A DNA stretch of 64,000 bases from Candidatus Woesebacteria bacterium (GTDB taxonomy: Bacteria > Patescibacteriota > Microgenomatia > UBA1406 > GWC2-37-13): NCBI GenBank assembly GCA_020429045.1, contig JAGQLS010000003.1:1-64000 (forward strand), in the 5' to 3' direction. Of the stretch, positions 1 to 64,000 are shown piece by piece (within the stretch, counting starts at the first letter, position 1; each line of letters opens with the position of its first letter). Below the pieces are notes generated by a model. The model was given only the letters and a program-made list of their open reading frames with translations. It did not search any database and had not been told where the DNA came from. A program made the position numbers and the translations under genes.

Positions 1-239
1 AAGGTACACCTTCTATTGTTTATAATGTCGATGGTCTTAGGGATAGTGTCCAAAATGGAAAGGCGGGATATTTATGTTTGCACAATAACCCAGATGAGTT
101 AGCTAAAGCTATTTATGAACTTTTCTCAAATGAAAACATGTATAAAGATTTACAAAAGAAAGCTTGGGAGTTCAGCAAACAATATACATACCAACGTAGC
201 TACCAGGATTACATCAAAGCTATCGAGTATGTTTCATGA
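1..239 (+). CDS. Glycosyltransferase family 4, C-terminal end (partial)
   Basis: The reading frame from base 3 to the TGA at 237-239 gives about 78 residues beginning GTPSIVYNVDGLRDSV, the nucleotide-sugar-binding end of a GT-B (GT4) glycosyltransferase. The N-terminus lies outside the window. The same stretch occurs in the GT4 enzyme at 3292-4389 (GTPAIVYDVDGLRDSV), so the two are close paralogues that probably use related donors. It is followed at once by a flippase gene. Donor and acceptor cannot be told from this fragment. Confidence 0.85.
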   Translation, partial: GTPSIVYNVDGLRDSVQNGKAGYLCLHNNPDELAKAIYELFSNENMYKDLQKKAWEFSKQYTYQRSYQDYIKAIEYVS

Positions 240-267
240 AATGTTGTACTCTCCACCATCCTTATAT

Positions 268-1530
268 ATGAAAAAGGTATTAAAACTTATCACAAAAAAT
301 GCTTTTGTTCAGGGAAGTTTTCTGCTTGTTGCTTCAAACTTTGTGGTCGGATTCATGAACTATCTTTTCAATATTTTTGTAGGACGTGCGCTGGGGCCGG
401 TGGGGTATAGCGAAATCGCAACACTCTTTTCATATTTAGTAATCGCTACCATTCCGTTTGGGGTTATTTCGTTATTATTGATACAAAAACTTGGCGATGC
501 TCAAGAACCAAAAAAATATGCAGCCATGGTGCACCTGTGGCTTATGCAAAAATTGCAACGTTATTGGTATGTAGTGGTATTATTTTTTTTCATTACTCCT
601 GCACTACCTAGTTTTACAAATTTGAAGCCAGTAGTGGCATACTCATTGCCGATTCTGATATTTCTTTCGTTTTTCATTGCGTATTATAGTGGTGCTTTGC
701 AGGGATTGCATGAATTTTTATGGTATGCGGGCATCTTGGTTATTGCAACGTTAATCAAGCTCATCGGTGGAATAATGGTGTTTGCTAATGTGGGCGACTT
801 GTCGACTATCATTATTTGTATTGTGTTTTCTTTTGTTTTTACCGTTTTGCTCAATGAACTTTTCCTTGCAAAAAACATCTACCACATGTTCAACGCTGTA
901 CGGATTTCATCGAAACGATTACGATCTTTTTTACGTGACACACAAATGTGGCTCACAATAGGAACAAGTGGAACCATGGTTCTTCTTAATAATGTTGATA
1001 TTATTTACGTAAAAAAAGTGTTTGATGCAGAACAAGCCGGGATTTATGGATCATGGGCTTTGTTTGCAAAAATAATTTTATATGTATTTGGTCCGCTTCT
1101 CACCATAAGTTATATTTTCTTCGCGAACAAGAAGCAACAACGTTATCATGTCTTTACATTCGTTGTATCGTTCGTTTTGTTGATTGTTATCGGTATCGGC
1201 TTATATATTTCGTACGCAACCTTTGGCAACCTACTTGTCAACATGTTGTTTGGAGAAAAATTTGCCATGGTCGTACCACATATGATTTGGGCAGCTCTTT
1301 TTGGAGTAGGTTATATCACTATGTCTTTTATGAACGGATATTTTTTGGCAAGAAAAAGCAAAGTAGCGCTCATCCCAACAATGTTATTTCCTGGCTATAT
1401 CCTTGGCTTGCTTCTTTATCCACACACCGTCAGACAAATTATGCACGTTGATACGATCTTCACTTTTGCTTGTATCATAACGTTCTTTTTAGTGTTTTGT
1501 AAAGAGCAATTGATCAAGAGAGAAGAATGA
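268..1530 (+). CDS. Wzx-type polysaccharide flippase (MOP superfamily)
   Basis: A roughly 420-residue integral membrane protein with about 12 hydrophobic segments. The N-terminus has the usual arrangement of a first helix followed by NYLFNIFVGRALGP and a YSEIA stretch, typical of polysaccharide-biosynthesis flippases. Members of this family turn undecaprenyl-linked oligosaccharide units across the cytoplasmic membrane. I prefer the ATG at 268 (MKKVLKLI); in-frame ATGs at 229 and 241 are possible, and one at 115 would lie deep inside the upstream glycosyltransferase. It ends 8 bases before a gene on the other strand. It is one of three flippases in the window. Confidence 0.85.
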   Translation: MKKVLKLITKNAFVQGSFLLVASNFVVGFMNYLFNIFVGRALGPVGYSEIATLFSYLVIATIPFGVISLLLIQKLGDAQEPKKYAAMVHLWLMQKLQRYWYVVVLFFFITPALPSFTNLKPVVAYSLPILIFLSFFIAYYSGALQGLHEFLWYAGILVIATLIKLIGGIMVFANVGDLSTIIICIVFSFVFTVLLNELFLAKNIYHMFNAVRISSKRLRSFLRDTQMWLTIGTSGTMVLLNNVDIIYVKKVFDAEQAGIYGSWALFAKIILYVFGPLLTISYIFFANKKQQRYHVFTFVVSFVLLIVIGIGLYISYATFGNLLVNMLFGEKFAMVVPHMIWAALFGVGYITMSFMNGYFLARKSKVALIPTMLFPGYILGLLLYPHTVRQIMHVDTIFTFACIITFFLVFCKEQLIKREE

Positions 1531-1538
1531 GTGTCCAG

Positions 1539-2660
1539 CTATCCATGCCCCAGAAATATGGTGCGCTTTATCTTCTTGATTATCCGTATGAGTAGATTGT
1601 AATGATATTTGTCTGGTTGCAGGTCCTCAACAGTCGGGTAGAAATACCACCGCGACTTGATATCGAGATTAACGATATTGCTTATCTTTATACGCTCAAT
1701 ATCTTGATCTTTGATCGTGCGTTCAACCCAAATCTGAGTTGGTCCTTCATGGAAATAGAGTGGAATCGTAAAGTCGAGTTCTGTGTCGTTCCAGCGATCA
1801 ACGAGTGGTATTTCTCCTTGATTGGTTATTAATAGATCTTGTTCGCCATCGCGCCAGCCGAAATTGTATCCAGACATATGTATTTTTTCACCCATCGTGG
1901 TAATTGTGGGTTTTACCTTCACAATAGTTAAATTTTCTCGTAGATTTCGCTGATATTGTTGATACGTAAACAAACATAACCAAATACCCCCAATGAATCC
2001 CCCAATCAACACAAAGCCTTTGATGGCGACAAGAAGCTTTTTTGTATTTTCTTCGCGTGAAATCGACTTCACAAGATTTACTGAGAATTGGGTCGTTAGC
2101 TTCATTAAAGATTTTATATCGGTAAAATCCTCTCGCTTGATATCCATCTTTGTAAATGCTATCTGTTGTTTTTTAAAAGATTCCTTAAAAAAAATAAACT
2201 GTGGCTGGCTCAAAAAAACGACACAATCGGGCAAAATATTGGCAAAAAATATGGTGAGGAGGAGTGTTTTGATCCACAAAAATGGAACAATCACAAATAT
2301 GGTTCGTGCAAAAAAATGTCCAAAACAAAATGATGCAAGAATATAGATTACAGCCTCAGCTTTTGTACCATCCCATACACAGTTTTTTCCCATGCGGTTG
2401 CGATCTTTTCGTAAATACACAGCTGATAAAATAAAGAGAAACAACACTACCAGCCAAGCGCCAAAATCAGCAGGAAAAAAATCAACAATATATGACTCAA
2501 AAAAATCAAATCGAATGATCGAAAACACATCTTTCCATATATATGCCAATGTCAAGTATGCAATGAGTGAGATATGAAATAACCAAACTAAAAAAATGTA
2601 TAGTTCTATCAAATACTCTTTAAAACTGTTTTCAAGTTGTTTGATATTTTTGATTATCAT
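1539..2660 (-). CDS. Membrane protein with C-terminal IPT/TIG-like extracellular domain, unknown function
   Basis: About 373 residues from the ATG at 2660; a TTG four codons upstream is less likely. The N-terminal 150 residues hold about four hydrophobic segments. A polar stretch leads to another membrane helix near residues 205-225 (FVLIGGFIGGIWLCLF). A beta-rich C-terminal domain follows, with an IPT/TIG-like opening (PTITTMGEKIHMSGYNFG). The start overlaps the end of the upstream gene (2632-3204) by 29 bases, so the two are co-transcribed and probably work together. I do not recognise a family; the immunoglobulin-like reading of the C-terminus is inference. Confidence 0.6.
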   Translation of the reverse strand: MIIKNIKQLENSFKEYLIELYIFLVWLFHISLIAYLTLAYIWKDVFSIIRFDFFESYIVDFFPADFGAWLVVLFLFILSAVYLRKDRNRMGKNCVWDGTKAEAVIYILASFCFGHFFARTIFVIVPFLWIKTLLLTIFFANILPDCVVFLSQPQFIFFKESFKKQQIAFTKMDIKREDFTDIKSLMKLTTQFSVNLVKSISREENTKKLLVAIKGFVLIGGFIGGIWLCLFTYQQYQRNLRENLTIVKVKPTITTMGEKIHMSGYNFGWRDGEQDLLITNQGEIPLVDRWNDTELDFTIPLYFHEGPTQIWVERTIKDQDIERIKISNIVNLDIKSRWYFYPTVEDLQPDKYHYNLLIRIIKKIKRTIFLGHG

Positions 2661-3204
2661 GATTATTTGCAAAAGAGATTATCTGTTGCAGTACCGCAAT
2701 TGATAATAGCATAAATACAGCAATGCTAAAAATGGTAATTACTTCTTCGATATGCAGTGGGTCACCTATTGGGTCGTTCACAAAATAAAAAAACGGTATG
2801 CAGAAAAGGAAAAATATAGCCATGAACGCGTGCATGGTCGACGAGATGCGCAAAAGACTGATGAGCGGGAGATAAGCAATAAACCAAAATGTTTCATTAT
2901 CTACGCCGTAGTGCTTGAGCGTTTCATCAAATATCCCGAGTTGCTTAAGAAGTACCAGCGAAAAAAAATAGAACAAAGTGAGGATGAATTGTCGTTGCCA
3001 ATTTTTATGTAGAATTATTTCTCGGATCTCGTTTACGATGTGATTAAAACGTGTATGCAGGGCTAGATACAGTATCAACACTAAACCAAAAATAACGGTG
3101 TAAACGATAAATAGCCCCGGAGAAAATGCCAAACGGCCAGCATAATAAGCAAAAATGAATATTGTCAACATAACAAATAAACGAAAGAGTTCTGTGCGCT
3201 TCAT
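2632..3204 (-). CDS. Polytopic membrane protein, unknown function
   Basis: About 190 residues with roughly six hydrophobic helices and no recognised catalytic motif. The start is taken at the ATG at 3204 (MKRTELFRLF), where a membrane helix begins directly; ATGs at 3216 and 3228 are in frame. A TAAAAT box lies about 10 bases upstream of 3204. It is the first gene of a two-gene unit with the IPT-like membrane protein and is divergent from the glycosyltransferase at 3292. A transport or scaffold role for the surface polymer is possible but not supported by sequence. Confidence 0.6.
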   Translation of the reverse strand: MKRTELFRLFVMLTIFIFAYYAGRLAFSPGLFIVYTVIFGLVLILYLALHTRFNHIVNEIREIILHKNWQRQFILTLFYFFSLVLLKQLGIFDETLKHYGVDNETFWFIAYLPLISLLRISSTMHAFMAIFFLFCIPFFYFVNDPIGDPLHIEEVITIFSIAVFMLLSIAVLQQIISFANNHDNQKYQTT

Positions 3205-3278
3205 ACTAATGTCCATTTTATCACACATTTATCACACAAATAAAAAAGAGAGAGACAAACTTCGCATTTCAGCCTTGT

Positions 3279-3284
3279 TATAAT
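3279..3284 (+). promoter_or_regulatory. -10 box (TATAAT) giving a leaderless start for the 13-gene glycan operon
   Basis: A perfect TATAAT ends 7 bases before the ATG at 3292. Transcription would therefore begin at or within a base of the start codon. No clear -35 box is seen at 16-18 bases. This decides for ATG 3292 over the ATG at 3283, which overlaps the box. Confidence 0.6.
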
Positions 3285-3291
3285 GTTCATT

Positions 3292-4389
3292 ATGCATATT
3301 ATATGGTTCACTTGGAAAGATCGAAAACATCCTGAAGCAGGTGGCGCCGAACATATAAACGAGGCTCTTGCCAAAGAACTGGTCAATGAAGGTCATGAAG
3401 TTGTTTTTATTGTTTCGCGATTTAAAGGTGCGAATAAAGAAGAAATGATCGATGGTTACAAGATAATACGTGTTGGGAACAGATACACGGTGTATATTGC
3501 TGCGTTTTTTTACTATATGAGTCGCCTAAGAGGTTGGTCTAACCTTGTCATTGAGGAAATAAATACCATGCCCTTCATGACTCAATGGTATACGAAAGAA
3601 AGACGGGTTTTGTTGATTTATCAATTGTGTAGAGAGATCTGGTTTTACCAATTTGTATTTCCTTTCAACCTTGTTGGATATATCCTTGAGCCGGCCTATT
3701 TGTGGTTGTTGAGAAAAAATAAGGTCATGACCGAATCGCAAAGTACAAAAAACGATTTGAAACGTTATGGATTTTCCGAAAATAATATCTCTATTTTTCC
3801 CATATGTATTGATATCAAACCGCTTGTTTCTATTTCCGATAAAACCCTTTACAAACAATTCACTGTTCTTTCTCTTGGAACAATTCGCAGCATGAAAAAA
3901 ACCCTTGATCAAATACAAGCCTTTGAGATTGCAAAAAAAACCATTCCTGAGCTAAAGATGAAAATTGCCGGCAAATATATTGGGTCATATGGGAAAAAAG
4001 TGAAGAAATACATATATAATAGCCCGTACGCGAAAGATATCGAATACCTTGGAATGATTTCTAAACATGAAAAAAAAGAACTCTTGAAAAAATCGCACAT
4101 TATCCTCGTTACTTCGGTAAAAGAAGGCTGGGGGCTTATTGTGTCTGAAGCGGCAAGCCAGGGCACTCCTGCGATTGTCTACGACGTCGACGGGTTACGA
4201 GACAGTGTATTGCACAAAAAAACTGGTATCATTTGTAAAGCGCGTGTCGCTGACTTGAGTAGTGCTATCGTAAAATTGTATAAAGATAAAAAAAAGTATA
4301 TGGTGCTGTCAAAAAACGCCTTGCAAGAAAGCAAGAAGTATACAATAGTAAAAAGTTATAACGCTTGTAAACATATGTTTAATGTATGA
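3292..4389 (+). CDS. Glycosyltransferase family 4 (GT-B fold)
   Basis: A 365-residue retaining GT-B enzyme. The N-terminal half begins HIIWFTWKDRKHPEAGGAEH, the glycine-rich acceptor-side loop common in WcaI/RfaB-like enzymes. The C-terminal half contains VKEGWGLIVSEAASQG, the E-x7-E donor-binding signature. It is the first gene of a long plus-strand operon, its stop overlaps the next start by four bases (ATGA), and it is a paralogue of the partial gene at base 1. It acts at the cytoplasmic membrane face on a lipid-linked glycan. Sugar specificity is unknown. Confidence 0.88.
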   Translation: MHIIWFTWKDRKHPEAGGAEHINEALAKELVNEGHEVVFIVSRFKGANKEEMIDGYKIIRVGNRYTVYIAAFFYYMSRLRGWSNLVIEEINTMPFMTQWYTKERRVLLIYQLCREIWFYQFVFPFNLVGYILEPAYLWLLRKNKVMTESQSTKNDLKRYGFSENNISIFPICIDIKPLVSISDKTLYKQFTVLSLGTIRSMKKTLDQIQAFEIAKKTIPELKMKIAGKYIGSYGKKVKKYIYNSPYAKDIEYLGMISKHEKKELLKKSHIILVTSVKEGWGLIVSEAASQGTPAIVYDVDGLRDSVLHKKTGIICKARVADLSSAIVKLYKDKKKYMVLSKNALQESKKYTIVKSYNACKHMFNV

Positions 4390-5396
4390 CATACCCAAAA
4401 TTATCTATCCTTATCGTTGCGTTAAATGCCGAACGAACCATCGGTGATTGTCTCAAATACATCAGACAACAGACATATCCTCACATTGATGAAATTCTTC
4501 TTGTCGACGGAGGCAGCACAGATAACACCTTACAAATCACTCGCAACGCCAAGATGAAGATAACCATTGTGAAAGGTGGATATAAAGAGAATCAAGAAGC
4601 GCGCAGAGCCGTAGGAATTATGAAAACAAAAAACGAATATATCGCCATGATTGATACCGACAACTATCTACTTGATCCAAACTGGCTCATCGACATGGTC
4701 GAACCGTTAATGAAACATAAAGATGTTATTGCATCACAAAGTTTACGATATGCGGCTCCAAAAGGAGAACCGCTTCTCAACAGATATTTTGGCCTTTTGG
4801 GTGCAGCCGATCCAGTAGCGTATTATCTGGGAAAAGCGGACCGGTTGAATTGGGTCTATGATAAATGGAATCTGTTAGGCACGGTCAAAAAAGAATACAA
4901 AAAATACTGGATCGTAGCATTTAAACCTCGTTCCTTTCCAACGGTCGGCGCAAACGGAATCATATTCAAAAAATCGTTGTTGCTTGAATCAAACTGGGGA
5001 AAGCCCGAAAATTATTTTCACACCGATGTATTTGTCGATATTGCCAAAAAATATGGTCGGTGTCGATTTGCTATCGTAAAAAATGAAACCTATCACAATA
5101 CCGCAGATACGCTGGCCACTTTTGCTGCAAAACGCACGCGATACATGACGTTGCATCATCAACATTTACAATCTGCTCGTCGGTATAGTGTGTTTGACCC
5201 AAAAAACCCATCTGATATTATCAAATTGGGACTGTTTGTCATTTACGCTTTGACATTTGTTGAACCGCTATGGCAAGCAATCTATGGCTTTCGTAAAAAA
5301 AGAGACATTGCGTGGTTTTTGCACCCCTATGTGTGCTTTGTCATTATGCTTTCGTATACCAAAGCTCTTGTTCATAATTATTTTGTTTCCCGCTGA
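4386..5396 (+). CDS. Glycosyltransferase family 2 (GT-A fold)
   Basis: A 336-residue inverting GT-A enzyme. The N-terminus LSILIVALNAERTIGDCL, then LLVDGGSTDNT, and the metal-binding IDTDNY near residue 95 (a DxD variant) are typical of GT2. The last 80 residues carry one or two hydrophobic segments that may hold it at the membrane. It is translationally coupled to the preceding GT4 gene through an ATGA overlap. Donor and acceptor are unknown. Confidence 0.87.
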   Translation: MTYPKLSILIVALNAERTIGDCLKYIRQQTYPHIDEILLVDGGSTDNTLQITRNAKMKITIVKGGYKENQEARRAVGIMKTKNEYIAMIDTDNYLLDPNWLIDMVEPLMKHKDVIASQSLRYAAPKGEPLLNRYFGLLGAADPVAYYLGKADRLNWVYDKWNLLGTVKKEYKKYWIVAFKPRSFPTVGANGIIFKKSLLLESNWGKPENYFHTDVFVDIAKKYGRCRFAIVKNETYHNTADTLATFAAKRTRYMTLHHQHLQSARRYSVFDPKNPSDIIKLGLFVIYALTFVEPLWQAIYGFRKKRDIAWFLHPYVCFVIMLSYTKALVHNYFVSR

Positions 5397-5401
5397 CCAC
5401 T

Positions 5402-6277
5402 ATGAAATACACCATCGCTATTGTTGGATCAACAGGGTTCATTGGAACAAATCTGTGCAAAAAATTACAAACGGACTGCAACCTTATTCCAATAACCAGA
5501 TCCATGCTGGATCTTAGAGATGAATCAAATACTATTGCTACTTTCAAAAAAATACAACCACACATCATCGTCAATGCAGCGCACACGGGGGTGAATTCGC
5601 GCATTGATTATTCAAGTAATTATTTGTACGACAATCTCAAAATAGTAACCAATATTCTTGAGGGGGCACGACATATCAAACAGTTAAAGAAAATTATATT
5701 CCTGGGTTCAAGTCTGGAGTACCAAGATACGAAAAAACCTATTGATGAAAAAACATCGCTCCAGCCAAAAAACGTATATGCAACAACAAAAATGTTGTCA
5801 TCTATGCTTTCTCTTAATCTTGCTAGACAATGGGGGCTCCCTTTTTTACTCCTGAGACCGTTTAATTTGTATGGTCCATATGATACGAAAAGTGTCATTT
5901 GCTACATCGGTCACTCGTTGCTCAAAAATCGCTCTGTTAAGCTAACTAAGGGGGAGCAGTATCGTGATTATCTTTTTATCGACGATTTTGTTGCAATCTT
6001 CAAACAAATTATTTCCCATATATCATTATTTGATAATTATGACGTTTTCAATATCGGTTCAGGAAAAGCTACTCAGTTGTCGACCATTTTCAAGACTGTT
6101 TATGACATAATGGGTAGACAATACGACTATGAAGAAATACCATACCCACAAAATGAATACTGGCACAATGTAGCAGATATTACAAAAATTAAAACAATTA
6201 TCGATTTTCCTGAATGTACACCCACATCAAAAGGGGTAGAGCGAACGTTACTATGGATACAACAATCTCAAAAATAA
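5402..6277 (+). CDS. NAD-dependent sugar epimerase/dehydratase (extended SDR)
   Basis: A 291-residue extended short-chain dehydrogenase. It has the nucleotide-binding GSTGFIG near residue 9 and the catalytic YATTK near residue 128, preceded by a serine in GSSLEY. Such enzymes epimerise, reduce or dehydrate nucleotide sugars. It starts 5 bases after the GT2 stop and overlaps the next gene by 25 bases, so it belongs to the glycan operon. Its substrate could be one of the GDP- or CDP-sugars made in this locus, but the sequence does not say which. Confidence 0.82.
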   Translation: MKYTIAIVGSTGFIGTNLCKKLQTDCNLIPITRSMLDLRDESNTIATFKKIQPHIIVNAAHTGVNSRIDYSSNYLYDNLKIVTNILEGARHIKQLKKIIFLGSSLEYQDTKKPIDEKTSLQPKNVYATTKMLSSMLSLNLARQWGLPFLLLRPFNLYGPYDTKSVICYIGHSLLKNRSVKLTKGEQYRDYLFIDDFVAIFKQIISHISLFDNYDVFNIGSGKATQLSTIFKTVYDIMGRQYDYEEIPYPQNEYWHNVADITKIKTIIDFPECTPTSKGVERTLLWIQQSQK

Positions 6278-8934
6278 AGAAATTTTTGGCTCAAAAGTTT
6301 CCTTTTATTGTTTTTCTTGCTGTGGCGATATATTCCACACGACTATTTCTTTTTAGCAAAGGGATCATACTAAACGGGGAGCTTTTCACATCAACTGACT
6401 ATATATTTTTGTTAAAACAATTTCTCCATGCATGGGGGACATACACAACATTTGGAAGTTCAAATATAGGACTCACAACAAGCTACGGGTTAAATTTTGT
6501 ATTTTGGATTCTACCTGCCGGCCACCATCTGCCTTTGCTTGCTTTTTTTAGCGTTTTAGAATTATTTTTTGGCGCTGGGACTATTAAAGTCATCGTTTTT
6601 ATCGCGATACTGTCACCCATGATTGGTATGTATTTTTTTGCGCGCTACTGGTTTCGTTCTATACAGAATACTGTTTTAAGGAATGCTATGAGTACAATGT
6701 CGAGTCTTGTGTACGGCATCAGTGCGCTTATGGGGGATAGGATCTCAGCAGGTCATATAAAATACAACTTTGGACACGGAGTTTTTCCGCTGATTCTCCT
6801 TACTACGCTTCTTGCTGTCGAAGGAAATGAAAAGTCAAGAAAAAAATACATCTTGGCAACCGGCCTCCTGTTGGGAATTTTGATATGGCTTATGCCACAT
6901 TTGATTTCTTTATTCATTATTATGTGTTTTTGCTATCTTGTGTTTTGTATACGCGATGCAAAAGAGGTCGTTCGACTAATAAAAACTGGCATCATTTCGG
7001 GCTGTATAGCATTCTTGCTCAACATTCACATTTGGCTTCCGACACTTTTGTACAGCGAACCACTCAGCTACATTGCAAATCCAGAATATCTTCTTCCTTG
7101 GGTTTATTTTATTTCGAGGTCCATACAATTTTCGATCCACTTTGGTTTGGCAAGTGCTTATGAACGTGGTATTTTTGCTGAAAATTATACTCATATCTTG
7201 CTATGGAAATTTCTTCTTCCTATCTTCGCCTTTATTGGATTAATTTTTGAAAAAGATAAACGAAAAGCTTTGTTTCTTCTTTTTGTCGGGGGGCTTGGGT
7301 TGATTTTTTCGATGGGAATCAATTATCCATTCGAAGATGTATTTACTTATTTGTACGAACATTTATTTTTATTTAAACCCTTCCGCGATGTAGGAAAATT
7401 TCTTATTTTGTACCTGTTTAGCGTATCTCTTCTTGTTCCGAATGTTTTGACATATTATCAAGGCTGGTTTAAGAAGAAAAATTATGTTCTTGTTCCTTTG
7501 CTTGCAATCTTTATTTATTACATGTTTTATACCAATCCAAATTTTGCATCGGGAAATTTTTACACCATTAAACCTTTTACTCTCCCAAAAAAATATACTG
7601 CGCTCAACGAATTCCTTTCACAAGATGCTGATGACTTCCGTGTAGCTGTCTACCCAAACGACAGCAGCATTGGTGGATATGATTGGTTTCCGGAAGAATA
7701 TAATCCTCCTGCATACCATACAATATTTGAGGCGGTATCTCCACTTTCCAAAAACGTAGCTAACTCCAATAGAGTCATGTGGGACTGGTCTTCGCGATAT
7801 CTTGATTATCTTGAGCAGCATCTTGATGCGTCGTGGGTTATTGAACGACTCGCAAATGGGGGAGTGAAATATTTCATAATTGACCATAGCTTACCCAATT
7901 ACAAAACAATTGAAAAAATATTCAATAATCATACAGAACTACACAAACTCGTTGGCTCTCTTGACGAATTTAGCATATATAAAATTAACCAGTTCTCCAA
8001 AGTTATACCAAAAAAGCAAGATGCTGTGTATTATTTCGGCGATGTCTATGGCATGCAATATGTGCCCTCGGATGTTGCACTCATAAATTTGGGTATCGAT
8101 AAACAGAAAAATCCCTTTGATCTTTTATCACAAAATTATTCAAATACGATTGTACTTTTTAATTCTTCGCCAGACGATTTGTTTTACACCTTACTTCGCA
8201 AATATAAATTTTCGTTTTTCCCCGAAATTCGATTTGTCAAAGATACTACAAAGGAATTTTTCGTACCAGCTGCTTACCTGCAATATCGGACACAACAAGG
8301 TATGGTTTTTTACAATCCTGAGATCATACAAACAGATGGACCAAATAGTATCGAGAAAAAATTCAACACCGTTAGTGGAACATATAAAGTATTGTTGAGT
8401 ACGCTCAGTACAGAAGGGCAAAGCAATCAAATTCAACTTACTATTAACGATCAAAAAATAGTAAAAGAAGGCTTTCGCCATAAAACAAATTCTGTAGAAT
8501 GGGTCGATTTTGGGGAGGTGCATATCGACAGAGCCGAGTCTACTATCGCCATTGAGAATCAGGGTGCAGGAACATTATACGTTGATATGCTACTCCTTGT
8601 GCCAATTGATGAATTCAACAGCATGCACGATGAGTTTGCTCATATGATGCAGGATAAAAATATTGTTACGCTCGACGGTCCAGTAACCAAAGAAGAGCTT
8701 GCGCTTGATACAAAAGATACCATTACGGTTCTACCAAATACCTTTTCGCCTTATTGGGACCTGTGTGATAAAGAAGTATTCCGTGTCAATTTTTACGCTA
8801 TCGGTAGTAAGTGTGGAAGTGACGATACTATTAAACCGTACTTTAAACCAGAAATGCTCTATCGTATTTCGCTCTTTGCAATGATTTTTGTGTATGGTAT
8901 TATTTTAAAAGCTTTACTTGCACGTAAAAAATAG
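6253..8934 (+). CDS. Large GT-C-type membrane glycosyltransferase (YfhO/AftD-like)
   Basis: A 893-residue protein. The first 450 residues contain about 11-12 transmembrane helices with an early acidic loop (FTSTDY). The C-terminal 400 residues are mostly soluble, with a final helix at the very end (LYRISLFAMIFVYGII). The layout matches GT-C enzymes that use polyprenyl-phosphate sugars outside the membrane, such as YfhO and AftD families. The region around DFRVAVYPNDSS resembles DYFRVLWVPGNS in the protein at 18118-20250, so the two are paralogues. The start at 6253 limits overlap with the preceding gene to 25 bases. Family placement is inference from topology. Confidence 0.65.
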   Translation: MDTTISKIKKFLAQKFPFIVFLAVAIYSTRLFLFSKGIILNGELFTSTDYIFLLKQFLHAWGTYTTFGSSNIGLTTSYGLNFVFWILPAGHHLPLLAFFSVLELFFGAGTIKVIVFIAILSPMIGMYFFARYWFRSIQNTVLRNAMSTMSSLVYGISALMGDRISAGHIKYNFGHGVFPLILLTTLLAVEGNEKSRKKYILATGLLLGILIWLMPHLISLFIIMCFCYLVFCIRDAKEVVRLIKTGIISGCIAFLLNIHIWLPTLLYSEPLSYIANPEYLLPWVYFISRSIQFSIHFGLASAYERGIFAENYTHILLWKFLLPIFAFIGLIFEKDKRKALFLLFVGGLGLIFSMGINYPFEDVFTYLYEHLFLFKPFRDVGKFLILYLFSVSLLVPNVLTYYQGWFKKKNYVLVPLLAIFIYYMFYTNPNFASGNFYTIKPFTLPKKYTALNEFLSQDADDFRVAVYPNDSSIGGYDWFPEEYNPPAYHTIFEAVSPLSKNVANSNRVMWDWSSRYLDYLEQHLDASWVIERLANGGVKYFIIDHSLPNYKTIEKIFNNHTELHKLVGSLDEFSIYKINQFSKVIPKKQDAVYYFGDVYGMQYVPSDVALINLGIDKQKNPFDLLSQNYSNTIVLFNSSPDDLFYTLLRKYKFSFFPEIRFVKDTTKEFFVPAAYLQYRTQQGMVFYNPEIIQTDGPNSIEKKFNTVSGTYKVLLSTLSTEGQSNQIQLTINDQKIVKEGFRHKTNSVEWVDFGEVHIDRAESTIAIENQGAGTLYVDMLLLVPIDEFNSMHDEFAHMMQDKNIVTLDGPVTKEELALDTKDTITVLPNTFSPYWDLCDKEVFRVNFYAIGSKCGSDDTIKPYFKPEMLYRISLFAMIFVYGIILKALLARKK

Positions 8935-8954
8935 ATATACTTTTATCCATATTT

Positions 8955-10136
8955 ATGATCAAACTTATTAAATCCACTTTTTATAACGAAGAGGATACAA
9001 AAAAGAAATTGACTTACTTCATCAGTAATGCCACACAATTAAGTTTCGGACCCCAATGTCAACAGTTTGAGAAAAATTTTGCTAAATACCAGGGAGCCAA
9101 AGATTGTGTCTTTTTAAATAGCGGAAGCTCAGCAAACCTTGCCATCATCCAAGCGCTTGTTAACCTTGGGAAGTTAAAACCAGGTGACATTGTAGGATTT
9201 TCTGCGCTTACATGGTCTACTAATCCTATGCCGCTTATTCAGCTTGGGCTCCTTGCGCTCCCGATTGATGTTGAAATGTCAACGCTCAATGTTTCAAGCA
9301 AAAAACTCAAAGAAGCGCTTGATCGATACCCGATAAAAGCTTTCTTTCTTACCAATCTATTGGGTTTTTGTGATGATATTGACGAAATACGAGTGTTATG
9401 CAAAAAACGTAATGTACTCCTCATTGAAGACAATTGCGAATCACTCGGCACTATATACAAAGGAGAAAAATTAGGCAATTTTGGTATTGCGAGTACTTCC
9501 TCATTTTATGTCGGACATCACATGTCTACAATCGAAGGTGGTGCAGTCTGTACAAACAATATGTCGCTTGCAAACATGGTGCGAATAGTACGCGCGCACG
9601 GTTGGGACAGAAATTTGAGCAGTGCAAATCAAAACAAAATTCGCAGCAAATTTAAAGTAAATTCTACGTTTTATTCACGATATACATTTTACGATCTTGG
9701 GTACAACCTAAGACCAACAGAAATTAACGGATTTTTAGGGAGTCTCCAACTCAAATACATCTCTGAGATTGTAAAAAAAAGAAATAAAAACTTCTTTACC
9801 ATGGCAAAAGCTATTTATTCTCGGACAGATCGCTATTTCCCTGTGAAATACGATCATATTGAATTTTTATCGAATTTCGCATTTCCGGTTGTGTGCAAAT
9901 CGGTAGCAATACGCGACGCATTGGTAGAAAAATGCTCCAACAAAGTAGAAATACGACCCATCGTCGGGGGTGACATGACACAGCAACCTTTTTTCAAAAA
10001 ACACATGAATATGTTTGCTCACGTTTTGCAACAATCAAATGCAGAGCTTATTCACAAACAAGGACTCTACGTAGGCAACAATCCTGAATTGACCGCAAAA
10101 GAATTGCAAACAATCATACACTTATTCACCAGCTAG
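8955..10136 (+). CDS. ColD-like sugar 3-dehydrase (DegT/DnrJ/EryC1/StrS fold, catalytic His)
   Basis: A 393-residue PLP-fold protein. The usual Schiff-base lysine is replaced by His188 in the FYVGHHMSTIEGG segment. This substitution marks ColD-type enzymes, which remove the C3 hydroxyl of GDP-4-keto-6-deoxymannose, rather than sugar aminotransferases. Length and His position match E. coli ColD, in which His188 is catalytic. It lacks the CxC iron-sulfur motif of the second His-type enzyme here (rfbH). A GDP-mannose 4,6-dehydratase that could supply its substrate lies at 39830-40825. With the GDP-heptose cassette downstream, a GDP-heptose derivative is an alternative substrate. Confidence 0.75.
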   Translation: MIKLIKSTFYNEEDTKKKLTYFISNATQLSFGPQCQQFEKNFAKYQGAKDCVFLNSGSSANLAIIQALVNLGKLKPGDIVGFSALTWSTNPMPLIQLGLLALPIDVEMSTLNVSSKKLKEALDRYPIKAFFLTNLLGFCDDIDEIRVLCKKRNVLLIEDNCESLGTIYKGEKLGNFGIASTSSFYVGHHMSTIEGGAVCTNNMSLANMVRIVRAHGWDRNLSSANQNKIRSKFKVNSTFYSRYTFYDLGYNLRPTEINGFLGSLQLKYISEIVKKRNKNFFTMAKAIYSRTDRYFPVKYDHIEFLSNFAFPVVCKSVAIRDALVEKCSNKVEIRPIVGGDMTQQPFFKKHMNMFAHVLQQSNAELIHKQGLYVGNNPELTAKELQTIIHLFTS

Positions 10137-10141
10137 GCACT

Positions 10142-11401
10142 ATGAGTTCTTTCAACAACAGCGATATCGATCTCCTTGTTTTGACTTGGCACCAAACATA
10201 TCTCTCTTCCTTTGCAGGCGGATATATCAGGTTGCGAGAATTTTTCCAATATATGCCGCGCAAATTACGATTTCTTGTTCTTGATAACGCTCCTTCGATT
10301 TATAAAGATATTCTTCATAAAAAAAACATCCGAACCTATCAAACTACAAAGGTGATTAAACCCCTCATGAAACGTATCTTTTTCCTATGGTTTGTTTTAG
10401 AAAACATAAGCGCAGCTTTTGTCATATACCGCCATGCAAAAAAATTGATACAAAAAAGAGGGGTGAAGGTGGTATACGTACCAATTGGGGAATTTTTCCA
10501 CTTATATATACCAGCGATTCTATTAAAAAAGAAACATCCTTACCTTAAACTCGTAGTCGATATCTTAAATTATGAACTGCCGGGAAACAGTTATTCAAAT
10601 TATTTTCGCATTCTAACCAAAGCAGGAACAAACCCAATTATCGCTATAGGGATACTTCTACATTACGCGATCATCACAACAGTAATGAATGCTACGATAC
10701 GATCAATTGACTATATGTTTACCGTGAGCCCAGACTTGGTAAAAAAAATTAAACGCGTATATCAAAAATCTACGATTGATTATACGCCATCTGGCATAAA
10801 CCTTTCCGATGTTGTCAAGAAAGATACAAAAAAAATATTTGATGCTGTCTATGTCGGTCGAGTAACCGTAAGAAAAGGAATTTTTGAAGTCCTTAACGTT
10901 TGGAAAAACGTTGTTTCGCAAAAACCAAACGCACGTCTTGCTATTGCTGGACACACAAGTGAAATGGTTATGAAACAGCTCAAAAAAACCATTGAGCAAT
11001 ATGGTATCAAAAAAAATGTGACTATTTTCGGAGTAGTGAGCAATAAAAAAAAGTTTGAAATCTTGTCGCAAAGTGAGATTTTTCTACATCTTGCACCATA
11101 CGAGCCGCTCTTTCCAGTAATCGGTATACTCGAAGGACTTGCCGCAGGCTTACCCGTCGTTATCTACGATATGCCCGTTGTGAAATCGCAAAAAAAAGAG
11201 TTACATGACATTCCTTGTATCATGATCGTTGAAAATGGGAATACATCGCAAGCTGTAGATACCATCGCAGATTACCTTGCATCAAATATAAAAAATAAGC
11301 AAATGGTTACAAAACAGGCGCGGACCTACGCTAAACGATTTGATTGGAAAGTCATCGCACGCAAAGAACTTGATATTATTGAAGGTTTGATTAATAATTA
11401 A
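10142..11401 (+). CDS. Glycosyltransferase family 4 (GT-B fold)
   Basis: A 419-residue GT-B enzyme. The C-terminal half shows VGRVTVRKGIFEVL and the donor-site segment PYEPLFPVIGILEGLAAG. A hydrophobic stretch near residues 170-200 suggests membrane association. It starts 5 bases after the ColD-like gene and 6 bases before a methyltransferase gene, within the glycan operon. Specificity is unknown. Confidence 0.85.
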   Translation: MSSFNNSDIDLLVLTWHQTYLSSFAGGYIRLREFFQYMPRKLRFLVLDNAPSIYKDILHKKNIRTYQTTKVIKPLMKRIFFLWFVLENISAAFVIYRHAKKLIQKRGVKVVYVPIGEFFHLYIPAILLKKKHPYLKLVVDILNYELPGNSYSNYFRILTKAGTNPIIAIGILLHYAIITTVMNATIRSIDYMFTVSPDLVKKIKRVYQKSTIDYTPSGINLSDVVKKDTKKIFDAVYVGRVTVRKGIFEVLNVWKNVVSQKPNARLAIAGHTSEMVMKQLKKTIEQYGIKKNVTIFGVVSNKKKFEILSQSEIFLHLAPYEPLFPVIGILEGLAAGLPVVIYDMPVVKSQKKELHDIPCIMIVENGNTSQAVDTIADYLASNIKNKQMVTKQARTYAKRFDWKVIARKELDIIEGLINN

Positions 11402-11407
11402 CAACAT

Positions 11408-12091
11408 ATGGACACCCGAGATTTCAATACGAAGCGGTACGCAACTCCTTTTGTCGACGAACTCACCCCTTTTACTAGAATACGTATTGCAAAAATGATT
11501 GACATGATTAACCCTTGTAATAAATTGCTCGATATCGGCTGTTGGGATGGATACATCATGAATGAGATACTAAAAAAAGGAAAGGCGAAAAAAGTAGTAG
11601 GTGTTGACAACTCAAAAACAGCCATTGCATCGTGTAAAAAAAATGGTTTTGAAGCGAAACTTGTTACTTCAGTAGATCAAAAAATGCCCTTCAAAAAAGA
11701 CGCATTTGACGCTGTCTCTGCCGGCGAAGTTATCGAGCATTTATTTGACGTCAATGGATTCATTCAGGAAATACATCGTGTGCTTAAACCTGGCGGTCAG
11801 TTTGTTTTGACAACGCCAAACATCGCCTCTCTCGGGAGTCGAATCACCCTCGCGTTGGGCAAAATTCCCTGGATGATCGAAAATGAACTTGGTGGATTTA
11901 ATTCTGGACACATTCGTTATTTTACTTTCGATTTTCTCGAATATATGCTCAAAAAACACAACTTTGTCGTAAAAAAAAGAAATGCGGATATTTTACACGT
12001 GGGACATACAATTTTTACAGGATCTGATCGTTTAACTAAAACTTTTTATAAACTTGGAAGAATTATTATTATTAAGGCACAAAAAAAATGA
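11408..12091 (+). CDS. Class I SAM-dependent methyltransferase
   Basis: A 227-residue Rossmann methyltransferase. Motif I is LLDIGCWDGY near residue 38, the post-I acidic residue is in VVGVDNS, and motif IV is DAVSAGEVIEHL, all as in Methyltransf_11. Its stop overlaps the hddA start (ATGA). Placement directly before the heptose cassette suggests O- or C-methylation of a sugar or of the glycan terminus, but no substrate motif is visible. Confidence 0.83.
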   Translation: MDTRDFNTKRYATPFVDELTPFTRIRIAKMIDMINPCNKLLDIGCWDGYIMNEILKKGKAKKVVGVDNSKTAIASCKKNGFEAKLVTSVDQKMPFKKDAFDAVSAGEVIEHLFDVNGFIQEIHRVLKPGGQFVLTTPNIASLGSRITLALGKIPWMIENELGGFNSGHIRYFTFDFLEYMLKKHNFVVKKRNADILHVGHTIFTGSDRLTKTFYKLGRIIIIKAQKK

Positions 12092-13110
12092 TCGTCGTAC
12101 GCGCACCACTCCGCATCAGCTTTATGGGCGGAGGAACAGATATTGCAAAATTTTACTCTAAATATGGCGGAAAAGTTATTTCCACGACAATTGATAAATA
12201 TGTAAATGTTGTCATAAACAGAACGCCTCTGATTCCTCGCATTTCTGTTAAATATTCTGTTTCCGAGGTTGCTGATAAACCAGAAGACATATCGCACACG
12301 CGTGTCCGGGCTGGACTTATGTGCACCGGCATACGAAGTGGAATAGAGATTGCATCATTTTCAACGCTTCCTTCCAAAACCGGTCTTGGTTCTTCTTCAA
12401 GTTTCACAGCAGCACTACTTATGGGCTTGTATGCCTTTACTGGTAAAAAGATTAGTAAAAAGGAACTTGCCGAAGAAAGCTGCACATTAGAAATAGAAAC
12501 ACTAGGCGAACCCATCGGTAAACAAGACCAGTATGCCGCAGTCTATGGTGGGTTCAATACCATAGAGTTCAGACCAAACGGCAAAACAATCGTGAAACCC
12601 GTTCTTATTGACTACAAAACACGTACCGAATTTGAAGATCGACTTATTCTTCTGTATACCGGCATAACGCGCGATGCATCTTCTGTACTTACCGTGCAAA
12701 AAGCTAACATGGAAAAAAAAGTCGAACAAATGAAATTTCTCGCAGCATCTGTCGACGTATTTAAAAAAGAACTAGAGAAAGGAAACTTTAAAAAATTAGG
12801 AGAAATGCTTCATGAAGCATGGCTCGCTAAAAAAAGTTTGGCGTACAACATGTCAAATAAGACAATCGATCGATTATACGATACAGGAAGGCGTGCTGGT
12901 GCGTGGGGAGGTAAAATCTTAGGTGCAGGTGGTGGTGGGTGCATACTTTTTTTATCACCCAAAAGTAAAAAAAGTGTAATTAAGGAAGCGTTAACAAAAC
13001 AGATCAAAAGAATGAAGCTCAAAAATGCCAAAATCATTCCCTTTTCTATGGTGCAATCTGGAACCGAAATATTATTTAATGGAGAAGATCGATCAAATCA
13101 TTACGTATGA
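12088..13110 (+). CDS. hddA: D-glycero-alpha-D-manno-heptose-7-phosphate kinase
   Basis: A 340-residue GHMP kinase. It begins VVRAPLRISFMGGGTD and carries the ATP-binding motif PSKTGLGSSSSF near residue 94 and the C-terminal glycine loop KILGAGGGGC. These are hallmarks of HddA/HldA-type heptose kinases, which phosphorylate heptose 7-phosphate at C1. It is followed, with overlaps, by gmhA, gmhB and hddC, which together complete the GDP-heptose pathway. It overlaps the methyltransferase upstream by four bases. Fucokinase-like activity is the main alternative, but the neighbours argue strongly for heptose. Confidence 0.88.
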   Translation: MIVVRAPLRISFMGGGTDIAKFYSKYGGKVISTTIDKYVNVVINRTPLIPRISVKYSVSEVADKPEDISHTRVRAGLMCTGIRSGIEIASFSTLPSKTGLGSSSSFTAALLMGLYAFTGKKISKKELAEESCTLEIETLGEPIGKQDQYAAVYGGFNTIEFRPNGKTIVKPVLIDYKTRTEFEDRLILLYTGITRDASSVLTVQKANMEKKVEQMKFLAASVDVFKKELEKGNFKKLGEMLHEAWLAKKSLAYNMSNKTIDRLYDTGRRAGAWGGKILGAGGGGCILFLSPKSKKSVIKEALTKQIKRMKLKNAKIIPFSMVQSGTEILFNGEDRSNHYV

Positions 13111-13721
13111 AAAACTATATCAATAATTTTTCTAAACACGTTACGCAAGCTATTTTGACTATCCCACATAAAGAAATTGCTAAGGCGCTTTCATTGCTTG
13201 AAGCGGTATACGAACGGGATGGACGAATCTATGTATTTGGTAATGGTGGTTCGCTTGCCATGGCCACGCACTGGGTGGGCGACTTTAATAAAACCATATT
13301 TAATAATCTTCTTGAAACAAAAACAAAACGTTTCCAAGCCATCAGACTACCAAGCACTGAAGTCGAACTTACCGCATGGGCAAACGATATTGGCTACGAT
13401 ATGGTGTTTGCCGGACCTTTACAAAATTATCTCACTGATAGCGATTTGATTATTGCCATATCCAGTTCTGGAAACTCACCTAATATTGTGAAAGCAGTAC
13501 AATATGCCAACAGGAGAAAGGTGCCGGTTATCGGGCTTTCAGGTTTTGATGGGGGAAAGCTGAATAAACTTGCTGATATCAAAATTTTGGTGAAAACCAA
13601 AAAAGGAGCATATACAACAGTTGAATGTGTGCATAATATGATCTTACATCTTATGACGCAATACTTCAACGACTATTTTTCTGAACTTTATGAAAAACGC
13701 AAAGGCAGTATTTCTCGATAG
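13107..13721 (+). CDS. gmhA: Sedoheptulose-7-phosphate isomerase (SIS domain)
   Basis: A 204-residue SIS-domain protein. It contains FGNGGSLAMATHWVGDF near residue 45, the GmhA signature with its serine and histidine, and the second SIS loop ISSSGNSPN. GmhA converts sedoheptulose 7-phosphate to D-glycero-D-manno-heptose 7-phosphate, the first committed step to ADP- or GDP-heptose. It overlaps hddA by four bases (ATGA) and gmhB by 32 bases. Length is close to the family norm. Confidence 0.88.
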   Translation: MKNYINNFSKHVTQAILTIPHKEIAKALSLLEAVYERDGRIYVFGNGGSLAMATHWVGDFNKTIFNNLLETKTKRFQAIRLPSTEVELTAWANDIGYDMVFAGPLQNYLTDSDLIIAISSSGNSPNIVKAVQYANRRKVPVIGLSGFDGGKLNKLADIKILVKTKKGAYTTVECVHNMILHLMTQYFNDYFSELYEKRKGSISR

Positions 13722-14235
13722 GGATGGTACGCTCATTTCTTCTGTCCACTATCTCCGTAACTTTTCGCAGCTACGACTATTGCCCAAAGTTGCAGAGGCG
13801 ATACGCATACTCAATAAAAAAAACTATCTTGTGTTTGTAATAACTAATCAAGCGGTTGTTGCGCGTGGCTATATAACCGAAACAACATTAAAAGCAATTC
13901 ACGAAGAACTTCTCCGCAGACTCAAACGCAAAGGAGCCCGGGTTGATGGCATTTTTTATTGTCCTCATCATCCGAATGCAGATATGCCTGTATACAGGAA
14001 AGACTGTAAATATCGTAAGCCAAACACTGGATTTGTTGATGAAGTTGTTGAAAAATATTCTATTTCACGAAACGATTCGTATTTTATCGGCGATACCGAA
14101 ACCGATATGCAGACTGCACGTAATGCAAAATTACACAGCATATATATCAATCACAATACCAAAGAACCAATAGACGCCGAGTATCGGGTAAAAACAGTGT
14201 ATGAGGCTGTTACATCAATAATTACAAAAACATAA
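13690..14235 (+). CDS. gmhB: D-glycero-D-manno-heptose 1,7-bisphosphate 7-phosphatase (HAD)
   Basis: A 181-residue HAD-IIIA phosphatase with motif I VFLDRDGTLI, a threonine motif II in FVITNQ and motif IV GDTETDM. The zinc loop is visible as CPHHPNA followed about 15 residues later by DCKYRKPNTG. Canonical GmhB has CxC before RKP; here the second cysteine is tyrosine, so one of four zinc ligands is missing. The start at 13690 lies 32 bases inside gmhA and places MKNAKAVFLDRDGT at the N-terminus as expected. It removes the 7-phosphate after HddA action. Confidence 0.87.
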   Translation: MKNAKAVFLDRDGTLISSVHYLRNFSQLRLLPKVAEAIRILNKKNYLVFVITNQAVVARGYITETTLKAIHEELLRRLKRKGARVDGIFYCPHHPNADMPVYRKDCKYRKPNTGFVDEVVEKYSISRNDSYFIGDTETDMQTARNAKLHSIYINHNTKEPIDAEYRVKTVYEAVTSIITKT

Positions 14236-14954
14236 TGCAGGCGCTTATTCTTTCAGCAGGACAAGGAACCAGATTGTATCCATTAACCGAAAAAACGCCC
14301 AAAGTTATGTTGAAAGTGAACGGAAAACCAATGCTGCAACATCATGTGGAACTACTTAAGAAACACGGCATCAATAATATCTTTATTAACACGTATGCGT
14401 TTCCTCAAGTAATCATGGACTTTTTTGGCGATGGGAGCAAATTTGGCGTTCGCATAACCTACAGTAGGGAAGATACGAAGTCGAGTTACCTAGGTCCTAA
14501 ACTTCTTGGTTCTGCCGGCGCACTGCATAATTTTAAAAGCCAGATTGTTGACGATTTACTTGTCTTATACGGCGACGTATACACCGATATTGATGTATCT
14601 AAATTGATTAAGACTCATTTCGACAGAGTGTCTATGTTTACTACCGTTGTGCATGAATCTTCACACCCTCACGATAGCGATCTGGTGGTGTTTGATAAAA
14701 AAACGCACAAGGTAACAGAATGGGTTACTAAACCACACGAGTTGAACCGAGGTTTCAGCAATGCGGGTTTATATATCTTTAATAAAAAAATGCTTAATTA
14801 TTTGCCATCCAAGGTCCCTGCTGATTTTGCGCACGACTTCATTCCATTGCTCGTCAAAGAAGGTCTGGTTTCTGCCTATGTAACAGAGGATTTTATGATG
14901 GACATGGGAACGCCGGAAAGATATAATAAACTCATTTCGTTACGTACCTCATGA
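14235..14954 (+). CDS. hddC: D-glycero-alpha-D-manno-heptose 1-phosphate guanylyltransferase
   Basis: A 239-residue sugar nucleotidyltransferase. It opens ALILSAGQGTRLYPLTEKTPK, the nucleotide-binding G-x-G-T-R-x(7)-P-K motif, and has VLYGDVYTDID as the metal-binding segment. Together with hddA, gmhA and gmhB it completes GDP-D-glycero-alpha-D-manno-heptose synthesis, known from S-layer glycans and some capsules. Its start shares a base with the gmhB stop (TAATG) and its end overlaps the next SDR gene. GTP preference is inferred from the cassette, not from a residue I can point to. Confidence 0.84.
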   Translation: MQALILSAGQGTRLYPLTEKTPKVMLKVNGKPMLQHHVELLKKHGINNIFINTYAFPQVIMDFFGDGSKFGVRITYSREDTKSSYLGPKLLGSAGALHNFKSQIVDDLLVLYGDVYTDIDVSKLIKTHFDRVSMFTTVVHESSHPHDSDLVVFDKKTHKVTEWVTKPHELNRGFSNAGLYIFNKKMLNYLPSKVPADFAHDFIPLLVKEGLVSAYVTEDFMMDMGTPERYNKLISLRTS

Positions 14955-16036
14955 AAAAAACAGCACTTATAACTGGCGGCGCCGGATTTATTGGCTCCCA
15001 TACTGCCGATGCGCTCTTGAAAAAGGGATATAACGTAAGAATCTTAGACGCTTTCACCAAACCGGTTCACCAATACGGCATACCCGGATACCTTGCAAAT
15101 GAAATTGAAGTGCTAAGAGGTGATGTAAGAAAACGAAAAAACATTTATGAAGCACTCAAAGGTGCGGATGTCGTTTTCCACTTTGCCGCTTTTCAAGACT
15201 ACCTCCCTGTATTTAGTAGATATTTTGATGTCAACGCAACTGGGACCGCATTACTTTACGAACTTATTGTGAAGCATAATTTACCAATACAGAAGTTGAT
15301 CCTCGCTTCTTCCCAAGCTGTATATGGTGAAGGAACATATCGATGCAACAATGGGCATACTGTATGTCCATCTCAACGTTCTATAAAGAGTTTAAAGAAA
15401 CATCAATGGGATTTTGTTTGTCCCCACGACGGTCTTGCCCTCAAACCTCAGTGGACCAACGAGGAGGCCAAACGTGTTCCACATAATTCTTACGGCATCT
15501 CAAAAGTTGCTCAGGAATCTATCGCGCTTAATCTCGGAAAACGTTATTCTATTCCCACCGTTGCACTTCGGTATTCCATTGTTCAAGGGCCACGCCAATC
15601 TCCTTTCAATCTCTATTCAGGAGTACTTCGCGTTTTCGTAACGCATCTTCTTGCTGGCACTTCGCCAACCATTTACGAAGACGGCAAACAATTACGCGAT
15701 TTCATCAATATCTATGATGTCGTTAAAGCAAATATATTGGTTCTTGAAGATGCACGAGCTGACTACCAAATTTTTAACGTGGGGAGTGGTAAAACATGGA
15801 CGGTACGATCATTTTTCGATATTGTTCAAAAACAACTTAACTCTGATATCCCGCCAAAAATAGACAAAACGTTTCGGGTAGGGGATACTCGTCATATTTT
15901 TTCTGACATAAACAAAATTAAAAAGCTTGGATTTGCACCTTTTCGTAGAATTGAAGAATCAATTGGTGAATACGCAAAGTGGGTCCAAACCTTGCCACAT
16001 TTTGATAAATTGATTACATCCTTAGGGAAAACATGA
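14951..16036 (+). CDS. NAD-dependent sugar epimerase with zinc-finger-like insertion
   Basis: A 361-residue extended SDR with GGAGFIGSH near residue 8 and catalytic YGISK near residue 176. Between the catalytic serine strand and the YxxxK lies an insertion with Cys and His residues (RCNNGHTVCP, then about 20 residues, then CPHDG) that looks like a zinc knuckle. This insertion is seen in a subgroup of UDP-glucose-4-epimerase-like enzymes. It follows hddC with a four-base overlap and may modify the GDP-heptose. The substrate is unproven. Confidence 0.8.
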   Translation: MKKTALITGGAGFIGSHTADALLKKGYNVRILDAFTKPVHQYGIPGYLANEIEVLRGDVRKRKNIYEALKGADVVFHFAAFQDYLPVFSRYFDVNATGTALLYELIVKHNLPIQKLILASSQAVYGEGTYRCNNGHTVCPSQRSIKSLKKHQWDFVCPHDGLALKPQWTNEEAKRVPHNSYGISKVAQESIALNLGKRYSIPTVALRYSIVQGPRQSPFNLYSGVLRVFVTHLLAGTSPTIYEDGKQLRDFINIYDVVKANILVLEDARADYQIFNVGSGKTWTVRSFFDIVQKQLNSDIPPKIDKTFRVGDTRHIFSDINKIKKLGFAPFRRIEESIGEYAKWVQTLPHFDKLITSLGKT

Positions 16037-16037
16037 T

Positions 16038-17165
16038 ATGCATATTTTATTTTATTCCCCGGTAAAGCTTCAAAGTGGGGGTGGGTGCGAACGATGGCAC
16101 TGCGATATAACAAATTCGCTAAAAAAACAATTTCGTTGCTCGTTAGAGATTGTGACCGCAGACCTTGGAGAGGACAGGTGGTCGCCGGAATACTTGAATA
16201 CTCAATTACAGGGAATTCCGTATACGCAACTTACTTTTTTACATTTTTTTGGCATACTAATTCCCACTGTAAAAAATTTCATCTTTTTGTACAAAAAATG
16301 TAAACAAGCCGATGCAGTACATTTTATTTATGGATTTATGGGGCAAGACGTCTTCATGGCAATGCTAAAATTTTTCACAGGGGTAAAAATTGTGGTGGGA
16401 CATCACGCGCCTATTTTCCATTCATCAAAAATACATAATTATTACATGAAATTTGTGTCTCGATATATATTGGGTTATTTTGATTTTCATCAAACATTAA
16501 ATGCTTCAGATAAAACGTTTTTCGAAAAGAAGTGGAAAATAAAAAATGTCTATTTTATTCCCAGCGGAATACGTGTAGATAGATTTCTCAAGCTGAAAAG
16601 AAAACGACATGATGATATCACTTTTTTGTCTGTTGGTCGTTATGCCAAACAAAAAGGGTTTGATTTAGCTGTTGAGGCGATTGACCTTTTTAACAAAAAA
16701 TTCCCTCAAAATAAGGCTCAATTTATTTTCATTGGTAGCGGTGACATGGTTAATGTTATTGAAAAATATGCAAAAAGAAATAATAACATTATTAACGCTG
16801 GATTTATTGCCTACGAAAACATACCAAACTATTATGAAAATGCTGACATATATCTTCTTACCTCGCGTGAAGAACCTTTTGGGTTGGTGCTCATTGAGGC
16901 TTGGGCTGCTGGCATACCTGTTTTGGCGACCAAAACAGAAGGGCCAATCGATATGTTAAAAGAAGGTGTGAACGGCTGGTTTATCAAAGAAATTTCAGCT
17001 GTGAAAATAGCAGATGCGATCGAAAAAATCTATCAACAAGCGCTCAAAAATCATTCTTTTTTGTCATCTTTTGAAATTGAATGTAAAAAAACCGGTCGAT
17101 ATTATAGTATTGATCGAACAGCACAAGAAATGAAAAAGAATTTCTTTATGGAGCGCTCTTCTTGA
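16038..17165 (+). CDS. Glycosyltransferase family 4 (GT-B fold)
   Basis: A 375-residue GT-B enzyme starting HILFYSPVKLQSGGGCERW, an acceptor-domain glycine loop. It has VGRYAKQKGFDLAVEAI and the E-x7-E donor signature REEPFGLVLIEAWAAG. It is the last gene of the plus-strand glycan operon. Its 3' end overlaps the convergent GT2 gene by 20 bases, leaving no room for a separate terminator. Its place next to the heptose cassette makes a heptosyltransferase-like role plausible, but this is inference. Confidence 0.87.
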   Translation: MHILFYSPVKLQSGGGCERWHCDITNSLKKQFRCSLEIVTADLGEDRWSPEYLNTQLQGIPYTQLTFLHFFGILIPTVKNFIFLYKKCKQADAVHFIYGFMGQDVFMAMLKFFTGVKIVVGHHAPIFHSSKIHNYYMKFVSRYILGYFDFHQTLNASDKTFFEKKWKIKNVYFIPSGIRVDRFLKLKRKRHDDITFLSVGRYAKQKGFDLAVEAIDLFNKKFPQNKAQFIFIGSGDMVNVIEKYAKRNNNIINAGFIAYENIPNYYENADIYLLTSREEPFGLVLIEAWAAGIPVLATKTEGPIDMLKEGVNGWFIKEISAVKIADAIEKIYQQALKNHSFLSSFEIECKKTGRYYSIDRTAQEMKKNFFMERSS

Positions 17166-18075
17166 ACTTGTACCACCTATGAAGTTTTGAGACGAAAAAT
17201 ATAACTATATTTGCCCATAGTTTTTGGAATATATTAGATTTTGGAGACGATCTGAGGAGTTTTTTCTTATCCTTCTGAAAATTTCTTTCTATGTTCTCAA
17301 GCGTAATGTTGTGTTGTAATTCATATGCTTTGGCGTAGGTAAAAAAGTAATACAATGAAAATTGTACAGCGCTTATAAATCCTTTTGTACCGAGCAAAAA
17401 TAATCTTCCAAAAAAATAGTGTTCAATGAAACTCCAAATCGGTCGTATAATCAGCCTCACTACCAAAAACGAGCGAGGAACAGATTGTGAATGAAAATTG
17501 GTATAGGTATTTAATGTTTTGAGGGATTTCTCAGTATTATACAAAGAGAAATGATAAACAGAATATTCGGGTAGAGGTGGAAGGTAAAGAATATCGGAAG
17601 GTTTAACGTCTGGAGCAAAACGACCGCGTTGATGCATGATATTCTTGTCAAAAAGCAATGCGCCCTTCTTAAAAAAGTGTATATTGATGAATGCAATTAT
17701 GCTATCTGCATCGCCTTCATAAAGGACTGTTATTTTGTTTTGAATCACAATTCTATATTTATCTTCTTTCGCTATTTTTTTATATAGATCAAGACATGTC
17801 TTTGGAATGATTTCGTCTGCTGCAGCAAAACAAATCCAATCGGTATCTACATGACTCATGGTGTACTTCATCTGCTCTTCAGTTTCCGTCCAGCCAGCAT
17901 TTTTGTGTCTAATAACAGTTGCTCCATATTTTCTGGCTATTTCTCTGGTTTTATCAGTACTCTCGTTATCAACCACCAACACTTTACCATATCCCACAAA
18001 ATTTTTTAAAGGGTATTCTATTCGTTTCTCTTCATTAAATGTTGCAATAATAAAGGTGATGTTTTCTTTCTGCAT
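17146..18075 (-). CDS. Glycosyltransferase family 2 (WaaE/KdtX-like)
   Basis: A 309-residue GT-A enzyme from the ATG at 18075; a TTG six codons upstream is less likely. It shows ITFIIATFNEEKRI, VLVVDNESTDKT and WICFAAADEII, the last in the DxD position with sequence AADE. This arrangement is seen in WaaE-like GT2 enzymes. A C-terminal hydrophobic stretch near residues 215-260 suggests membrane contact. It is divergent from the large membrane protein at 18118 and overlaps the convergent GT4 gene by 20 bases. Confidence 0.82.
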   Translation of the reverse strand: MQKENITFIIATFNEEKRIEYPLKNFVGYGKVLVVDNESTDKTREIARKYGATVIRHKNAGWTETEEQMKYTMSHVDTDWICFAAADEIIPKTCLDLYKKIAKEDKYRIVIQNKITVLYEGDADSIIAFINIHFFKKGALLFDKNIMHQRGRFAPDVKPSDILYLPPLPEYSVYHFSLYNTEKSLKTLNTYTNFHSQSVPRSFLVVRLIIRPIWSFIEHYFFGRLFLLGTKGFISAVQFSLYYFFTYAKAYELQHNITLENIERNFQKDKKKLLRSSPKSNIFQKLWANIVIFFVSKLHRWYKFKKSAP

Positions 18076-18079
18076 AATC

Positions 18080-18087
18080 GTTATAAT
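18080..18087. promoter_or_regulatory. Overlapping divergent -10 boxes
   Basis: On the plus strand TATAAT (18082-18087) lies 30 bases before the ATG at 18118. On the minus strand TATAAC (18085-18080) ends 4 bases before the ATG at 18075. The two boxes share bases, so polymerase could fire one direction at a time. No clear -35 box is seen in either direction. Confidence 0.4.
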
Positions 18088-18117
18088 GGACAAATAAGTA
18101 ACTCTTCAATTCGTGCT

Positions 18118-20250
18118 ATGAAAAAAATAATACCACACCTCATCCCTTTATGTATACTCATACTTATTTCTGTTATCGTCCATCATGTATGGTTTTTTAA
18201 CCTTTCTCCTATTACGCAGGGCGATTGGGGTATTGACTATGCAGAAACCATCAAAGAGTATATCGCTCTCCCCAGTATTTGGACGAGTAGCTTTGGACTT
18301 GGAGATATAAATCTGGGCATATCGTTTTGGCCTTTTCTATTTTCGATGGGTTTGGCAACAAAGCACTTCTTTCTTTCTCCTGCTCTATCTGAGCGGTTAT
18401 TCATTCTTTGGCCAGTTGCTCTTTTTACACCTATATTTACCTATTTTTTGGCATATTATATCCTTAAATCGCGGGTTGCATCTATGGTGGCAGGGGTTGT
18501 GTTTACATTTAATACTTTTCTGATGATTTCTCGAGGAGGCCCGCTACTTCTACACATCTCTATGACGTGTGTGCCACTATTTCTCCTTTTCTTTATGAAA
18601 ACCCTTGAAACGAAAAAGGTGGATCTTGCAATTATTACGGGTCTCATCGGCTTCCCAGTAAGTTTTTTTGAATTCCGAATGTTTTACATTGCTGTGTTGG
18701 TTGTGGGAATATATACGGTATATTTTTTTATTACTAATAGCGAAGAACTAGGTTTGAAAACGATTACTAAAATGAGTGCCCTTGCACTAATTGCCTTAGT
18801 CATTCCGATTTCTTTTAACGCTTATTTGTTCCTTGGTTTACAAAATGTCCATGTTCTTACTAGTAACGAAATCTTTAATAGAGCTTTGTTTGGCGCTCCT
18901 TATATTAAGCTCATCAAAATTATGAGCATGTTCCAGTACGATTGGACCGGGGGGAGAATTGAGCCCTGGGTTGTCCAGCCGATTCTTCCTCAATTTTTTT
19001 TGGTTCCATTGCTGGCATTTATCGGTTATTTTTTGTATCGAAAAGACAAAAAAATAACTTTTTTTGCACTTCTTGCCTTGTTAGCGATCTTGTTGACGAA
19101 ACAAACCAAACGACCATTTACAGAGCTCTATCAATGGTTATTTGATAATATGCCGGGTTTTAATGCATTTCGTGAATCCGGAAAATTTTCCTATTTTATT
19201 GCATTATCCTACAGCATACTAATTGGTGGACTAGTAAAATATTTTTTGCAAAAAACAAAAAACGCGCGCGAAAAATACATAACATATTTTTTTGCATTAA
19301 TCATAGTGATTCTGTTTCTCTCTTTTGCAAAACCGCTATTCACTGGGGAACTGCGAGCGTTATTTGTTCCGCGTACTAGACCTCAAGACTACATCACGCT
19401 GAAAGAATTTATCATCAATCAGCCTGACTATTTCCGTGTTTTGTGGGTTCCAGGTAATTCGCGATGGGGGATACGACTTGCAAATCATCCTGAAATGAGT
19501 AACTATTTTATGAATCAGAACTCATGGAGCGATTCTCTTTTAGCGCAAAACGGTGGAGTCTATAATATTTCTGCGATCTATGACATTGCATTTTCAAACG
19601 ATTTACTTGACCGTTCTTCAATAAAATATGTTGTCATTCCTCTCGAAGATAAAGAAAATGATAATTTTTATCGATATATGGGGGATCGAAAAAAATTTAT
19701 TGAACAGATTGAGTCGTTTGATTATCTTCACAAAATTGATATCGGCACCAGAGAAGTACTTGTTTATGAGAATGATGATTTTCGACCTCATATCTATACA
19801 ACGAGTCAAAAAGAGACGCTTGGAAAGAATATTCCATATCAGCCGATAGGTTTTGAACGAATCAGTGCGACAGAATATCGAATCCATATAACCGATGTGA
19901 AAGAACCGTTGTATATACATTTTTCTGAGAGCTACCATTTCGATTGGAAGATCAGAATAGGAGAGTTTCACTGGTATGATGTCTTTTTTCAATCAAACTT
20001 TTTTTTGACAGATAAGGATCATTTCCAAAATGATGCCAAACTGAATTCGTTTTTTATAAATCCTGAAGCAATCTGTAAATCAAACGATAATTGTAAAAAG
20101 AGTAAGGATGGATATGATATAGATTTAACAATCTATTTTCGTGCACAAAGTTATGTCTATGCTGGCTTAATCATAAGTGCTGGAGTATTTATGCTTTGTG
20201 TATCATATCTTGGATATGTATTATTTAAATGGAAGTTACAAAAAGATTGA
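18118..20250 (+). CDS. Large GT-C-type membrane glycosyltransferase (YfhO-like), paralogue of 6253-8934
   Basis: A 710-residue protein with about 11 transmembrane helices in the first 420 residues, an acidic first loop (GDWGIDYAETIKEY), a soluble C-terminal part and a final membrane helix. The DYFRVLWVPGNS segment and the overall layout match the 893-residue protein at 6253. GT-C enzymes transfer sugars from polyprenyl phosphate on the outer face of the membrane. It is transcribed alone, between two oppositely oriented genes. A partner polyprenyl-phosphate sugar synthase is the GT2 at 21544. Confidence 0.65.
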   Translation: MKKIIPHLIPLCILILISVIVHHVWFFNLSPITQGDWGIDYAETIKEYIALPSIWTSSFGLGDINLGISFWPFLFSMGLATKHFFLSPALSERLFILWPVALFTPIFTYFLAYYILKSRVASMVAGVVFTFNTFLMISRGGPLLLHISMTCVPLFLLFFMKTLETKKVDLAIITGLIGFPVSFFEFRMFYIAVLVVGIYTVYFFITNSEELGLKTITKMSALALIALVIPISFNAYLFLGLQNVHVLTSNEIFNRALFGAPYIKLIKIMSMFQYDWTGGRIEPWVVQPILPQFFLVPLLAFIGYFLYRKDKKITFFALLALLAILLTKQTKRPFTELYQWLFDNMPGFNAFRESGKFSYFIALSYSILIGGLVKYFLQKTKNAREKYITYFFALIIVILFLSFAKPLFTGELRALFVPRTRPQDYITLKEFIINQPDYFRVLWVPGNSRWGIRLANHPEMSNYFMNQNSWSDSLLAQNGGVYNISAIYDIAFSNDLLDRSSIKYVVIPLEDKENDNFYRYMGDRKKFIEQIESFDYLHKIDIGTREVLVYENDDFRPHIYTTSQKETLGKNIPYQPIGFERISATEYRIHITDVKEPLYIHFSESYHFDWKIRIGEFHWYDVFFQSNFFLTDKDHFQNDAKLNSFFINPEAICKSNDNCKKSKDGYDIDLTIYFRAQSYVYAGLIISAGVFMLCVSYLGYVLFKWKLQKD

Positions 20251-20284
20251 TCAATATGTTTACTCCTTACTTTTTAATAACTCA

Positions 20285-21538
20285 TTAATATGAAGACAAA
20301 AATTGTTTAGCTGTTTCAATAACATATCTCATCATCTCATTTGTAATCCCCGGGAAAACCCCCATCCAAAAGGCCTGATTCATCACACGATCAGCATTTT
20401 CTAACGTGCCAATAACGCGCTTTTGCTTGAGACTAAGATACGCTGGATGTCGCAAAAGATTTCCTGCAAATACATTGCGCGTGCCAATCTGATGAGCCTC
20501 CAAATATTCGGTTAAATCATTGCGCGAAAACGGTGCTTGCTCTTTGACGATAACAGGAAAACCAAACCAACATGGATCTTCTTTCTTTGTTATTTCAATA
20601 AGTTGGAAAAATTGGGGATATTGCGAAAAAAACGTATAGAGTTTCTTATAATTTTCTTTTCTTTTTTTAATAAATGAGGGGAGTTTTTTGATTTGTGCAC
20701 ATCCAATAGCCGCTTGAAAATCGGTGAGCTTTACGTTAAACCCTATCTGAGAGTAGGTATATTTGTGGTCGTATCCTTGAGGTAATTCGCCCAATTGCCA
20801 GCCAAACCGCTTGCGACAGGTATTGTCCTGACCGGTGTCGCACCAACAATCACGACCCCAGTCACGAAACTGCCTAACAGACCGATGAATGAACGGATTA
20901 TTCGTTATGATCGCGCCACCCTCACCCATAGTCATCTGGTGAGCCGGATAAAAACTATATGTTGCAATATCACCAAACGTGCCGACCAGTTTGTTATTAT
21001 ACAAAGAACCTAATGCGTCGCAGCTATCTTCGATGAGCCAAAGATTGTGTTTTTTTGCAAGATAGGTCAATTTCTCAAGGTCAAACGGTATGCCAAGCGT
21101 GTGTGCAATCATTATGAGTTTTGTTTTTTTAGTGATTGCTTTCTCGATTTGGTCAACAACAGCATTGAGAGTTTTAAGATCGACATCGACAAATACCGGT
21201 ACCAATCCAAACTGAATCCCGGGATTGACAGTGGTAGGAAAACCAACTGCTGCGGTTATATATTCGTCTCCTTTTTTGAGCGCGCGATCGCCAAACACAG
21301 ATGAGGTGAGAGAATAAAGCGCGATGAGGTTTGCAGACGAACCAGAATTTACTAATGTCACGCATTTACTACCGGTAAAGATTTTAAATTTTTTTTCAAA
21401 TTCCTTCACAAATCGTCCTTCGGTCCACCAACAATCTTTTGCAGCTTCTACGGCGTTGTTGATTTCTTCTTTGTCATATACTTTGCCAGAAACTGGTACA
21501 TAGGTTTTCCCGGGAATAAATGAATTCTTTTTTTTCAT
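20285..21538 (-). CDS. rfbH: CDP-4-keto-6-deoxyglucose 3-dehydrase E1 (PMP and [2Fe-2S] enzyme)
   Basis: A 417-residue DegT-fold enzyme with His200 in place of the PLP lysine (SFYPAHQMTMGEGG). It carries Cys173, Cys231, Cys233 and Cys241, which is exactly the C-x57-C-x-C-x7-C arrangement described for the [2Fe-2S] site of Yersinia E1 (RfbH/AscC). E1 uses pyridoxamine phosphate and an E3 reductase to remove the C3 hydroxyl of CDP-4-keto-6-deoxyglucose. No E3 gene is in the window. It is the last gene of the minus-strand operon, five bases after a GT2 gene, with rfbF and rfbG at the operon head. Confidence 0.92.
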   Translation of the reverse strand: MKKKNSFIPGKTYVPVSGKVYDKEEINNAVEAAKDCWWTEGRFVKEFEKKFKIFTGSKCVTLVNSGSSANLIALYSLTSSVFGDRALKKGDEYITAAVGFPTTVNPGIQFGLVPVFVDVDLKTLNAVVDQIEKAITKKTKLIMIAHTLGIPFDLEKLTYLAKKHNLWLIEDSCDALGSLYNNKLVGTFGDIATYSFYPAHQMTMGEGGAIITNNPFIHRSVRQFRDWGRDCWCDTGQDNTCRKRFGWQLGELPQGYDHKYTYSQIGFNVKLTDFQAAIGCAQIKKLPSFIKKRKENYKKLYTFFSQYPQFFQLIEITKKEDPCWFGFPVIVKEQAPFSRNDLTEYLEAHQIGTRNVFAGNLLRHPAYLSLKQKRVIGTLENADRVMNQAFWMGVFPGITNEMMRYVIETAKQFLSSY

Positions 21539-21543
21539 GCAGA

Positions 21544-22479
21544 TTATGTTTTATTGATAATTTCATCGATAATATATATCGGGCGAGCTTTCGTTTCCTC
21601 CACGACTACTTGAATGTATTTACCAATAATGCTTATTGCAAGTAGCTGAATGCCACCAAAAAAGACAATGGAAACAAGAATCGTCACCGCACCTTTGATT
21701 GGATTTCCAAAAAAAAGAAAAAGTAACAGATACCCAATGATAAACAGAAAAGAAGCGATGACAAGTAAAAATCCAAAATAAATCATAATATCAAGAACTA
21801 GATAAGAAAAACCAAAAATACCTCGCTCCGAATGCTTGATGTATTGATACAAATTGTACGAGCTGATGCCAAACTGTCGCTTCTTGCGCTTGTAGTGCAC
21901 ATATGCCGTTTTGAAACCTACCCATGCACGGAGGCCTCGATAAAACCGATATTTTTCCGGTATTTGCGCAAGTGCATGCATGACTTTTTTGTCTATTAAA
22001 CCATATGATCCAGCATTTATAGGAACTTCTATATTTGAAATTGACTTAAAAATTTTATAAAACAATTTTCTCGCTGCAGTTATCAATGCAGGATCTTCAA
22101 TTTTGTCTCGTATACCAAGTATAATCTGATAGCCCTGTTCCCACTTGTGAATAAACGTAGCAATTAAGCTAGGTGGATCCTGCATGTCTGCCTCATAAAA
22201 AATGAACGCATCTGCAGTCGAATGGTCAAGCGCTGCCTGACCGGAAGCCTCTGGTCCAAAATTTCGCGAAAGAAAAATGCCGGTGACGCGTGTGTCTTTT
22301 TTCACCAATGAGTTGATACGGTCTCTTGTTCTATCATTACTTCCATTGTCAACAAATATAAATTCAAACGTGTAATTTTTAATTTTAGATGTTGTTTGTT
22401 TTAACAATGTGTATGCTTTTTCAACATTCTTTTCTTCGTTGAAGCAGGGGATACCTATTGAAATACGTTTTCTTTTCAT
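21544..22479 (-). CDS. Polyprenyl-phosphate glycosyltransferase (GtrB/DPM1-type GT2)
   Basis: A 311-residue GT2 protein with ISIGIPCFNEEKNVEKAY, FIFVDNGSNDRT and the DxD-like motif YEADMQDPP near residue 97, the QDPP being typical of the DPM1/GtrB/ArnC group. Two transmembrane helices follow near residues 225-275. These enzymes load a sugar onto undecaprenyl phosphate, and the product is used by GT-C or GT39 proteins on the outer face, several of which are encoded nearby. It is coupled to rfbH and has its own promoter upstream. Confidence 0.87.
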   Translation of the reverse strand: MKRKRISIGIPCFNEEKNVEKAYTLLKQTTSKIKNYTFEFIFVDNGSNDRTRDRINSLVKKDTRVTGIFLSRNFGPEASGQAALDHSTADAFIFYEADMQDPPSLIATFIHKWEQGYQIILGIRDKIEDPALITAARKLFYKIFKSISNIEVPINAGSYGLIDKKVMHALAQIPEKYRFYRGLRAWVGFKTAYVHYKRKKRQFGISSYNLYQYIKHSERGIFGFSYLVLDIMIYFGFLLVIASFLFIIGYLLLFLFFGNPIKGAVTILVSIVFFGGIQLLAISIIGKYIQVVVEETKARPIYIIDEIINKT

Positions 22480-22502
22480 AGAAATACAAACAACTGAAAA
22501 CC

Positions 22503-22531
22503 ATTATATCAATAATGACTTGCATATGTAA
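22503..22531 (-). promoter_or_regulatory. Internal sigma70-type promoter for GT2-rfbH
   Basis: On the minus strand TTACAT (22531-22526) is followed after exactly 17 bases by TATAAT (22508-22503). The ATG of the GT2 gene (22479) lies 23 bases beyond the -10 box. The 110-base gap it sits in is the largest inside the minus-strand operon, so GT2 and rfbH can be expressed separately. I see no terminator in that gap. Confidence 0.6.
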
Positions 22532-22589
22532 CGAAAACAATTGAAATGAACTGTCCAATCTTTAGGCAGAAAATAGATGAGACAATTTT

Positions 22590-23480
22590 TCATCGTTTCA
22601 CGTATATTTTGTTTTTATCAATAGTATATTTCCGCTTTTCGTACCATGTGTATAATTCTTGTATTGCTTGATTCATTGGAGTAAATGTGAATGGACCTAT
22701 TTCCTTCAGTAGTCGAGTATTATCCCCACTATATTCTCTACCCATTCCCTTCTTTTTTACCTTCACTTTCAGTTTTTTTCCTGAAACAGCAATAACTTTC
22801 TGAGCGAGAGTAACCAAATCGTGTGTTTTACCAGAACATACATTGAAGTGTTTGTGTTTTGGTTTTTTTGATCCAACGAGTAATTCTATTATCTTGACAA
22901 GGTCATTGATATAAAGATAATCAAAAGTAATATTTTGATTAATGATGATATCCATGCCATATAAAGCAAAACAAATAGCGTTCGAAATAAAACGTAAGCG
23001 CCACTCTTCATATTTTCCAAACAAACCAAAAATACGCAAATCGTAAATATTGGGTGAACTTTTTATGTACTTCGACATAATATATTTTGAAAATCCATAA
23101 TCATCTATGGGAACATGATTGTCAAAAAAATCTTCAGGCGCCTTGGGAATTATATATCGCTTGTCGTATTCTGCTCCTGAACCAAAATAGATCATCTTGC
23201 CGTAGGAAGTGTGATTGCGGGCAAGATTGAAGAACATGCGTAAATTATTGTGTAAAACCATTGATTTATCTTTTTTTGATGTAAGAGTGGCATCATGAAT
23301 TGCACAGTGAATAACGATATCAAATTCATACTTTTTTAGATATGCTTCTACTTTTTTCTCGTCTAACAAGTCCAATTCTTTTGAAGATGGAGCAGATACA
23401 TTGTAGTTTTTTTTAAAAAATTCGTTTAGATTTTTCCCGATGAAACCGGAACCGCCCGTGAGAAAAATTCTCTTTTTCAT
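22590..23480 (-). CDS. NAD-dependent nucleotide-sugar reductase/epimerase (extended SDR)
   Basis: About 297 residues from the ATG at 23480, with GGSGFIGKN near residue 9, catalytic YGFSK near residue 140 and GSGAEY upstream of it. It sits downstream of the YerE-like enzyme and the P-loop kinase in the CDP-sugar operon. In yersiniose synthesis a YerF-type reductase follows YerE, so this SDR is a candidate for that step; a 3- or 5-epimerase role is equally compatible. A TATAAT box 6 bases before the ATG supports this start over an in-frame ATG six codons upstream. Confidence 0.78.
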   Translation of the reverse strand: MKKRIFLTGGSGFIGKNLNEFFKKNYNVSAPSSKELDLLDEKKVEAYLKKYEFDIVIHCAIHDATLTSKKDKSMVLHNNLRMFFNLARNHTSYGKMIYFGSGAEYDKRYIIPKAPEDFFDNHVPIDDYGFSKYIMSKYIKSSPNIYDLRIFGLFGKYEEWRLRFISNAICFALYGMDIIINQNITFDYLYINDLVKIIELLVGSKKPKHKHFNVCSGKTHDLVTLAQKVIAVSGKKLKVKVKKKGMGREYSGDNTRLLKEIGPFTFTPMNQAIQELYTWYEKRKYTIDKNKIYVKR

Positions 23481-23486
23481 GCAATG

Positions 23487-23492
23487 ATTATA
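23487..23492 (-). promoter_or_regulatory. -10 box giving a leaderless start
   Basis: TATAAT on the minus strand ends 6 bases before the ATG at 23480. It lies at the end of the upstream kinase gene and would allow separate leaderless expression of the SDR gene. No -35 box is evident. Confidence 0.45.
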
Positions 23493-23497
23493 CTGCA

Positions 23498-24097
23498 TTA
23501 TGGATCTTGTGGTGTAGAAGTTGTCAGCGATTCTAAGGAGTCAAAAATGTTTTGCGATAATTGATCAAGTGGCGCTTGAGTGTCGAGGATTGATGGCTCG
23601 GCAAAAGTAATGGATGTATAACTTTTATGAGCCCACCGATATTTTTCTATTGTGTCAATGGTGTGATGCACTCCGCTTGCTCTTCGAGAGTCGATACGTC
23701 TCTTTATCTCTTCTTCGTCCGCGGTGAGCTGAAAAATTCTTATCTCTATGCCTTGTTCTTGTAGTTTGCCATATAACTCTTCTAAAGGTTGCTTGAATTC
23801 TGCTCTTGAGAATGTACCGGTAAGCAGGGCTGGTGTGCCATTTTGCAAGGTTTCTGAAGCTCGCCGGCAAATAGTCTGGTATGCAGTAACCATTTGGTTC
23901 GTTTCAGGATCGGGTTCTAAAAGTCCCGTTTTGGGAAATAGTTCCCAGCGGGTTATGTCTACATCAAAAAGTGTTAAATTGGATTGTGCGGATAGAATAT
24001 CACCTAATGTTGTCTTCCTAGACAGTGGAGGACCACACAAAACGAGAACAAAAGGTTTATAACTTTTTATATTCTCGCTAATATCATTTTTTTTCAT
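23498..24097 (-). CDS. P-loop kinase-like protein (AAA_33 type)
   Basis: A 199-residue P-loop protein with Walker A GPPLSRKTT near residue 22, a following FDVDITRW acidic segment, and a late arginine-rich stretch (IKRRIDSRRAS) like the LID of small-molecule kinases. It sits 3 bases after the YerE-like gene. AAA_33 proteins phosphorylate diverse small molecules or nucleotides; APS kinase is excluded because that domain is present elsewhere in the operon. The substrate is unknown, and a sugar or sugar-nucleotide is a guess from context. Confidence 0.72.
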   Translation of the reverse strand: MKKNDISENIKSYKPFVLVLCGPPLSRKTTLGDILSAQSNLTLFDVDITRWELFPKTGLLEPDPETNQMVTAYQTICRRASETLQNGTPALLTGTFSRAEFKQPLEELYGKLQEQGIEIRIFQLTADEEEIKRRIDSRRASGVHHTIDTIEKYRWAHKSYTSITFAEPSILDTQAPLDQLSQNIFDSLESLTTSTPQDP

Positions 24098-24100
24098 CCA

Positions 24101-25774
24101 TTATTTTCCTCTCAATTTTCCAGCGCTCCATTTCGCAAGCATGGGTTGTGCAGGATCTATAAATAATTCACAAACAATAGGGCCTTTATGTTTTTGCACC
24201 TTTTCGACTTTGTGCAAATCTGCATCGCTTGCTATTTTGACATAGTCAAAACCCCAGGCTTTGGTAAGTTTTTCAAAATTGGGGAAGCTCACGCCAGATG
24301 CAGGGTCTGCGGCAAATACTTTTTTAAAGTAATTTGTGTGCGTAGTACGAATAGAAAAGTATCCATTGTTATTCCAAATATAGAGTTTGATTGGTAGTTT
24401 GTGGTGTAAGACGGTTTGCAGCTCTTGAATGTTGAGCATAAGCGATCCATCTCCTTCCATGCAGACCACTGGTTGTTTGCCCGATGCGATACACGCCCCT
24501 ATTGCATATGGCAAACCCGAACCCATGTGGCCCAACCCTGCGTTGGTAAGAAAGCGTTGCCCACGCTTAACCCTGAGTGCTTGGTGTGGTCCAACGCTTG
24601 CCATACCGTCTGCTGTAGTTACGTGATGTCCATCAAGGTGTTTGCTGAGCTCTTCCAAAAATGCGTATATGTTCACATATCCTTTTTTTGGCGTGTAGCG
24701 ACTGGGGTCAATTGCTGGAACATCAATATCCCACCGATTGAGCGTAAGATCTTGGTTATACAATTCCTCAAGAAATGTTTTGGCGTCTGCGTGGACCGCA
24801 ACATCAGTGTTAATCATTTTTTTGTGAAGTTCATTTTCATCGATATCTACCATGATGACTTTTGCCTGAGTGGCAAAATTTTCATAATCGTATGAAGTTT
24901 GGGTAAGCTGCATGCGCTCTCCTACAACGAGAAGCACATCACAATTATCAATTGCCCAATTAGCCGGCTTGCTGCCGGGCACTCCTTGACGACCGAGATA
25001 CTGTGGATATTCGTAGGTTACCAAATCATCACACGTGAAAATCGTTGTTGCTGTGTTGATATTAAGTTTTTTCAACACCTTCCACAAAATTTCCTCGCCA
25101 CCCCCTAGCCTGATTCCGTTGCCAACCAATAACATCGGGCGTTTGGCATTTTTTAACATATCTACAATGGTTTTCATGGGGATCTTGTTGCTTGTTGTTT
25201 GGGAGAAAAAAGCAGGAAAGTATCCGCGTAGGTTCTTGGGGTCTACTTCTGCGGTTTGAATATCGAGCGGAATCTCAACCCACGATGGTCCGGGGCGTCC
25301 ATGGGTTGCAAGATACACTGCCTTTTCAAGATGATAGCGGATATCTTCGGGGTGTTCAACTGTCTCGGCATACTTGCTCATGGGTTTTACCATATCTATG
25401 ACGTTGAGTTCTTGAAATCCTGTAGCTCGTACCATTTGACCGCCATTATTCTTGCGCGGAGTAATGTTGTCTGTTTTGACCTGACCGTTAATGACAAGCA
25501 TTGGTATGCTATCAAGCCAAGCGCCAGCTGCACCGGTTATTGCATTGGTGCCACCAGGACCGGTAGTTACAAACACGACACCTGCTTTATTGGTCATTCT
25601 TCCATATCCCTCTGCAGCTATTGCGGCTGCTTGTTCGTGGTGCATGCAATAGGTTTTGAGTTTCTTTGCTCTTCCTAATGAATCAACGATGTGCATGATA
25701 CCTCCGCCGGAAAGGAGAAATGCGGAATCAACATAATTCTCAACAAATTCCACAATATAATCACTCAATTTCAT
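24101..25774 (-). CDS. yerE: Thiamine-diphosphate enzyme, YerE-like (acetolactate synthase fold)
   Basis: A 557-residue three-domain ThDP enzyme. Catalytic Glu47 lies in HHEQAAAIAAEGY, and the ThDP-metal motif GDGS (441-444) is followed about 25 residues later by NNN (468-470). In this operon, with rfbF, rfbG and rfbH, the best match of role is YerE. YerE uses pyruvate to add a two-carbon unit to C4 of CDP-4-keto-3,6-dideoxyglucose, on the way to yersiniose. Plain acetolactate synthase is the alternative, but no small regulatory subunit or branched-chain amino acid gene is nearby. The specific YerE call is inference from context. Confidence 0.72.
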   Translation of the reverse strand: MKLSDYIVEFVENYVDSAFLLSGGGIMHIVDSLGRAKKLKTYCMHHEQAAAIAAEGYGRMTNKAGVVFVTTGPGGTNAITGAAGAWLDSIPMLVINGQVKTDNITPRKNNGGQMVRATGFQELNVIDMVKPMSKYAETVEHPEDIRYHLEKAVYLATHGRPGPSWVEIPLDIQTAEVDPKNLRGYFPAFFSQTTSNKIPMKTIVDMLKNAKRPMLLVGNGIRLGGGEEILWKVLKKLNINTATTIFTCDDLVTYEYPQYLGRQGVPGSKPANWAIDNCDVLLVVGERMQLTQTSYDYENFATQAKVIMVDIDENELHKKMINTDVAVHADAKTFLEELYNQDLTLNRWDIDVPAIDPSRYTPKKGYVNIYAFLEELSKHLDGHHVTTADGMASVGPHQALRVKRGQRFLTNAGLGHMGSGLPYAIGACIASGKQPVVCMEGDGSLMLNIQELQTVLHHKLPIKLYIWNNNGYFSIRTTHTNYFKKVFAADPASGVSFPNFEKLTKAWGFDYVKIASDADLHKVEKVQKHKGPIVCELFIDPAQPMLAKWSAGKLRGK

Positions 25775-25824
25775 AAAAATAGGTTAAAAATATAAATATG
25801 TAAAGTATAACAAATGTATGAGTA

Positions 25825-26811
25825 TCATCGGGTTAGCAAAAAATGAATCGCTCTATAGACTGTCTCAATAGGATGTAGTTGTTGGTCTGAATATCTATCT
25901 AAAAGCGGATATGGTTTTGATAGAAATACACCTTGAGGTATTTGATGCTTCTGTGAATTCGTAAATGTGTAAGGAAAATCCGAGTCAACCAAGATACCTT
26001 TGTCGTTTCCGTCTGGCATATCGCCGATAACCACTACTTGATTATCATTAAGAACGAGTTCTGCCATAACATGCTCAAGAGCTGCTAATTTTGGATCTTT
26101 TCCTTCAAACGAACGCGTTATATGGGCAAATGTTTCGTCTCCACGGCTTATCTGCAGATGTATATCATGGGTTTGCTCAAGATTTTTAATAATTTGAACC
26201 AATTTGTCTAAAAGAGCTGAATGTTGTTTTATAGTCTGTGGCAGTACAATGCTTATTTTAACATCCTCAGCAAAACACCAAGGATATGGACGACTTGCCG
26301 AAAGAACTTGAGGATTTATAATTTTATCCCACGACTGTGCTTTCATTTGTAAAAACATCCTTAATCCGTTGCTATTGAGCTTGTTTGCCTCAATATGTTC
26401 TTCCTTATATATTCGATTCACTTCTTGGATAATCTGTTGCACAATTTCCAATGGTATATTATGACAATATATGCGTTCAGTTTTTTTGGGGAAAATACGA
26501 TACATCATTGTACCATTACCTCCAGCGAAATATACATGCGGACTACGATCGACCGGCTGTAATAATTTCTGTAGGACAGGAACGAGAATTTGGTAGCCAG
26601 TAGCAGCTCGGGCGGAAATAATAACCAGTGATGCGAAGTGATTTATGATCTCTTGCATACACGATTTAGCAGAATCGATAGTGTAGAGATCGCTTCCTGA
26701 AGCAACAAGAGTGCCGTCGTAATCGAGCGCAAAAAGTTTCAAATCTTTTTTTGCCCGATTAAGCATTGTTGAAGTTCTCCTACTTGTTGGTCCAACTTGT
26801 TTTTTTGTCAT
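25825..26811 (-). CDS. HAD-superfamily phosphatase (type IIB, Cof/sucrose-phosphatase-like)
   Basis: About 328 residues; an ATG at 26766 is an alternative start. Motif I is FALDYDGTLV, motif II VIISARA, the lysine motif EGKDPKLAAL and motif IV GDMPDGND, all intact. A large cap domain lies between motifs II and III, as in sugar-phosphate phosphatases. It sits between the methyltransferase and the ThDP enzyme genes in the CDP-sugar operon, 50 bases before the latter. Dephosphorylation of a sugar phosphate, such as a NeuB-type product, is possible; the cap does not identify the substrate. Confidence 0.8.
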   Translation of the reverse strand: MTKKQVGPTSRRTSTMLNRAKKDLKLFALDYDGTLVASGSDLYTIDSAKSCMQEIINHFASLVIISARAATGYQILVPVLQKLLQPVDRSPHVYFAGGNGTMMYRIFPKKTERIYCHNIPLEIVQQIIQEVNRIYKEEHIEANKLNSNGLRMFLQMKAQSWDKIINPQVLSASRPYPWCFAEDVKISIVLPQTIKQHSALLDKLVQIIKNLEQTHDIHLQISRGDETFAHITRSFEGKDPKLAALEHVMAELVLNDNQVVVIGDMPDGNDKGILVDSDFPYTFTNSQKHQIPQGVFLSKPYPLLDRYSDQQLHPIETVYRAIHFLLTR

Positions 26812-26847
26812 AATACATTCAACAGTTGTAAAACTGACTATATTGAA

Positions 26848-27999
26848 TTATCTTAATAAATCTCTAAACCTGAATACATGCCTTACCCCAAAACTGCGTG
26901 CACGTTCTTCAATCTCTGGCGTAGAGTTAACCGCAAGTATGATCACCACGTCGGGTTCCATAAGGCGTATTACGTCGGGCTCTTCAATCTTTGTACCGTG
27001 CACCTCGTCCAGAAATGACCCTAAATAACTATCCACAAGGGTGAAAGGGTGATCTTTTGTTAAGCCTCCAAATCGTACCAATGCATCAAAAATCCTACCC
27101 GCTCCCCAGAGAACAACTTTTTGTCGGTCCATAAATTCCTCTAATTTTTTTGTCACGGTTTTTAATTTCTCTCTATTATTTTGTAATCTTTGAGCGTAAT
27201 CTTTAATAAGACTCTTATATGTTTCTACTCGCTGCTTATTTTCTTTGATCGATGGAGATTTGGATTCGTATTTTTTGTTTTTTTGCAACACGAGAGTGAT
27301 GTGCCAGTTGTCATCATCGTGTTGTCCGGAGAGAATATCGAACCCGATATTTCGCACAATTTGGCAAAGAATATCTCTATCAAAATGATACGCGTGCTTA
27401 TCGTAAAAAAATTCTTCGACCGTATCTGAGTAGTTAATAACAGCTATGTTGGGAACTTCGATGAATGCATAACCACCAAACGAAAGCAAATGAAACATAC
27501 GTACGAACATATCTTTAGCAGAGTCTGCATGCTCCAGTGTGTGAAAACAATAAATAAAGTCAAAGATCTTTTTTGCAAAATCTACTTTTTCAAAACGATC
27601 TTGCAATAATGTAAGGTTGGAAAGATCTTTATATGGTTTTACGATGTGCTTGTCTGGTTCAACGGCTGTAATTGATTTCCCAGGATAATTCTTTTTCAAC
27701 CAAAAAATAAAATCGCCTCGATTAGCACCGATATCAAGTACTGTTTGTAGTGTGTCGAAAGGAATCTTGCTTTTGAGCAAATCATTGTTTTGGTCGAGGC
27801 GCAATTTTTTACCATGGCGAATATTGCCCCAACCAGCGCCACTACTGGTACTGACAACACGTTTTTTATTTTTTTGCTTTGTATATATACTCTGAGCTAA
27901 ACCACACTTTTCACATAAACATACGATTGCGCCACGGTCCGAAGCAGGCACAGAATACACTTGTAGTAATGATCCGGAACAAAAATCGCATTTCTTCAT
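26848..27999 (-). CDS. Zn-binding SAM C-methyltransferase-like protein (Methyltransf_23 with C-terminal domain)
   Basis: A 383-residue protein in three parts. Residues 1-45 hold CDFCSG and CLCEKCG, a four-cysteine zinc site. A class I methyltransferase follows (VLDIGANRGDF, FIYCFHTLEH). The C-terminal part has VVLWGAGRIFDALVRFGG, a Rossmann-like domain found in sugar C-methyltransferases of the TylCIII/NovU type. It is in the operon for CDP-sugar and sulfation genes. C-methylation of a keto-sugar would suit the context, but that specificity is inference. Confidence 0.78.
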   Translation of the reverse strand: MKKCDFCSGSLLQVYSVPASDRGAIVCLCEKCGLAQSIYTKQKNKKRVVSTSSGAGWGNIRHGKKLRLDQNNDLLKSKIPFDTLQTVLDIGANRGDFIFWLKKNYPGKSITAVEPDKHIVKPYKDLSNLTLLQDRFEKVDFAKKIFDFIYCFHTLEHADSAKDMFVRMFHLLSFGGYAFIEVPNIAVINYSDTVEEFFYDKHAYHFDRDILCQIVRNIGFDILSGQHDDDNWHITLVLQKNKKYESKSPSIKENKQRVETYKSLIKDYAQRLQNNREKLKTVTKKLEEFMDRQKVVLWGAGRIFDALVRFGGLTKDHPFTLVDSYLGSFLDEVHGTKIEEPDVIRLMEPDVVIILAVNSTPEIEERARSFGVRHVFRFRDLLR

Positions 28000-28018
28000 A
28001 GCATCATTTCAAAAATTG

Positions 28019-28855
28019 TTAATACTGAACTGTGTACACTTCCTTATCTAAATAGCCACATTTCCGCAGTGTGTCTCCTGCTATTTCCTCAAACTGTTGA
28101 AGTTGTTTTTTGTTTAATGAAAAATCCATGGGAACAAACACGTTTTGTGGACGTTGCATATAGGTAAACATATCATCAGTGTATTCGATATCTATAAATG
28201 AAAGAAATTGGGAAAAAATCTCTTTATTTTTTGTTAAATCTTCGAGTTTCACCGTCATTTTTTGCTTCTTGGGAATTACAGATAACGATTTTTCAATGGT
28301 AGTAAGAACTTGGTTCCAATGGTAACAAATGCGCTGATATTGATCAAAACAAGGAAAATCCTCATGATGAGGTTGATTTTTTTGGGGAATATTCCACCAA
28401 TATTTTTTTTCTGGAGGCGGCTCTGGATATTTTTTTGGGTTCTTGAGCCAGTTTTGCATAGCTCGTACGCTTACGTCGTCATAAATTTCTGGTGAAAGCT
28501 TATGAAAATACGAACTGGTCACCTTTCGACCATCGCGCATAACGTGTATAAACTTTGCTTGTGGAAACATGTCATATAGCGGCTTTACAATCCACGACAA
28601 TTTATTTGAACAGTCGATCCAATATTTTGCCTTACTATAATAAATCCCTGCGCCATGAAGGTGGTTTATTTCTTCTTTTGTTTGTTTATCATTGAAAAAA
28701 CCCATGAAATATTTGCAGGCAACGGGTTGGATGTGCGTACAAAGGTATTCGTGGTAGACCTCAATATGTTCATGTCCCGATAAAAGCCTAAAAAGCATCC
28801 GAGTACCAGATCTTCCTGATCCAATAATAAAAACAGGCACGGTTTTATTGGGCAT
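28019..28855 (-). CDS. PAPS-dependent sulfotransferase
   Basis: A 278-residue protein. The 5'-phosphosulfate loop is IIGSGRSGTRML near residue 9, and the 3'-phosphate-binding stretch is FIHVMRDGRKVTSSYF near residue 102 with conserved Arg and Ser. It has no signal peptide, so it acts in the cytoplasm, presumably on a lipid-linked glycan or nucleotide sugar. Its start overlaps the end of the sat/cysC fusion by 11 bases, directly pairing PAPS synthesis with its use. The acceptor is unknown. Confidence 0.88.
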   Translation of the reverse strand: MPNKTVPVFIIGSGRSGTRMLFRLLSGHEHIEVYHEYLCTHIQPVACKYFMGFFNDKQTKEEINHLHGAGIYYSKAKYWIDCSNKLSWIVKPLYDMFPQAKFIHVMRDGRKVTSSYFHKLSPEIYDDVSVRAMQNWLKNPKKYPEPPPEKKYWWNIPQKNQPHHEDFPCFDQYQRICYHWNQVLTTIEKSLSVIPKKQKMTVKLEDLTKNKEIFSQFLSFIDIEYTDDMFTYMQRPQNVFVPMDFSLNKKQLQQFEEIAGDTLRKCGYLDKEVYTVQY

Positions 28856-30575
28856 ATGGTGTTTGAATAGTAATATAGTTGTTGTCTTTGAGAAATGAAA
28901 TGATTTTTTCTACGCTTTCTTTGGGTTTCATATTGGTTGTGTCTATGGTGAGCTCTGCTTGTTCTGGTTGTTCATACGGATCATCGAGTCCGGTGAGTCC
29001 TTTTATTATACCTAATTTGTATTTTTTATATAATTCTTTGGTATCACGTTGCATACATACTTCGACTGGAGTTGAAATATATATTTCTACATATCGTCCA
29101 TGTTTGCCAATGCGTTTTCGGTTCATCTGACGGGATTCAGCGTAGGGTGCTATAGCACTACAAATAGCTATACCTCCGTGTTTGGTGATAAGATCTGCTA
29201 CAAATCCGATCCTCTTTATATTTTCGTTTCTGTCCTCGTGAGAAAATCCGAGCCCTTTTGAAAGATTTTGCCGAATAATATCGCCATCAAGGAGCGTTAC
29301 GGGTTTATCTTGCAATTCAATGAGTTTGTAATACAGCAAGGTTGCCATAGTTGATTTTCCCGCGCCAGAAAGTCCGGTGAAAAAAATGGTAAGGCCATCT
29401 TTTTTTTGTTTTGCGATACCTTTTTGTAATTCTTCGATAATTTCCGGAAAGGAAAACCATTCTGGAATAGATTCACCCGCTTTTAACATGTTGCGCACTT
29501 GTGTGCCTGATATCTTTTTAACGCTATGTTCTTTCTTAACCTCGCTTACTGGGATATACGATTGTTTTTCTTCGACATACACAAGTTCCTGGAAAGGTAC
29601 AACGGTTATACCGAGCTCTTTTTCATATTTTTGAACCAGTTGCTGGGCGTCATATGCGCCATAATAATTTTTCCCTGCACTATTTTTGCCGGGCGACGCA
29701 TGATCTCGACCAACAATAAAATGTGTGCAACCATAATTTTTCCTTATGATTGCGTGCCATAGAGCTTCCTTGGGTCCAGCCATACGCATGGCTAAGGGTA
29801 AAAGACTAATGGTTGAAAAATCTTTGATGTATTTTTGTAATTGTATGTAGCTGCGAACTCTACTGATATAATCAACGTCTCCATCTTTTGTCATCCCAAC
29901 TGCAGGATGGAGTAGTACGTTTCCTTGATATTGTTCTGCGGCCTGTTTAATAAGAGCGTAGTGCACTTTATGAAGAGGATTACGTGTTTGAAAACCAATA
30001 ATCCTATCCCATTTTTTTTCTCGGAAAAAATCCTGCAACTGTTGAGGAGTATGGCGAAGATCACTAAAATCATAGCGCTCAATAGAATTGATGCCCTTGA
30101 TTGTCCCTCCAAAATAATACGAACCCATCTCGTTGAACAGGTGGTTTACACCAAAATGCTCTGTATTGGTCGTTCTGTAAATACTTTCTGCTTCCTTCTC
30201 TTTGTCGGGCTTATATATTGATTCTATATGCATAAGCGCCAAGGCTTTTCCAAATGAATCGGCAAGAATGATTTCCTGCCCCTCTTTAAAACGTCTTGCG
30301 TCGAGTGCTAATGTGATGGGTATTGACCAGACAATATCGTTTGCCAAACGCATCCTATCGACAACCGACTGATAATCGTCTTCGTTCATGAACCCAGTAA
30401 GCGGAGAAAATGCTCCGGTCATAAGAAGTTCCAGATCGCACAATTGCCGCTTGGTGAGATTTAAACGCGGTAGGCTCACCAGTTTTTTCTTTATATCAGA
30501 ATTGTCTCCTTGTCGCATCATGAGGTTTTGAACTGGTCCTTTATATCCAAGGTAAGTGTTGTTTGACTTTTTCAT
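28845..30575 (-). CDS. sat/cysC: Bifunctional sulfate adenylyltransferase / APS kinase (PAPS synthetase)
   Basis: A 576-residue fusion. Residues 1-385 are ATP sulfurylase with QTRNPLHKVH (196-205) and VGRDHASPGKNSAG (288-301). Residues 392-576 are APS kinase with Walker A GLSGAGKST (401-409) and DGDIIRQNL. Together they convert sulfate and ATP to PAPS. No cysH, cysN/D or sulfite reductase gene is in the window, so sulfotransfer rather than assimilation is the likely purpose. The gene overlaps cysQ by four bases and the sulfotransferase by 11. Confidence 0.93.
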   Translation of the reverse strand: MKKSNNTYLGYKGPVQNLMMRQGDNSDIKKKLVSLPRLNLTKRQLCDLELLMTGAFSPLTGFMNEDDYQSVVDRMRLANDIVWSIPITLALDARRFKEGQEIILADSFGKALALMHIESIYKPDKEKEAESIYRTTNTEHFGVNHLFNEMGSYYFGGTIKGINSIERYDFSDLRHTPQQLQDFFREKKWDRIIGFQTRNPLHKVHYALIKQAAEQYQGNVLLHPAVGMTKDGDVDYISRVRSYIQLQKYIKDFSTISLLPLAMRMAGPKEALWHAIIRKNYGCTHFIVGRDHASPGKNSAGKNYYGAYDAQQLVQKYEKELGITVVPFQELVYVEEKQSYIPVSEVKKEHSVKKISGTQVRNMLKAGESIPEWFSFPEIIEELQKGIAKQKKDGLTIFFTGLSGAGKSTMATLLYYKLIELQDKPVTLLDGDIIRQNLSKGLGFSHEDRNENIKRIGFVADLITKHGGIAICSAIAPYAESRQMNRKRIGKHGRYVEIYISTPVEVCMQRDTKELYKKYKLGIIKGLTGLDDPYEQPEQAELTIDTTNMKPKESVEKIISFLKDNNYITIQTPYAQ

Positions 30576-31390
30576 AGTGATGCTTGAATTATATCTACTA
30601 TCTGTTTGTGTATTGTGTTGTTTGAAACAACAACGCCATGGTGATTGTGCGTTGAAGATGTATCATTATATACTAATCGTCGCCCATATATGTCGGTCAT
30701 CGTTCCACCCGCCTCGCGCACGATAATTTCTGGTGCTGCGGTGTCCCAAATACTCGTCTTGTCCGATGTGTTTATGTAAATATCTGCTTTTTGTTCGACA
30801 ATCATTCCTACTTTCAAACCGAGACTACCCATCAGTATGCTTTTGTTTACACCAAGTTTCTCTAGGACGGCATCATCAGAGGGGAGGTGATGGCTCCTGC
30901 TTGATACGATATTCATATCGTGAATTATATTTTTTTTTGACACGAACATTTGTTTTGTTTTGCCATCGGGGGACCTCTTGTAGGCACCGTGGCCTTTGTG
31001 CGCGTGATAACCAATGTGGGTTACCGGACAATATATAACCCCAAGTATTGGAACACCTTTTTCAACAAGACCAACCATGATACAAAACTCGCCATTTTTT
31101 GTTATGAAGTCCGAAGTGCCATCTAGGGGATCGATAATCCATATATTGTCTGTATTTTTGCCCGTTCGCTTGCCTGTTTCTTCAGAAATAATAGAATAAT
31201 CATCTCGGGAGAAATGATCAAGAAGCATGCGTGAAGAAATCGTGTCTGCTTGAGTAACCGGCGATCGATCTTTCTTAACTTCAATTGAGAGAGGTGCCGT
31301 ATTTTGATATATGGCTAAAATACGAAACGAAATCTTTTGAAGCACATCATACACTTCTTCTATTTGTTGTTCGCGTGATTGTGCCGTCAT
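30572..31390 (-). CDS. cysQ: 3'(2'),5'-bisphosphate nucleotidase (PAP phosphatase)
   Basis: About 272 residues of the inositol-monophosphatase fold. The metal-site motifs are ISEETG near residue 68, DPLDGTSDFI near residue 85 and WDTAAPEIIVREAGG near residue 216. CysQ hydrolyses PAP, the inhibitory by-product of sulfotransferases, to AMP. The ATG at 31390 overlaps the neuB stop by four bases (ATGA) and is preferred over a TTG nine bases upstream. Adjacent PAPS synthetase and sulfotransferase genes make PAP recycling the probable role. Confidence 0.9.
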   Translation of the reverse strand: MTAQSREQQIEEVYDVLQKISFRILAIYQNTAPLSIEVKKDRSPVTQADTISSRMLLDHFSRDDYSIISEETGKRTGKNTDNIWIIDPLDGTSDFITKNGEFCIMVGLVEKGVPILGVIYCPVTHIGYHAHKGHGAYKRSPDGKTKQMFVSKKNIIHDMNIVSSRSHHLPSDDAVLEKLGVNKSILMGSLGLKVGMIVEQKADIYINTSDKTSIWDTAAPEIIVREAGGTMTDIYGRRLVYNDTSSTHNHHGVVVSNNTIHKQIVDIIQASL

Positions 31391-32934
31391 TCTATCCAAT
31401 GTTTTAAATATGTTTTTCTATCTTTGTTCTTATTAATGGTGTCGTCTTCATAAAACGAATCTTGTTTGAAATGAGTTGAGGAAATTTCTTCAATGATACC
31501 GCCTTTGGGAGCAACAAAACTATGATGCACGCCCCGTTCAATGGTCACCAGGTCGCCTGGTTTGTAAATCTTTTTTTTGCCATCGAGTATCACGTGAAAA
31601 TTACCATATAACACATGAAATGTCTCCTCTTTCTTTTTGTGATATTGAATAGGATGCAACTGCTTTGGTAACATGACGATGAGCTTCTTGCAGTAATCAC
31701 GATTGATACACGTGACAAGCGTAGCGCCAACTTCATAAAATTTCTCCATCCCATAGTGGTGTGAAATCTCGATGTCAACATTTTGCGGCATAATCACATT
31801 GCCTTTTTTAATGATGTCGTTGACCTTAAGGACAATCGCTAATACGTCTTCGCGCATATTCTTAAATTGTATGTTGTTGGGCATGATGGGTTCTTTTGCT
31901 TTTATATCTGTCTTTGCATACATATACATATATTTTGATAAGTCGTTGGCGACTAATTGATCTTTCTGATTAGGAAATGCATTAAAAACGCCACTGGATT
32001 CGATTCTCTGACCTTTTTTAATATCGTATTTTGCAAAAACACCTCGTTTGAATTGTCGTAAATCTGACATTTCTTTTTCGGTGAATTGGGCGCGTTCTCC
32101 AATAACACCACCAACATCGATTGCCTTTTGTGCTGATTCAAGCCATGCTTTGATTTGCGATGGGGTAGAGGAGTAAGCATTTTTCGCATATTTTTTTGTT
32201 TCTACAGCAACATGACGTTCAAAAATCGACGCACCTTTTGCTAGGGCAAGTTGAACCGGTATGGCGTTACTCGGCTCCTCGTGTGTCGAAAATCCGATGA
32301 CAACGTCTGGATACCGTTGTCTTAAAAGATCTATTTGATTGAGTTGTAATTCTTCATCTGGTGTTGGGTATTTTCCTACACAATGCATGATGGCGAATTG
32401 TTTTTTTCTATTTTGAAAAAAATTCACCACCCGATCAATGGTCTCAAGCGATGCCCCGGCTGTTGAGGCAATAATAGGCTTGTCTGTTTTTACAATACAT
32501 TCAAGAAGTGGCCAATCGCCAAAAGAACAACTACCAATTTTAATGACGTCAAAATTGTGTTTTACAATGAGATCGACGGATACTTCGTCAAAAGGCGTAC
32601 AAATCGAAATAAAACCGAGTCGTTCCATTTCTTTTCTCAAGGCCAACGCCTCCTTATCGAGAAGCTTGGTTTCTGAGAATCGCTTCACGTATTTTATGTC
32701 TTTTCTGTCTGCATAGTCGGGGTGAATGAACGTGGGAATATCACGATACTGTAATTTGAATGCAAAACGAAAATCAAATTGTTCTTTGACTTTATTACAT
32801 TCTTTAATGATGCGTAGTCCATGCTTAAGGTCTCCCATATGGTTATTTGCCATTTCAAAGATAAATAGGGGCTTAAAAGGATTCTTTTTTTTTCGTGTAA
32901 AAATTTCTGCGATGATCTTATTTTTACTTTTCAT
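31387..32934 (-). CDS. neuB: NeuB-type sialic-acid synthase with SAF and C-terminal cupin domains
   Basis: A 515-residue fusion. Residues about 20-280 are a NeuB TIM barrel (FIFEMANNHMGDL, SICTPFDEVSVD, IASTAGAS, FSTHEE). Residues about 285-350 resemble an SAF antifreeze-like domain (KRGVFAKYDIKKGQ). Residues about 375-500 form a cupin with HPIQYHKKKEETFHVL and HHSF metal ligands. NeuB enzymes condense phosphoenolpyruvate with a six-carbon amino sugar to make nonulosonic acids. The cupin tail, similar to sugar-isomerase cupins, is an unusual addition. No CMP-sialate synthetase is in the window, so the end product is open. Confidence 0.85.
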   Translation of the reverse strand: MKSKNKIIAEIFTRKKKNPFKPLFIFEMANNHMGDLKHGLRIIKECNKVKEQFDFRFAFKLQYRDIPTFIHPDYADRKDIKYVKRFSETKLLDKEALALRKEMERLGFISICTPFDEVSVDLIVKHNFDVIKIGSCSFGDWPLLECIVKTDKPIIASTAGASLETIDRVVNFFQNRKKQFAIMHCVGKYPTPDEELQLNQIDLLRQRYPDVVIGFSTHEEPSNAIPVQLALAKGASIFERHVAVETKKYAKNAYSSTPSQIKAWLESAQKAIDVGGVIGERAQFTEKEMSDLRQFKRGVFAKYDIKKGQRIESSGVFNAFPNQKDQLVANDLSKYMYMYAKTDIKAKEPIMPNNIQFKNMREDVLAIVLKVNDIIKKGNVIMPQNVDIEISHHYGMEKFYEVGATLVTCINRDYCKKLIVMLPKQLHPIQYHKKKEETFHVLYGNFHVILDGKKKIYKPGDLVTIERGVHHSFVAPKGGIIEEISSTHFKQDSFYEDDTINKNKDRKTYLKHWIE

Positions 32935-32963
32935 ATGGATAATGCAAATTGATAATTATTTTT

Positions 32964-33932
32964 TTACATACAATCTTTCTGTTCTGTATACCAATCAAAT
33001 ACTGTTTGTGTGATGGTTTTTAGCGTTCGTTTTGGTTCCCAAGATAATCTTTTTTTAATTTTTGTAAAATTGAGCGATTGATATGGAATCTCATTTTTAC
33101 TTTCGTTGAGTACTATGTATTGTATTTTTTGCTTTAAAGCTTTTTCAACCTCCTGTATGAGCGCTAAAACCGAATACGTTTCATGCGAACCGAAATTAAA
33201 TGCTTCTCCTTTTATTTCATCAATGTGTTGTGCAAGGAGAATATATCCATCGACTACGTCTTTGACGTAGAGGTAATCCCGAACATGAGAGCCATCGCTG
33301 CGTAGTTGCAATGTTTGATTGGTGATGAGCGATTTCATAATACCTGGAATGATGCGAGAAAAATTGAGATCCCCTTCTCCATAGATGTTGCCGAACCGTG
33401 TTGTGACAACCGGAACATCATATGTTTTGTAATATGAGGTAGTGATAAGATCCGCGGCAGATTTGGAAACTTCATACGGGTGGTCGCCCCTCAACGGATC
33501 GCTCTCTTTATATTTATCTTTTCCTTCCAGTTTGCCGTACGCTTTATCTGAAGAGGCAACAATGATGCCTTTAATACGTGGATATAACCGAGCACTCTCA
33601 AGAATATTGATAGTTCCTCGGATGTTGGTGTCCAACGTTCGCCGAGGATTATAATATGCGGTTTCGACCAAAGGTTGCGCAGCAAGATGAAAAATGTAAT
33701 CTATTTCTGATTTGGTAACTAAATCAAATAGCCGCTCAAAATCTACAATGTCGACCGGAGCTACAGTAACTCGCTTCGAAAGTTGTTGTTGTATAAAATA
33801 TGAGTAGGGATTCAATGATTGATACGTGGTGATAACATGAACTCCAAGATTATCTAGATCTTCAACCAAATGAGAACCAACAAAACCGGTACCGCCAGTA
33901 ACTAAAATGTTTTTTCCGTTTAATGTGCTCAT
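32964..33932 (-). CDS. rfbG: CDP-glucose 4,6-dehydratase-like SDR
   Basis: A 322-residue extended SDR with VTGGTGFVGSHL near residue 9, ASSDKAYG near residue 126 and catalytic YEVSK near residue 152. The SDKAYG followed by DPLRGDHPY pattern is that of RfbG-type dehydratases. It lies 13 bases after rfbF and upstream of rfbH in the same operon, which fits production of CDP-4-keto-6-deoxyglucose. It is shorter than enterobacterial RfbG (about 355 residues), so substrate identity rests partly on context. Confidence 0.78.
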   Translation of the reverse strand: MSTLNGKNILVTGGTGFVGSHLVEDLDNLGVHVITTYQSLNPYSYFIQQQLSKRVTVAPVDIVDFERLFDLVTKSEIDYIFHLAAQPLVETAYYNPRRTLDTNIRGTINILESARLYPRIKGIIVASSDKAYGKLEGKDKYKESDPLRGDHPYEVSKSAADLITTSYYKTYDVPVVTTRFGNIYGEGDLNFSRIIPGIMKSLITNQTLQLRSDGSHVRDYLYVKDVVDGYILLAQHIDEIKGEAFNFGSHETYSVLALIQEVEKALKQKIQYIVLNESKNEIPYQSLNFTKIKKRLSWEPKRTLKTITQTVFDWYTEQKDCM

Positions 33933-33945
33933 ATTGATTCACAAA

Positions 33946-34722
33946 TTACCATACCTTCCATGGTGGGGTATCGGATAGCCACATTTCATTTAATACGCTA
34001 ACTTCTTTATATGTATCCATGCAATACCAAAATTTATCATGTTTGTAGAGCGATAACTGTTTTTTTGCGGCAAGTCGTTTTAAAGCAGCGTGTTCGAGTT
34101 CACCTGGATTGATATAATCAAAAAATCGTTTATCAAAAATCATAAATCCGGCATTGACCCATCCTTTGAGTATGGGCTTTTCGACAAATTCAGTAACGAT
34201 ATTATTGTCTCCGACTCTTGGTATCCCAAATTTCGTTATTGGATTGACACCTGTTATAGTCCCTATTGTTTTTTGCTTCTTATGAAATGCAACCAAGTCT
34301 TTTACATCTAAATTGATGACTCCATCGCCATATGTAACCATAAAATAGGTGTCTTTTTTTGGTAGATAATCGCGGCAAAGAAGAATACGCTCGCCGGGGA
34401 GTGTGTCGACTCCAGTGTCTACAAATGTAATCTTAAAGTCGTCAATTTCTTTCCTATTCTCAAGATGATACGTTATATGATGATCTTTTGTTTGAAGCGT
34501 AAAATCAGTGACGAATGCTTTTTGGTTGAGGAAAAAATCTTTGATGTAATCAGCTTTATATCCAAGCGCTAGAATAAACTCGTTAAACCCTGCTGCGGCA
34601 TAAATCTTCATAATATGCCAGAGAATAGGTTTGTTCCCGATCATGACCATCGGCTTTGGTTTAAATTCCGTTTCTTCTTTCAATCTTGTCCCTGTGCCTC
34701 CGCAAAGTATGATTGTCTTCAT
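33946..34722 (-). CDS. rfbF: Glucose-1-phosphate cytidylyltransferase
   Basis: A 258-residue enzyme, the family's usual length. It opens IILCGGTGTRLKEET and continues with KPKPMVMIGNKPILWHIM, the RfbF signature, with YGDGVINLD as metal site. It makes CDP-glucose from CTP and glucose 1-phosphate, the first step to CDP-3,6-dideoxyhexoses. It heads the 13-gene minus-strand operon and has a promoter in the divergent region before 34829. Confidence 0.93.
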   Translation of the reverse strand: MKTIILCGGTGTRLKEETEFKPKPMVMIGNKPILWHIMKIYAAAGFNEFILALGYKADYIKDFFLNQKAFVTDFTLQTKDHHITYHLENRKEIDDFKITFVDTGVDTLPGERILLCRDYLPKKDTYFMVTYGDGVINLDVKDLVAFHKKQKTIGTITGVNPITKFGIPRVGDNNIVTEFVEKPILKGWVNAGFMIFDKRFFDYINPGELEHAALKRLAAKKQLSLYKHDKFWYCMDTYKEVSVLNEMWLSDTPPWKVW

Positions 34723-34733
34723 AAGAATAGTTT

Positions 34734-34761
34734 ATTGTAACGAAAAGCGCTCAATTTTCAA
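34734..34761 (-). promoter_or_regulatory. Sigma70-type promoter of the CDP-sugar/sulfation operon
   Basis: On the minus strand TTGAAA (34761-34756) is followed after 16 bases by TACAAT (34739-34734). The rfbF ATG at 34722 lies 11 bases beyond. The predicted leader is only a few bases and holds no ribosome site. The divergent gene at 34829 begins about 70 bases away. Confidence 0.5.
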
Positions 34762-34828
34762 TAAAGTCTGGTGACTTTTATTCACAAGATTAAGTATATT
34801 GTACATTATATCAAACGTCTTGATACAT

Positions 34829-36349
34829 ATGAATAAAAAACTGCAGCTTACGGCACTTGGTATCATCATTTTGCTTGGGTTTTGGCTAAGGATAAGCAGT
34901 ATCGCGCACCAGGCTTCGTACTGGAACGACGAAAGCAATGTCGCATTATACGCTCGAACATTATTGCAAACGGGTGAAGCAACAGATTCAACCGGTTATA
35001 CAACGGGGCTATACCAGTCGGGTATGTACTATGTCACCAGCCTCTCGTTTGTTGTGTTTGGTGTCAACGAGTTTGCCGGCAGATTCCCTTCTGTTGTCGT
35101 CGGAACCATACTGATCGCTGTTGTCTATATAGTGACGAATGAACTGATGGGAAAGAAAGAAGCCCTCACAGCGGCTTTTTTCACTTCGTTCCTACAGATT
35201 CAACTCGCGTGGTCCACACAACTGAGGCCATACATATGGATGGAACTTTTCACAATTCTTATTGTGTACTATTGTTATCGTAGCGCGCAATCCAAACGCG
35301 TGATAGAAAAAAACATTTTTATCGCCCTGTTTTTAAGTTTTATTTCCTTCTTGTTTCACGGCATTGGTGTTTTCAACGGTGTGATAATTGCCGGTATTAT
35401 TTTATATAAAAGTCTACGAGACAAACACTATGCAGCATTAGGGTTGTTGGTTGTCTTGGGAGTTGCAACTCTTGCTGGCATACTGACCACGCCGTTTGGG
35501 AGTAGGGAAATGTTATTAAAATATTATACCGACACGCTTCACTATAGAACATTCTTGCTTGCTAACTATCTTTGGTTACTTACAGGCGCGCTGATGGGAA
35601 CATATGCTCTCTCAAAAAAAGAAGCGCAGAAAATGGACCTTTCAATTTTACTCGCGGGAAGTGTAGCTGTGATATTTATTTTGGCCAACTTCAAAGTCAA
35701 TCCGCGACATGTACGACATTCGCTACCTGCGTTTCCATTGCTTTATATACTATGCAGTGTAGGGATTGTTTGGCTCGGAGAAATACTGCACTCGATGCTG
35801 CGGTTTGTACAACTTGATACAAAAATCGACAAAAAAGGATTTCTTTCGTGGTTTTTTGCTTTAGTACTTTTTTGTGTTTTCCCGCTGTACAGACATAAAC
35901 TTATTTTGTCTCCTCAATCATACTATTCCATAAACGCTGACGTACGTGAAAATCCTTTGCCGGATTATAAAACCGCCTTTGCAAAAATCAAAACACTTGT
36001 CGGCGATAATCGAGATATCATCATTTTGGATAGTTGGTACGATCGTGTGCTCTGGTACCTACCGGGACAAACGTATGGGTGGTTATTCAAAAATCCAAAT
36101 GCAACGTCGGTTGCAACCGCAGAAGAATTTGAAGCACTGAAGAAAAATCGCTCATCTGGTATAGTAATTGTTGAAAATTGGCAGAGCTTGGCTTCTGAAA
36201 ATCTGCAAAATCATATTCGCGAGACATTGTATCATGAATTTGATCAGGGAACGGTTGTAGGGAATGAAAATGATTCCTGGACTATCAGCGTGTATAGTTG
36301 GGGCATACATGACCAACCAGTTGAAAATAAACAATATTTGCATGATTAA
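34829..36349 (+). CDS. GT39/ArnT-like membrane glycosyltransferase
   Basis: About 506 residues, with roughly 10-11 membrane helices in the first 340 residues and a soluble tail. The first loop carries SYWNDESNVALYA, the acidic DE motif of PMT/ArnT-type GT-C enzymes, and LRPYIWMEL follows later. Such enzymes move a sugar from a polyprenyl phosphate on the outer face. The ATG at 34829 (MNKKLQL) is preferred to one at 34799 because a membrane helix follows it closely. It overlaps the flippase downstream by eight bases. Confidence 0.75.
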   Translation: MNKKLQLTALGIIILLGFWLRISSIAHQASYWNDESNVALYARTLLQTGEATDSTGYTTGLYQSGMYYVTSLSFVVFGVNEFAGRFPSVVVGTILIAVVYIVTNELMGKKEALTAAFFTSFLQIQLAWSTQLRPYIWMELFTILIVYYCYRSAQSKRVIEKNIFIALFLSFISFLFHGIGVFNGVIIAGIILYKSLRDKHYAALGLLVVLGVATLAGILTTPFGSREMLLKYYTDTLHYRTFLLANYLWLLTGALMGTYALSKKEAQKMDLSILLAGSVAVIFILANFKVNPRHVRHSLPAFPLLYILCSVGIVWLGEILHSMLRFVQLDTKIDKKGFLSWFFALVLFCVFPLYRHKLILSPQSYYSINADVRENPLPDYKTAFAKIKTLVGDNRDIIILDSWYDRVLWYLPGQTYGWLFKNPNATSVATAEEFEALKKNRSSGIVIVENWQSLASENLQNHIRETLYHEFDQGTVVGNENDSWTISVYSWGIHDQPVENKQYLHD

Positions 36350-37604
36350 AAAAGGCGTAATTGTCACCAGTATTTTTATTTTTTCAACCGCGATTCAACT
36401 CGCGAGTCAAATTGTTGTAGCACAACTATTTGGACCGCGATTGCAACTTGATATATTTCTAGCAGCAGTTGTGATACCGGCAATTGTAGTCACGGTTATT
36501 TATGGTACGTTTAATGATGCTTTTTTACCACTCCTAGGCAGACACAAGAAAAACAAAGACGCTTTTTTTGTAAACCACCTTATTGCCATAACGATGATAA
36601 CGATTGCTGTTATGGTACTTTTCATAATTTTAAGCCCCTCGCTGGCACGGGCACTCTACAGCAGTAGGGGAGCAATCTTTATACAAGCGGTAAGCGTGCA
36701 AATGCGTATATTGTTTCTTGCGGTGCCCCTTGCTACGATCGCTACCCTGTGCGGGAGTTACTTTTATGTGCAGAAACGCTTTGTTCGTTTTCCTCTTGCT
36801 CAGGCAGTAGGAAGCTTAACAAACTTAATGAGTATTGCGGTGTTGTCTGCAACGATCGGAATATGGGCCCTTGTTGTAGGCTTCATTTTCAACATTGTGA
36901 TACAAATTTTGTTTGTTATACCAAATCTTCGGATGAAATATTCATTCCTCTTTCCCAATTTAAAACCATTTTTAACAGCACTCGTACCGCTTATTATCGG
37001 TTCGTTTGCCCTACGCTCAGACGTACTCATTATCCGATCGTTCGGTGCACAACTCCCTGAAGGGTATTTACTCTATCTCAATTTGATCTCGCGCATTTTT
37101 TCTGTTGCTGCTGGTGTAATGACGATTAGTATTCAAATTGTTTTGCTCCCTCATCTGGTTGAATTTTTATCGCAAAAACAATACGCAAAAACAGTCTCCT
37201 ATGTCAATCGTGCAAAAAAAGTAAGTATTCTCATTTCCCTTATGGTAGTGGGAGCGATCGTCGTTGTGGGACCATTAGTCATACGCTTGCTCTTTGTGGG
37301 TGGCAAATTTTCACTCGCGGATGCTGAAATCGCATCCGGCATGATTCCATATTTCATACTCCCTGGCCTAGCGTGGGGTGTAAATAGCGTTTTTTTCCAA
37401 CCACTTGTTGCACTCAAAAAGCAATTTGCACTTGGCATAGTCAATGTCGTGGCACTTTGTCTGGGGCTGATATCTGCTATGGTGGCAAACACACGCTGGG
37501 GAGCATTCAATGCGATCATAATCGGTATTACCATGTTATTATTTGTTGGTATTTTGGGTAGCGAACTGCTATGGAACATATACAAAAAAAGTCTGATATC
37601 GTGA
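36342..37604 (+). CDS. MurJ/MVF-type lipid-linked glycan flippase
   Basis: About 420 residues and 12 or more hydrophobic helices. The N-terminal region contains SQIVVAQLFGPRLQLDIFLAA, and FNDAFLPLLGRHKK follows, a pattern of the MurJ/MviN family (FSxxFVPxF). MurJ moves lipid II; in a glycan locus a homologue may move another lipid-linked unit. The start at 36342 (MIKKGVIV) overlaps the GT39 gene by eight bases, and the end overlaps a GT2 gene by 34 bases. Confidence 0.8.
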   Translation: MIKKGVIVTSIFIFSTAIQLASQIVVAQLFGPRLQLDIFLAAVVIPAIVVTVIYGTFNDAFLPLLGRHKKNKDAFFVNHLIAITMITIAVMVLFIILSPSLARALYSSRGAIFIQAVSVQMRILFLAVPLATIATLCGSYFYVQKRFVRFPLAQAVGSLTNLMSIAVLSATIGIWALVVGFIFNIVIQILFVIPNLRMKYSFLFPNLKPFLTALVPLIIGSFALRSDVLIIRSFGAQLPEGYLLYLNLISRIFSVAAGVMTISIQIVLLPHLVEFLSQKQYAKTVSYVNRAKKVSILISLMVVGAIVVVGPLVIRLLFVGGKFSLADAEIASGMIPYFILPGLAWGVNSVFFQPLVALKKQFALGIVNVVALCLGLISAMVANTRWGAFNAIIIGITMLLFVGILGSELLWNIYKKSLIS

Positions 37605-38362
37605 GCATCATCATTGTGCATTATCTTGCGACAAGTGCAACCATGCGACTCCTGCGGACCATAGAAAAAAAGTCGACTTTTGAGGTTATCCTCGTTGACA
37701 ACGGTCCAGATTTCACGCTTAAAGAAGCTATACAAAAACAGTTTCCTTGGGTTATCTATGTTTCCAAACGCATAAACCTTGGCTATGCCCAAGCAATAAA
37801 CCTAGGGATAGAACACGCACACGGACAATGGTTCATGCTCTTAAATAACGATGTACAAACAAATGCTGCAACAATTGATGCGCTCGTGAAAAAAACGAAA
37901 GCTGTCGATGGCTTGGTGAGTGTGCCAAGATTGGAAGATAAGAATGGTGCGGCGGCAAATACCGTCGGTTACTTTGATGCGTGGTGGAAGCATCCAGTAA
38001 ACGCACTGTTTGTTCGGCCTCGAGTTATTGATCAAAATAAATTCAATAAACCAACACGTATCGATTTTGCTACTGCCGGAGCCATGTTGATAAACAAACA
38101 AGTGAACGAAACAGTTGGCCCGTGGGATAATCGTTTTTTTATGTATTTTGAAGACATGGATTATTGCCTCCGGTTGAAAAAAAATCAAATTTCGCTGTGG
38201 TACTTCCCCGATATCGTCATGCGTCACGAGAAAAGTTTGACCGCAAACCAAGACCGCAAACAAAAAAATGTAAATTATCATACATCATTAAATACATATC
38301 TCCTTAAACACCGTGGTGCTATCGTCGCAATGATGAATCGATTTTTCCATGCGTTGCGCTGA
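37571..38362 (+). CDS. Glycosyltransferase family 2 (rhamnosyltransferase-like)
   Basis: A 263-residue GT-A enzyme with VSIIIVHYLATSATM, VILVDNGPD and the WFMLLNNDV metal-site region. The motif FFMYFEDMDYCLRLKK near residue 192 is typical of WbbL/RfbF-type rhamnosyltransferases. Its start lies 34 bases inside the upstream flippase gene. The donor is likely a deoxyhexose nucleotide, but this rests on family resemblance only. Confidence 0.85.
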   Translation: MEHIQKKSDIVSIIIVHYLATSATMRLLRTIEKKSTFEVILVDNGPDFTLKEAIQKQFPWVIYVSKRINLGYAQAINLGIEHAHGQWFMLLNNDVQTNAATIDALVKKTKAVDGLVSVPRLEDKNGAAANTVGYFDAWWKHPVNALFVRPRVIDQNKFNKPTRIDFATAGAMLINKQVNETVGPWDNRFFMYFEDMDYCLRLKKNQISLWYFPDIVMRHEKSLTANQDRKQKNVNYHTSLNTYLLKHRGAIVAMMNRFFHALR

Positions 38363-38439
38363 CAGCAATATCACGTGTGCTCGAAATTGATATATGTTTT
38401 GGGCGTTGACATGCGGAGGCAAACGCACACGCGAACGAG

Positions 38440-38445
38440 TATAAT
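38440..38445 (+). promoter_or_regulatory. -10 box (TATAAT) for the GT2 gene at 38472
   Basis: TATAAT lies 26 bases before the ATG at 38472, in a 109-base gap that is otherwise featureless apart from a GC-richer stretch at 38401-38440. No -35 box is found at the proper spacing and no ribosome site is seen. Confidence 0.4.
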
Positions 38446-38471
38446 ACACACAAATACTAGCTAACTTTCGT

Positions 38472-39338
38472 ATGAAACCTTTACCACTCACCATCGTAAC
38501 CGCAGTACTTAATGAAGAAAAACAACTGGACGACTTCCTTTCCTACGCTAGACAAGTGGCGCAAGAAGTTATCGTTGTCATAGATTACCGCACAACAGAC
38601 AGGAGCAAAGAAATTGCGCAAAACCATGCTGTCCGCGTGTTGCAGGATACTGGTTCATCAAAAGGCAATGTGTTCAATAATAAAAACATGGGTATTAAGC
38701 TCGCAAAGCAGGAATGGGTTCTGGTTTTGGATGCAGACGAGCGACTTGATGAGACACTCACAAAGGAAATACACGCTATTGTGATGGCTAAAAATGATAA
38801 TAAGATGAATATGTATATGACCGGTTTCATTAATTTTGAATTTGGAAAATATTTTGAACAATGTGATCAAAAAAACAAACCGTTTATTCGTCTTTTTCGC
38901 AATGGTACGTTTACCTACAACACTTCTTCAACAACAGAAGGGTGGGGAATTCATAAAAATGCAGTAGGCACATCGTTTATTTTCAACCTTCCACTGATAC
39001 GCTCTCTTGCAAGGCGCAAAAATCCAAAAATTCAAACGATGAAGGGTTATATTCTTCACAACTCACACCCGACTATTGATGTGTTTATTGAAAAAATAAA
39101 CAGATATTCAACGCGCGAAGCAAAAGTTAAATTTGAGCACAACGCAGACCCTTCTCTATTGTCGCTTGTGATTTCGATGCTATTTCAACCCGTAAAAGAG
39201 TTTATGTACAAATACATTGTGTGGAGAATGTATATCGAAGGTTTGCATGGCTTTATCGCGAGTGTCATCTACGCATTTTATCACTTTCTTATTTTTGCAA
39301 AATATTTCGCGCTAGTGTATCAATCAAAAAATAGGTAG
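38472..39338 (+). CDS. Glycosyltransferase family 2 (WaaE-like)
   Basis: A 288-residue GT-A enzyme with LTIVTAVLNEEKQLDDFL and VLVLDADERLD near residue 92, the DADE form used by the WaaE/KdtX group. The C-terminal 60 residues are hydrophobic. It resembles the GT2 at 17146-18075 in motif choice. It is the last gene of the surface-glycan block and converges on ogt with one base between them. Confidence 0.84.
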   Translation: MKPLPLTIVTAVLNEEKQLDDFLSYARQVAQEVIVVIDYRTTDRSKEIAQNHAVRVLQDTGSSKGNVFNNKNMGIKLAKQEWVLVLDADERLDETLTKEIHAIVMAKNDNKMNMYMTGFINFEFGKYFEQCDQKNKPFIRLFRNGTFTYNTSSTTEGWGIHKNAVGTSFIFNLPLIRSLARRKNPKIQTMKGYILHNSHPTIDVFIEKINRYSTREAKVKFEHNADPSLLSLVISMLFQPVKEFMYKYIVWRMYIEGLHGFIASVIYAFYHFLIFAKYFALVYQSKNR

Positions 39339-39339
39339 A

Positions 39340-39798
39340 TTACGAAGCGCCTTCATGTTTTAGTAACCACTTCTTCTTGTCCAACCCGCCAGCATAGCCT
39401 GTTAGCTTGCCCGCAGATCCTACCACCCGGTGACATGGAACGACAATTGGGATGGGATTTTTGTTAAGCGCCATACCAACAGCACGAGCTGCTTTTGGAC
39501 GCCCAATGGCCCGTGCAACCTGCCCATAGGTGCGCGTCTGCCCGTAGGGTATCGTGAGAAGATACTCCCATACCTTTTTTTGAAATGGAGTGCCAACAGG
39601 ACCAAGGGCAAGCGAAAAGACTGTACGTTTACCCTCAAAATATTCCTCCAGCTCGCGTTGGATCTTTTCTTGCATGATGGGGGAACGGTGCGATTTGTCT
39701 TTTGCGCCTTTTTTGCAGTATTTGATAGATTGTAAGGACTCCTGATCGCTCTCTATGCGCAACCATCCAAGAGGAGAGTGATAAAAAAATGGTTCCAT
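39340..39798 (-). CDS. ogt: Methylated-DNA-[protein]-cysteine S-methyltransferase
   Basis: About 152 residues. The catalytic motif IPIVVPCHRVVGSAG contains the alkyl-acceptor cysteine, and GQTRTYGQVARAIGRPKAAR is the DNA-binding helix pair. The protein repairs O6-alkylguanine by irreversible self-alkylation. The ATG at 39798 (MEPFFYHSPLGWL) is chosen because it gives the family's usual length and begins 31 bases after the gmd stop. It is the one DNA-repair gene in the glycan region and shares the gmd transcript. Confidence 0.9.
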   Translation of the reverse strand: MEPFFYHSPLGWLRIESDQESLQSIKYCKKGAKDKSHRSPIMQEKIQRELEEYFEGKRTVFSLALGPVGTPFQKKVWEYLLTIPYGQTRTYGQVARAIGRPKAARAVGMALNKNPIPIVVPCHRVVGSAGKLTGYAGGLDKKKWLLKHEGAS

Positions 39799-39829
39799 GA
39801 GTTGTTTTAATTTTTGTAGCGATCGTTTA

Positions 39830-40852
<1,023 letters not shown>

Positions 40853-40983
40853 TTATACTATTTTTTGTATTTTAAAATGAAAAAATTATCTTTTTAGATT
40901 TGATGTATTATAGCAAATGAAATGATAATCAAAGATGTTGGTTTAGCATTTAACATATAATACTTATTGGATGCGTATTGAAA

Positions 40984-41004
40984 ATATATGATATACTCAT
41001 ATAT
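40984..41004. repeat. Perfect 8-base inverted repeat upstream of the sugar-kinase operon
   Basis: ATATATGA at 40984-40991 and its complement TCATATAT at 40997-41004 flank a five-base centre. It lies about 85 bases upstream of the kinase start and could be an operator. The AT-rich composition makes chance occurrence quite possible. Confidence 0.25.
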
Positions 41005-41075
41005 TACTCTCACAATATAGCGAAAGGATTACACAATTTCAAAATTTGAATTATCATTGAGTGCAATGCTACTAT

Positions 41076-41081
41076 TATAAT
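41076..41081 (+). promoter_or_regulatory. -10 box (TATAAT) of the sugar-kinase operon
   Basis: TATAAT ends 9 bases before the ATG at 41091, implying a leader of at most two or three bases. It favours the start MKTYLGLDLGTS over an upstream in-frame codon at 41061. Confidence 0.5.
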
Positions 41082-41090
41082 CAACTATCT

Positions 41091-42563
41091 ATGAAAACGT
41101 ATCTGGGTTTAGATTTGGGCACTTCAGTACTTAAAGCCACAGTTATAGACGAAAAGGGGAGTGTATTGGCTCATCTTGCACGAGAAATCACCATTTCACA
41201 ACCAAAACAAAACTATGCCGAAGAATCACCTCAAGTATGGTGGGAAACGTTTAAGTTGCTTTTTACAGAGTTAAATAAAACTGTTCCGCTGTGTAGCATT
41301 CAAGGTGTTGGCATTTCTGGACAAATGCACGGGCTCGTGACATTGGACAAAAATAAAAAACCGTTAAGACCTGCAATCATATGGGCAGATCGTCGTTCTG
41401 AACAAGAAGTACAAACGATACTTAAAAAGATTCCCCAAAACAAAATGTATAGCATAACAGGTAATCCACTATTTACTGGTTTTATGCTTCCTTCTTTATT
41501 GTGGATACAAAATCACGAAAAGAAATTGTTCCGAACTATTATGCATGTTTGTTCTCCCAAAGACTACATCGCCTTCTTATTAACAGGAGTACTCAATTCT
41601 GAGCCAACAGATGCTCTTGCAACTGGCGTTTTCGACTATAAAAATAATGTTTGGTCACAACATATTCTTGATCACCTTGAAATGCCAATTGACATTTTCC
41701 CTCACATTATTGCTTCTGCTAATCCTTATGGCATCATCAGTAGCGACGCTTCCAAAGAAACTGGTCTTCCTGAAAATATCCCTGTGTTTGGAGCGAGCGA
41801 CCAAAGCATGGCAGCTCTTGGGGCAGGACTCATACGCCACGGCGACGCATTGCTGGCAATATCTACTGGTGGACAATTTTTAGTTGTTTCCGATGATCGT
41901 GTGGTTGATCCAAAGCATCGATTGCACACACTCAATCATGCGTTGACCGGAAAAACGATATATATGGCGGCGACATTGTCTGCTGGTTTGTCTCTCAAAT
42001 GGTTTAAAACAAAAGTTATGAATCAAATCGACTCTTCATATGACCATTTTATAAAAGAAATCAACGATATACCCATCGGCTCTGATGGACTTTTCTTTTT
42101 CCCATTTTTGAATGGTGAACGGACACCATATTTTAACCCAAACCTCCGATCGGCATTTATCGGACAGACGTTGAACCATAACAACAAACATTTTATTCGT
42201 GCCATCATGGAAGGAGTAGCCTTCTCATTTAGAGAAGGGTTGGAATCATTTCAGGAGTTGGGTATACCAATCAAAAATATCATTCTCAGCGGGGGCGGTT
42301 CGAAAAACCCTACATGGCGAAGCATCGTTACGAATGTTTTGGGTCTACCAACAAATATGATAAATATTGATGACCACTCACCTTATGGTGCGGCACTGTT
42401 TGCGTTACAAAATACAACGAAGTGCAGGCTCGAAGATATATATAAAAATGTTATACAGGCTACAAACAAACTTTCACCGAACAAAGAGCTCCATGCTGAG
42501 TATAATAAAATATATTACCAATACAAAAAAATAGCTGCATATCTAAATACATTTTATTCTTAA
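41091..42563 (+). CDS. xylB: FGGY-family sugar kinase, xylulokinase-like
   Basis: A 490-residue ASKHA kinase. The phosphate-1 loop is YLGLDLGTSVLKATV. The segment VGISGQMHGLV near residue 75 is the xylulokinase substrate-site signature, and GASDQSMAALGAG and LSGGGSKNP are later ATP-site motifs. Length is typical. It is the first gene of an operon with a HAD protein (1-base gap) and a hexokinase-like protein. Xylulose is the best guess; other ketoses are used by close relatives. Confidence 0.83.
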   Translation: MKTYLGLDLGTSVLKATVIDEKGSVLAHLAREITISQPKQNYAEESPQVWWETFKLLFTELNKTVPLCSIQGVGISGQMHGLVTLDKNKKPLRPAIIWADRRSEQEVQTILKKIPQNKMYSITGNPLFTGFMLPSLLWIQNHEKKLFRTIMHVCSPKDYIAFLLTGVLNSEPTDALATGVFDYKNNVWSQHILDHLEMPIDIFPHIIASANPYGIISSDASKETGLPENIPVFGASDQSMAALGAGLIRHGDALLAISTGGQFLVVSDDRVVDPKHRLHTLNHALTGKTIYMAATLSAGLSLKWFKTKVMNQIDSSYDHFIKEINDIPIGSDGLFFFPFLNGERTPYFNPNLRSAFIGQTLNHNNKHFIRAIMEGVAFSFREGLESFQELGIPIKNIILSGGGSKNPTWRSIVTNVLGLPTNMINIDDHSPYGAALFALQNTTKCRLEDIYKNVIQATNKLSPNKELHAEYNKIYYQYKKIAAYLNTFYS

Positions 42564-42564
42564 C

Positions 42565-44193
42565 ATGGAAACACCTGAGTTGCGGGAGCTCCAACAACAG
42601 GCACATAATTTATTTTCGTGGTATAAAGAGATTCAACGTCCGGACGGTATGGAGAGGGACGATAATGCTTCTGTTATTGCCGCTGAAAAACTTTTGTTTC
42701 AAGAACTTTTTGATCCACAGATATTAAAATTTCTCGTCGAACATGTTGATTTAAGAGCAGCCCGTGAAGCTATCAACGTAGTACAGGGTATTAAACAATT
42801 ATGCGTTGTTGAAGAAACAGATACGATTACTCCTAATGCTAGATTTCACCAAATATTAGATCAATCAATGTATGGTAGAAATGATTTACTTCAACGGTTA
42901 TTCTCTGCCAAAAGGGCTGGTATAAAGGCTTTAAAAGAAATCAATGAACAACATCCGTCGGATGAGATTATGGAGGTACTTCAAAGTAATTATGAAAGTA
43001 TTGTGGGTATTGATTTGCCCCCTGAATTCAAACAACAACTCAACGACCCATCTATATCTGTTGTTGTAATTTCCCTTGACATTAATTCTACATTTAACGT
43101 GCATGAGTCCTATCCAACGCCCATATTAGTCGCCCGTGCACAAGAACGATTAAAACAGTTTGCTGCCTTTTTTAGAGCTCGATTTCCCAACAAACAACTT
43201 GTTATGCCCATAAATACAGGTCGGCCAGGATTATATGCATGGGGCTTTGCAGAGGGTTCGTTTCATCCTGATCCTTCGACTCGTCTTGTTGCCGTAGCTG
43301 AATCAGGCGGCGTAATTATTGACAATTTAGAAACAGGGAGCATGCACGTTGCCGTTGAAGACTCTCAGGAATGGCAAAACGAGCTTGACCATATGCGAAA
43401 TTATTTGCTACAAAGGATTCAAGATTCAAACTACGTCCATATTGAGCCAAAACTTTCCATGCTCTCTATACGATTAGCAGACCAACAAGGCCGCTTTCTT
43501 CATCGAACGAAACTCGGTGAAAAAATTACCCCGGAATGGATTAATTCTCAATTAAATCAATATTTTTCTGAAGTCACCGAACAACTCGACCAAGAAGTTG
43601 AAAACATCTTAAATCAAATTGGAAATGATATCCCCGATGTTGAAACCGCTGTTGTTGACGCATTAAGTAAATATAAAAATGGACATCTCGATGGTAGTAC
43701 AAATGGACCTAAAGATAAAAGAGCTGTTATAAAGGATTTTCAAGAATTACTTTTTGATCTAAAAGAAGAATATATGATAAAACTGTTAGAAATCCGAGCG
43801 AGACTGCGAACCCTTGAACTCATGTCTGAAAAGGGTTTGTTACAAGCAAAATATAATCCGACCGCAGGATACGTTGATATCGGACATGCTCATTTAAATA
43901 AATTCAATACATTAATGAATTGGGTTAGGGCTCGGTATGAAGTCAATTCTGACAATATTTTATATGTTCATATTGGTGATAGCAGTACAGATATTATCCC
44001 GACTGAACACATTGATGCAGATGAAATTAATGACGGAGCTGGTCGTGCTTATCTTGTTGGTGTTCAAAATAGTAATGCAAAAGTCAGGGCAGCTATTCAA
44101 GCTCGCGGAAATAATGGAATAATGACACAAAGACCATTTATATTAGGTCTTATGGATCTCTATACCGGCTTATTGAGAGCTTTAAATGAATAA
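42565..44193 (+). CDS. HAD-fold protein with altered nucleophile motif, unknown substrate
   Basis: A 542-residue protein. The HAD core begins near residue 168 with VVISLDINSTF, so Asp172 is followed by Asn where DxD is usual. Motif II is MPINTGRPG and motif IV is HIGDSSTDI near residue 472. A long insertion between them holds about 230 residues with helical, glutamate-rich stretches. The N-terminal 160 residues are helical and unassigned. Loss of the second aspartate usually lowers phosphatase activity. It lies between an FGGY kinase and a hexokinase, so a sugar phosphate is the likely ligand. I do not recognise the exact family. Confidence 0.68.
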   Translation: METPELRELQQQAHNLFSWYKEIQRPDGMERDDNASVIAAEKLLFQELFDPQILKFLVEHVDLRAAREAINVVQGIKQLCVVEETDTITPNARFHQILDQSMYGRNDLLQRLFSAKRAGIKALKEINEQHPSDEIMEVLQSNYESIVGIDLPPEFKQQLNDPSISVVVISLDINSTFNVHESYPTPILVARAQERLKQFAAFFRARFPNKQLVMPINTGRPGLYAWGFAEGSFHPDPSTRLVAVAESGGVIIDNLETGSMHVAVEDSQEWQNELDHMRNYLLQRIQDSNYVHIEPKLSMLSIRLADQQGRFLHRTKLGEKITPEWINSQLNQYFSEVTEQLDQEVENILNQIGNDIPDVETAVVDALSKYKNGHLDGSTNGPKDKRAVIKDFQELLFDLKEEYMIKLLEIRARLRTLELMSEKGLLQAKYNPTAGYVDIGHAHLNKFNTLMNWVRARYEVNSDNILYVHIGDSSTDIIPTEHIDADEINDGAGRAYLVGVQNSNAKVRAAIQARGNNGIMTQRPFILGLMDLYTGLLRALNE

Positions 44194-44198
44194 CAAAC

Positions 44199-45269
44199 AT
44201 GAACAATCCTATAAACATCCTCAAACAATCCTTTATCTCCGAACTACAAAACGGAGCAAATAAAAAACCTTCTTCCCTCCCGTTCATCCGACACCACCTT
44301 TCAACCAGTAGCAAAGTACAACCCAACGAAACCTTTCAAACCATGGTCATCGGCGGGTCGTTTTATCAAAAAGCCCTCATGAAGAAAGTCGGCAACAACT
44401 TTTCGCTGATTGAACACAACGCCGGCCCGCAACCACCGTTTTTGACCGAACAAGACCTCATGAGCTTCTTAGAAAAACACATCGATACAAATGTCAAAGT
44501 CGTGGCGCTCAATTTCGCGTACCCACTTACTCCGGTCATGAGAAATGACGTGCTGGATGGCGTGTTGCAAGATGGATCAAAAGAAAACACATTCACTGGG
44601 CTCATCGGCAAAACAGTAGGGGAGAGGATTGAACAATATATGAAAGACAAACACGGGCAAACGCTCACTGTTTCTAGTGCAAATGATACGATCTGTCTTT
44701 TGCTCTCGGGTTTAGTCACGCGTAGTTGGGATCAACTTGCCGCAGGGATTGTCGGAACAGGATTAAACTTTGCCATATTTTTGGACCAACATACAGCGGT
44801 AAACCTTGAATCTGCCAATTTCGACAAATTCGAACAATCCTATGCCGGTAACATCATTAACAAACAGTCTGCTGCTCCCGGAAAATCGTTGTACGAAAAG
44901 GAAATCTCAGGAGCGTATCTATACAAACACTTCAACATTCTGGCACAAAAAGAAGGTTTGGATGTTGAACCGATACGTTCAACCAAAGACCTCGACGCTC
45001 TTGCCAAAAGCAAAGATGCAAACGTAGCAAGCCTGGCACGCAGTATTCTTGCTGTATCGGCAGACATGGTTGCCGCCCAGATTGCCGGCATCTTGGAATA
45101 TTGCGGACGAGATCTGACCTTCATTATGCAGGGGAGTTTGTATTGGAAAGGGTATCAGTTCAAAGAAATAGTCGAGAAACGTGTGGTTGGGCTGGTGCCA
45201 CGTTATCAAGCCCGATATGAAAAAGTCCTACACAGCGACCTTTTCGGCGCAGCAAAGTTAGTTGCATGA
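44199..45269 (+). CDS. Hexokinase-family protein (eukaryote-like hexokinase fold)
   Basis: A 356-residue ASKHA protein. Features of the hexokinase_1/hexokinase_2 families are LNFAYPL near residue 103, VSSANDTICLLLSG near residue 153 (compare NDTVATLLA), AGIVGTGLNFAIFL near residue 189, AVNLESANFDKF, and EKEISGAYLYKHF. It would phosphorylate a hexose at C6. This family is common in eukaryotes and uncommon in bacteria. It is shorter than yeast hexokinase (about 480 residues). It ends the operon 5 bases after the HAD gene. Confidence 0.75.
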   Translation: MNNPINILKQSFISELQNGANKKPSSLPFIRHHLSTSSKVQPNETFQTMVIGGSFYQKALMKKVGNNFSLIEHNAGPQPPFLTEQDLMSFLEKHIDTNVKVVALNFAYPLTPVMRNDVLDGVLQDGSKENTFTGLIGKTVGERIEQYMKDKHGQTLTVSSANDTICLLLSGLVTRSWDQLAAGIVGTGLNFAIFLDQHTAVNLESANFDKFEQSYAGNIINKQSAAPGKSLYEKEISGAYLYKHFNILAQKEGLDVEPIRSTKDLDALAKSKDANVASLARSILAVSADMVAAQIAGILEYCGRDLTFIMQGSLYWKGYQFKEIVEKRVVGLVPRYQARYEKVLHSDLFGAAKLVA

Positions 45270-45347
45270 TGCAACGATCTCAAATTCTACAAGCGCAAAG
45301 TTGTCTGCTTCTTGATTATTTTTCACACCCTCTCATATTTCTTTTTG

Positions 45348-45353
45348 TATAAT
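45348..45353 (+). promoter_or_regulatory. -10 box (TATAAT) of the glycosidase-nagB unit
   Basis: TATAAT lies 32 bases before the ATG at 45386, giving a leader of about 25 bases without a Shine-Dalgarno site. A TTGATT further upstream is too far away to serve as -35. Confidence 0.4.
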
Positions 45354-45385
45354 AAAAGAGTTGTTACCATTTGTTTTTCACCTCT

Positions 45386-46597
45386 ATGGACACTCAACTA
45401 GTCGACATCTGTTATCAAAAAGCCATCGCAGGACTGCTAAAAAATAAACTCAACATAGGACTTGCTGCTGCAGAGCCTAAAGAAAAATTAGAAAAAGATT
45501 ACGATACGCTTTTTACTCGCGACACCGCAATTTGCACGCTCGGCATGGTGGCGTCGGGAAACGAGGAACTTATCGCCCTTACCAAACAATCGCTTGACGC
45601 ACTTTCCAATGCTCAGTCCAAAAAAGGTCAATTTCCTTCAAACACGATACCCGAAAAGGGCTGGACCCAATGGTGGATGCCCGGCACAATAGACGGCACG
45701 CTCTGGTGGCCCATCGCCGTGCTCAACTATGTCAAACAAACCGGGGATAGGGAATACTATACCAAACACAAGGAACGCATCGAAAAAGCTTTCACGTGGC
45801 TCACGTATCAAGACACAAATAACGATAATCTCCTCGAACAAGGCGAAGCCGCTGGCTGGGACGACGAGATGCCGCGCATGGGGCTCGTACTGCTAACGAA
45901 CGCGTTGTGGTATTGGCTGGTTTCCCTGCGTATAGAAGTGGAGGAGAGACACGACCTTACAAAGCTAAAAGGTACAATTTATGAAGGGATCAATACCATG
46001 CTCTGGGTGCACAAAAGCCGTGACAACAACATGGATTATATACCAGATAATGAATACACCCGTAACAACACCTTTGCAAAAACATATATCGAGTGGGTGA
46101 ATGCGCGTGTTGTCTATTTGCCGCATTACCTCGGCTTCCTTTCACACAAAACGTATGAAATGCGCTGCGAAACACTGGGAAATGTCTTGGCGTGTATAAC
46201 CGGCCTAGCCGATCATGAAAAGGCAAAACTCATAACCGATCATATCGTGCGCGCCGGCATCAATAAACCTTATCCGATCAAAGTGTTACATCCGCCTATT
46301 TACCCAGGAGAAGAGGATTGGCGCGAATATATGCAAAAAGGCAGGCAAAATTATCCATGGCAGTATCACAACGGCGGCATTTGGCTCTTTGCCGGAGGGT
46401 TTTGGGTCATGTGGCTGGCACAACAAGACAAAGAACGTGCAGAACAAGAGCTTGAGAAACTCGCCCAAGCAAACGCACTCAACGATTGGGCATTTAATGA
46501 ATTTCTCCACGGCCAACATGGCACGCCCATGGGTATCGACAAGCAATCGTGGAGTATGGCGATGTACATAGCAGCCTACAAAGCAGTGAAAAAATAA
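45386..46597 (+). CDS. Alpha/alpha six-hairpin glycosidase (GH100/amylo-glucosidase-like)
   Basis: A 403-residue protein without signal peptide, hence cytoplasmic. It shows LFTRDTAICTLGMVASG, TIDGTLWWPIAVLNYV, AAGWDDEMPR, PWQYHNGGIWLFAGGFWV and HGTPMGIDKQSWSMAMYIAAY, the pattern of (alpha/alpha)6 glycosidases such as neutral invertases and debranching glucosidases. The ATG at 45386 is chosen over an upstream TTG. It precedes nagB by four bases. Sucrose or an alpha-glucan oligosaccharide is a reasonable substrate; the motifs do not decide. Confidence 0.75.
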   Translation: MDTQLVDICYQKAIAGLLKNKLNIGLAAAEPKEKLEKDYDTLFTRDTAICTLGMVASGNEELIALTKQSLDALSNAQSKKGQFPSNTIPEKGWTQWWMPGTIDGTLWWPIAVLNYVKQTGDREYYTKHKERIEKAFTWLTYQDTNNDNLLEQGEAAGWDDEMPRMGLVLLTNALWYWLVSLRIEVEERHDLTKLKGTIYEGINTMLWVHKSRDNNMDYIPDNEYTRNNTFAKTYIEWVNARVVYLPHYLGFLSHKTYEMRCETLGNVLACITGLADHEKAKLITDHIVRAGINKPYPIKVLHPPIYPGEEDWREYMQKGRQNYPWQYHNGGIWLFAGGFWVMWLAQQDKERAEQELEKLAQANALNDWAFNEFLHGQHGTPMGIDKQSWSMAMYIAAYKAVKK

Positions 46598-46601
46598 TAC
46601 T

Positions 46602-47363
46602 ATGCAGATTATTTCGTGTTCCAATTACGATCAGCTTTCTCAAAAGCTTGCTAACCAGATTGCGCAAGAGGTGAAACACTTGCTGAAAATGCGAAAAAAG
46701 TGTGTTTTGGTCGTGCCTACCGGCTCCTCTCCGCGAGGGCTGTATGAAGCACTAATCCCACTGTTGAAAGACGTTGATCTTGCCAATCTTCACATCGTGA
46801 GCCTCGACGAATATTACCCGATGAAAAAAACCAGCCCCCACAGCTATTTTCAAGAAATTTACACTCTACTGCTTGAACCACTGCACAGGGCAAACCCAAC
46901 GTTTCGCTTTGATCATGCGTATATACCAAATGGGGAAGCACCTGATCCGTTCAAAGAATGTGAACAATTTGATCAAAAAATATATCGACTGGGAGGACTC
47001 GATATAGTGGTTTTAGGGCTTGGGGTAAATGGGCATATCGCATTTAACGAACCTGGGTCAAGACTCGAAGAGACAACCCGCCTTGTTCAGATTGCGCAAT
47101 CAACCAAACAAAGCAATAGTCGATTTTTTGAACATAAGGATGAAGTCCCCAAGCGGGCCATCACCTTAGGACTCAAGACGATTGTGTCGGCACAAAACAT
47201 CTATGTCATCGTGACAGGGGAGAGTAAAAACACGATCATAAACAAGATTATGAACCTTGCCGAACCGACGAGCGCCATACCCGCGAGCTATCTTTTGCAT
47301 CACAAAAGCGTTTTTTGGTACATAAACGAGCATGATATCCACCTCAAAACAGCACTTGCATAA
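46602..47363 (+). CDS. nagB: Glucosamine-6-phosphate deaminase
   Basis: A 253-residue NagB-fold enzyme with VVPTGSSPRGLYEAL near residue 38, SLDEYYPM near residue 67 (catalytic Asp) and VLGLGVNGHIAFNEPGS near residue 138 (active-site His). It interconverts glucosamine 6-phosphate and fructose 6-phosphate, joining amino-sugar supply to glycolysis. It is the second gene of the glycosidase unit. Length and motifs are normal. Confidence 0.92.
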   Translation: MQIISCSNYDQLSQKLANQIAQEVKHLLKMRKKCVLVVPTGSSPRGLYEALIPLLKDVDLANLHIVSLDEYYPMKKTSPHSYFQEIYTLLLEPLHRANPTFRFDHAYIPNGEAPDPFKECEQFDQKIYRLGGLDIVVLGLGVNGHIAFNEPGSRLEETTRLVQIAQSTKQSNSRFFEHKDEVPKRAITLGLKTIVSAQNIYVIVTGESKNTIINKIMNLAEPTSAIPASYLLHHKSVFWYINEHDIHLKTALA

Positions 47364-47400
47364 AAACTATAGTAAATAATTTTGAACTGTTTTATTTTAA

Positions 47401-47442
47401 TATTTATAGCGCTTTAATATTTATTCAATAAATCGCTAAATA
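47401..47442. other. AT-rich nested inverted repeats after nagB
   Basis: In the 132-base gap 47364-47495, an inner stem ATTTAT/ATAAAT (47419-47424 with 47428-47433) is enclosed by TATTTA-TA-GCG (47401-47411) and CGC-TAAATA (47434-47442). It could end nagB transcription or regulate the following gene. No T-tract follows, so an intrinsic terminator is doubtful. Confidence 0.3.
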
Positions 47443-47482
47443 CTCCATCTAGTTTTTTTAGCTTCATAACAAAGAAATATTG

Positions 47483-47488
47483 TATAAT
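47483..47488 (+). promoter_or_regulatory. -10 box giving a leaderless start for the 1231-residue protein
   Basis: TATAAT ends 7 bases before the ATG at 47496. No clear -35 box and no ribosome site are present. The spacing is the same as at 3279-3292 and 56707-56699. Confidence 0.6.
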
Positions 47489-47495
47489 ATATATC

Positions 47496-50400
47496 ATGTT
47501 GCACGAACAAATTACCACAGCCGTTCCTGAACAGAAGTTGCGTGAATTATTTCTATGGGCTAAAAACAAAGAACCAAACAAATTCTCATGTTTGTGCTAC
47601 AGTCTCTTTCAACAATATTCTGTGGGAGTGCTTTCTGCAGAACAGTTTCAAGAAATATTTGCAGATTCTTTTGAAGATAGCAAAATCGCTACTGACAAAT
47701 TTCTTTCCATAGATCCTCAATGTTTGGATCTTGTCATCTCTGGCGAATATTTACAACAAGATTTTTATAGTCAGAGAGCTTGTATCATACAGGCTGGATT
47801 AGATTCATTCACAGCTGACCCACATAGCGCAACAGTATTTATCAATGAACTGAGCTATCGTATTGAAACTATCAATAATCTTATTCAGCAACAAGCGGTT
47901 CGATTCGATCAAAATGAAATTCAACAACTATTACTGCCTTGGGCTGACATTATCCAAGGAAGTTATATATTTCCAACAACAAATGGTAACAATGTAGTAC
48001 ATAATTTAAGAAACGTACTTGCTCAAACTGCCCAATTGGTAGGAGGTTTAGATCCCGCGTTAATAGAACGACTCTGTCCTAATATAACGACTGATAATAA
48101 TTGTGAAGTTCCTCAAAAAATAAAAGAGCAAAGGAGAAAAATGATCGACAGACTACGTACGATCTTTGATTGCGATCCAATAGATATTGAAGCTTGGCTT
48201 CAAAGTGCACAACAAACGTTACAACATCCTTCTCTTGAGAAATTACAAGAACTTACTGGCACAGAGCGTTTTGTTGGTAATCTCATACGTATCTTCACTA
48301 CAGATCTTGGGTTAACGTTACCTCTATCGCTCAACATTGCTTTTGATCGACCGCCCGTAGATGCCAATGACGCAAGTGGAGATCCTTATCTTGCTTCATT
48401 TCCTGCCTACTTTAATCCTTTTCTTCAAAAAATAGGTGTCGACGCGGGTTTTCCTCCTTCCACTATATTAGCACAGCTTAGCCTTCATGAAGTTGGTCAT
48501 GCTGCCATGAACCACAATATACCTCCTTCTGATGATATGGATCATGAACTTTATCGACTCACATATCAGGCCATACCCAACCCTCACGAAGAAATTGTCT
48601 CTATTTGTCTCGAGCGGTGGTTTACGCAATATCAAGAATTGCTCGGAATTGAAACACAAGGCCCAACAACAAGAAAACGTCTCCTGGCTGGTCGAGCACT
48701 AGCAGATATCATGCGAAATTACTCTGGTCAATCCGCGCAGCAAGTTATTGATTTACTTCGAAGGTTTGGTAATTTTTCTCGCGATGAAATTGGCCGGATT
48801 ATTCGATATGTTGACGATAATCCTGGAGCGTATTTGCTTGGTCATTTCGTTATTCCGGAGATGATCTATCAACAAGCTGAACGCAAAGGATATAACGTGA
48901 ACCAATTTCTCCACTGGGTGGCAGATGAATATATTAATAACGGAGCATTTCGGCAATGTTCAATGGTGCGTACTTTTAACCAAGCGCCAGATATGGGTCC
49001 GTACGGTGAAGCACAGCAAGCAAGCGGAGCATGGAAAAGGTTTGCTCAAATTGCACAAAAACTTCCTCCCATGTCGGAGGAACAAATAGTTGCGCTTGCT
49101 CGGGTCAAACCCGAGGCTGCATTGTTGCGGGCGACGGATAAACAAACAATATTAACTATATTGCGCAATCTTACTACTTCTTCTCATTCAAAAATCGAAG
49201 GGGAAACCAGTCCTCCTCCTGAAATTACTGATTATCATAATTTGGATTTTTCTGGACTTATGCAAACGCTTGAGGAAAAAACTAGGAGAGAGATTGAACG
49301 AATCTTCAAGACCTATTCCTTAGTCGATTATTTCCCTATCCTTAATATGCATGTGATGATTGAAGAAATGATGCTTGTGCTATATGTTATTTCTCACAGG
49401 TCACCAGAGATTCAAAACGACCACGGTATAAAAGAACACCTATTAGCATATTTAAATATGCAGAAAAATAACCTTCTGGAGGTTGATTTATCTGCATATA
49501 GTGGAAATCAGATAAAACGACTTGATGATTTTTTCAAAGGTACAGCAGACATGCTTTCTGAGATCTTCGAACAAATCACCATACCAGATGATTTACTTCT
49601 TGAATATCACGCCTTCAGAGATGCGTTGCGGTTTTATATACCAAACCGTATACGCTCTACACCTCCTACAGAACCCAAGAGAAGGCCGATTGCTCATGAT
49701 ATACAAAGAGTTGAGAACTATTGTATTGATCTCTTTGATAAACCCATTGATGATATTCAAACTATGATTAGGTATTGGCTGATGCAACACATGCAAGTTA
49801 TGGAAGAAGCATCTCTACCCAGAGATCAAATCGCTGCAACGCAAACCGCTCTCAACATGACAACGCGTTTGCCGCATATTCTGGGCATGCCATTGTATCC
49901 TACTGTAGGTGTTCTACCATCACCAGAATTATATGCTAGTACCGCAACTTGGCATACTATTCCTGCAAAAATGCATTTTGTTCTGCCAAGTCCAGTTGAC
50001 CAAAAAACATTAGTTGAATTTGTAGCTGAAAGTATAGTAAGTGCAAGCGATGAACAAGAGTCACAATTTCTACTTTGGGCAAATCTTTTTGAACAAGTAA
50101 GCGAATATATTGCTTGGAGAGATAGAGATAAACAAAAAGATAATGACCCTAATATAACTTTTAGACATAATCAAACGTCTTGTGATATTGGTGAAGCACT
50201 CCTTAGCGATACTGATGTGCGCAAATTTATTGAAGAAAGCGCAGGAAAAGGAAATCTAAATCAAATAATCAAACGAGTTGAAGAATATTTTAAACAAAAA
50301 CGCCAAACCCAGGATAATGCTCAACTAATTGCTGTACAAGGCGGTCAAGAAAAAATATTTTCTGCGCTTGCTTCTTCTTTCGAAGAAATAGGTGGTCGAG

Positions 50401-51191
50401 TGGGTATGTATTTTGAAATGATGTCTATGCTTTTTAACAAACTTCCCACCTCAAATCCTGTTCGAATGTTCCTCTGCGCCGAACAAACAACAGTTATGCC
50501 TCAAAATAGCCCATTCGTGCCCCCAAAAGATATGAACTTTGAGCAGATTGGGTATCGTGAATTTATGACAAATGTTACAAGATCAGTATTGCTCAATCTT
50601 ATTCCTGATCAAGAACTCATTGATCCAAACATTTGGGAAATCCTACCAGGTATTGCAGTGCACGAACAATTCCATGGTTATCGAGAAGCGGCAATTCAAT
50701 TGGCTCAGAATCAACATGCTCCTTCATGTTTTGCGTACGGCCCACATCACGAAAGCTTTCCAACCGCTATGGCGTATATTTGTCTCAAAGATATATTCGA
50801 AAGAGCCGACCTTGCTAACGCGTATCTTATGTACAATATGACGCGCGCGCTCGGCGACATATGTACTAATACAGATAGTGCCTTTACGGTAACTAACTTA
50901 GCTGATTTATATGAACAAACACTCCAGCATGCTGGAGCCGCCTGGTATTTAGGCGCCTCCCATTTAAGTATATTTTTAAGCAATCCCTTAGAGTATGTTG
51001 CGTATGTTGCTGAGTTTCCAGAATGGCTTCAATTGTATAACAAACTAAGAGATATGAATCTGAGTTCTGTTCAAGCCATACAAACACTCACCACCCTCAG
51101 TAGGTACAAGCCTCATTGGATTCTTGAGACTATTCAATCAAACCCCAAATATCTTGATGATCTTCCTTCTTTTTTTGACGATGCAGATTAG
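47496..51191 (+). CDS. Giant cytoplasmic protein with two HExxH metalloprotease-like motifs
   Basis: A 1231-residue protein with no signal peptide or membrane helix. It holds LSLHEVGHAAMNH (His331, Glu332, His335), with a candidate third ligand at Glu365/366 in NPHEEIV. A second motif is GIAVHEQFHGYREA (His1056, Glu1057, His1060), with a candidate third ligand Glu1086 in HHESFPTAMAY. Both sites look like gluzincin centres, so the protein may be two diverged protease units joined by about 600 helical residues. It is transcribed alone. I do not recognise the family. Peptidase activity is inferred from motif geometry only. Confidence 0.7.
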   Translation: MLHEQITTAVPEQKLRELFLWAKNKEPNKFSCLCYSLFQQYSVGVLSAEQFQEIFADSFEDSKIATDKFLSIDPQCLDLVISGEYLQQDFYSQRACIIQAGLDSFTADPHSATVFINELSYRIETINNLIQQQAVRFDQNEIQQLLLPWADIIQGSYIFPTTNGNNVVHNLRNVLAQTAQLVGGLDPALIERLCPNITTDNNCEVPQKIKEQRRKMIDRLRTIFDCDPIDIEAWLQSAQQTLQHPSLEKLQELTGTERFVGNLIRIFTTDLGLTLPLSLNIAFDRPPVDANDASGDPYLASFPAYFNPFLQKIGVDAGFPPSTILAQLSLHEVGHAAMNHNIPPSDDMDHELYRLTYQAIPNPHEEIVSICLERWFTQYQELLGIETQGPTTRKRLLAGRALADIMRNYSGQSAQQVIDLLRRFGNFSRDEIGRIIRYVDDNPGAYLLGHFVIPEMIYQQAERKGYNVNQFLHWVADEYINNGAFRQCSMVRTFNQAPDMGPYGEAQQASGAWKRFAQIAQKLPPMSEEQIVALARVKPEAALLRATDKQTILTILRNLTTSSHSKIEGETSPPPEITDYHNLDFSGLMQTLEEKTRREIERIFKTYSLVDYFPILNMHVMIEEMMLVLYVISHRSPEIQNDHGIKEHLLAYLNMQKNNLLEVDLSAYSGNQIKRLDDFFKGTADMLSEIFEQITIPDDLLLEYHAFRDALRFYIPNRIRSTPPTEPKRRPIAHDIQRVENYCIDLFDKPIDDIQTMIRYWLMQHMQVMEEASLPRDQIAATQTALNMTTRLPHILGMPLYPTVGVLPSPELYASTATWHTIPAKMHFVLPSPVDQKTLVEFVAESIVSASDEQESQFLLWANLFEQVSEYIAWRDRDKQKDNDPNITFRHNQTSCDIGEALLSDTDVRKFIEESAGKGNLNQIIKRVEEYFKQKRQTQDNAQLIAVQGGQEKIFSALASSFEEIGGRVGMYFEMMSMLFNKLPTSNPVRMFLCAEQTTVMPQNSPFVPPKDMNFEQIGYREFMTNVTRSVLLNLIPDQELIDPNIWEILPGIAVHEQFHGYREAAIQLAQNQHAPSCFAYGPHHESFPTAMAYICLKDIFERADLANAYLMYNMTRALGDICTNTDSAFTVTNLADLYEQTLQHAGAAWYLGASHLSIFLSNPLEYVAYVAEFPEWLQLYNKLRDMNLSSVQAIQTLTTLSRYKPHWILETIQSNPKYLDDLPSFFDDAD

Positions 51192-51207
51192 AAATCGATA
51201 ATATCAC

Positions 51208-51236
51208 TTGCATAATGGATATGGGCAAGCTATAAT
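51208..51236 (+). promoter_or_regulatory. Sigma70-type promoter of the RRM gene
   Basis: TTGCAT (51208-51213) and TATAAT (51231-51236) are separated by exactly 17 bases, the best promoter in the window. Transcription would start near 51243 and leave an untranslated leader of about 84 bases before the ATG at 51327, unlike most genes here. Confidence 0.65.
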
Positions 51237-51313
51237 TTAGGACATTACTTAATTCATCAGACTGCATATATTCTTCCAAGGTAATAAACTGCAATTTGAA
51301 CTTCACGAGAAAT

Positions 51314-51321
51314 GAGGTGAT
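51314..51321 (+). promoter_or_regulatory. Strong Shine-Dalgarno site (GAGGTGAT)
   Basis: GAGGTGAT lies 5 bases before the ATG at 51327 and matches the 16S anti-Shine-Dalgarno sequence over eight bases. It fixes the RRM start and is the only clear site of this kind I noticed in the window. Confidence 0.7.
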
Positions 51322-51326
51322 AGCGC

Positions 51327-51665
51327 ATGCAAAATAAAGTATATGTTGGCAATCTGCCATACCGTTTGACCATAGAAGAGCTTAAGGCTCACTTTTCACC
51401 AGCCGGTACCATCGTTGATGCCATAATCATCCGCGATCGTCAAACAAACCGATCAAAAGGATTTGGATTTGTTGAATTCGAAACCGACGAAATGGCTCAA
51501 AAAGCTATTGAAATGTTTCATCAGCAAGAACTGGATGGTCGCACACTTGTCGTCAATATCGCACGACCAAAGGCAAACAACAACGAACGAAGATTTGAAA
51601 GACCCGTTCAAGAAGCACAAGAAACAACTGACGAAGCACAAGACGACAATGGTGATACAATGTAA
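51327..51665 (+). CDS. RRM-type RNA-binding protein
   Basis: A 112-residue protein with one RRM. RNP2 is KVYVGNLPY at residues 3-11 and RNP1 is RSKGFGFVEF near residue 42, followed by a short acidic, glutamine-rich tail (EAQETTDEAQDD). It resembles the small single-RRM proteins of cyanobacteria and other bacteria, which bind RNA and often respond to cold. It has a strong promoter, a long leader and the best ribosome site here, suggesting high expression. It ends two bases before a flippase gene. Confidence 0.92.
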   Translation: MQNKVYVGNLPYRLTIEELKAHFSPAGTIVDAIIIRDRQTNRSKGFGFVEFETDEMAQKAIEMFHQQELDGRTLVVNIARPKANNNERRFERPVQEAQETTDEAQDDNGDTM

Positions 51666-51667
51666 CC

Positions 51668-52945
51668 ATGAAAGAAAAAGCGTTGCGATTCCTGAAGGAC
51701 CCTACGAGTATTCACATTGCCGTGAATACTATAGGAAACTATCTGAATGTTGCATTCACCGCGGTGTTTGCAATCATTCTGGTTCGCATCATGACTCCGG
51801 CACAGTACGGAGAATTGAGCGTCCTTTTGGGAATCGCATACGTCATGGCAAGTGTTTTAGAATTCGGAACTGTCGCTACAATCTACTCTACCATTCCTGA
51901 TCTTTACCTTTCGAAAAGCAAACGCATCTACCAATTTGTCAAAAGCACGTTTGTCTATCAATCGAGTTTTTCACTTTTGGTGCTAGGAATATTGTTTGTT
52001 TTTTTTCCTCAACTTAATGTTGTTTTTTTCAAAACTCACGCAACAGGAACCACGTTAAGCGTAACCGTTATTTCCGCGCTCTTTTTCATTTGGCAGAACT
52101 TTTGTACCAATATTTTGTTTGCGGCAAAAAAATTCACAAGAGCCAATGTCTATCTCAATACCGCAAACGTGGTCAAACTAGGGGCAATTTTATTGCTTGC
52201 ACAGGTGGGGAAAATCGATGTGAGCGCTGTCATTGTCATCTTCGGGATCGTTGGACCGCTTGTCTTTTTTGCCATGGCATTTGCAAAAAGCGGAAAACAT
52301 ATTGTGCAGGCTGTCACAGCGCCGGTGAAGAAAGAAGAATTTAAATTTAAATACACGTTTACCTACTTTTTGGCGACGCAGTTTTACAATGTTGGGCTGC
52401 GCATGGATCTGTTTTTGCTCTCATTCTACGGATTGCGCAACGAAGTAGGGTACTATGCCTTATCGCAAAAGATTATTTTAAGTATCATCACGTCTATCGT
52501 GAGCATCACACAGGTACTTTCGCCAGGGTTTGCTGTAGTGAAGACAAAAACCGCGATCGTAAAACAATTGAAAAAAGGACTGCTGTATATGCTCGTGCCA
52601 TGCGCGGTGTTTTTAGCACTTTTTGTAACACCGGCCTCTATTTTCTCGTTGGTCTTTACCGAAAATTTCGGTGAAACAGCAGCCATCACGCACGTGCTGA
52701 GTTTGCCGTTTATCCTCAACGCTCTTGGGAGTGTACCAATGCTTTTTTTGCTTTACACCGTCAAAAAACCAGTGCCCATTTTGATAGGCAACATATTCTT
52801 TTTTGTAGCGATGACCGTGGGTTCGTATGTGCTCATCCCGCAGTACGGTGTGTTTGGTCCGCCTATCGCCATCACAATCGGCTTTCTGCTTGCGATTGCG
52901 ATACAACTTGTTATTTCATATCGCTATATTATTTCGTATACTTAA
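51668..52945 (+). CDS. Wzx-type polysaccharide flippase (MOP superfamily)
   Basis: A 425-residue protein with about 12 hydrophobic helices. It has NTIGNYLNVAFTAVFAIILV near the N-terminus, then RIMTPAQYGELSVLLG, the common opening of O-unit flippases. It starts two bases after the RRM gene and eight bases before a membrane-anchored protein, so all three may share a transcript. It lies outside the main glycan block, so its substrate could be another lipid-linked glycan. Confidence 0.85.
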   Translation: MKEKALRFLKDPTSIHIAVNTIGNYLNVAFTAVFAIILVRIMTPAQYGELSVLLGIAYVMASVLEFGTVATIYSTIPDLYLSKSKRIYQFVKSTFVYQSSFSLLVLGILFVFFPQLNVVFFKTHATGTTLSVTVISALFFIWQNFCTNILFAAKKFTRANVYLNTANVVKLGAILLLAQVGKIDVSAVIVIFGIVGPLVFFAMAFAKSGKHIVQAVTAPVKKEEFKFKYTFTYFLATQFYNVGLRMDLFLLSFYGLRNEVGYYALSQKIILSIITSIVSITQVLSPGFAVVKTKTAIVKQLKKGLLYMLVPCAVFLALFVTPASIFSLVFTENFGETAAITHVLSLPFILNALGSVPMLFLLYTVKKPVPILIGNIFFFVAMTVGSYVLIPQYGVFGPPIAITIGFLLAIAIQLVISYRYIISYT

Positions 52946-52953
52946 TAATTAAC

Positions 52954-53715
52954 ATGTTGGAACAAAATACATTTAACAAAAAACACCTCTTCATGTTGGT
53001 TGGTTTTCTGATTATAAGTTTTATTTTTATTTTTGGAGTAATAATTTTCAATATCTTCTTCATCCAAAAAATACCAACTTCGCAACCCAAAATAGATAAA
53101 AATAACTATCAAGAATTGTTTACCATTACAGGTATTGTACGCACGTCGGGTCTAACTCAAGAAGAAAAAAAACTGTTTAAGCTGACCGATGGATCTTATC
53201 AAGTAACAGAACTTGATCAAAACAAATACGCAATAGGCGGACTTTTTCTTGAAGGCGATATGGATTTCGCATCTTATATTAATGTATGCGTCGCCGTAAC
53301 AGGCACAATAGATCCTCGTTGGGTAGAAGCCATTATTCACAATTCAACCCTACAGGGTCGATATACGTACGATCGCTTTGCAATGAATGTCACCCATATG
53401 GCTACTTTGGGTTTAGAATACTGTACCTATACATTACCGGGACAAGAATTATTCACTGGAGAAAATAAAACTCTAACTGGTACTATTCTTACTTTTTCAC
53501 GACCAGCTCCAGATATTGCTTATGACTATGTCCTTATAACATCTCATCCAAATACACTCGAAAGTGAAGAGGTGATTCTCGTACCTCAAAACTATCAAAT
53601 TCTTTCTGCAATTAATGAAGGTGTTGGCCAGAAAATAACTGTATCAGGAACAATGCAACAAGGGTATGCAGAGTCACAGTATCTACACGTAACGCGAGTA
53701 ACAAATGTAAAATGA
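52954..53715 (+). CDS. Membrane-anchored protein with OB-like repeats, unknown function
   Basis: A 253-residue protein. One hydrophobic helix near residues 12-35 is followed by a beta-rich extracellular part with two similar segments ending in VAVTGTIDP and ITVSGTMQQG. Each follows a strand that begins TGIVR or LTGTIL, as in small OB-fold or NfeD/YgiW-like domains. No catalytic motif is visible. It is the last gene of the RRM-flippase unit. I do not recognise the family. Confidence 0.55.
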   Translation: MLEQNTFNKKHLFMLVGFLIISFIFIFGVIIFNIFFIQKIPTSQPKIDKNNYQELFTITGIVRTSGLTQEEKKLFKLTDGSYQVTELDQNKYAIGGLFLEGDMDFASYINVCVAVTGTIDPRWVEAIIHNSTLQGRYTYDRFAMNVTHMATLGLEYCTYTLPGQELFTGENKTLTGTILTFSRPAPDIAYDYVLITSHPNTLESEEVILVPQNYQILSAINEGVGQKITVSGTMQQGYAESQYLHVTRVTNVK

Positions 53716-53734
53716 AACAAATTGTTCTATTTGC

Positions 53735-55243
53735 TTATTTTTTTATTGCCCATTCTTCATACACGATACCGCGGACAGAATAGGCTGCGATTTGTTGATA
53801 ACGAGACGATATAATAGATCGATAACTAAACCCATGTATATCTGTTGCGTAGGGGATAATAATAAGTTCTGCTTCATCTGCTTGATCAATTTGTTCAAGA
53901 TTTTTGACTGGAAACGATGGATTATAATATATGATTGGATCGGTTTTCGAGGGAAGGATGTACACAGAAAGATGTTTTTGTTGTAATTGAAAGCTTAGTG
54001 TGTTCCAGTCCTCACGATGAAATTGGGGGAAGAAAAGATACAACGCCGACCACGCAGCAAAAATAGTAATGATGAACAACATGACGAAACGGGTAATCTT
54101 TTTTGAACGATTGCTCAGGTATTTTAAGCCTGATCCTTCCATTTCCAATACATTACCCAACTCTTCGACGCCTAATGCTAAAAGAATACTTATTGGCAAT
54201 ATCACATACTGAAATCGAAAATATTGTAGCATAGGTGTTACAAACGAAGCGACAAATCCTAACACGAGAGGGACAATAAAAAACAGAGCAAACTTTTTTT
54301 CTCTCCACGCGCCAAGGACGACAAAACCAAAAACAACCATGCTCCACGCGCCGCCAAATACAAAGTACAGCCATTTTGGCTCAAAACTTACCCTTCCCGT
54401 TGCAAACTTGAGCGGAAAAAGTACGATATTTTTTACATCAATCGTGCCTAACACGCTGCGCCAATTCTGTACCGTCTGTAGCGCAAGGTGAGAATTTGCA
54501 AGCTGTCGCACCAAAAGAGGGGAAAGGAGGGTAAGTCCGAGGATGGTGCCAATCGATAACAAAAGGGATGATGTCTGCTTCTTGTGCAAAAGTAAAAATA
54601 TCAGTGCTGCAATGATAAAAAACAGCGAGCCGTAGTACGTGATGATCGCAAGAAACGAAAAAAAATTGAACGCGAACATAAGGTCGAATGTTGGCTTTTT
54701 GACAGTGAGCTTGACGGCACAATACATAACAACCGACAAAAACATAGTCGCAAACATGTACATGCGCGCCTCCTGAGAATAATAAACGACGAGCGGGTTG
54801 CATAAAAATAGCACAGCTGCAAATAACGATGCTTGGGATTGGGTGAAGATGTTTTTTTTCAAAGGCCTGCGCGTGGAATCGGAGGGCGAGCGGCCAAATA
54901 ATAATAAAGGAAAGGTGTGAAAAAATGATATATCGAGCCCAACTTTTTTCTGTTTGTATATGAGTTCTGCGGTTTTATACACCATACCCCCTGCAACAAG
55001 CGCAGCAAGCACCGAAGGTATGCGCAGCGCAATTTCAGAATAACCAAACAATGTTGTCCAGCATTTGATAAAAAGATAATAGAACGGTGGGTGGAAATCG
55101 CCTGGTGCAAATTGAGTTATAATCTGTAGACTCGAAAAACGCTGGACGACTCGTGCGGTTATGGCTTCATCAAGCCACAACGACTGGTTAAGATGTATGA
55201 GTCTGACAAGAAAAGAAAGGATAAAAACTACAGTAACCTGCAT
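53735..55243 (-). CDS. GT39-like membrane glycosyltransferase
   Basis: A 502-residue protein with about 10 membrane helices. The first loop carries NQSLWLDEAITARVV, the PMT/ArnT-type acidic motif, and SQEARMYMFATM is a second conserved loop. It probably uses a polyprenyl-phosphate sugar outside the membrane. Residues near 117-127 (GRSPSDSTRRP) come from a short GC-rich insert unlike the surrounding sequence. A TATAAT 6 bases upstream supports the ATG at 55243 over a TTG nine codons earlier. Confidence 0.75.
   Translation of the reverse strand: MQVTVVFILSFLVRLIHLNQSLWLDEAITARVVQRFSSLQIITQFAPGDFHPPFYYLFIKCWTTLFGYSEIALRIPSVLAALVAGGMVYKTAELIYKQKKVGLDISFFHTFPLLLFGRSPSDSTRRPLKKNIFTQSQASLFAAVLFLCNPLVVYYSQEARMYMFATMFLSVVMYCAVKLTVKKPTFDLMFAFNFFSFLAIITYYGSLFFIIAALIFLLLHKKQTSSLLLSIGTILGLTLLSPLLVRQLANSHLALQTVQNWRSVLGTIDVKNIVLFPLKFATGRVSFEPKWLYFVFGGAWSMVVFGFVVLGAWREKKFALFFIVPLVLGFVASFVTPMLQYFRFQYVILPISILLALGVEELGNVLEMEGSGLKYLSNRSKKITRFVMLFIITIFAAWSALYLFFPQFHREDWNTLSFQLQQKHLSVYILPSKTDPIIYYNPSFPVKNLEQIDQADEAELIIIPYATDIHGFSYRSIISSRYQQIAAYSVRGIVYEEWAIKK
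54864..54895. repeat. GC-rich palindromic insert inside the GT39-like gene
   Basis: A GC-rich segment bounded by GGCC at both ends lies inside a much lower-GC coding region. It adds about 11 residues (RSPSDSTRRP) in frame at a loop between membrane helices. It may be a small mobile palindrome. Confidence 0.3.
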
Positions 55244-55249
55244 GTAGTC

Positions 55250-55277
55250 ATTATATATAGTGTAATGCAAGCTGCAA
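55250..55277 (-). promoter_or_regulatory. Promoter of the GT39-like gene (TTGCAG, 16 bases, TATAAT)
   Basis: On the minus strand TTGCAG (55277-55272) precedes TATAAT (55255-55250) by 16 bases, and the ATG at 55243 follows after 6 bases. The transcript would be leaderless. The promoter overlaps the last codons of the HD-domain gene. Confidence 0.55.
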
Positions 55278-56699
55278 AATCTGATTTTCCTCTTCGGTTC
55301 TTTCAGCTTTCGGTTTTTGCATTACTCTCACCATCTCTTGGGTTAAATTCTGCATACTACGCGGATACGTCAATAAAAACATATGTCTAAGTAAACGAGA
55401 ATTGTATAAATGCCTATTTGAACCTTTACCATCTTCTATAATTTCCAAACCTAAAGCATCATACCAGCTACAGAATTCTTCAATAAGTGCTAACCGTTGT
55501 AGCATTTTTTCTTTCGAAAGTGGTTTCGTTCCTCTTTTTGTACCATGACTGGTATAGATAGAAGTAAAATGTGCAGAAGTTATTTCCTGCTTATAAAAAT
55601 CAATCCACTTTCTTACCTCTTGTTCTATCGCGTAAGCGTCGCTTGTGCCACGAACAAATACGCGATGATTGATCACTATAGCAATCAATCGTTCGTAACG
55701 TTGAAATAATAAAGGATATAATTCTTCAGCTCTATCTGATGCTTCGTCAGAATTATGTAAGACATCCGCTACTTTTACTAACATTGCTTCAGGACGCATT
55801 ATCTTCATTTTTTCCACCATATAATCGGTTTGCTGCATACGATTTTCAAATTCACTCAACTGTGGATTATTCGGATTCTTCGTCAAATCTTCAACGTTTT
55901 CCTGTACCGGAATAAATGGTAGTGTTTTTTGAATAATAAACTCGATAAAATCAGAGATAATGCGTTGCTCTTCTGCATTAAACATATAGTCGGGATAGGC
56001 TGTCTTAATATTTTCTCCGCCATCTTCTCGGGTGTCATGCAATAATGCGCTTGCGGCGATTTCATTTACATTTATTGCAAAGCCATATTCTGCAACAGCG
56101 TTTATCAAAGGAATTAAATGAGGTGAATGAATGATCATATTTTTACCAAAGCGATTTGCTCGCTGTGTTTCAGCATAAAATCTAATAACGTCATCAAGTC
56201 GCTGTCCAAGATCAATAGCGGTATTAGTGACAGGGCCTATATGTTCAAGTAAAGTGGGGTTGCCACTTATTCTTCTTACATCGTTTCTGTGAAATGCAAC
56301 ACTAAGATCTAAAGCTGCCGTCAAGTAATGTTCCATCGGTGCTTGCATAGCTTGAATATGAGGATTTTGAGCTATCATTTTTTGTTTTAATTCTTCACGA
56401 AGTTTTTGATCTGCCGTCAGGAAATCGGACACCATCTGTATCAGGCTTTGAACATTCGGATCATCCTCATAATGAAAAGATTTTAAAAAAGAAACAGCAA
56501 CTTCTTTAACGTGTTGAGTAAACGGGTCTGATTGCATTTCTCTCGTCTGGGCGCCATCATAGATACGATAAACGGGAGTTTTTTTAAAAGCATAATCATA
56601 CTGATCTAAAGTTCTGTTTCTTATAGTTATTTCGTTAGGTCTAAGTGAACTCAAAGACACTAATAGCCTTGATGGAAGAAGAAGAGTAGGTATAGCCAT
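55251..56699 (-). CDS. HD-domain phosphohydrolase, SpoT/RelA-type
   Basis: A 482-residue protein. The central part has ALLHDTREDGG near residue 220, the HDxxED form of SpoT/RelA HD hydrolases, and LVKVADVLHNS near residue 305, the matching distal Asp motif. In SpoT this domain removes pyrophosphate from (p)ppGpp. No synthetase or TGS/ACT domain is seen, so it would be a hydrolase only. The N-terminal 150 residues are helical and unassigned. A leaderless start is indicated by TATAAT 7 bases upstream. Another nucleotide may be the real substrate. Confidence 0.72.
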   Translation of the reverse strand: MAIPTLLLPSRLLVSLSSLRPNEITIRNRTLDQYDYAFKKTPVYRIYDGAQTREMQSDPFTQHVKEVAVSFLKSFHYEDDPNVQSLIQMVSDFLTADQKLREELKQKMIAQNPHIQAMQAPMEHYLTAALDLSVAFHRNDVRRISGNPTLLEHIGPVTNTAIDLGQRLDDVIRFYAETQRANRFGKNMIIHSPHLIPLINAVAEYGFAINVNEIAASALLHDTREDGGENIKTAYPDYMFNAEEQRIISDFIEFIIQKTLPFIPVQENVEDLTKNPNNPQLSEFENRMQQTDYMVEKMKIMRPEAMLVKVADVLHNSDEASDRAEELYPLLFQRYERLIAIVINHRVFVRGTSDAYAIEQEVRKWIDFYKQEITSAHFTSIYTSHGTKRGTKPLSKEKMLQRLALIEEFCSWYDALGLEIIEDGKGSNRHLYNSRLLRHMFLLTYPRSMQNLTQEMVRVMQKPKAERTEEENQILQLALHYI

Positions 56700-56706
56700 A
56701 CCTCAT

Positions 56707-56712
56707 ATTATA
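56707..56712 (-). promoter_or_regulatory. -10 box giving a leaderless start for the HD hydrolase
   Basis: Two overlapping TATAAT boxes (56717-56712 and 56712-56707, minus strand) precede the ATG at 56699, the nearer one by 7 bases. No ribosome site at a useful distance is present. Confidence 0.5.
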
Positions 56713-56778
56713 TTATAGGCTTTCAAAAAAACCAGCAGCAGTGTCAGGAAACAACATTCACCCAGAATATTGCTAATT

Positions 56779-57438
56779 TTATGAATCTTTCCGAAAAATC
56801 CTGACCGTATAATCAACATTTTCGTGCATATGGTGAACCGGATACGTTTGAAGAAGCGTAAAACCTTTCTTTTCACACATATTCTTGAGTTCTTCTTTTT
56901 TATAGTAGCGCGAAAATGTTTTGTAGTGCACCCCGCCTTCGAGGATGCGCTCTTCTACACCTTCTGAGCCGTCTCCGCCGTTGTGGTCGACAAGTACCGC
57001 ATAGCAGAGAATGCCGCCTTTCTTGAGTACGCGCGCAAGTTCGTCTATTGCTTTTCCAACTTTCTTTATGGAAATATGCGAAAGGATTTTCGAACACCAT
57101 ACGCCGTCAAAGGATTCATCTGAGAAGTCAAGAGACATTACGTCCATTTTTTTAAATGTCGCTTCTTTGATAAGTTCGTGTGCTTTTGCGATCATAGCTC
57201 CTGAGAAGTCTATACCCGTCACGTTCAGTCGATGCTCGAGCAGTTTTTTTGTATCGCCGCCGATGCCACACCCCGCATCAAGTACTTTGCTTCCGTCCGG
57301 CAGAAGCGCTGCAAACTCTGCAATATACGGATAAAATGTCTGATCGTACAAATCGTCGAGTTGAAATTGTGCAACCAAATCGTCAAACAGCTGCTCTAAG
57401 GGGCCTTCGATTTCATGCGCGTTGTTTTTGGTGTTCAT
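56779..57438 (-). CDS. Class I SAM-dependent methyltransferase
   Basis: A 219-residue Rossmann methyltransferase with KVLDAGCGIGGDTKKLLE near residue 55, VTGIDFSGAMI and WCSKILSHI, typical of Methyltransf_11/25. An upstream gap of about 200 bases (57439-57645) is shared with the divergent membrane protein and holds only promoter-like AT-rich sequence. The substrate is unknown. Confidence 0.82.
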   Translation of the reverse strand: MNTKNNAHEIEGPLEQLFDDLVAQFQLDDLYDQTFYPYIAEFAALLPDGSKVLDAGCGIGGDTKKLLEHRLNVTGIDFSGAMIAKAHELIKEATFKKMDVMSLDFSDESFDGVWCSKILSHISIKKVGKAIDELARVLKKGGILCYAVLVDHNGGDGSEGVEERILEGGVHYKTFSRYYKKEELKNMCEKKGFTLLQTYPVHHMHENVDYTVRIFRKDS

Positions 57439-57620
57439 AAGTAAAAAGGTTAGAAAATGATAATACTAATTTGTATTCGTTGTATTATACAGAATATAAA
57501 TAAGTGAATGAATATGTAACAGGTATGCATTTTGATATCGTTTTTCGTCTGCTACAATACTCGAACATTGCCATACAAACCTTCTCGTATCGCTTCATGT
57601 GTGCGATTGGGTCATTACAA

Positions 57621-57626
57621 TATAAT
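57621..57626 (+). promoter_or_regulatory. -10 box (TATAAT) for the membrane protein at 57646
   Basis: TATAAT lies 19 bases before the ATG at 57646, leaving a leader of about 12 bases. No -35 box is seen at proper spacing. Confidence 0.35.
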
Positions 57627-57645
57627 GTAACGTTCAAAAACCCAT

Positions 57646-58899
57646 ATGCAATCAATATATATCACAAACGGTGTGATCGGTGGTATCGTCATCGCTTGTT
57701 TGTCTGGCTTCTTCTTTTTATCAAAAATCAACAAATCCGAACTGTGGCGCGTGATTGTCACGCCTCTTGCCTCCATAATTGGCAGCGGATTCCTGGTGGT
57801 CGCACCACTTATGTACGCGGATTTTGGGATATGGTCGATCCCTCTTGTGCTTGTGCTGAATATATTTGCCTTAGGGGTTGGGTGGGCGATACGGGTAAAC
57901 ATCAAATGGTTCGACCCCTACAAAGCTGCATTCCAAGAAAGCAAAAAATGGGTCGTGGTACTAGAAAAACTGTCAAATTTTGCACTGGGCGCATCGTATA
58001 TGGTCGCGATTGCATTTTATGTTTCACTCCTTTCTTCGTTTGTGTTTGAACTCTTTAAAATCCACGGCGATACGATACTCTTTGGTTTCGTGCACGGAAA
58101 ACAGTTGATAAACACGCTCAGTACCGTCATTTTGTCGTTTATCGCTCTTTTTGGACTATTCAAAGGCCTCCATGGCCTTGAAAATCTTGAGAAAATAGCG
58201 GTAAATCTCAAACTCGCTGTCATCGGTGCGCTTCTTGCCACGTTGGGGATATATGCGATAGCTTCATTTATGGGCATGACTGATACATCGTACGTATACA
58301 CATTTGTTCAGCTTAACGGTCATAAGTTGCAGATTCTGGGAGGGCTTTTGCTTATCACTCAAGGTTTTGAAACGGTTAAATTTTTAGGCGACGAGTATGC
58401 GGTTGAAACAAGAAACAAAGCAATGCTCTTTGCACAAGTCATAGCACTTGTAATTTATGTTATTTTCGTGCCGCTTGCTGGCCCGCTCACCGCAACGCTC
58501 ACCGAACTTCACGAAACTGCCATCATCCAGATTATTTCTCAAACCGCGTTTGGCATGGGCGTGGTGTTATCTCTAGCTGCCATTTTCAGCCAGTTTGGTG
58601 CCGCGGTTGCAGACACTATCGGCGCCTCAGGCCTTGTCGAGGAAGAGTCGGGGAGAAGGCTGACCGAACGCCAGGCATATTTACCTGTTGGCGGGAGCGC
58701 TATTCTACTCATTTGGTTGTTGCCGATTTTTAAAATTATTGTCATTGCTTCGCGACTTTTTGCCCTCTATTATCTTTTTCAAACAATTATTGCCATAGCA
58801 ATAAGTATCGATCAAAAAAACTACGTTCGAACGGCGCTGTTTAGCGGAATTGCATTTGTACTTCTTTTTATTGTGTTATTTGCAATTTCTTCACATTAA
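57646..58899 (+). CDS. Polytopic membrane protein, APC/LeuT-fold transporter-like
   Basis: A 417-residue protein with about 11 membrane helices. The segment TPLASIIGSGFLVVAPLMYAD near residue 37 resembles the broken first helix of APC-type transporters (GSG motif). Later helices are rich in glycine and alanine. A soluble loop near residue 330 (EEESGRRLTERQAY) is polar. It would carry an amino acid or similar solute, but no substrate motif is visible. It is transcribed alone. Confidence 0.55.
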   Translation: MQSIYITNGVIGGIVIACLSGFFFLSKINKSELWRVIVTPLASIIGSGFLVVAPLMYADFGIWSIPLVLVLNIFALGVGWAIRVNIKWFDPYKAAFQESKKWVVVLEKLSNFALGASYMVAIAFYVSLLSSFVFELFKIHGDTILFGFVHGKQLINTLSTVILSFIALFGLFKGLHGLENLEKIAVNLKLAVIGALLATLGIYAIASFMGMTDTSYVYTFVQLNGHKLQILGGLLLITQGFETVKFLGDEYAVETRNKAMLFAQVIALVIYVIFVPLAGPLTATLTELHETAIIQIISQTAFGMGVVLSLAAIFSQFGAAVADTIGASGLVEEESGRRLTERQAYLPVGGSAILLIWLLPIFKIIVIASRLFALYYLFQTIIAIAISIDQKNYVRTALFSGIAFVLLFIVLFAISSH

Positions 58900-58959
58900 A
58901 TATCTGCAATATGGTATAGCCGATACTTCATCTTATCATCGTGCGCATTTTGGATGATG

Positions 58960-58965
58960 TAAAAT
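58960..58965 (+). promoter_or_regulatory. -10 box (TAAAAT) giving a leaderless start
   Basis: TAAAAT ends 6 bases before the ATG at 58972, with the same short spacing seen at other starts in this window. Confidence 0.4.
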
Positions 58966-58971
58966 AACGAT

Positions 58972-59688
58972 ATGAACATAACAAACGAAATTGTTGAACT
59001 ACTCAAAATCATCAGTTTAGTAAATAACCAACAAATCCAAAACTGTTTACACGTTGACAATTCGGCTAAACTTTTTTCAGGGAGTAATCTGCTTACAAAG
59101 ATCGACAACAAACAAATAAGCGTATGCGGACACAATGTGTTAGATAAGGTGTTAGCAAAAAAAGATCGCTTACAAAGAGGTGTTAAGGATAAAGGATTTT
59201 CGGATTTTCTCAACGATATTGCAAGTTCTGTCTTGAGGTTGAATCATGTCGGTATAAGCTATACCGTAGAACATATAATGTCTGAAGTTGCGTGGTATAA
59301 AAAAGTGACAAAAAATAGCGGTTTCGATCTTTTTGACGAACCTTCAGGAGATCCATCTGCGAAATGGTTGTTTGTAGGTAGCACTGATAACTGGGAAACG
59401 CCTCTATTTGAAATAGTACTGACAAAAATGAGTGTTGTCGAGAATATGTGGCGACCACATTTTCACATAGATATTGATACTGATCTTAATCAAAAACAGC
59501 TGGAAGATAAACTGGAGACTTATCTGGGAAAGGATTTTGTTCAATGGAAATTGGATATTCCCGATTATGGTGTGGTTCTTGAAATGGGTATGTTGGGAAG
59601 TATTGATGGAACGAAAATATATTTGGGTGTTGGTACAAATCTAAGAAACACAAGATTTCACCGAGAAAAAATCTTACAAAAGGTTTAG
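58972..59688 (+). CDS. Hypothetical protein, possibly VOC/glyoxalase-like
   Basis: A 238-residue soluble protein. The middle part has LNHVGISYTVE near residue 91, and HFHIDIDTD and VVLEMGMLG follow near residues 163 and 202. A His near the start and a late Glu are reminiscent of the vicinal-oxygen-chelate metal site. I am not sure of the family. It is a single gene between a transporter-like gene and a small frame with homology to another one at 61906. Confidence 0.5.
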   Translation: MNITNEIVELLKIISLVNNQQIQNCLHVDNSAKLFSGSNLLTKIDNKQISVCGHNVLDKVLAKKDRLQRGVKDKGFSDFLNDIASSVLRLNHVGISYTVEHIMSEVAWYKKVTKNSGFDLFDEPSGDPSAKWLFVGSTDNWETPLFEIVLTKMSVVENMWRPHFHIDIDTDLNQKQLEDKLETYLGKDFVQWKLDIPDYGVVLEMGMLGSIDGTKIYLGVGTNLRNTRFHREKILQKV

Positions 59689-59738
59689 AGTTTTAATATT
59701 TTAAGGTTGAGTTTGAAAATTTCTCTATTTATTACCGT

Positions 59739-59882
59739 ATGGAGCTGGGGACGGTACTCAGCTCGAACCTATTTAGCCTGAAGAACTATATCAAACCAGA
59801 TCTCGTTTCGCAGCTTAATGTTCTTAAAGAGCATTTGAACATAGATTCTTTTGCTACTTTTTCAGCGCTTCACGACGCCTAA
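59739..59882 (+). CDS. Small reading frame (47 residues), related to the frame at 61906
   Basis: ATG to TAA encodes 47 residues beginning MELGTVLSSNLFSLKNYIK. The first 19 codons align without gaps to a frame at 61906-61962, with 44 of 57 bases identical. It overlaps the 3' end of the minus-strand gene at 59854. It may be a real small protein or a remnant of a duplicated gene. No family is recognised. Confidence 0.4.
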   Translation: MELGTVLSSNLFSLKNYIKPDLVSQLNVLKEHLNIDSFATFSALHDA

Positions 59883-60318
59883 GAATATCTTCAATGACAC
59901 CAACACCATAAACAGACTCGTATTCTTGTAACTCATCACTGTCATTTGGTAAATAATCGGGGACAATAAGCACATTACCGTAGGAGAATCCCTCTTTCTT
60001 CGATGCTGCAATTCCCATTAGTGCCAGCCAACGCTGTTTGTCCACAGGGCTAGTAGGAGCTTTAATATTTCCTGCTTCAATTTGTTGATCATACCAAGTG
60101 TTTAATTGCTCATCTTTACCAAAAAGATCGCCTGAATCTTCTATGCTTTCTAGTCTCTGAACAATAAATTGTGAAATTTCTGGAGCGTCAACTGCTTGCA
60201 TTAACAACTGACCATTACTAGTTTTTGGATCAATTTGAGCGAAATATTTGTCCGCCTCTCCCATTATCACCGCTCGTTCTTCAGCCTCTTGTTGTGCTCT
60301 GTCTTTAAACTCCATCAT
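59854..60318 (-). CDS. Hypothetical protein
   Basis: About 154 residues from the ATG at 60318, mostly helical and acidic in the first half (MMEFKDRAQQEAEERAV) with a mixed C-terminal half ending ILRRREALKK. No membrane helix, signal peptide or catalytic motif is visible. TACAAT on the minus strand lies 7 bases before this ATG, favouring it over a longer frame from 60366. It is divergent from the arginase-like gene. I do not recognise it. Confidence 0.55.
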   Translation of the reverse strand: MMEFKDRAQQEAEERAVIMGEADKYFAQIDPKTSNGQLLMQAVDAPEISQFIVQRLESIEDSGDLFGKDEQLNTWYDQQIEAGNIKAPTSPVDKQRWLALMGIAASKKEGFSYGNVLIVPDYLPNDSDELQEYESVYGVGVIEDILRRREALKK

Positions 60319-60325
60319 ATCTGTA

Positions 60326-60348
60326 ATTGTATCAATTAATGGTACAAT
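60326..60348. promoter_or_regulatory. Divergent -10 boxes between hypothetical and arginase-like genes
   Basis: On the minus strand TACAAT (60331-60326) ends 7 bases before the ATG at 60318. On the plus strand TACAAT (60343-60348) ends 10 bases before the ATG at 60359. Both transcripts would be leaderless or nearly so. The two starts are only 40 bases apart. Confidence 0.45.
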
Positions 60349-60358
60349 TGACCAGATT

Positions 60359-61180
60359 ATGAACACTCTTTATCTCTATTTTCCACAGTGGCAAGGATCA
60401 GGAAAAACAAATGACATTTACCTTGGCGCCTCCAATATTAAAAAAGAACTTTCTGACCAATTCAGCTTTATAGAATTGAGTCAACCAGAAAATGAAGAAT
60501 TGAAAACAACATCCGGTGTCATTGGTTATCAATCAGTACTTCGAAATTTAGAGAAAGCAAATAAAACTATAAAAAACGCTAATCCTGACTCAATATTTAC
60601 TCTGGGTGGAGACTGCAGTGTAGAAATAGCACCAGTCACTTATTTAAACGATCATTACAACTCTGATTTATTGGTTTTGTGGTTTGATGCTCATGGTGAT
60701 CTAAATACTCCAGAATCATCACCAAGCAAAACGTTTCATGGCATGCCTCTGCGTATGATCCTGGGTGAAGGCGAACCGACCTTGATGGAAAATTGTTTTT
60801 CGAAACTAGAACCGAATCAGGTTGTGTTAGTCGGTACCAGAGATCTTGATCTTCCAGAACAAAACTATGTCAACAACAGTGAAATTGAAATGGTTAGTCC
60901 AGGTGTTTTCGACATTGACCACCTATTGTCAATAATAGAAAAAAGTAAGCGAAGAAATATTTATATTCACCTAGATTTAGATGTTATCGATCCGGAAGAA
61001 CTTCCTGATGTAATGTGTCCTACAACAAATGGTTTATCGTTTAGTAAAGTGCAAGACAGCATTAACATGATTAGAGAAAAATTTAATGTTGTCGGAGGTA
61101 GTGTCGTAGAATACACCTCCAAGAAGGAACCTGTTGATAATAAAGTATTAAATGTATTGAAAAGCCTTTTTTTAGAATAA
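60359..61180 (+). CDS. Arginase/agmatinase-fold ureohydrolase
   Basis: About 273 residues. The metal motifs are LGGDCS, VLWFDAHGDLN and IHLDLDVIDPEE. The first is GGDHS in arginase; here Cys replaces the metal-binding His, a variant seen in some relatives. The family hydrolyses guanidino groups of arginine, agmatine, formiminoglutamate or similar compounds. It is divergent from a hypothetical gene and followed by the B3/4 protein after four bases. The substrate is unknown. Confidence 0.82.
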   Translation: MNTLYLYFPQWQGSGKTNDIYLGASNIKKELSDQFSFIELSQPENEELKTTSGVIGYQSVLRNLEKANKTIKNANPDSIFTLGGDCSVEIAPVTYLNDHYNSDLLVLWFDAHGDLNTPESSPSKTFHGMPLRMILGEGEPTLMENCFSKLEPNQVVLVGTRDLDLPEQNYVNNSEIEMVSPGVFDIDHLLSIIEKSKRRNIYIHLDLDVIDPEELPDVMCPTTNGLSFSKVQDSINMIREKFNVVGGSVVEYTSKKEPVDNKVLNVLKSLFLE

Positions 61181-61184
61181 AATT

Positions 61185-61841
61185 ATGGATTTAAAATTTA
61201 AACACCAATCATTGGATATCAAAAACGGCCATTATGCTGTTTTTACAAATTTACATATTCATAAACTCAATCCAGAACTAGAGAAAATAAAAGCTGAATC
61301 ATTGCAAAAAGCAATTTCTTATAGTGATGAAGAAATTGAGTTGTCCCAAGTTAATCAAGGTTATCGAGAAATCCTTGAAGAATTTAACTATCCCAAATTA
61401 GTTCCTGCAGGTGAGAATTTTGTTCAAATGCTACGAAAAAGAAATAAATTTCCAACAATTAATACCGCGGTCGATGCATATAATTGCATTGTTGTTGATA
61501 GTTTTTTGGCGATTGGTGCTCATGATTTGTCTAAAATTAAGGGAGATGTTACTTTTGACTTCGCTCACGAAGGAGAATCTATTCCTGCCGTAAATATGAA
61601 TGATGCCTTTCAGGTTAGAAATGGTGATTACGTGTACAGAGACAAAGAAAAAATTCTTGCATGGCTGGATGTGAGAGATACGGATTTAGCAAAAATCGAG
61701 AAAAGTACGAAGAATATGATCTTGATCGTTGAAGGTAATAGAAAAACTTCTCCTGAATACATCAACAACGCTCTACAAGATGCTTGCACTCTGGTTCAAA
61801 GATTTTGTGGAGGGTCTTTTAATATCTTCAGGCTGGGATAA
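61185..61841 (+). CDS. B3/B4 tRNA-binding-domain protein (PheRS-beta-like editing domain)
   Basis: A 218-residue free-standing B3/4 domain. The region KRNKFPTINTAVDAYNCIVV near residue 86 and the later SFLAIGAHDLSKIKGDV segment are typical. In PheRS beta this domain binds and edits mischarged tRNA; isolated copies are thought to act as trans-editing or unknown factors. It lies four bases after the arginase-like gene, and the pair is probably co-transcribed. Function is inference from the domain. Confidence 0.8.
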   Translation: MDLKFKHQSLDIKNGHYAVFTNLHIHKLNPELEKIKAESLQKAISYSDEEIELSQVNQGYREILEEFNYPKLVPAGENFVQMLRKRNKFPTINTAVDAYNCIVVDSFLAIGAHDLSKIKGDVTFDFAHEGESIPAVNMNDAFQVRNGDYVYRDKEKILAWLDVRDTDLAKIEKSTKNMILIVEGNRKTSPEYINNALQDACTLVQRFCGGSFNIFRLG

Positions 61842-61887
61842 TTCAACTTGGGCTTTGACATATTTTGTATCAGTTAATGTAAATTAG

Positions 61888-62124
61888 TGTTTATTTCTGT
61901 CACATCTGGAGCGGGTAACGATAAGGTGCTCGAACCTGTTTAGCCTGGATGACTATATCAAAGAGTATCTTGAAAGCCATCCTGAGTTATCAATTGATAC
62001 TCAGCTAAAAATAATTTTACGAGAGCTACTCTCCCACGACATTATTGTACAACTTCAGAAGTTTATGAGCCACATGGGAATAGTTAGTTTTAAGATGCCA
62101 TTAATCATGAAGAGACCTGCTTAA
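61888..62124 (+). pseudogene. Frame without start codon, related to the small frame at 59739
   Basis: After a stop at 61885-61887 the frame runs 78 codons to TAA at 62122-62124 with no ATG, GTG or TTG before the similar block (61906-61962: CSNLFSLDDYIK). Downstream it reads as an amphipathic, leucine-rich stretch (QLKIILRELLSHDIIVQLQK). It may be a decayed gene or one with an unusual start. It overlaps the end of the minus-strand kinase gene by four bases. Confidence 0.35.
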
Positions 62125-63050
62125 CTATATGCACCGTAAGGTTTTTCTTGGCTCAACAACTGCTTTAGTCTCTCCATCATTTTGTGCAGTTCATCAATAT
62201 CTTTATCTTCAAAATAGAAAAACCGCCCCAGTCTTATAAAGCGCATAATTTGATGAAGTCTTAATTTATCTTGATCAATAGCTTTTCCATAACCTTCCTC
62301 AATTGCGTTTAAGATACTGTCGTTTTCTCTGAACGTAAGGGTGGCAAAATCTCGTGTTGGAGGACCTGCAAGTGAGTCAACCCAATCAATCAAAATAGGT
62401 TTCCCATTTTGCCACATTACATTTCGATCATTTGCATCATCGTGAACCAAAGTTGAGTCTTCCCATAAGAATTTGTTTAGATTTTTTGCGACTTCCTTTT
62501 TTGCTTGATTAATAATTTCTAATGCCCAAGAGTACTCAGCGGGTAAATCACTAAAGTCCTGCTCATCTAGCTCAGCTAATGCAAATTTTTCAAAACTATC
62601 AAATCTTTCCTTTTGCTCATGAAGTGCTCCAAAATAATCAAGTTTGATCTGATGTACTTGTCTTAGTAGTTTTCCAAGTTCTACTAAATATTCTTTTTTA
62701 CTCCAATTTCGTTCATCCCTCAAACTTCTAGCTGTGCCACCTGGAATGTATTTGCTTATTTGCCACCCGTTTTTGAAAATCGGATGGTCATAGGAAGAAT
62801 AAAGTATTTCTTCATGAGGAATATTGTGTTGCTTTAATAAACCATGAATTTGCTCAAGTTTACCAGGAGGTGGCCAATGTTCAAATCTAAATATTTTTCC
62901 CACATACTTACCATCTTCACTCTCTAAAAGATAAGAATAGCTATCAGCAGACTTGAATTTCTCACCAACTTTTAAGTTAGCATTCAAAATTTTCTCGGCT
63001 GCCTTTTTTAAGGTGACTGGAAATGAATCATCAAATACTAATTCCGACAT
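62121..63050 (-). CDS. Aminoglycoside-phosphotransferase-fold kinase
   Basis: A 309-residue protein of the APH/choline-kinase fold. The catalytic loop TLVHDDANDRNVM near residue 203 has the HxDxxxxN pattern, and ILIDWVDS supplies the second aspartate. The N-lobe has GKIFRFEHW as the lysine strand. These enzymes phosphorylate small hydroxyl or amino compounds. A TATAAA lies 8 bases before the ATG. The target is unknown; a resistance role should not be assumed. Confidence 0.8.
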   Translation of the reverse strand: MSELVFDDSFPVTLKKAAEKILNANLKVGEKFKSADSYSYLLESEDGKYVGKIFRFEHWPPPGKLEQIHGLLKQHNIPHEEILYSSYDHPIFKNGWQISKYIPGGTARSLRDERNWSKKEYLVELGKLLRQVHQIKLDYFGALHEQKERFDSFEKFALAELDEQDFSDLPAEYSWALEIINQAKKEVAKNLNKFLWEDSTLVHDDANDRNVMWQNGKPILIDWVDSLAGPPTRDFATLTFRENDSILNAIEEGYGKAIDQDKLRLHQIMRFIRLGRFFYFEDKDIDELHKMMERLKQLLSQEKPYGAYS

Positions 63051-63086
63051 GCTCTAATTTTATATCTTAGCCAGGAAAAAGGCGAG

Positions 63087-63222
63087 GTGAATGATATACT
63101 ACGAGTACCGAATGATCCCTGTAGTGAAAGTACCTTACTGTTAGGGAACGATTGTTGGCATCCCGCTAAGCGGGATGATCCGTACTCGGAGAAGTTTTAC
63201 TTCTCCTGCCACGGGGTCGAAA
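63087..63222. repeat. Palindrome-rich intergenic element (REP/structured-RNA-like)
   Basis: An outer inverted repeat CGAGTAC (63102-63108) and GTACTCG (63182-63188) encloses CATCCCGCT-A-AGCGGGATG (63159-63177). It is followed by GGAGAAG-TTTTA-CTTCTCC (63188-63206). All three are perfect. ATGATCC occurs twice inside. The GC content is higher than in the neighbours. It separates two minus-strand kinase-like genes and could be a REP-type element, MITE remnant or structured leader. Any short reading frame across it is unlikely to be coding. Confidence 0.6.
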
Positions 63223-63996
63223 TTAAACTGGGTATCCACGATATTCCAAAATCTCATTTCCTCTTTCAGTAAAATCAGAATTCATTTTGGAGGCTAAAGA
63301 ATGCTCAGGAGGAAGTTGGAAAATTTCTCCCGTCATCCAGCTATAAAAATCTGCTGCACTCCGAAGATTAGATTCTAAAACTGAATTAGGATCATCTTTT
63401 GATTTATTACGTTTCATTACATCCAATCCGAGGTCCGCTACATACACAATTGCATCCTCTTGATCAAGTGGATTGATTGCTATAATGAAAGCATTATTTT
63501 GAAGAGTATATATGATACCGTCAGGATTGTCATCATTGTCGTACATACCACTTGCCGCTTCGCAAGCTCTAACCATATCGCCAATTATTCTTTCACGAGC
63601 TGACTGAGATATTTTCCTGGAAGTCTCTAGATAGTCCTGACCATTAATTTCACGATTGTTCATCCCAAGCACTTGGTAACGCCCTTTATCACTCAAGTCT
63701 TGGATTACTAAACTGGGAGTCCCATCAGCTAAAGTGACTGGTTTGAAAAGATCTGGAACGTTCACTCCATGTTTTCTTAAATAATTCCATTTATTGACTT
63801 GTTTTTTACCGTCTTCCTCGTTGATAAGTTCTTTAAAAAAATATCGACCGTGGTTGCCCCTGTATGATTCAACCTGTGCAAGCATTTTTCTTCCCTCAAT
63901 ACCAACTGGAATGTCAGCCATGCCACCATATCTAAAAACAAATCTGTTATTACCGCTACCTCTATTTATTGCAAATGCTTGTTCATTACTTTGCAT
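63223..63996 (-). CDS. Hypothetical protein with kinase-like features
   Basis: A 257-residue protein from the ATG at 63996; the true start could lie beyond the window. The N-terminal half has RYFFKELINEEDGKKQVNKW, with a lysine and glutamate in kinase-like order, then SLVIQDLSDKG. The segment IVYVADLGLDVMKRNK near residue 190 resembles a DLG metal loop. A full catalytic loop with HxD is not evident, so it may be a pseudokinase or a distant fold relative. It precedes the APH-like gene on the same strand, 172 bases away. Confidence 0.5.
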   Translation of the reverse strand: MQSNEQAFAINRGSGNNRFVFRYGGMADIPVGIEGRKMLAQVESYRGNHGRYFFKELINEEDGKKQVNKWNYLRKHGVNVPDLFKPVTLADGTPSLVIQDLSDKGRYQVLGMNNREINGQDYLETSRKISQSARERIIGDMVRACEAASGMYDNDDNPDGIIYTLQNNAFIIAINPLDQEDAIVYVADLGLDVMKRNKSKDDPNSVLESNLRSAADFYSWMTGEIFQLPPEHSLASKMNSDFTERGNEILEYRGYPV

Positions 63997-64000
63997 ATGT

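Follow-up and report, generated by a model that had tools for sequence, protein, structure and literature searches.

A putative sulfation cassette within a sugar operon of a Candidatus Woesebacteria genome

What use would a bacterium with a reduced genome have for activated sulfate? The question is raised by three adjacent genes in a Candidatus Woesebacteria genome (1.19 Mb in 58 contigs, 95% complete, contamination 0.35%), which encode a CysQ-like phosphatase, an ATP sulfurylase-APS kinase fusion and a sulfotransferase of family PF13469. The contig with these genes is 115 kb long, and the stretch of 64,000 nucleotides at its start is called the window here. The host probably belongs to the CPR, as a preliminary description of the locus had guessed: both the genome size and the absence of ribosomal protein L30 from the genome point this way. 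Absence of L30 is a known trait of the CPR. Such bacteria are believed to lead an attached life on other cells and to possess very few biosynthetic pathways. With good confidence, we read the trio as a cassette for PAPS-dependent sulfation whose dedicated target is a surface glycan or glycoconjugate.

The trio occupies positions 28019-31390 on the minus strand and is transcribed in the order CysQ-like phosphatase, fusion, sulfotransferase. Gene content, gene order and motifs were read directly from the DNA, and here the preliminary description proved accurate. It had reported three consecutive genes with overlaps of 11 and 4 bases, and the ORF coordinates agree exactly: 4 bases are shared by the phosphatase and fusion genes and 11 by the fusion and sulfotransferase genes. 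It had also reported that all key motifs are present, and they were found again in the sulfotransferase, in both domains of the fusion and in the phosphatase. An alternative TTG start would give a phosphatase ORF of 30572-31399; the ATG at 31390 was judged better and matches the end coordinate in that description. If this ATG is used, the stop of the preceding NeuB-cupin gene overlaps the phosphatase start by 4 bases. From the NeuB-cupin gene to the sulfotransferase gene, the four consecutive genes would then overlap successively by 4, 4 and 11 bases; they are therefore likely to be translationally coupled. No Rfam family and no tRNA was found in the 64-kb window.

The fusion (28845..30575, minus strand, 576 aa) is the predicted source of PAPS from sulfate and ATP. 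Its Pfam scores were 267.5 bits for ATP-sulfurylase, 192.9 for APS_kinase and 161.5 for PUA_2, and with the NCBIfam bifunctional equivalog NF004040 it reached 785.9 bits, above the cut-off of 669. The closest solved relative is the SAT/APS kinase 2gks (558 bits over residues 31-568). The motifs of the SAT domain (QTRNPLHKVH, GRDH) and of the APSK domain (the P-loop GLSGAGKS, LDGD, DDPYE) are intact. In contrast, the fungal allosteric homologue 1i2d has a degenerate kinase P-loop (GYMNSGKD). The fusion is the sole ATP sulfurylase in the genome.

The last gene of the trio (28019..28855, minus strand) encodes a sulfotransferase of 278 aa, which is predicted to perform PAPS-dependent sulfo transfer. 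It scored 59.9 bits with Pfam Sulfotransfer_3 (PF13469; cut-off 27) and is the only PF13469 gene found in the whole genome. The preliminary description had regarded lost catalytic residues as a sign against its reading; the PAPS-binding motifs 5'-PSB and 3'-PB (GSGRSGT at 12 and RDGRKVTSSY at 107) are intact. Judged by sequence, the protein is far from any solved enzyme and its similarity to characterised enzymes is weak. A PDB search returned nothing better than E=0.039, the weak best matches being protein-tyrosine sulfotransferases, and a single-sequence AlphaFold model had a pLDDT of 35, too low to inform on the fold. No match to the protein was found in phages, and plasmids gave a single weak one.

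The phosphatase gene (30572..31390, minus strand, 272 aa from the ATG) encodes a putative 3'(2'),5'-bisphosphate nucleotidase for PAP clearance. The protein scored 178 bits with Pfam Inositol_P. With the CysQ model TIGR01331 it reached 185.7 bits, above the rival IMPase-family models and below the cut-off of 228.8; therefore we name it CysQ-like only. Its closest solved relative is the CysQ structure 3b8b, and the motifs SPVTQAD, SEE, DPLDGT and WDTAA, which include the metal site, are all present. Hydrolysis of PAP by this protein is thus a prediction from family membership and motifs. The fusion-linked phosphatases of genomes G157, G351 and G407 score 169-189 bits against it, compared with 85 for an unlinked paralogue.

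Genes for sugar-nucleotide enzymes, glycosyltransferases and a flippase surround the trio. Upstream on the minus strand are the NeuB-type synthase with a C-terminal cupin (31387..32934; Pfam NeuB 131 and Cupin_2 39 bits), an SDR sugar-nucleotide dehydratase/epimerase (32964..33932) which is closest to CDP-glucose 4,6-dehydratase models (NCBIfam scores below cut-off), and a sugar-1-phosphate nucleotidyltransferase (33946..34722), closest to glucose-1-phosphate cytidylyltransferase (TIGR02623, 257 bits, cut-off 300). Directly downstream of the trio follows a SAM methyltransferase (26848..27999, minus strand; Methyltransf_23, 59.4 bits), then a HAD-family phosphatase (25825..26811, minus strand; Pfam Hydrolase_3) and a ThDP enzyme of the acetolactate-synthase family (24101..25774, minus strand), the conserved partner of the NeuB-cupin protein (about 800 bits in G122 and G433). 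A kinase-like P-loop protein, an epimerase, a GT2 glycosyltransferase and a DegT aminotransferase, identified with Pfam, complete the minus-strand glycan run (20285..24097). Divergent glycan genes, found by profile scan, lie upstream on the plus strand (34799..39338): a PMT_2 glycosyltransferase, a MurJ-like flippase and two GT2 genes. The combination of NeuB, CDP-sugar-like and ThDP enzymes suggests that the operon sugar may be a nonulosonic or a branched acidic sugar.

Could PAPS serve another purpose in this genome? Among the window genes scanned by profile there is none for sulfate reduction, as the preliminary description had noted. It had further proposed looking for cysH, cysI and cysN/D in the whole genome. 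Family searches of the 95% complete genome, by which all genome-wide absences were judged, found no sulfite reductase domain (NIR_SIR) and no PAPS_reduct/CysD domain above cut-off; the one sub-threshold match scored 20.7 bits in a 535-aa ORF. The genome thus lacks detectable genes for both a PAPS/APS reductase and a sulfite reductase. With no reductive gene detected, one ATP sulfurylase and one PF13469 gene, sulfation is the only PAPS sink found in the genome. The preliminary description had called the module self-contained. This holds insofar as the genes for synthesis, transfer and PAP clearance stand together; it is too strong for uptake, since no sulfate importer was identified in a search for the SulP family, which is absent from the genome.

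The established chemistry of the enzyme families suggests how the module would work. The fusion would convert sulfate and ATP to APS and then to PAPS, and the PF13469 enzyme would pass the sulfo group on to a product of the sugar operon in which the trio lies. PAP would then be turned into AMP by the CysQ-like phosphatase, which would relieve product inhibition and pull the reaction forward. By translational coupling to the NeuB-cupin gene, sulfation capacity could be made along with the sugar pathway. This likely coupling and the repeated association of such genes with glycan loci make a glycan of the operon around the trio the most probable acceptor. From the sequences we infer the enzymatic activities, the glycan as acceptor and the surface location of the product. 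Surface-glycan sulfation had been predicted in the preliminary description; the intact sulfotransferase motifs, the missing assimilatory genes and the position inside a glycan-gene run all speak for it, and the locus is well supported as a real and probably functional glycan-sulfation cassette.

Is the trio a fixed part of this kind of operon? The closest NeuB-cupin homologues among 380 genomes of the phylum are in G122 (57%) and G433 (55%); full-length homologues also occur in G143, G139 and G396. Around the NeuB-cupin gene, G122 has kept homologues of the cytidylyltransferase, which adjoins it, the ThDP enzyme, the GT2 and the DegT protein, and G433 has kept the ThDP enzyme and the HAD gene nearby. 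The trio is absent from both loci. A general coupling of NeuB-cupin genes with PAPS genes was therefore rejected. Since the NeuB-cupin locus of G122, and partly that of G433, exists without the trio, the trio is best read as a cassette that was probably plugged into an older operon of NeuB-cupin and ThDP-enzyme genes.

The recurrence of such gene sets in relatives was observed directly. Full-length fusions are present in 2 of 72 genomes of the same family and in 9 of 380 across the phylum. PF13469 matches occur in 28 of the 380, and five of the nine fusion genomes have both. With the window genome excluded, PF13469 is enriched in genomes with the fusion (4/8 vs 23/371; one-sided Fisher p=0.0012, uncorrected for relatedness). 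Some APSK-like genes that stand alone near sulfotransferases (G322, G330, G329) were left out of these counts: several form a pair with a cytidylyltransferase-like gene, which makes the Cj1416/Cj1415 type possible, so that a role in PAPS synthesis was not assigned to them. A CysQ-like gene adjoins the fusion with 4-base overlaps in G157, G407 and G432, and with a short gap in G351. G407 combines fusion, CysQ, NeuB and sulfotransferase, and G351 has four sulfotransferase matches on the fusion contig. G396 shows another solution: CysD, CysN/C and a sulfotransferase together with Capsule_synth, a NeuB-cupin homologue (40%), a CMP transferase and a UDP-GlcNAc epimerase. Relatives on other contigs were found by an alignment-based scan; a contig scan queried with the single window fusion gave no confirmed relative. 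In a contig named Patescibacteria (L060), the genes after the fusion encode an ABC-2 permease, a PF13469 protein, glycosyltransferases and a Bac_transf protein. In Candidatus Uhrbacteria (L061) the fusion lies in a glycan locus, and no PF13469 gene was found in that genome.

Not all fusions follow this pattern. In G047 and G348 the fusion stands beside a PAPS_reduct-domain gene and a phosphodiesterase-like gene, and in G047, a member of the same family, this place is away from glycan genes. Neither a PF13469 sulfotransferase nor a sulfite reductase was found in these two genomes. The preliminary description had suggested checking whether the trio is conserved beside glycosyltransferases in related genomes. 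As a unit it is missing from the two closest NeuB-cupin loci; PAPS genes with a sulfotransferase do recur in or near glycan loci elsewhere.

A quick tree built from 33 fusions places the window protein in a fully supported clade with G252, G047, G348, L060 and L061, all of which are from this phylum or are named Patescibacteria or Uhrbacteria. A second, distant group consists of G407, G157, G351 and G321. Rather than having come recently from an unrelated donor, the fusion thus seems to have moved around within the phylum. This also bears on the idea that the contig was binned wrongly and that the cassette comes from an ordinary bacterium. With a genome in 58 contigs, the assignment of this one does rest on binning. 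Yet contamination is low, the contig is 115 kb long, the closest synteny for the NeuB-cupin and ThDP genes was found in genomes of the same phylum, and the GC content of the trio (0.37-0.41) fits that of the window (0.39). Together with the full support for grouping with patescibacterial fusions, this makes contamination very unlikely.

The other alternatives concern the chemistry. ATP sulfurylase and APS kinase are common to the assimilatory pathway, and the neighbours of the fusion in G047 and G348 would be in line with a fusion that feeds the conversion of PAPS to sulfite and sulfide, the sulfotransferase being incidental. However, the searches found no NIR_SIR domain in the window genome, nor in any of 13 others with a fusion or APS kinase, and no PAPS_reduct domain above cut-off in the former; this reading was already disfavoured and is highly improbable. 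APS-kinase-like proteins in glycan loci can also be cytidine diphosphoramidate kinases, as is Cj1415 in the methyl-phosphoramidate synthesis of Campylobacter (PMC11800397), and pairs of a cytidylyltransferase and an APSK-like protein do occur in this phylum. That the kinase part acts on such a nucleotide and the module makes phosphoramidate instead of sulfate is nevertheless extremely improbable: in the window protein the kinase shares its chain with a complete ATP sulfurylase whose motifs are intact, the score exceeds the bifunctional-equivalog cut-off, and the CysQ-like and sulfotransferase genes adjoin. Less far-fetched, albeit still unlikely, is a sulfation system whose acceptor is a glycolipid, a protein or a small metabolite, the trio then lying near glycan genes only because accessory genes share this place. 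PF13469 is a general sulfotransferase family, and the best PDB matches, weak as they are, act on protein tyrosine. Against this stand the likely translational coupling to the NeuB-cupin gene and the repeated tie of PAPS genes plus sulfotransferase to glycan loci in unrelated lineages. Sulfation of a surface glycan or glycoconjugate remains the reading that we prefer.

Surface-glycan sulfation, probably of glycans that partly contain nonulosonates, could be a recurrent and so far undescribed trait of Patescibacteria, built repeatedly in NeuB-type operons from different PAPS enzymes (SAT-APSK fusions of two clades, or CysD-CysN/C) and possibly used in host-cell adhesion or recognition. We put this forward tentatively, as a proposal that falls somewhat short of an even chance. 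The preliminary description had considered such a glycan unusual and possibly undescribed. It is not unique, as several lineages of the phylum carry similar sets; a partial literature search, which is weak evidence, found no report of sulfotransferases or sulfated glycans in CPR or Patescibacteria. If an ATP-consuming pathway is kept with sulfation as its only detected use, a negatively charged sulfated surface would be worth its cost, perhaps for attachment or for avoidance of phages or host defence. The sat genes of CPR have been listed as sulfur-cycle genes (PMC12153355); as the window locus suggests, some of these may serve sulfation. The signature of a PAPS gene and a sulfotransferase could be a simple genomic marker for lineages with a testable surface chemistry.

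How does the locus compare with known systems? Genes for PAPS synthesis and a sulfotransferase within a polysaccharide cluster are a hallmark of sulfated polysaccharides (PMC11641403), and the window locus contains both in such a setting. In Cobetia marina KMM 1449 and Vibrio sp. KMM 8419, which have this gene content in their clusters, the capsule sulfate is chemically proven (PMC11766843, PMC11641403); Cobetia also has cysQ. Their clusters contain CysD and CysN/C-type genes, kps export genes and dTDP-rhamnose sugars. In contrast, the window locus couples a SAT-APSK fusion to a NeuB-cupin and CDP-sugar-like pathway in a reduced genome. The fusion shares its domain order over the full length with the NF004040/PRK05537 enzymes and 2gks; what sets it apart is its clade, seen here only in small genomes of the phylum and in patescibacterial or Uhrbacteria records. 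There are also two gammaproteobacterial loci (L126 from BBSC-SA02 and L095 from Centralia_MAG_449) where a fusion, a P-loop sulfotransferase and an IMPase-family phosphatase are likewise consecutive. Their order is fusion, sulfotransferase, phosphatase, whereas in the window it is phosphatase, fusion, sulfotransferase, and reading of the ORFs beside them revealed no recognisable polysaccharide operon. Their sulfotransferases are 16-25% identical to that of the window, the L095 protein scores below the Pfam cut-off, and an alignment of the window protein with these two and the L060 protein, all of them distant, is too gappy to be informative. Sulfation chemistry is thus well known elsewhere; what is new, at the level of sequence, is its apparent recurrence in several distant lineages of a reduced, probably CPR phylum.

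In genome G407, ATP sulfurylase and APS kinase belong to a protein of 916 aa (locus L053, 8039-10789), which consists of a pyruvate-kinase barrel, a PUA/ATP-sulfurylase part and an APS kinase. Its gene shares a 4-base overlap with a CysQ-like gene and lies in a glycan locus that also encodes a sulfotransferase and NeuB. A possible role of the pyruvate-kinase barrel is to provide ATP or to draw the reaction forward. In G396, CysD and CysN/C are encoded together with a sulfotransferase, Capsule_synth, NeuB-cupin, a CMP transferase and a UDP-GlcNAc epimerase (L151, 1310-15220); this is a predicted second type of patescibacterial sulfation locus.

At two further loci (L020, 13885-18406; L047, 8870-13321) the SAT-APSK fusion is flanked by a convergent PAPS_reduct-domain gene together with a large phosphodiesterase-like gene. 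Neither a sulfotransferase nor a sulfite reductase was found in the two genomes carrying them.

In the window, a 1231-aa ORF (47496-51191) had no Pfam match; the next gene (51327-51665) encodes an RRM RNA-binding protein. Farther along the same contig (about 67000-98500; stretches L056 and L057) lies a region resembling a prophage; it encodes major capsid and portal proteins of SU10 type as well as an LPD38 protein. The reverse transcriptase gene inside it (contig 92449-93543; RVT_1, 78 bits) is possibly a diversity-generating element. Immediately past this region, a PLD-like and SNF2/helicase protein (L057, 14935-18219; contig 98935-102219) is suggestive of a defence island.

APS-kinase-like genes also occur fused or adjacent to cytidylyltransferase-like genes (L149, 10660-11592; L150, 6962-7851; L153, 7464-8278; L152, 12488-13225; L022, 3461-4270). 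Such APS-kinase-like genes are easily mis-annotated as CysC; the pairs resemble Cj1416/Cj1415 of phosphoramidate synthesis in Campylobacter.
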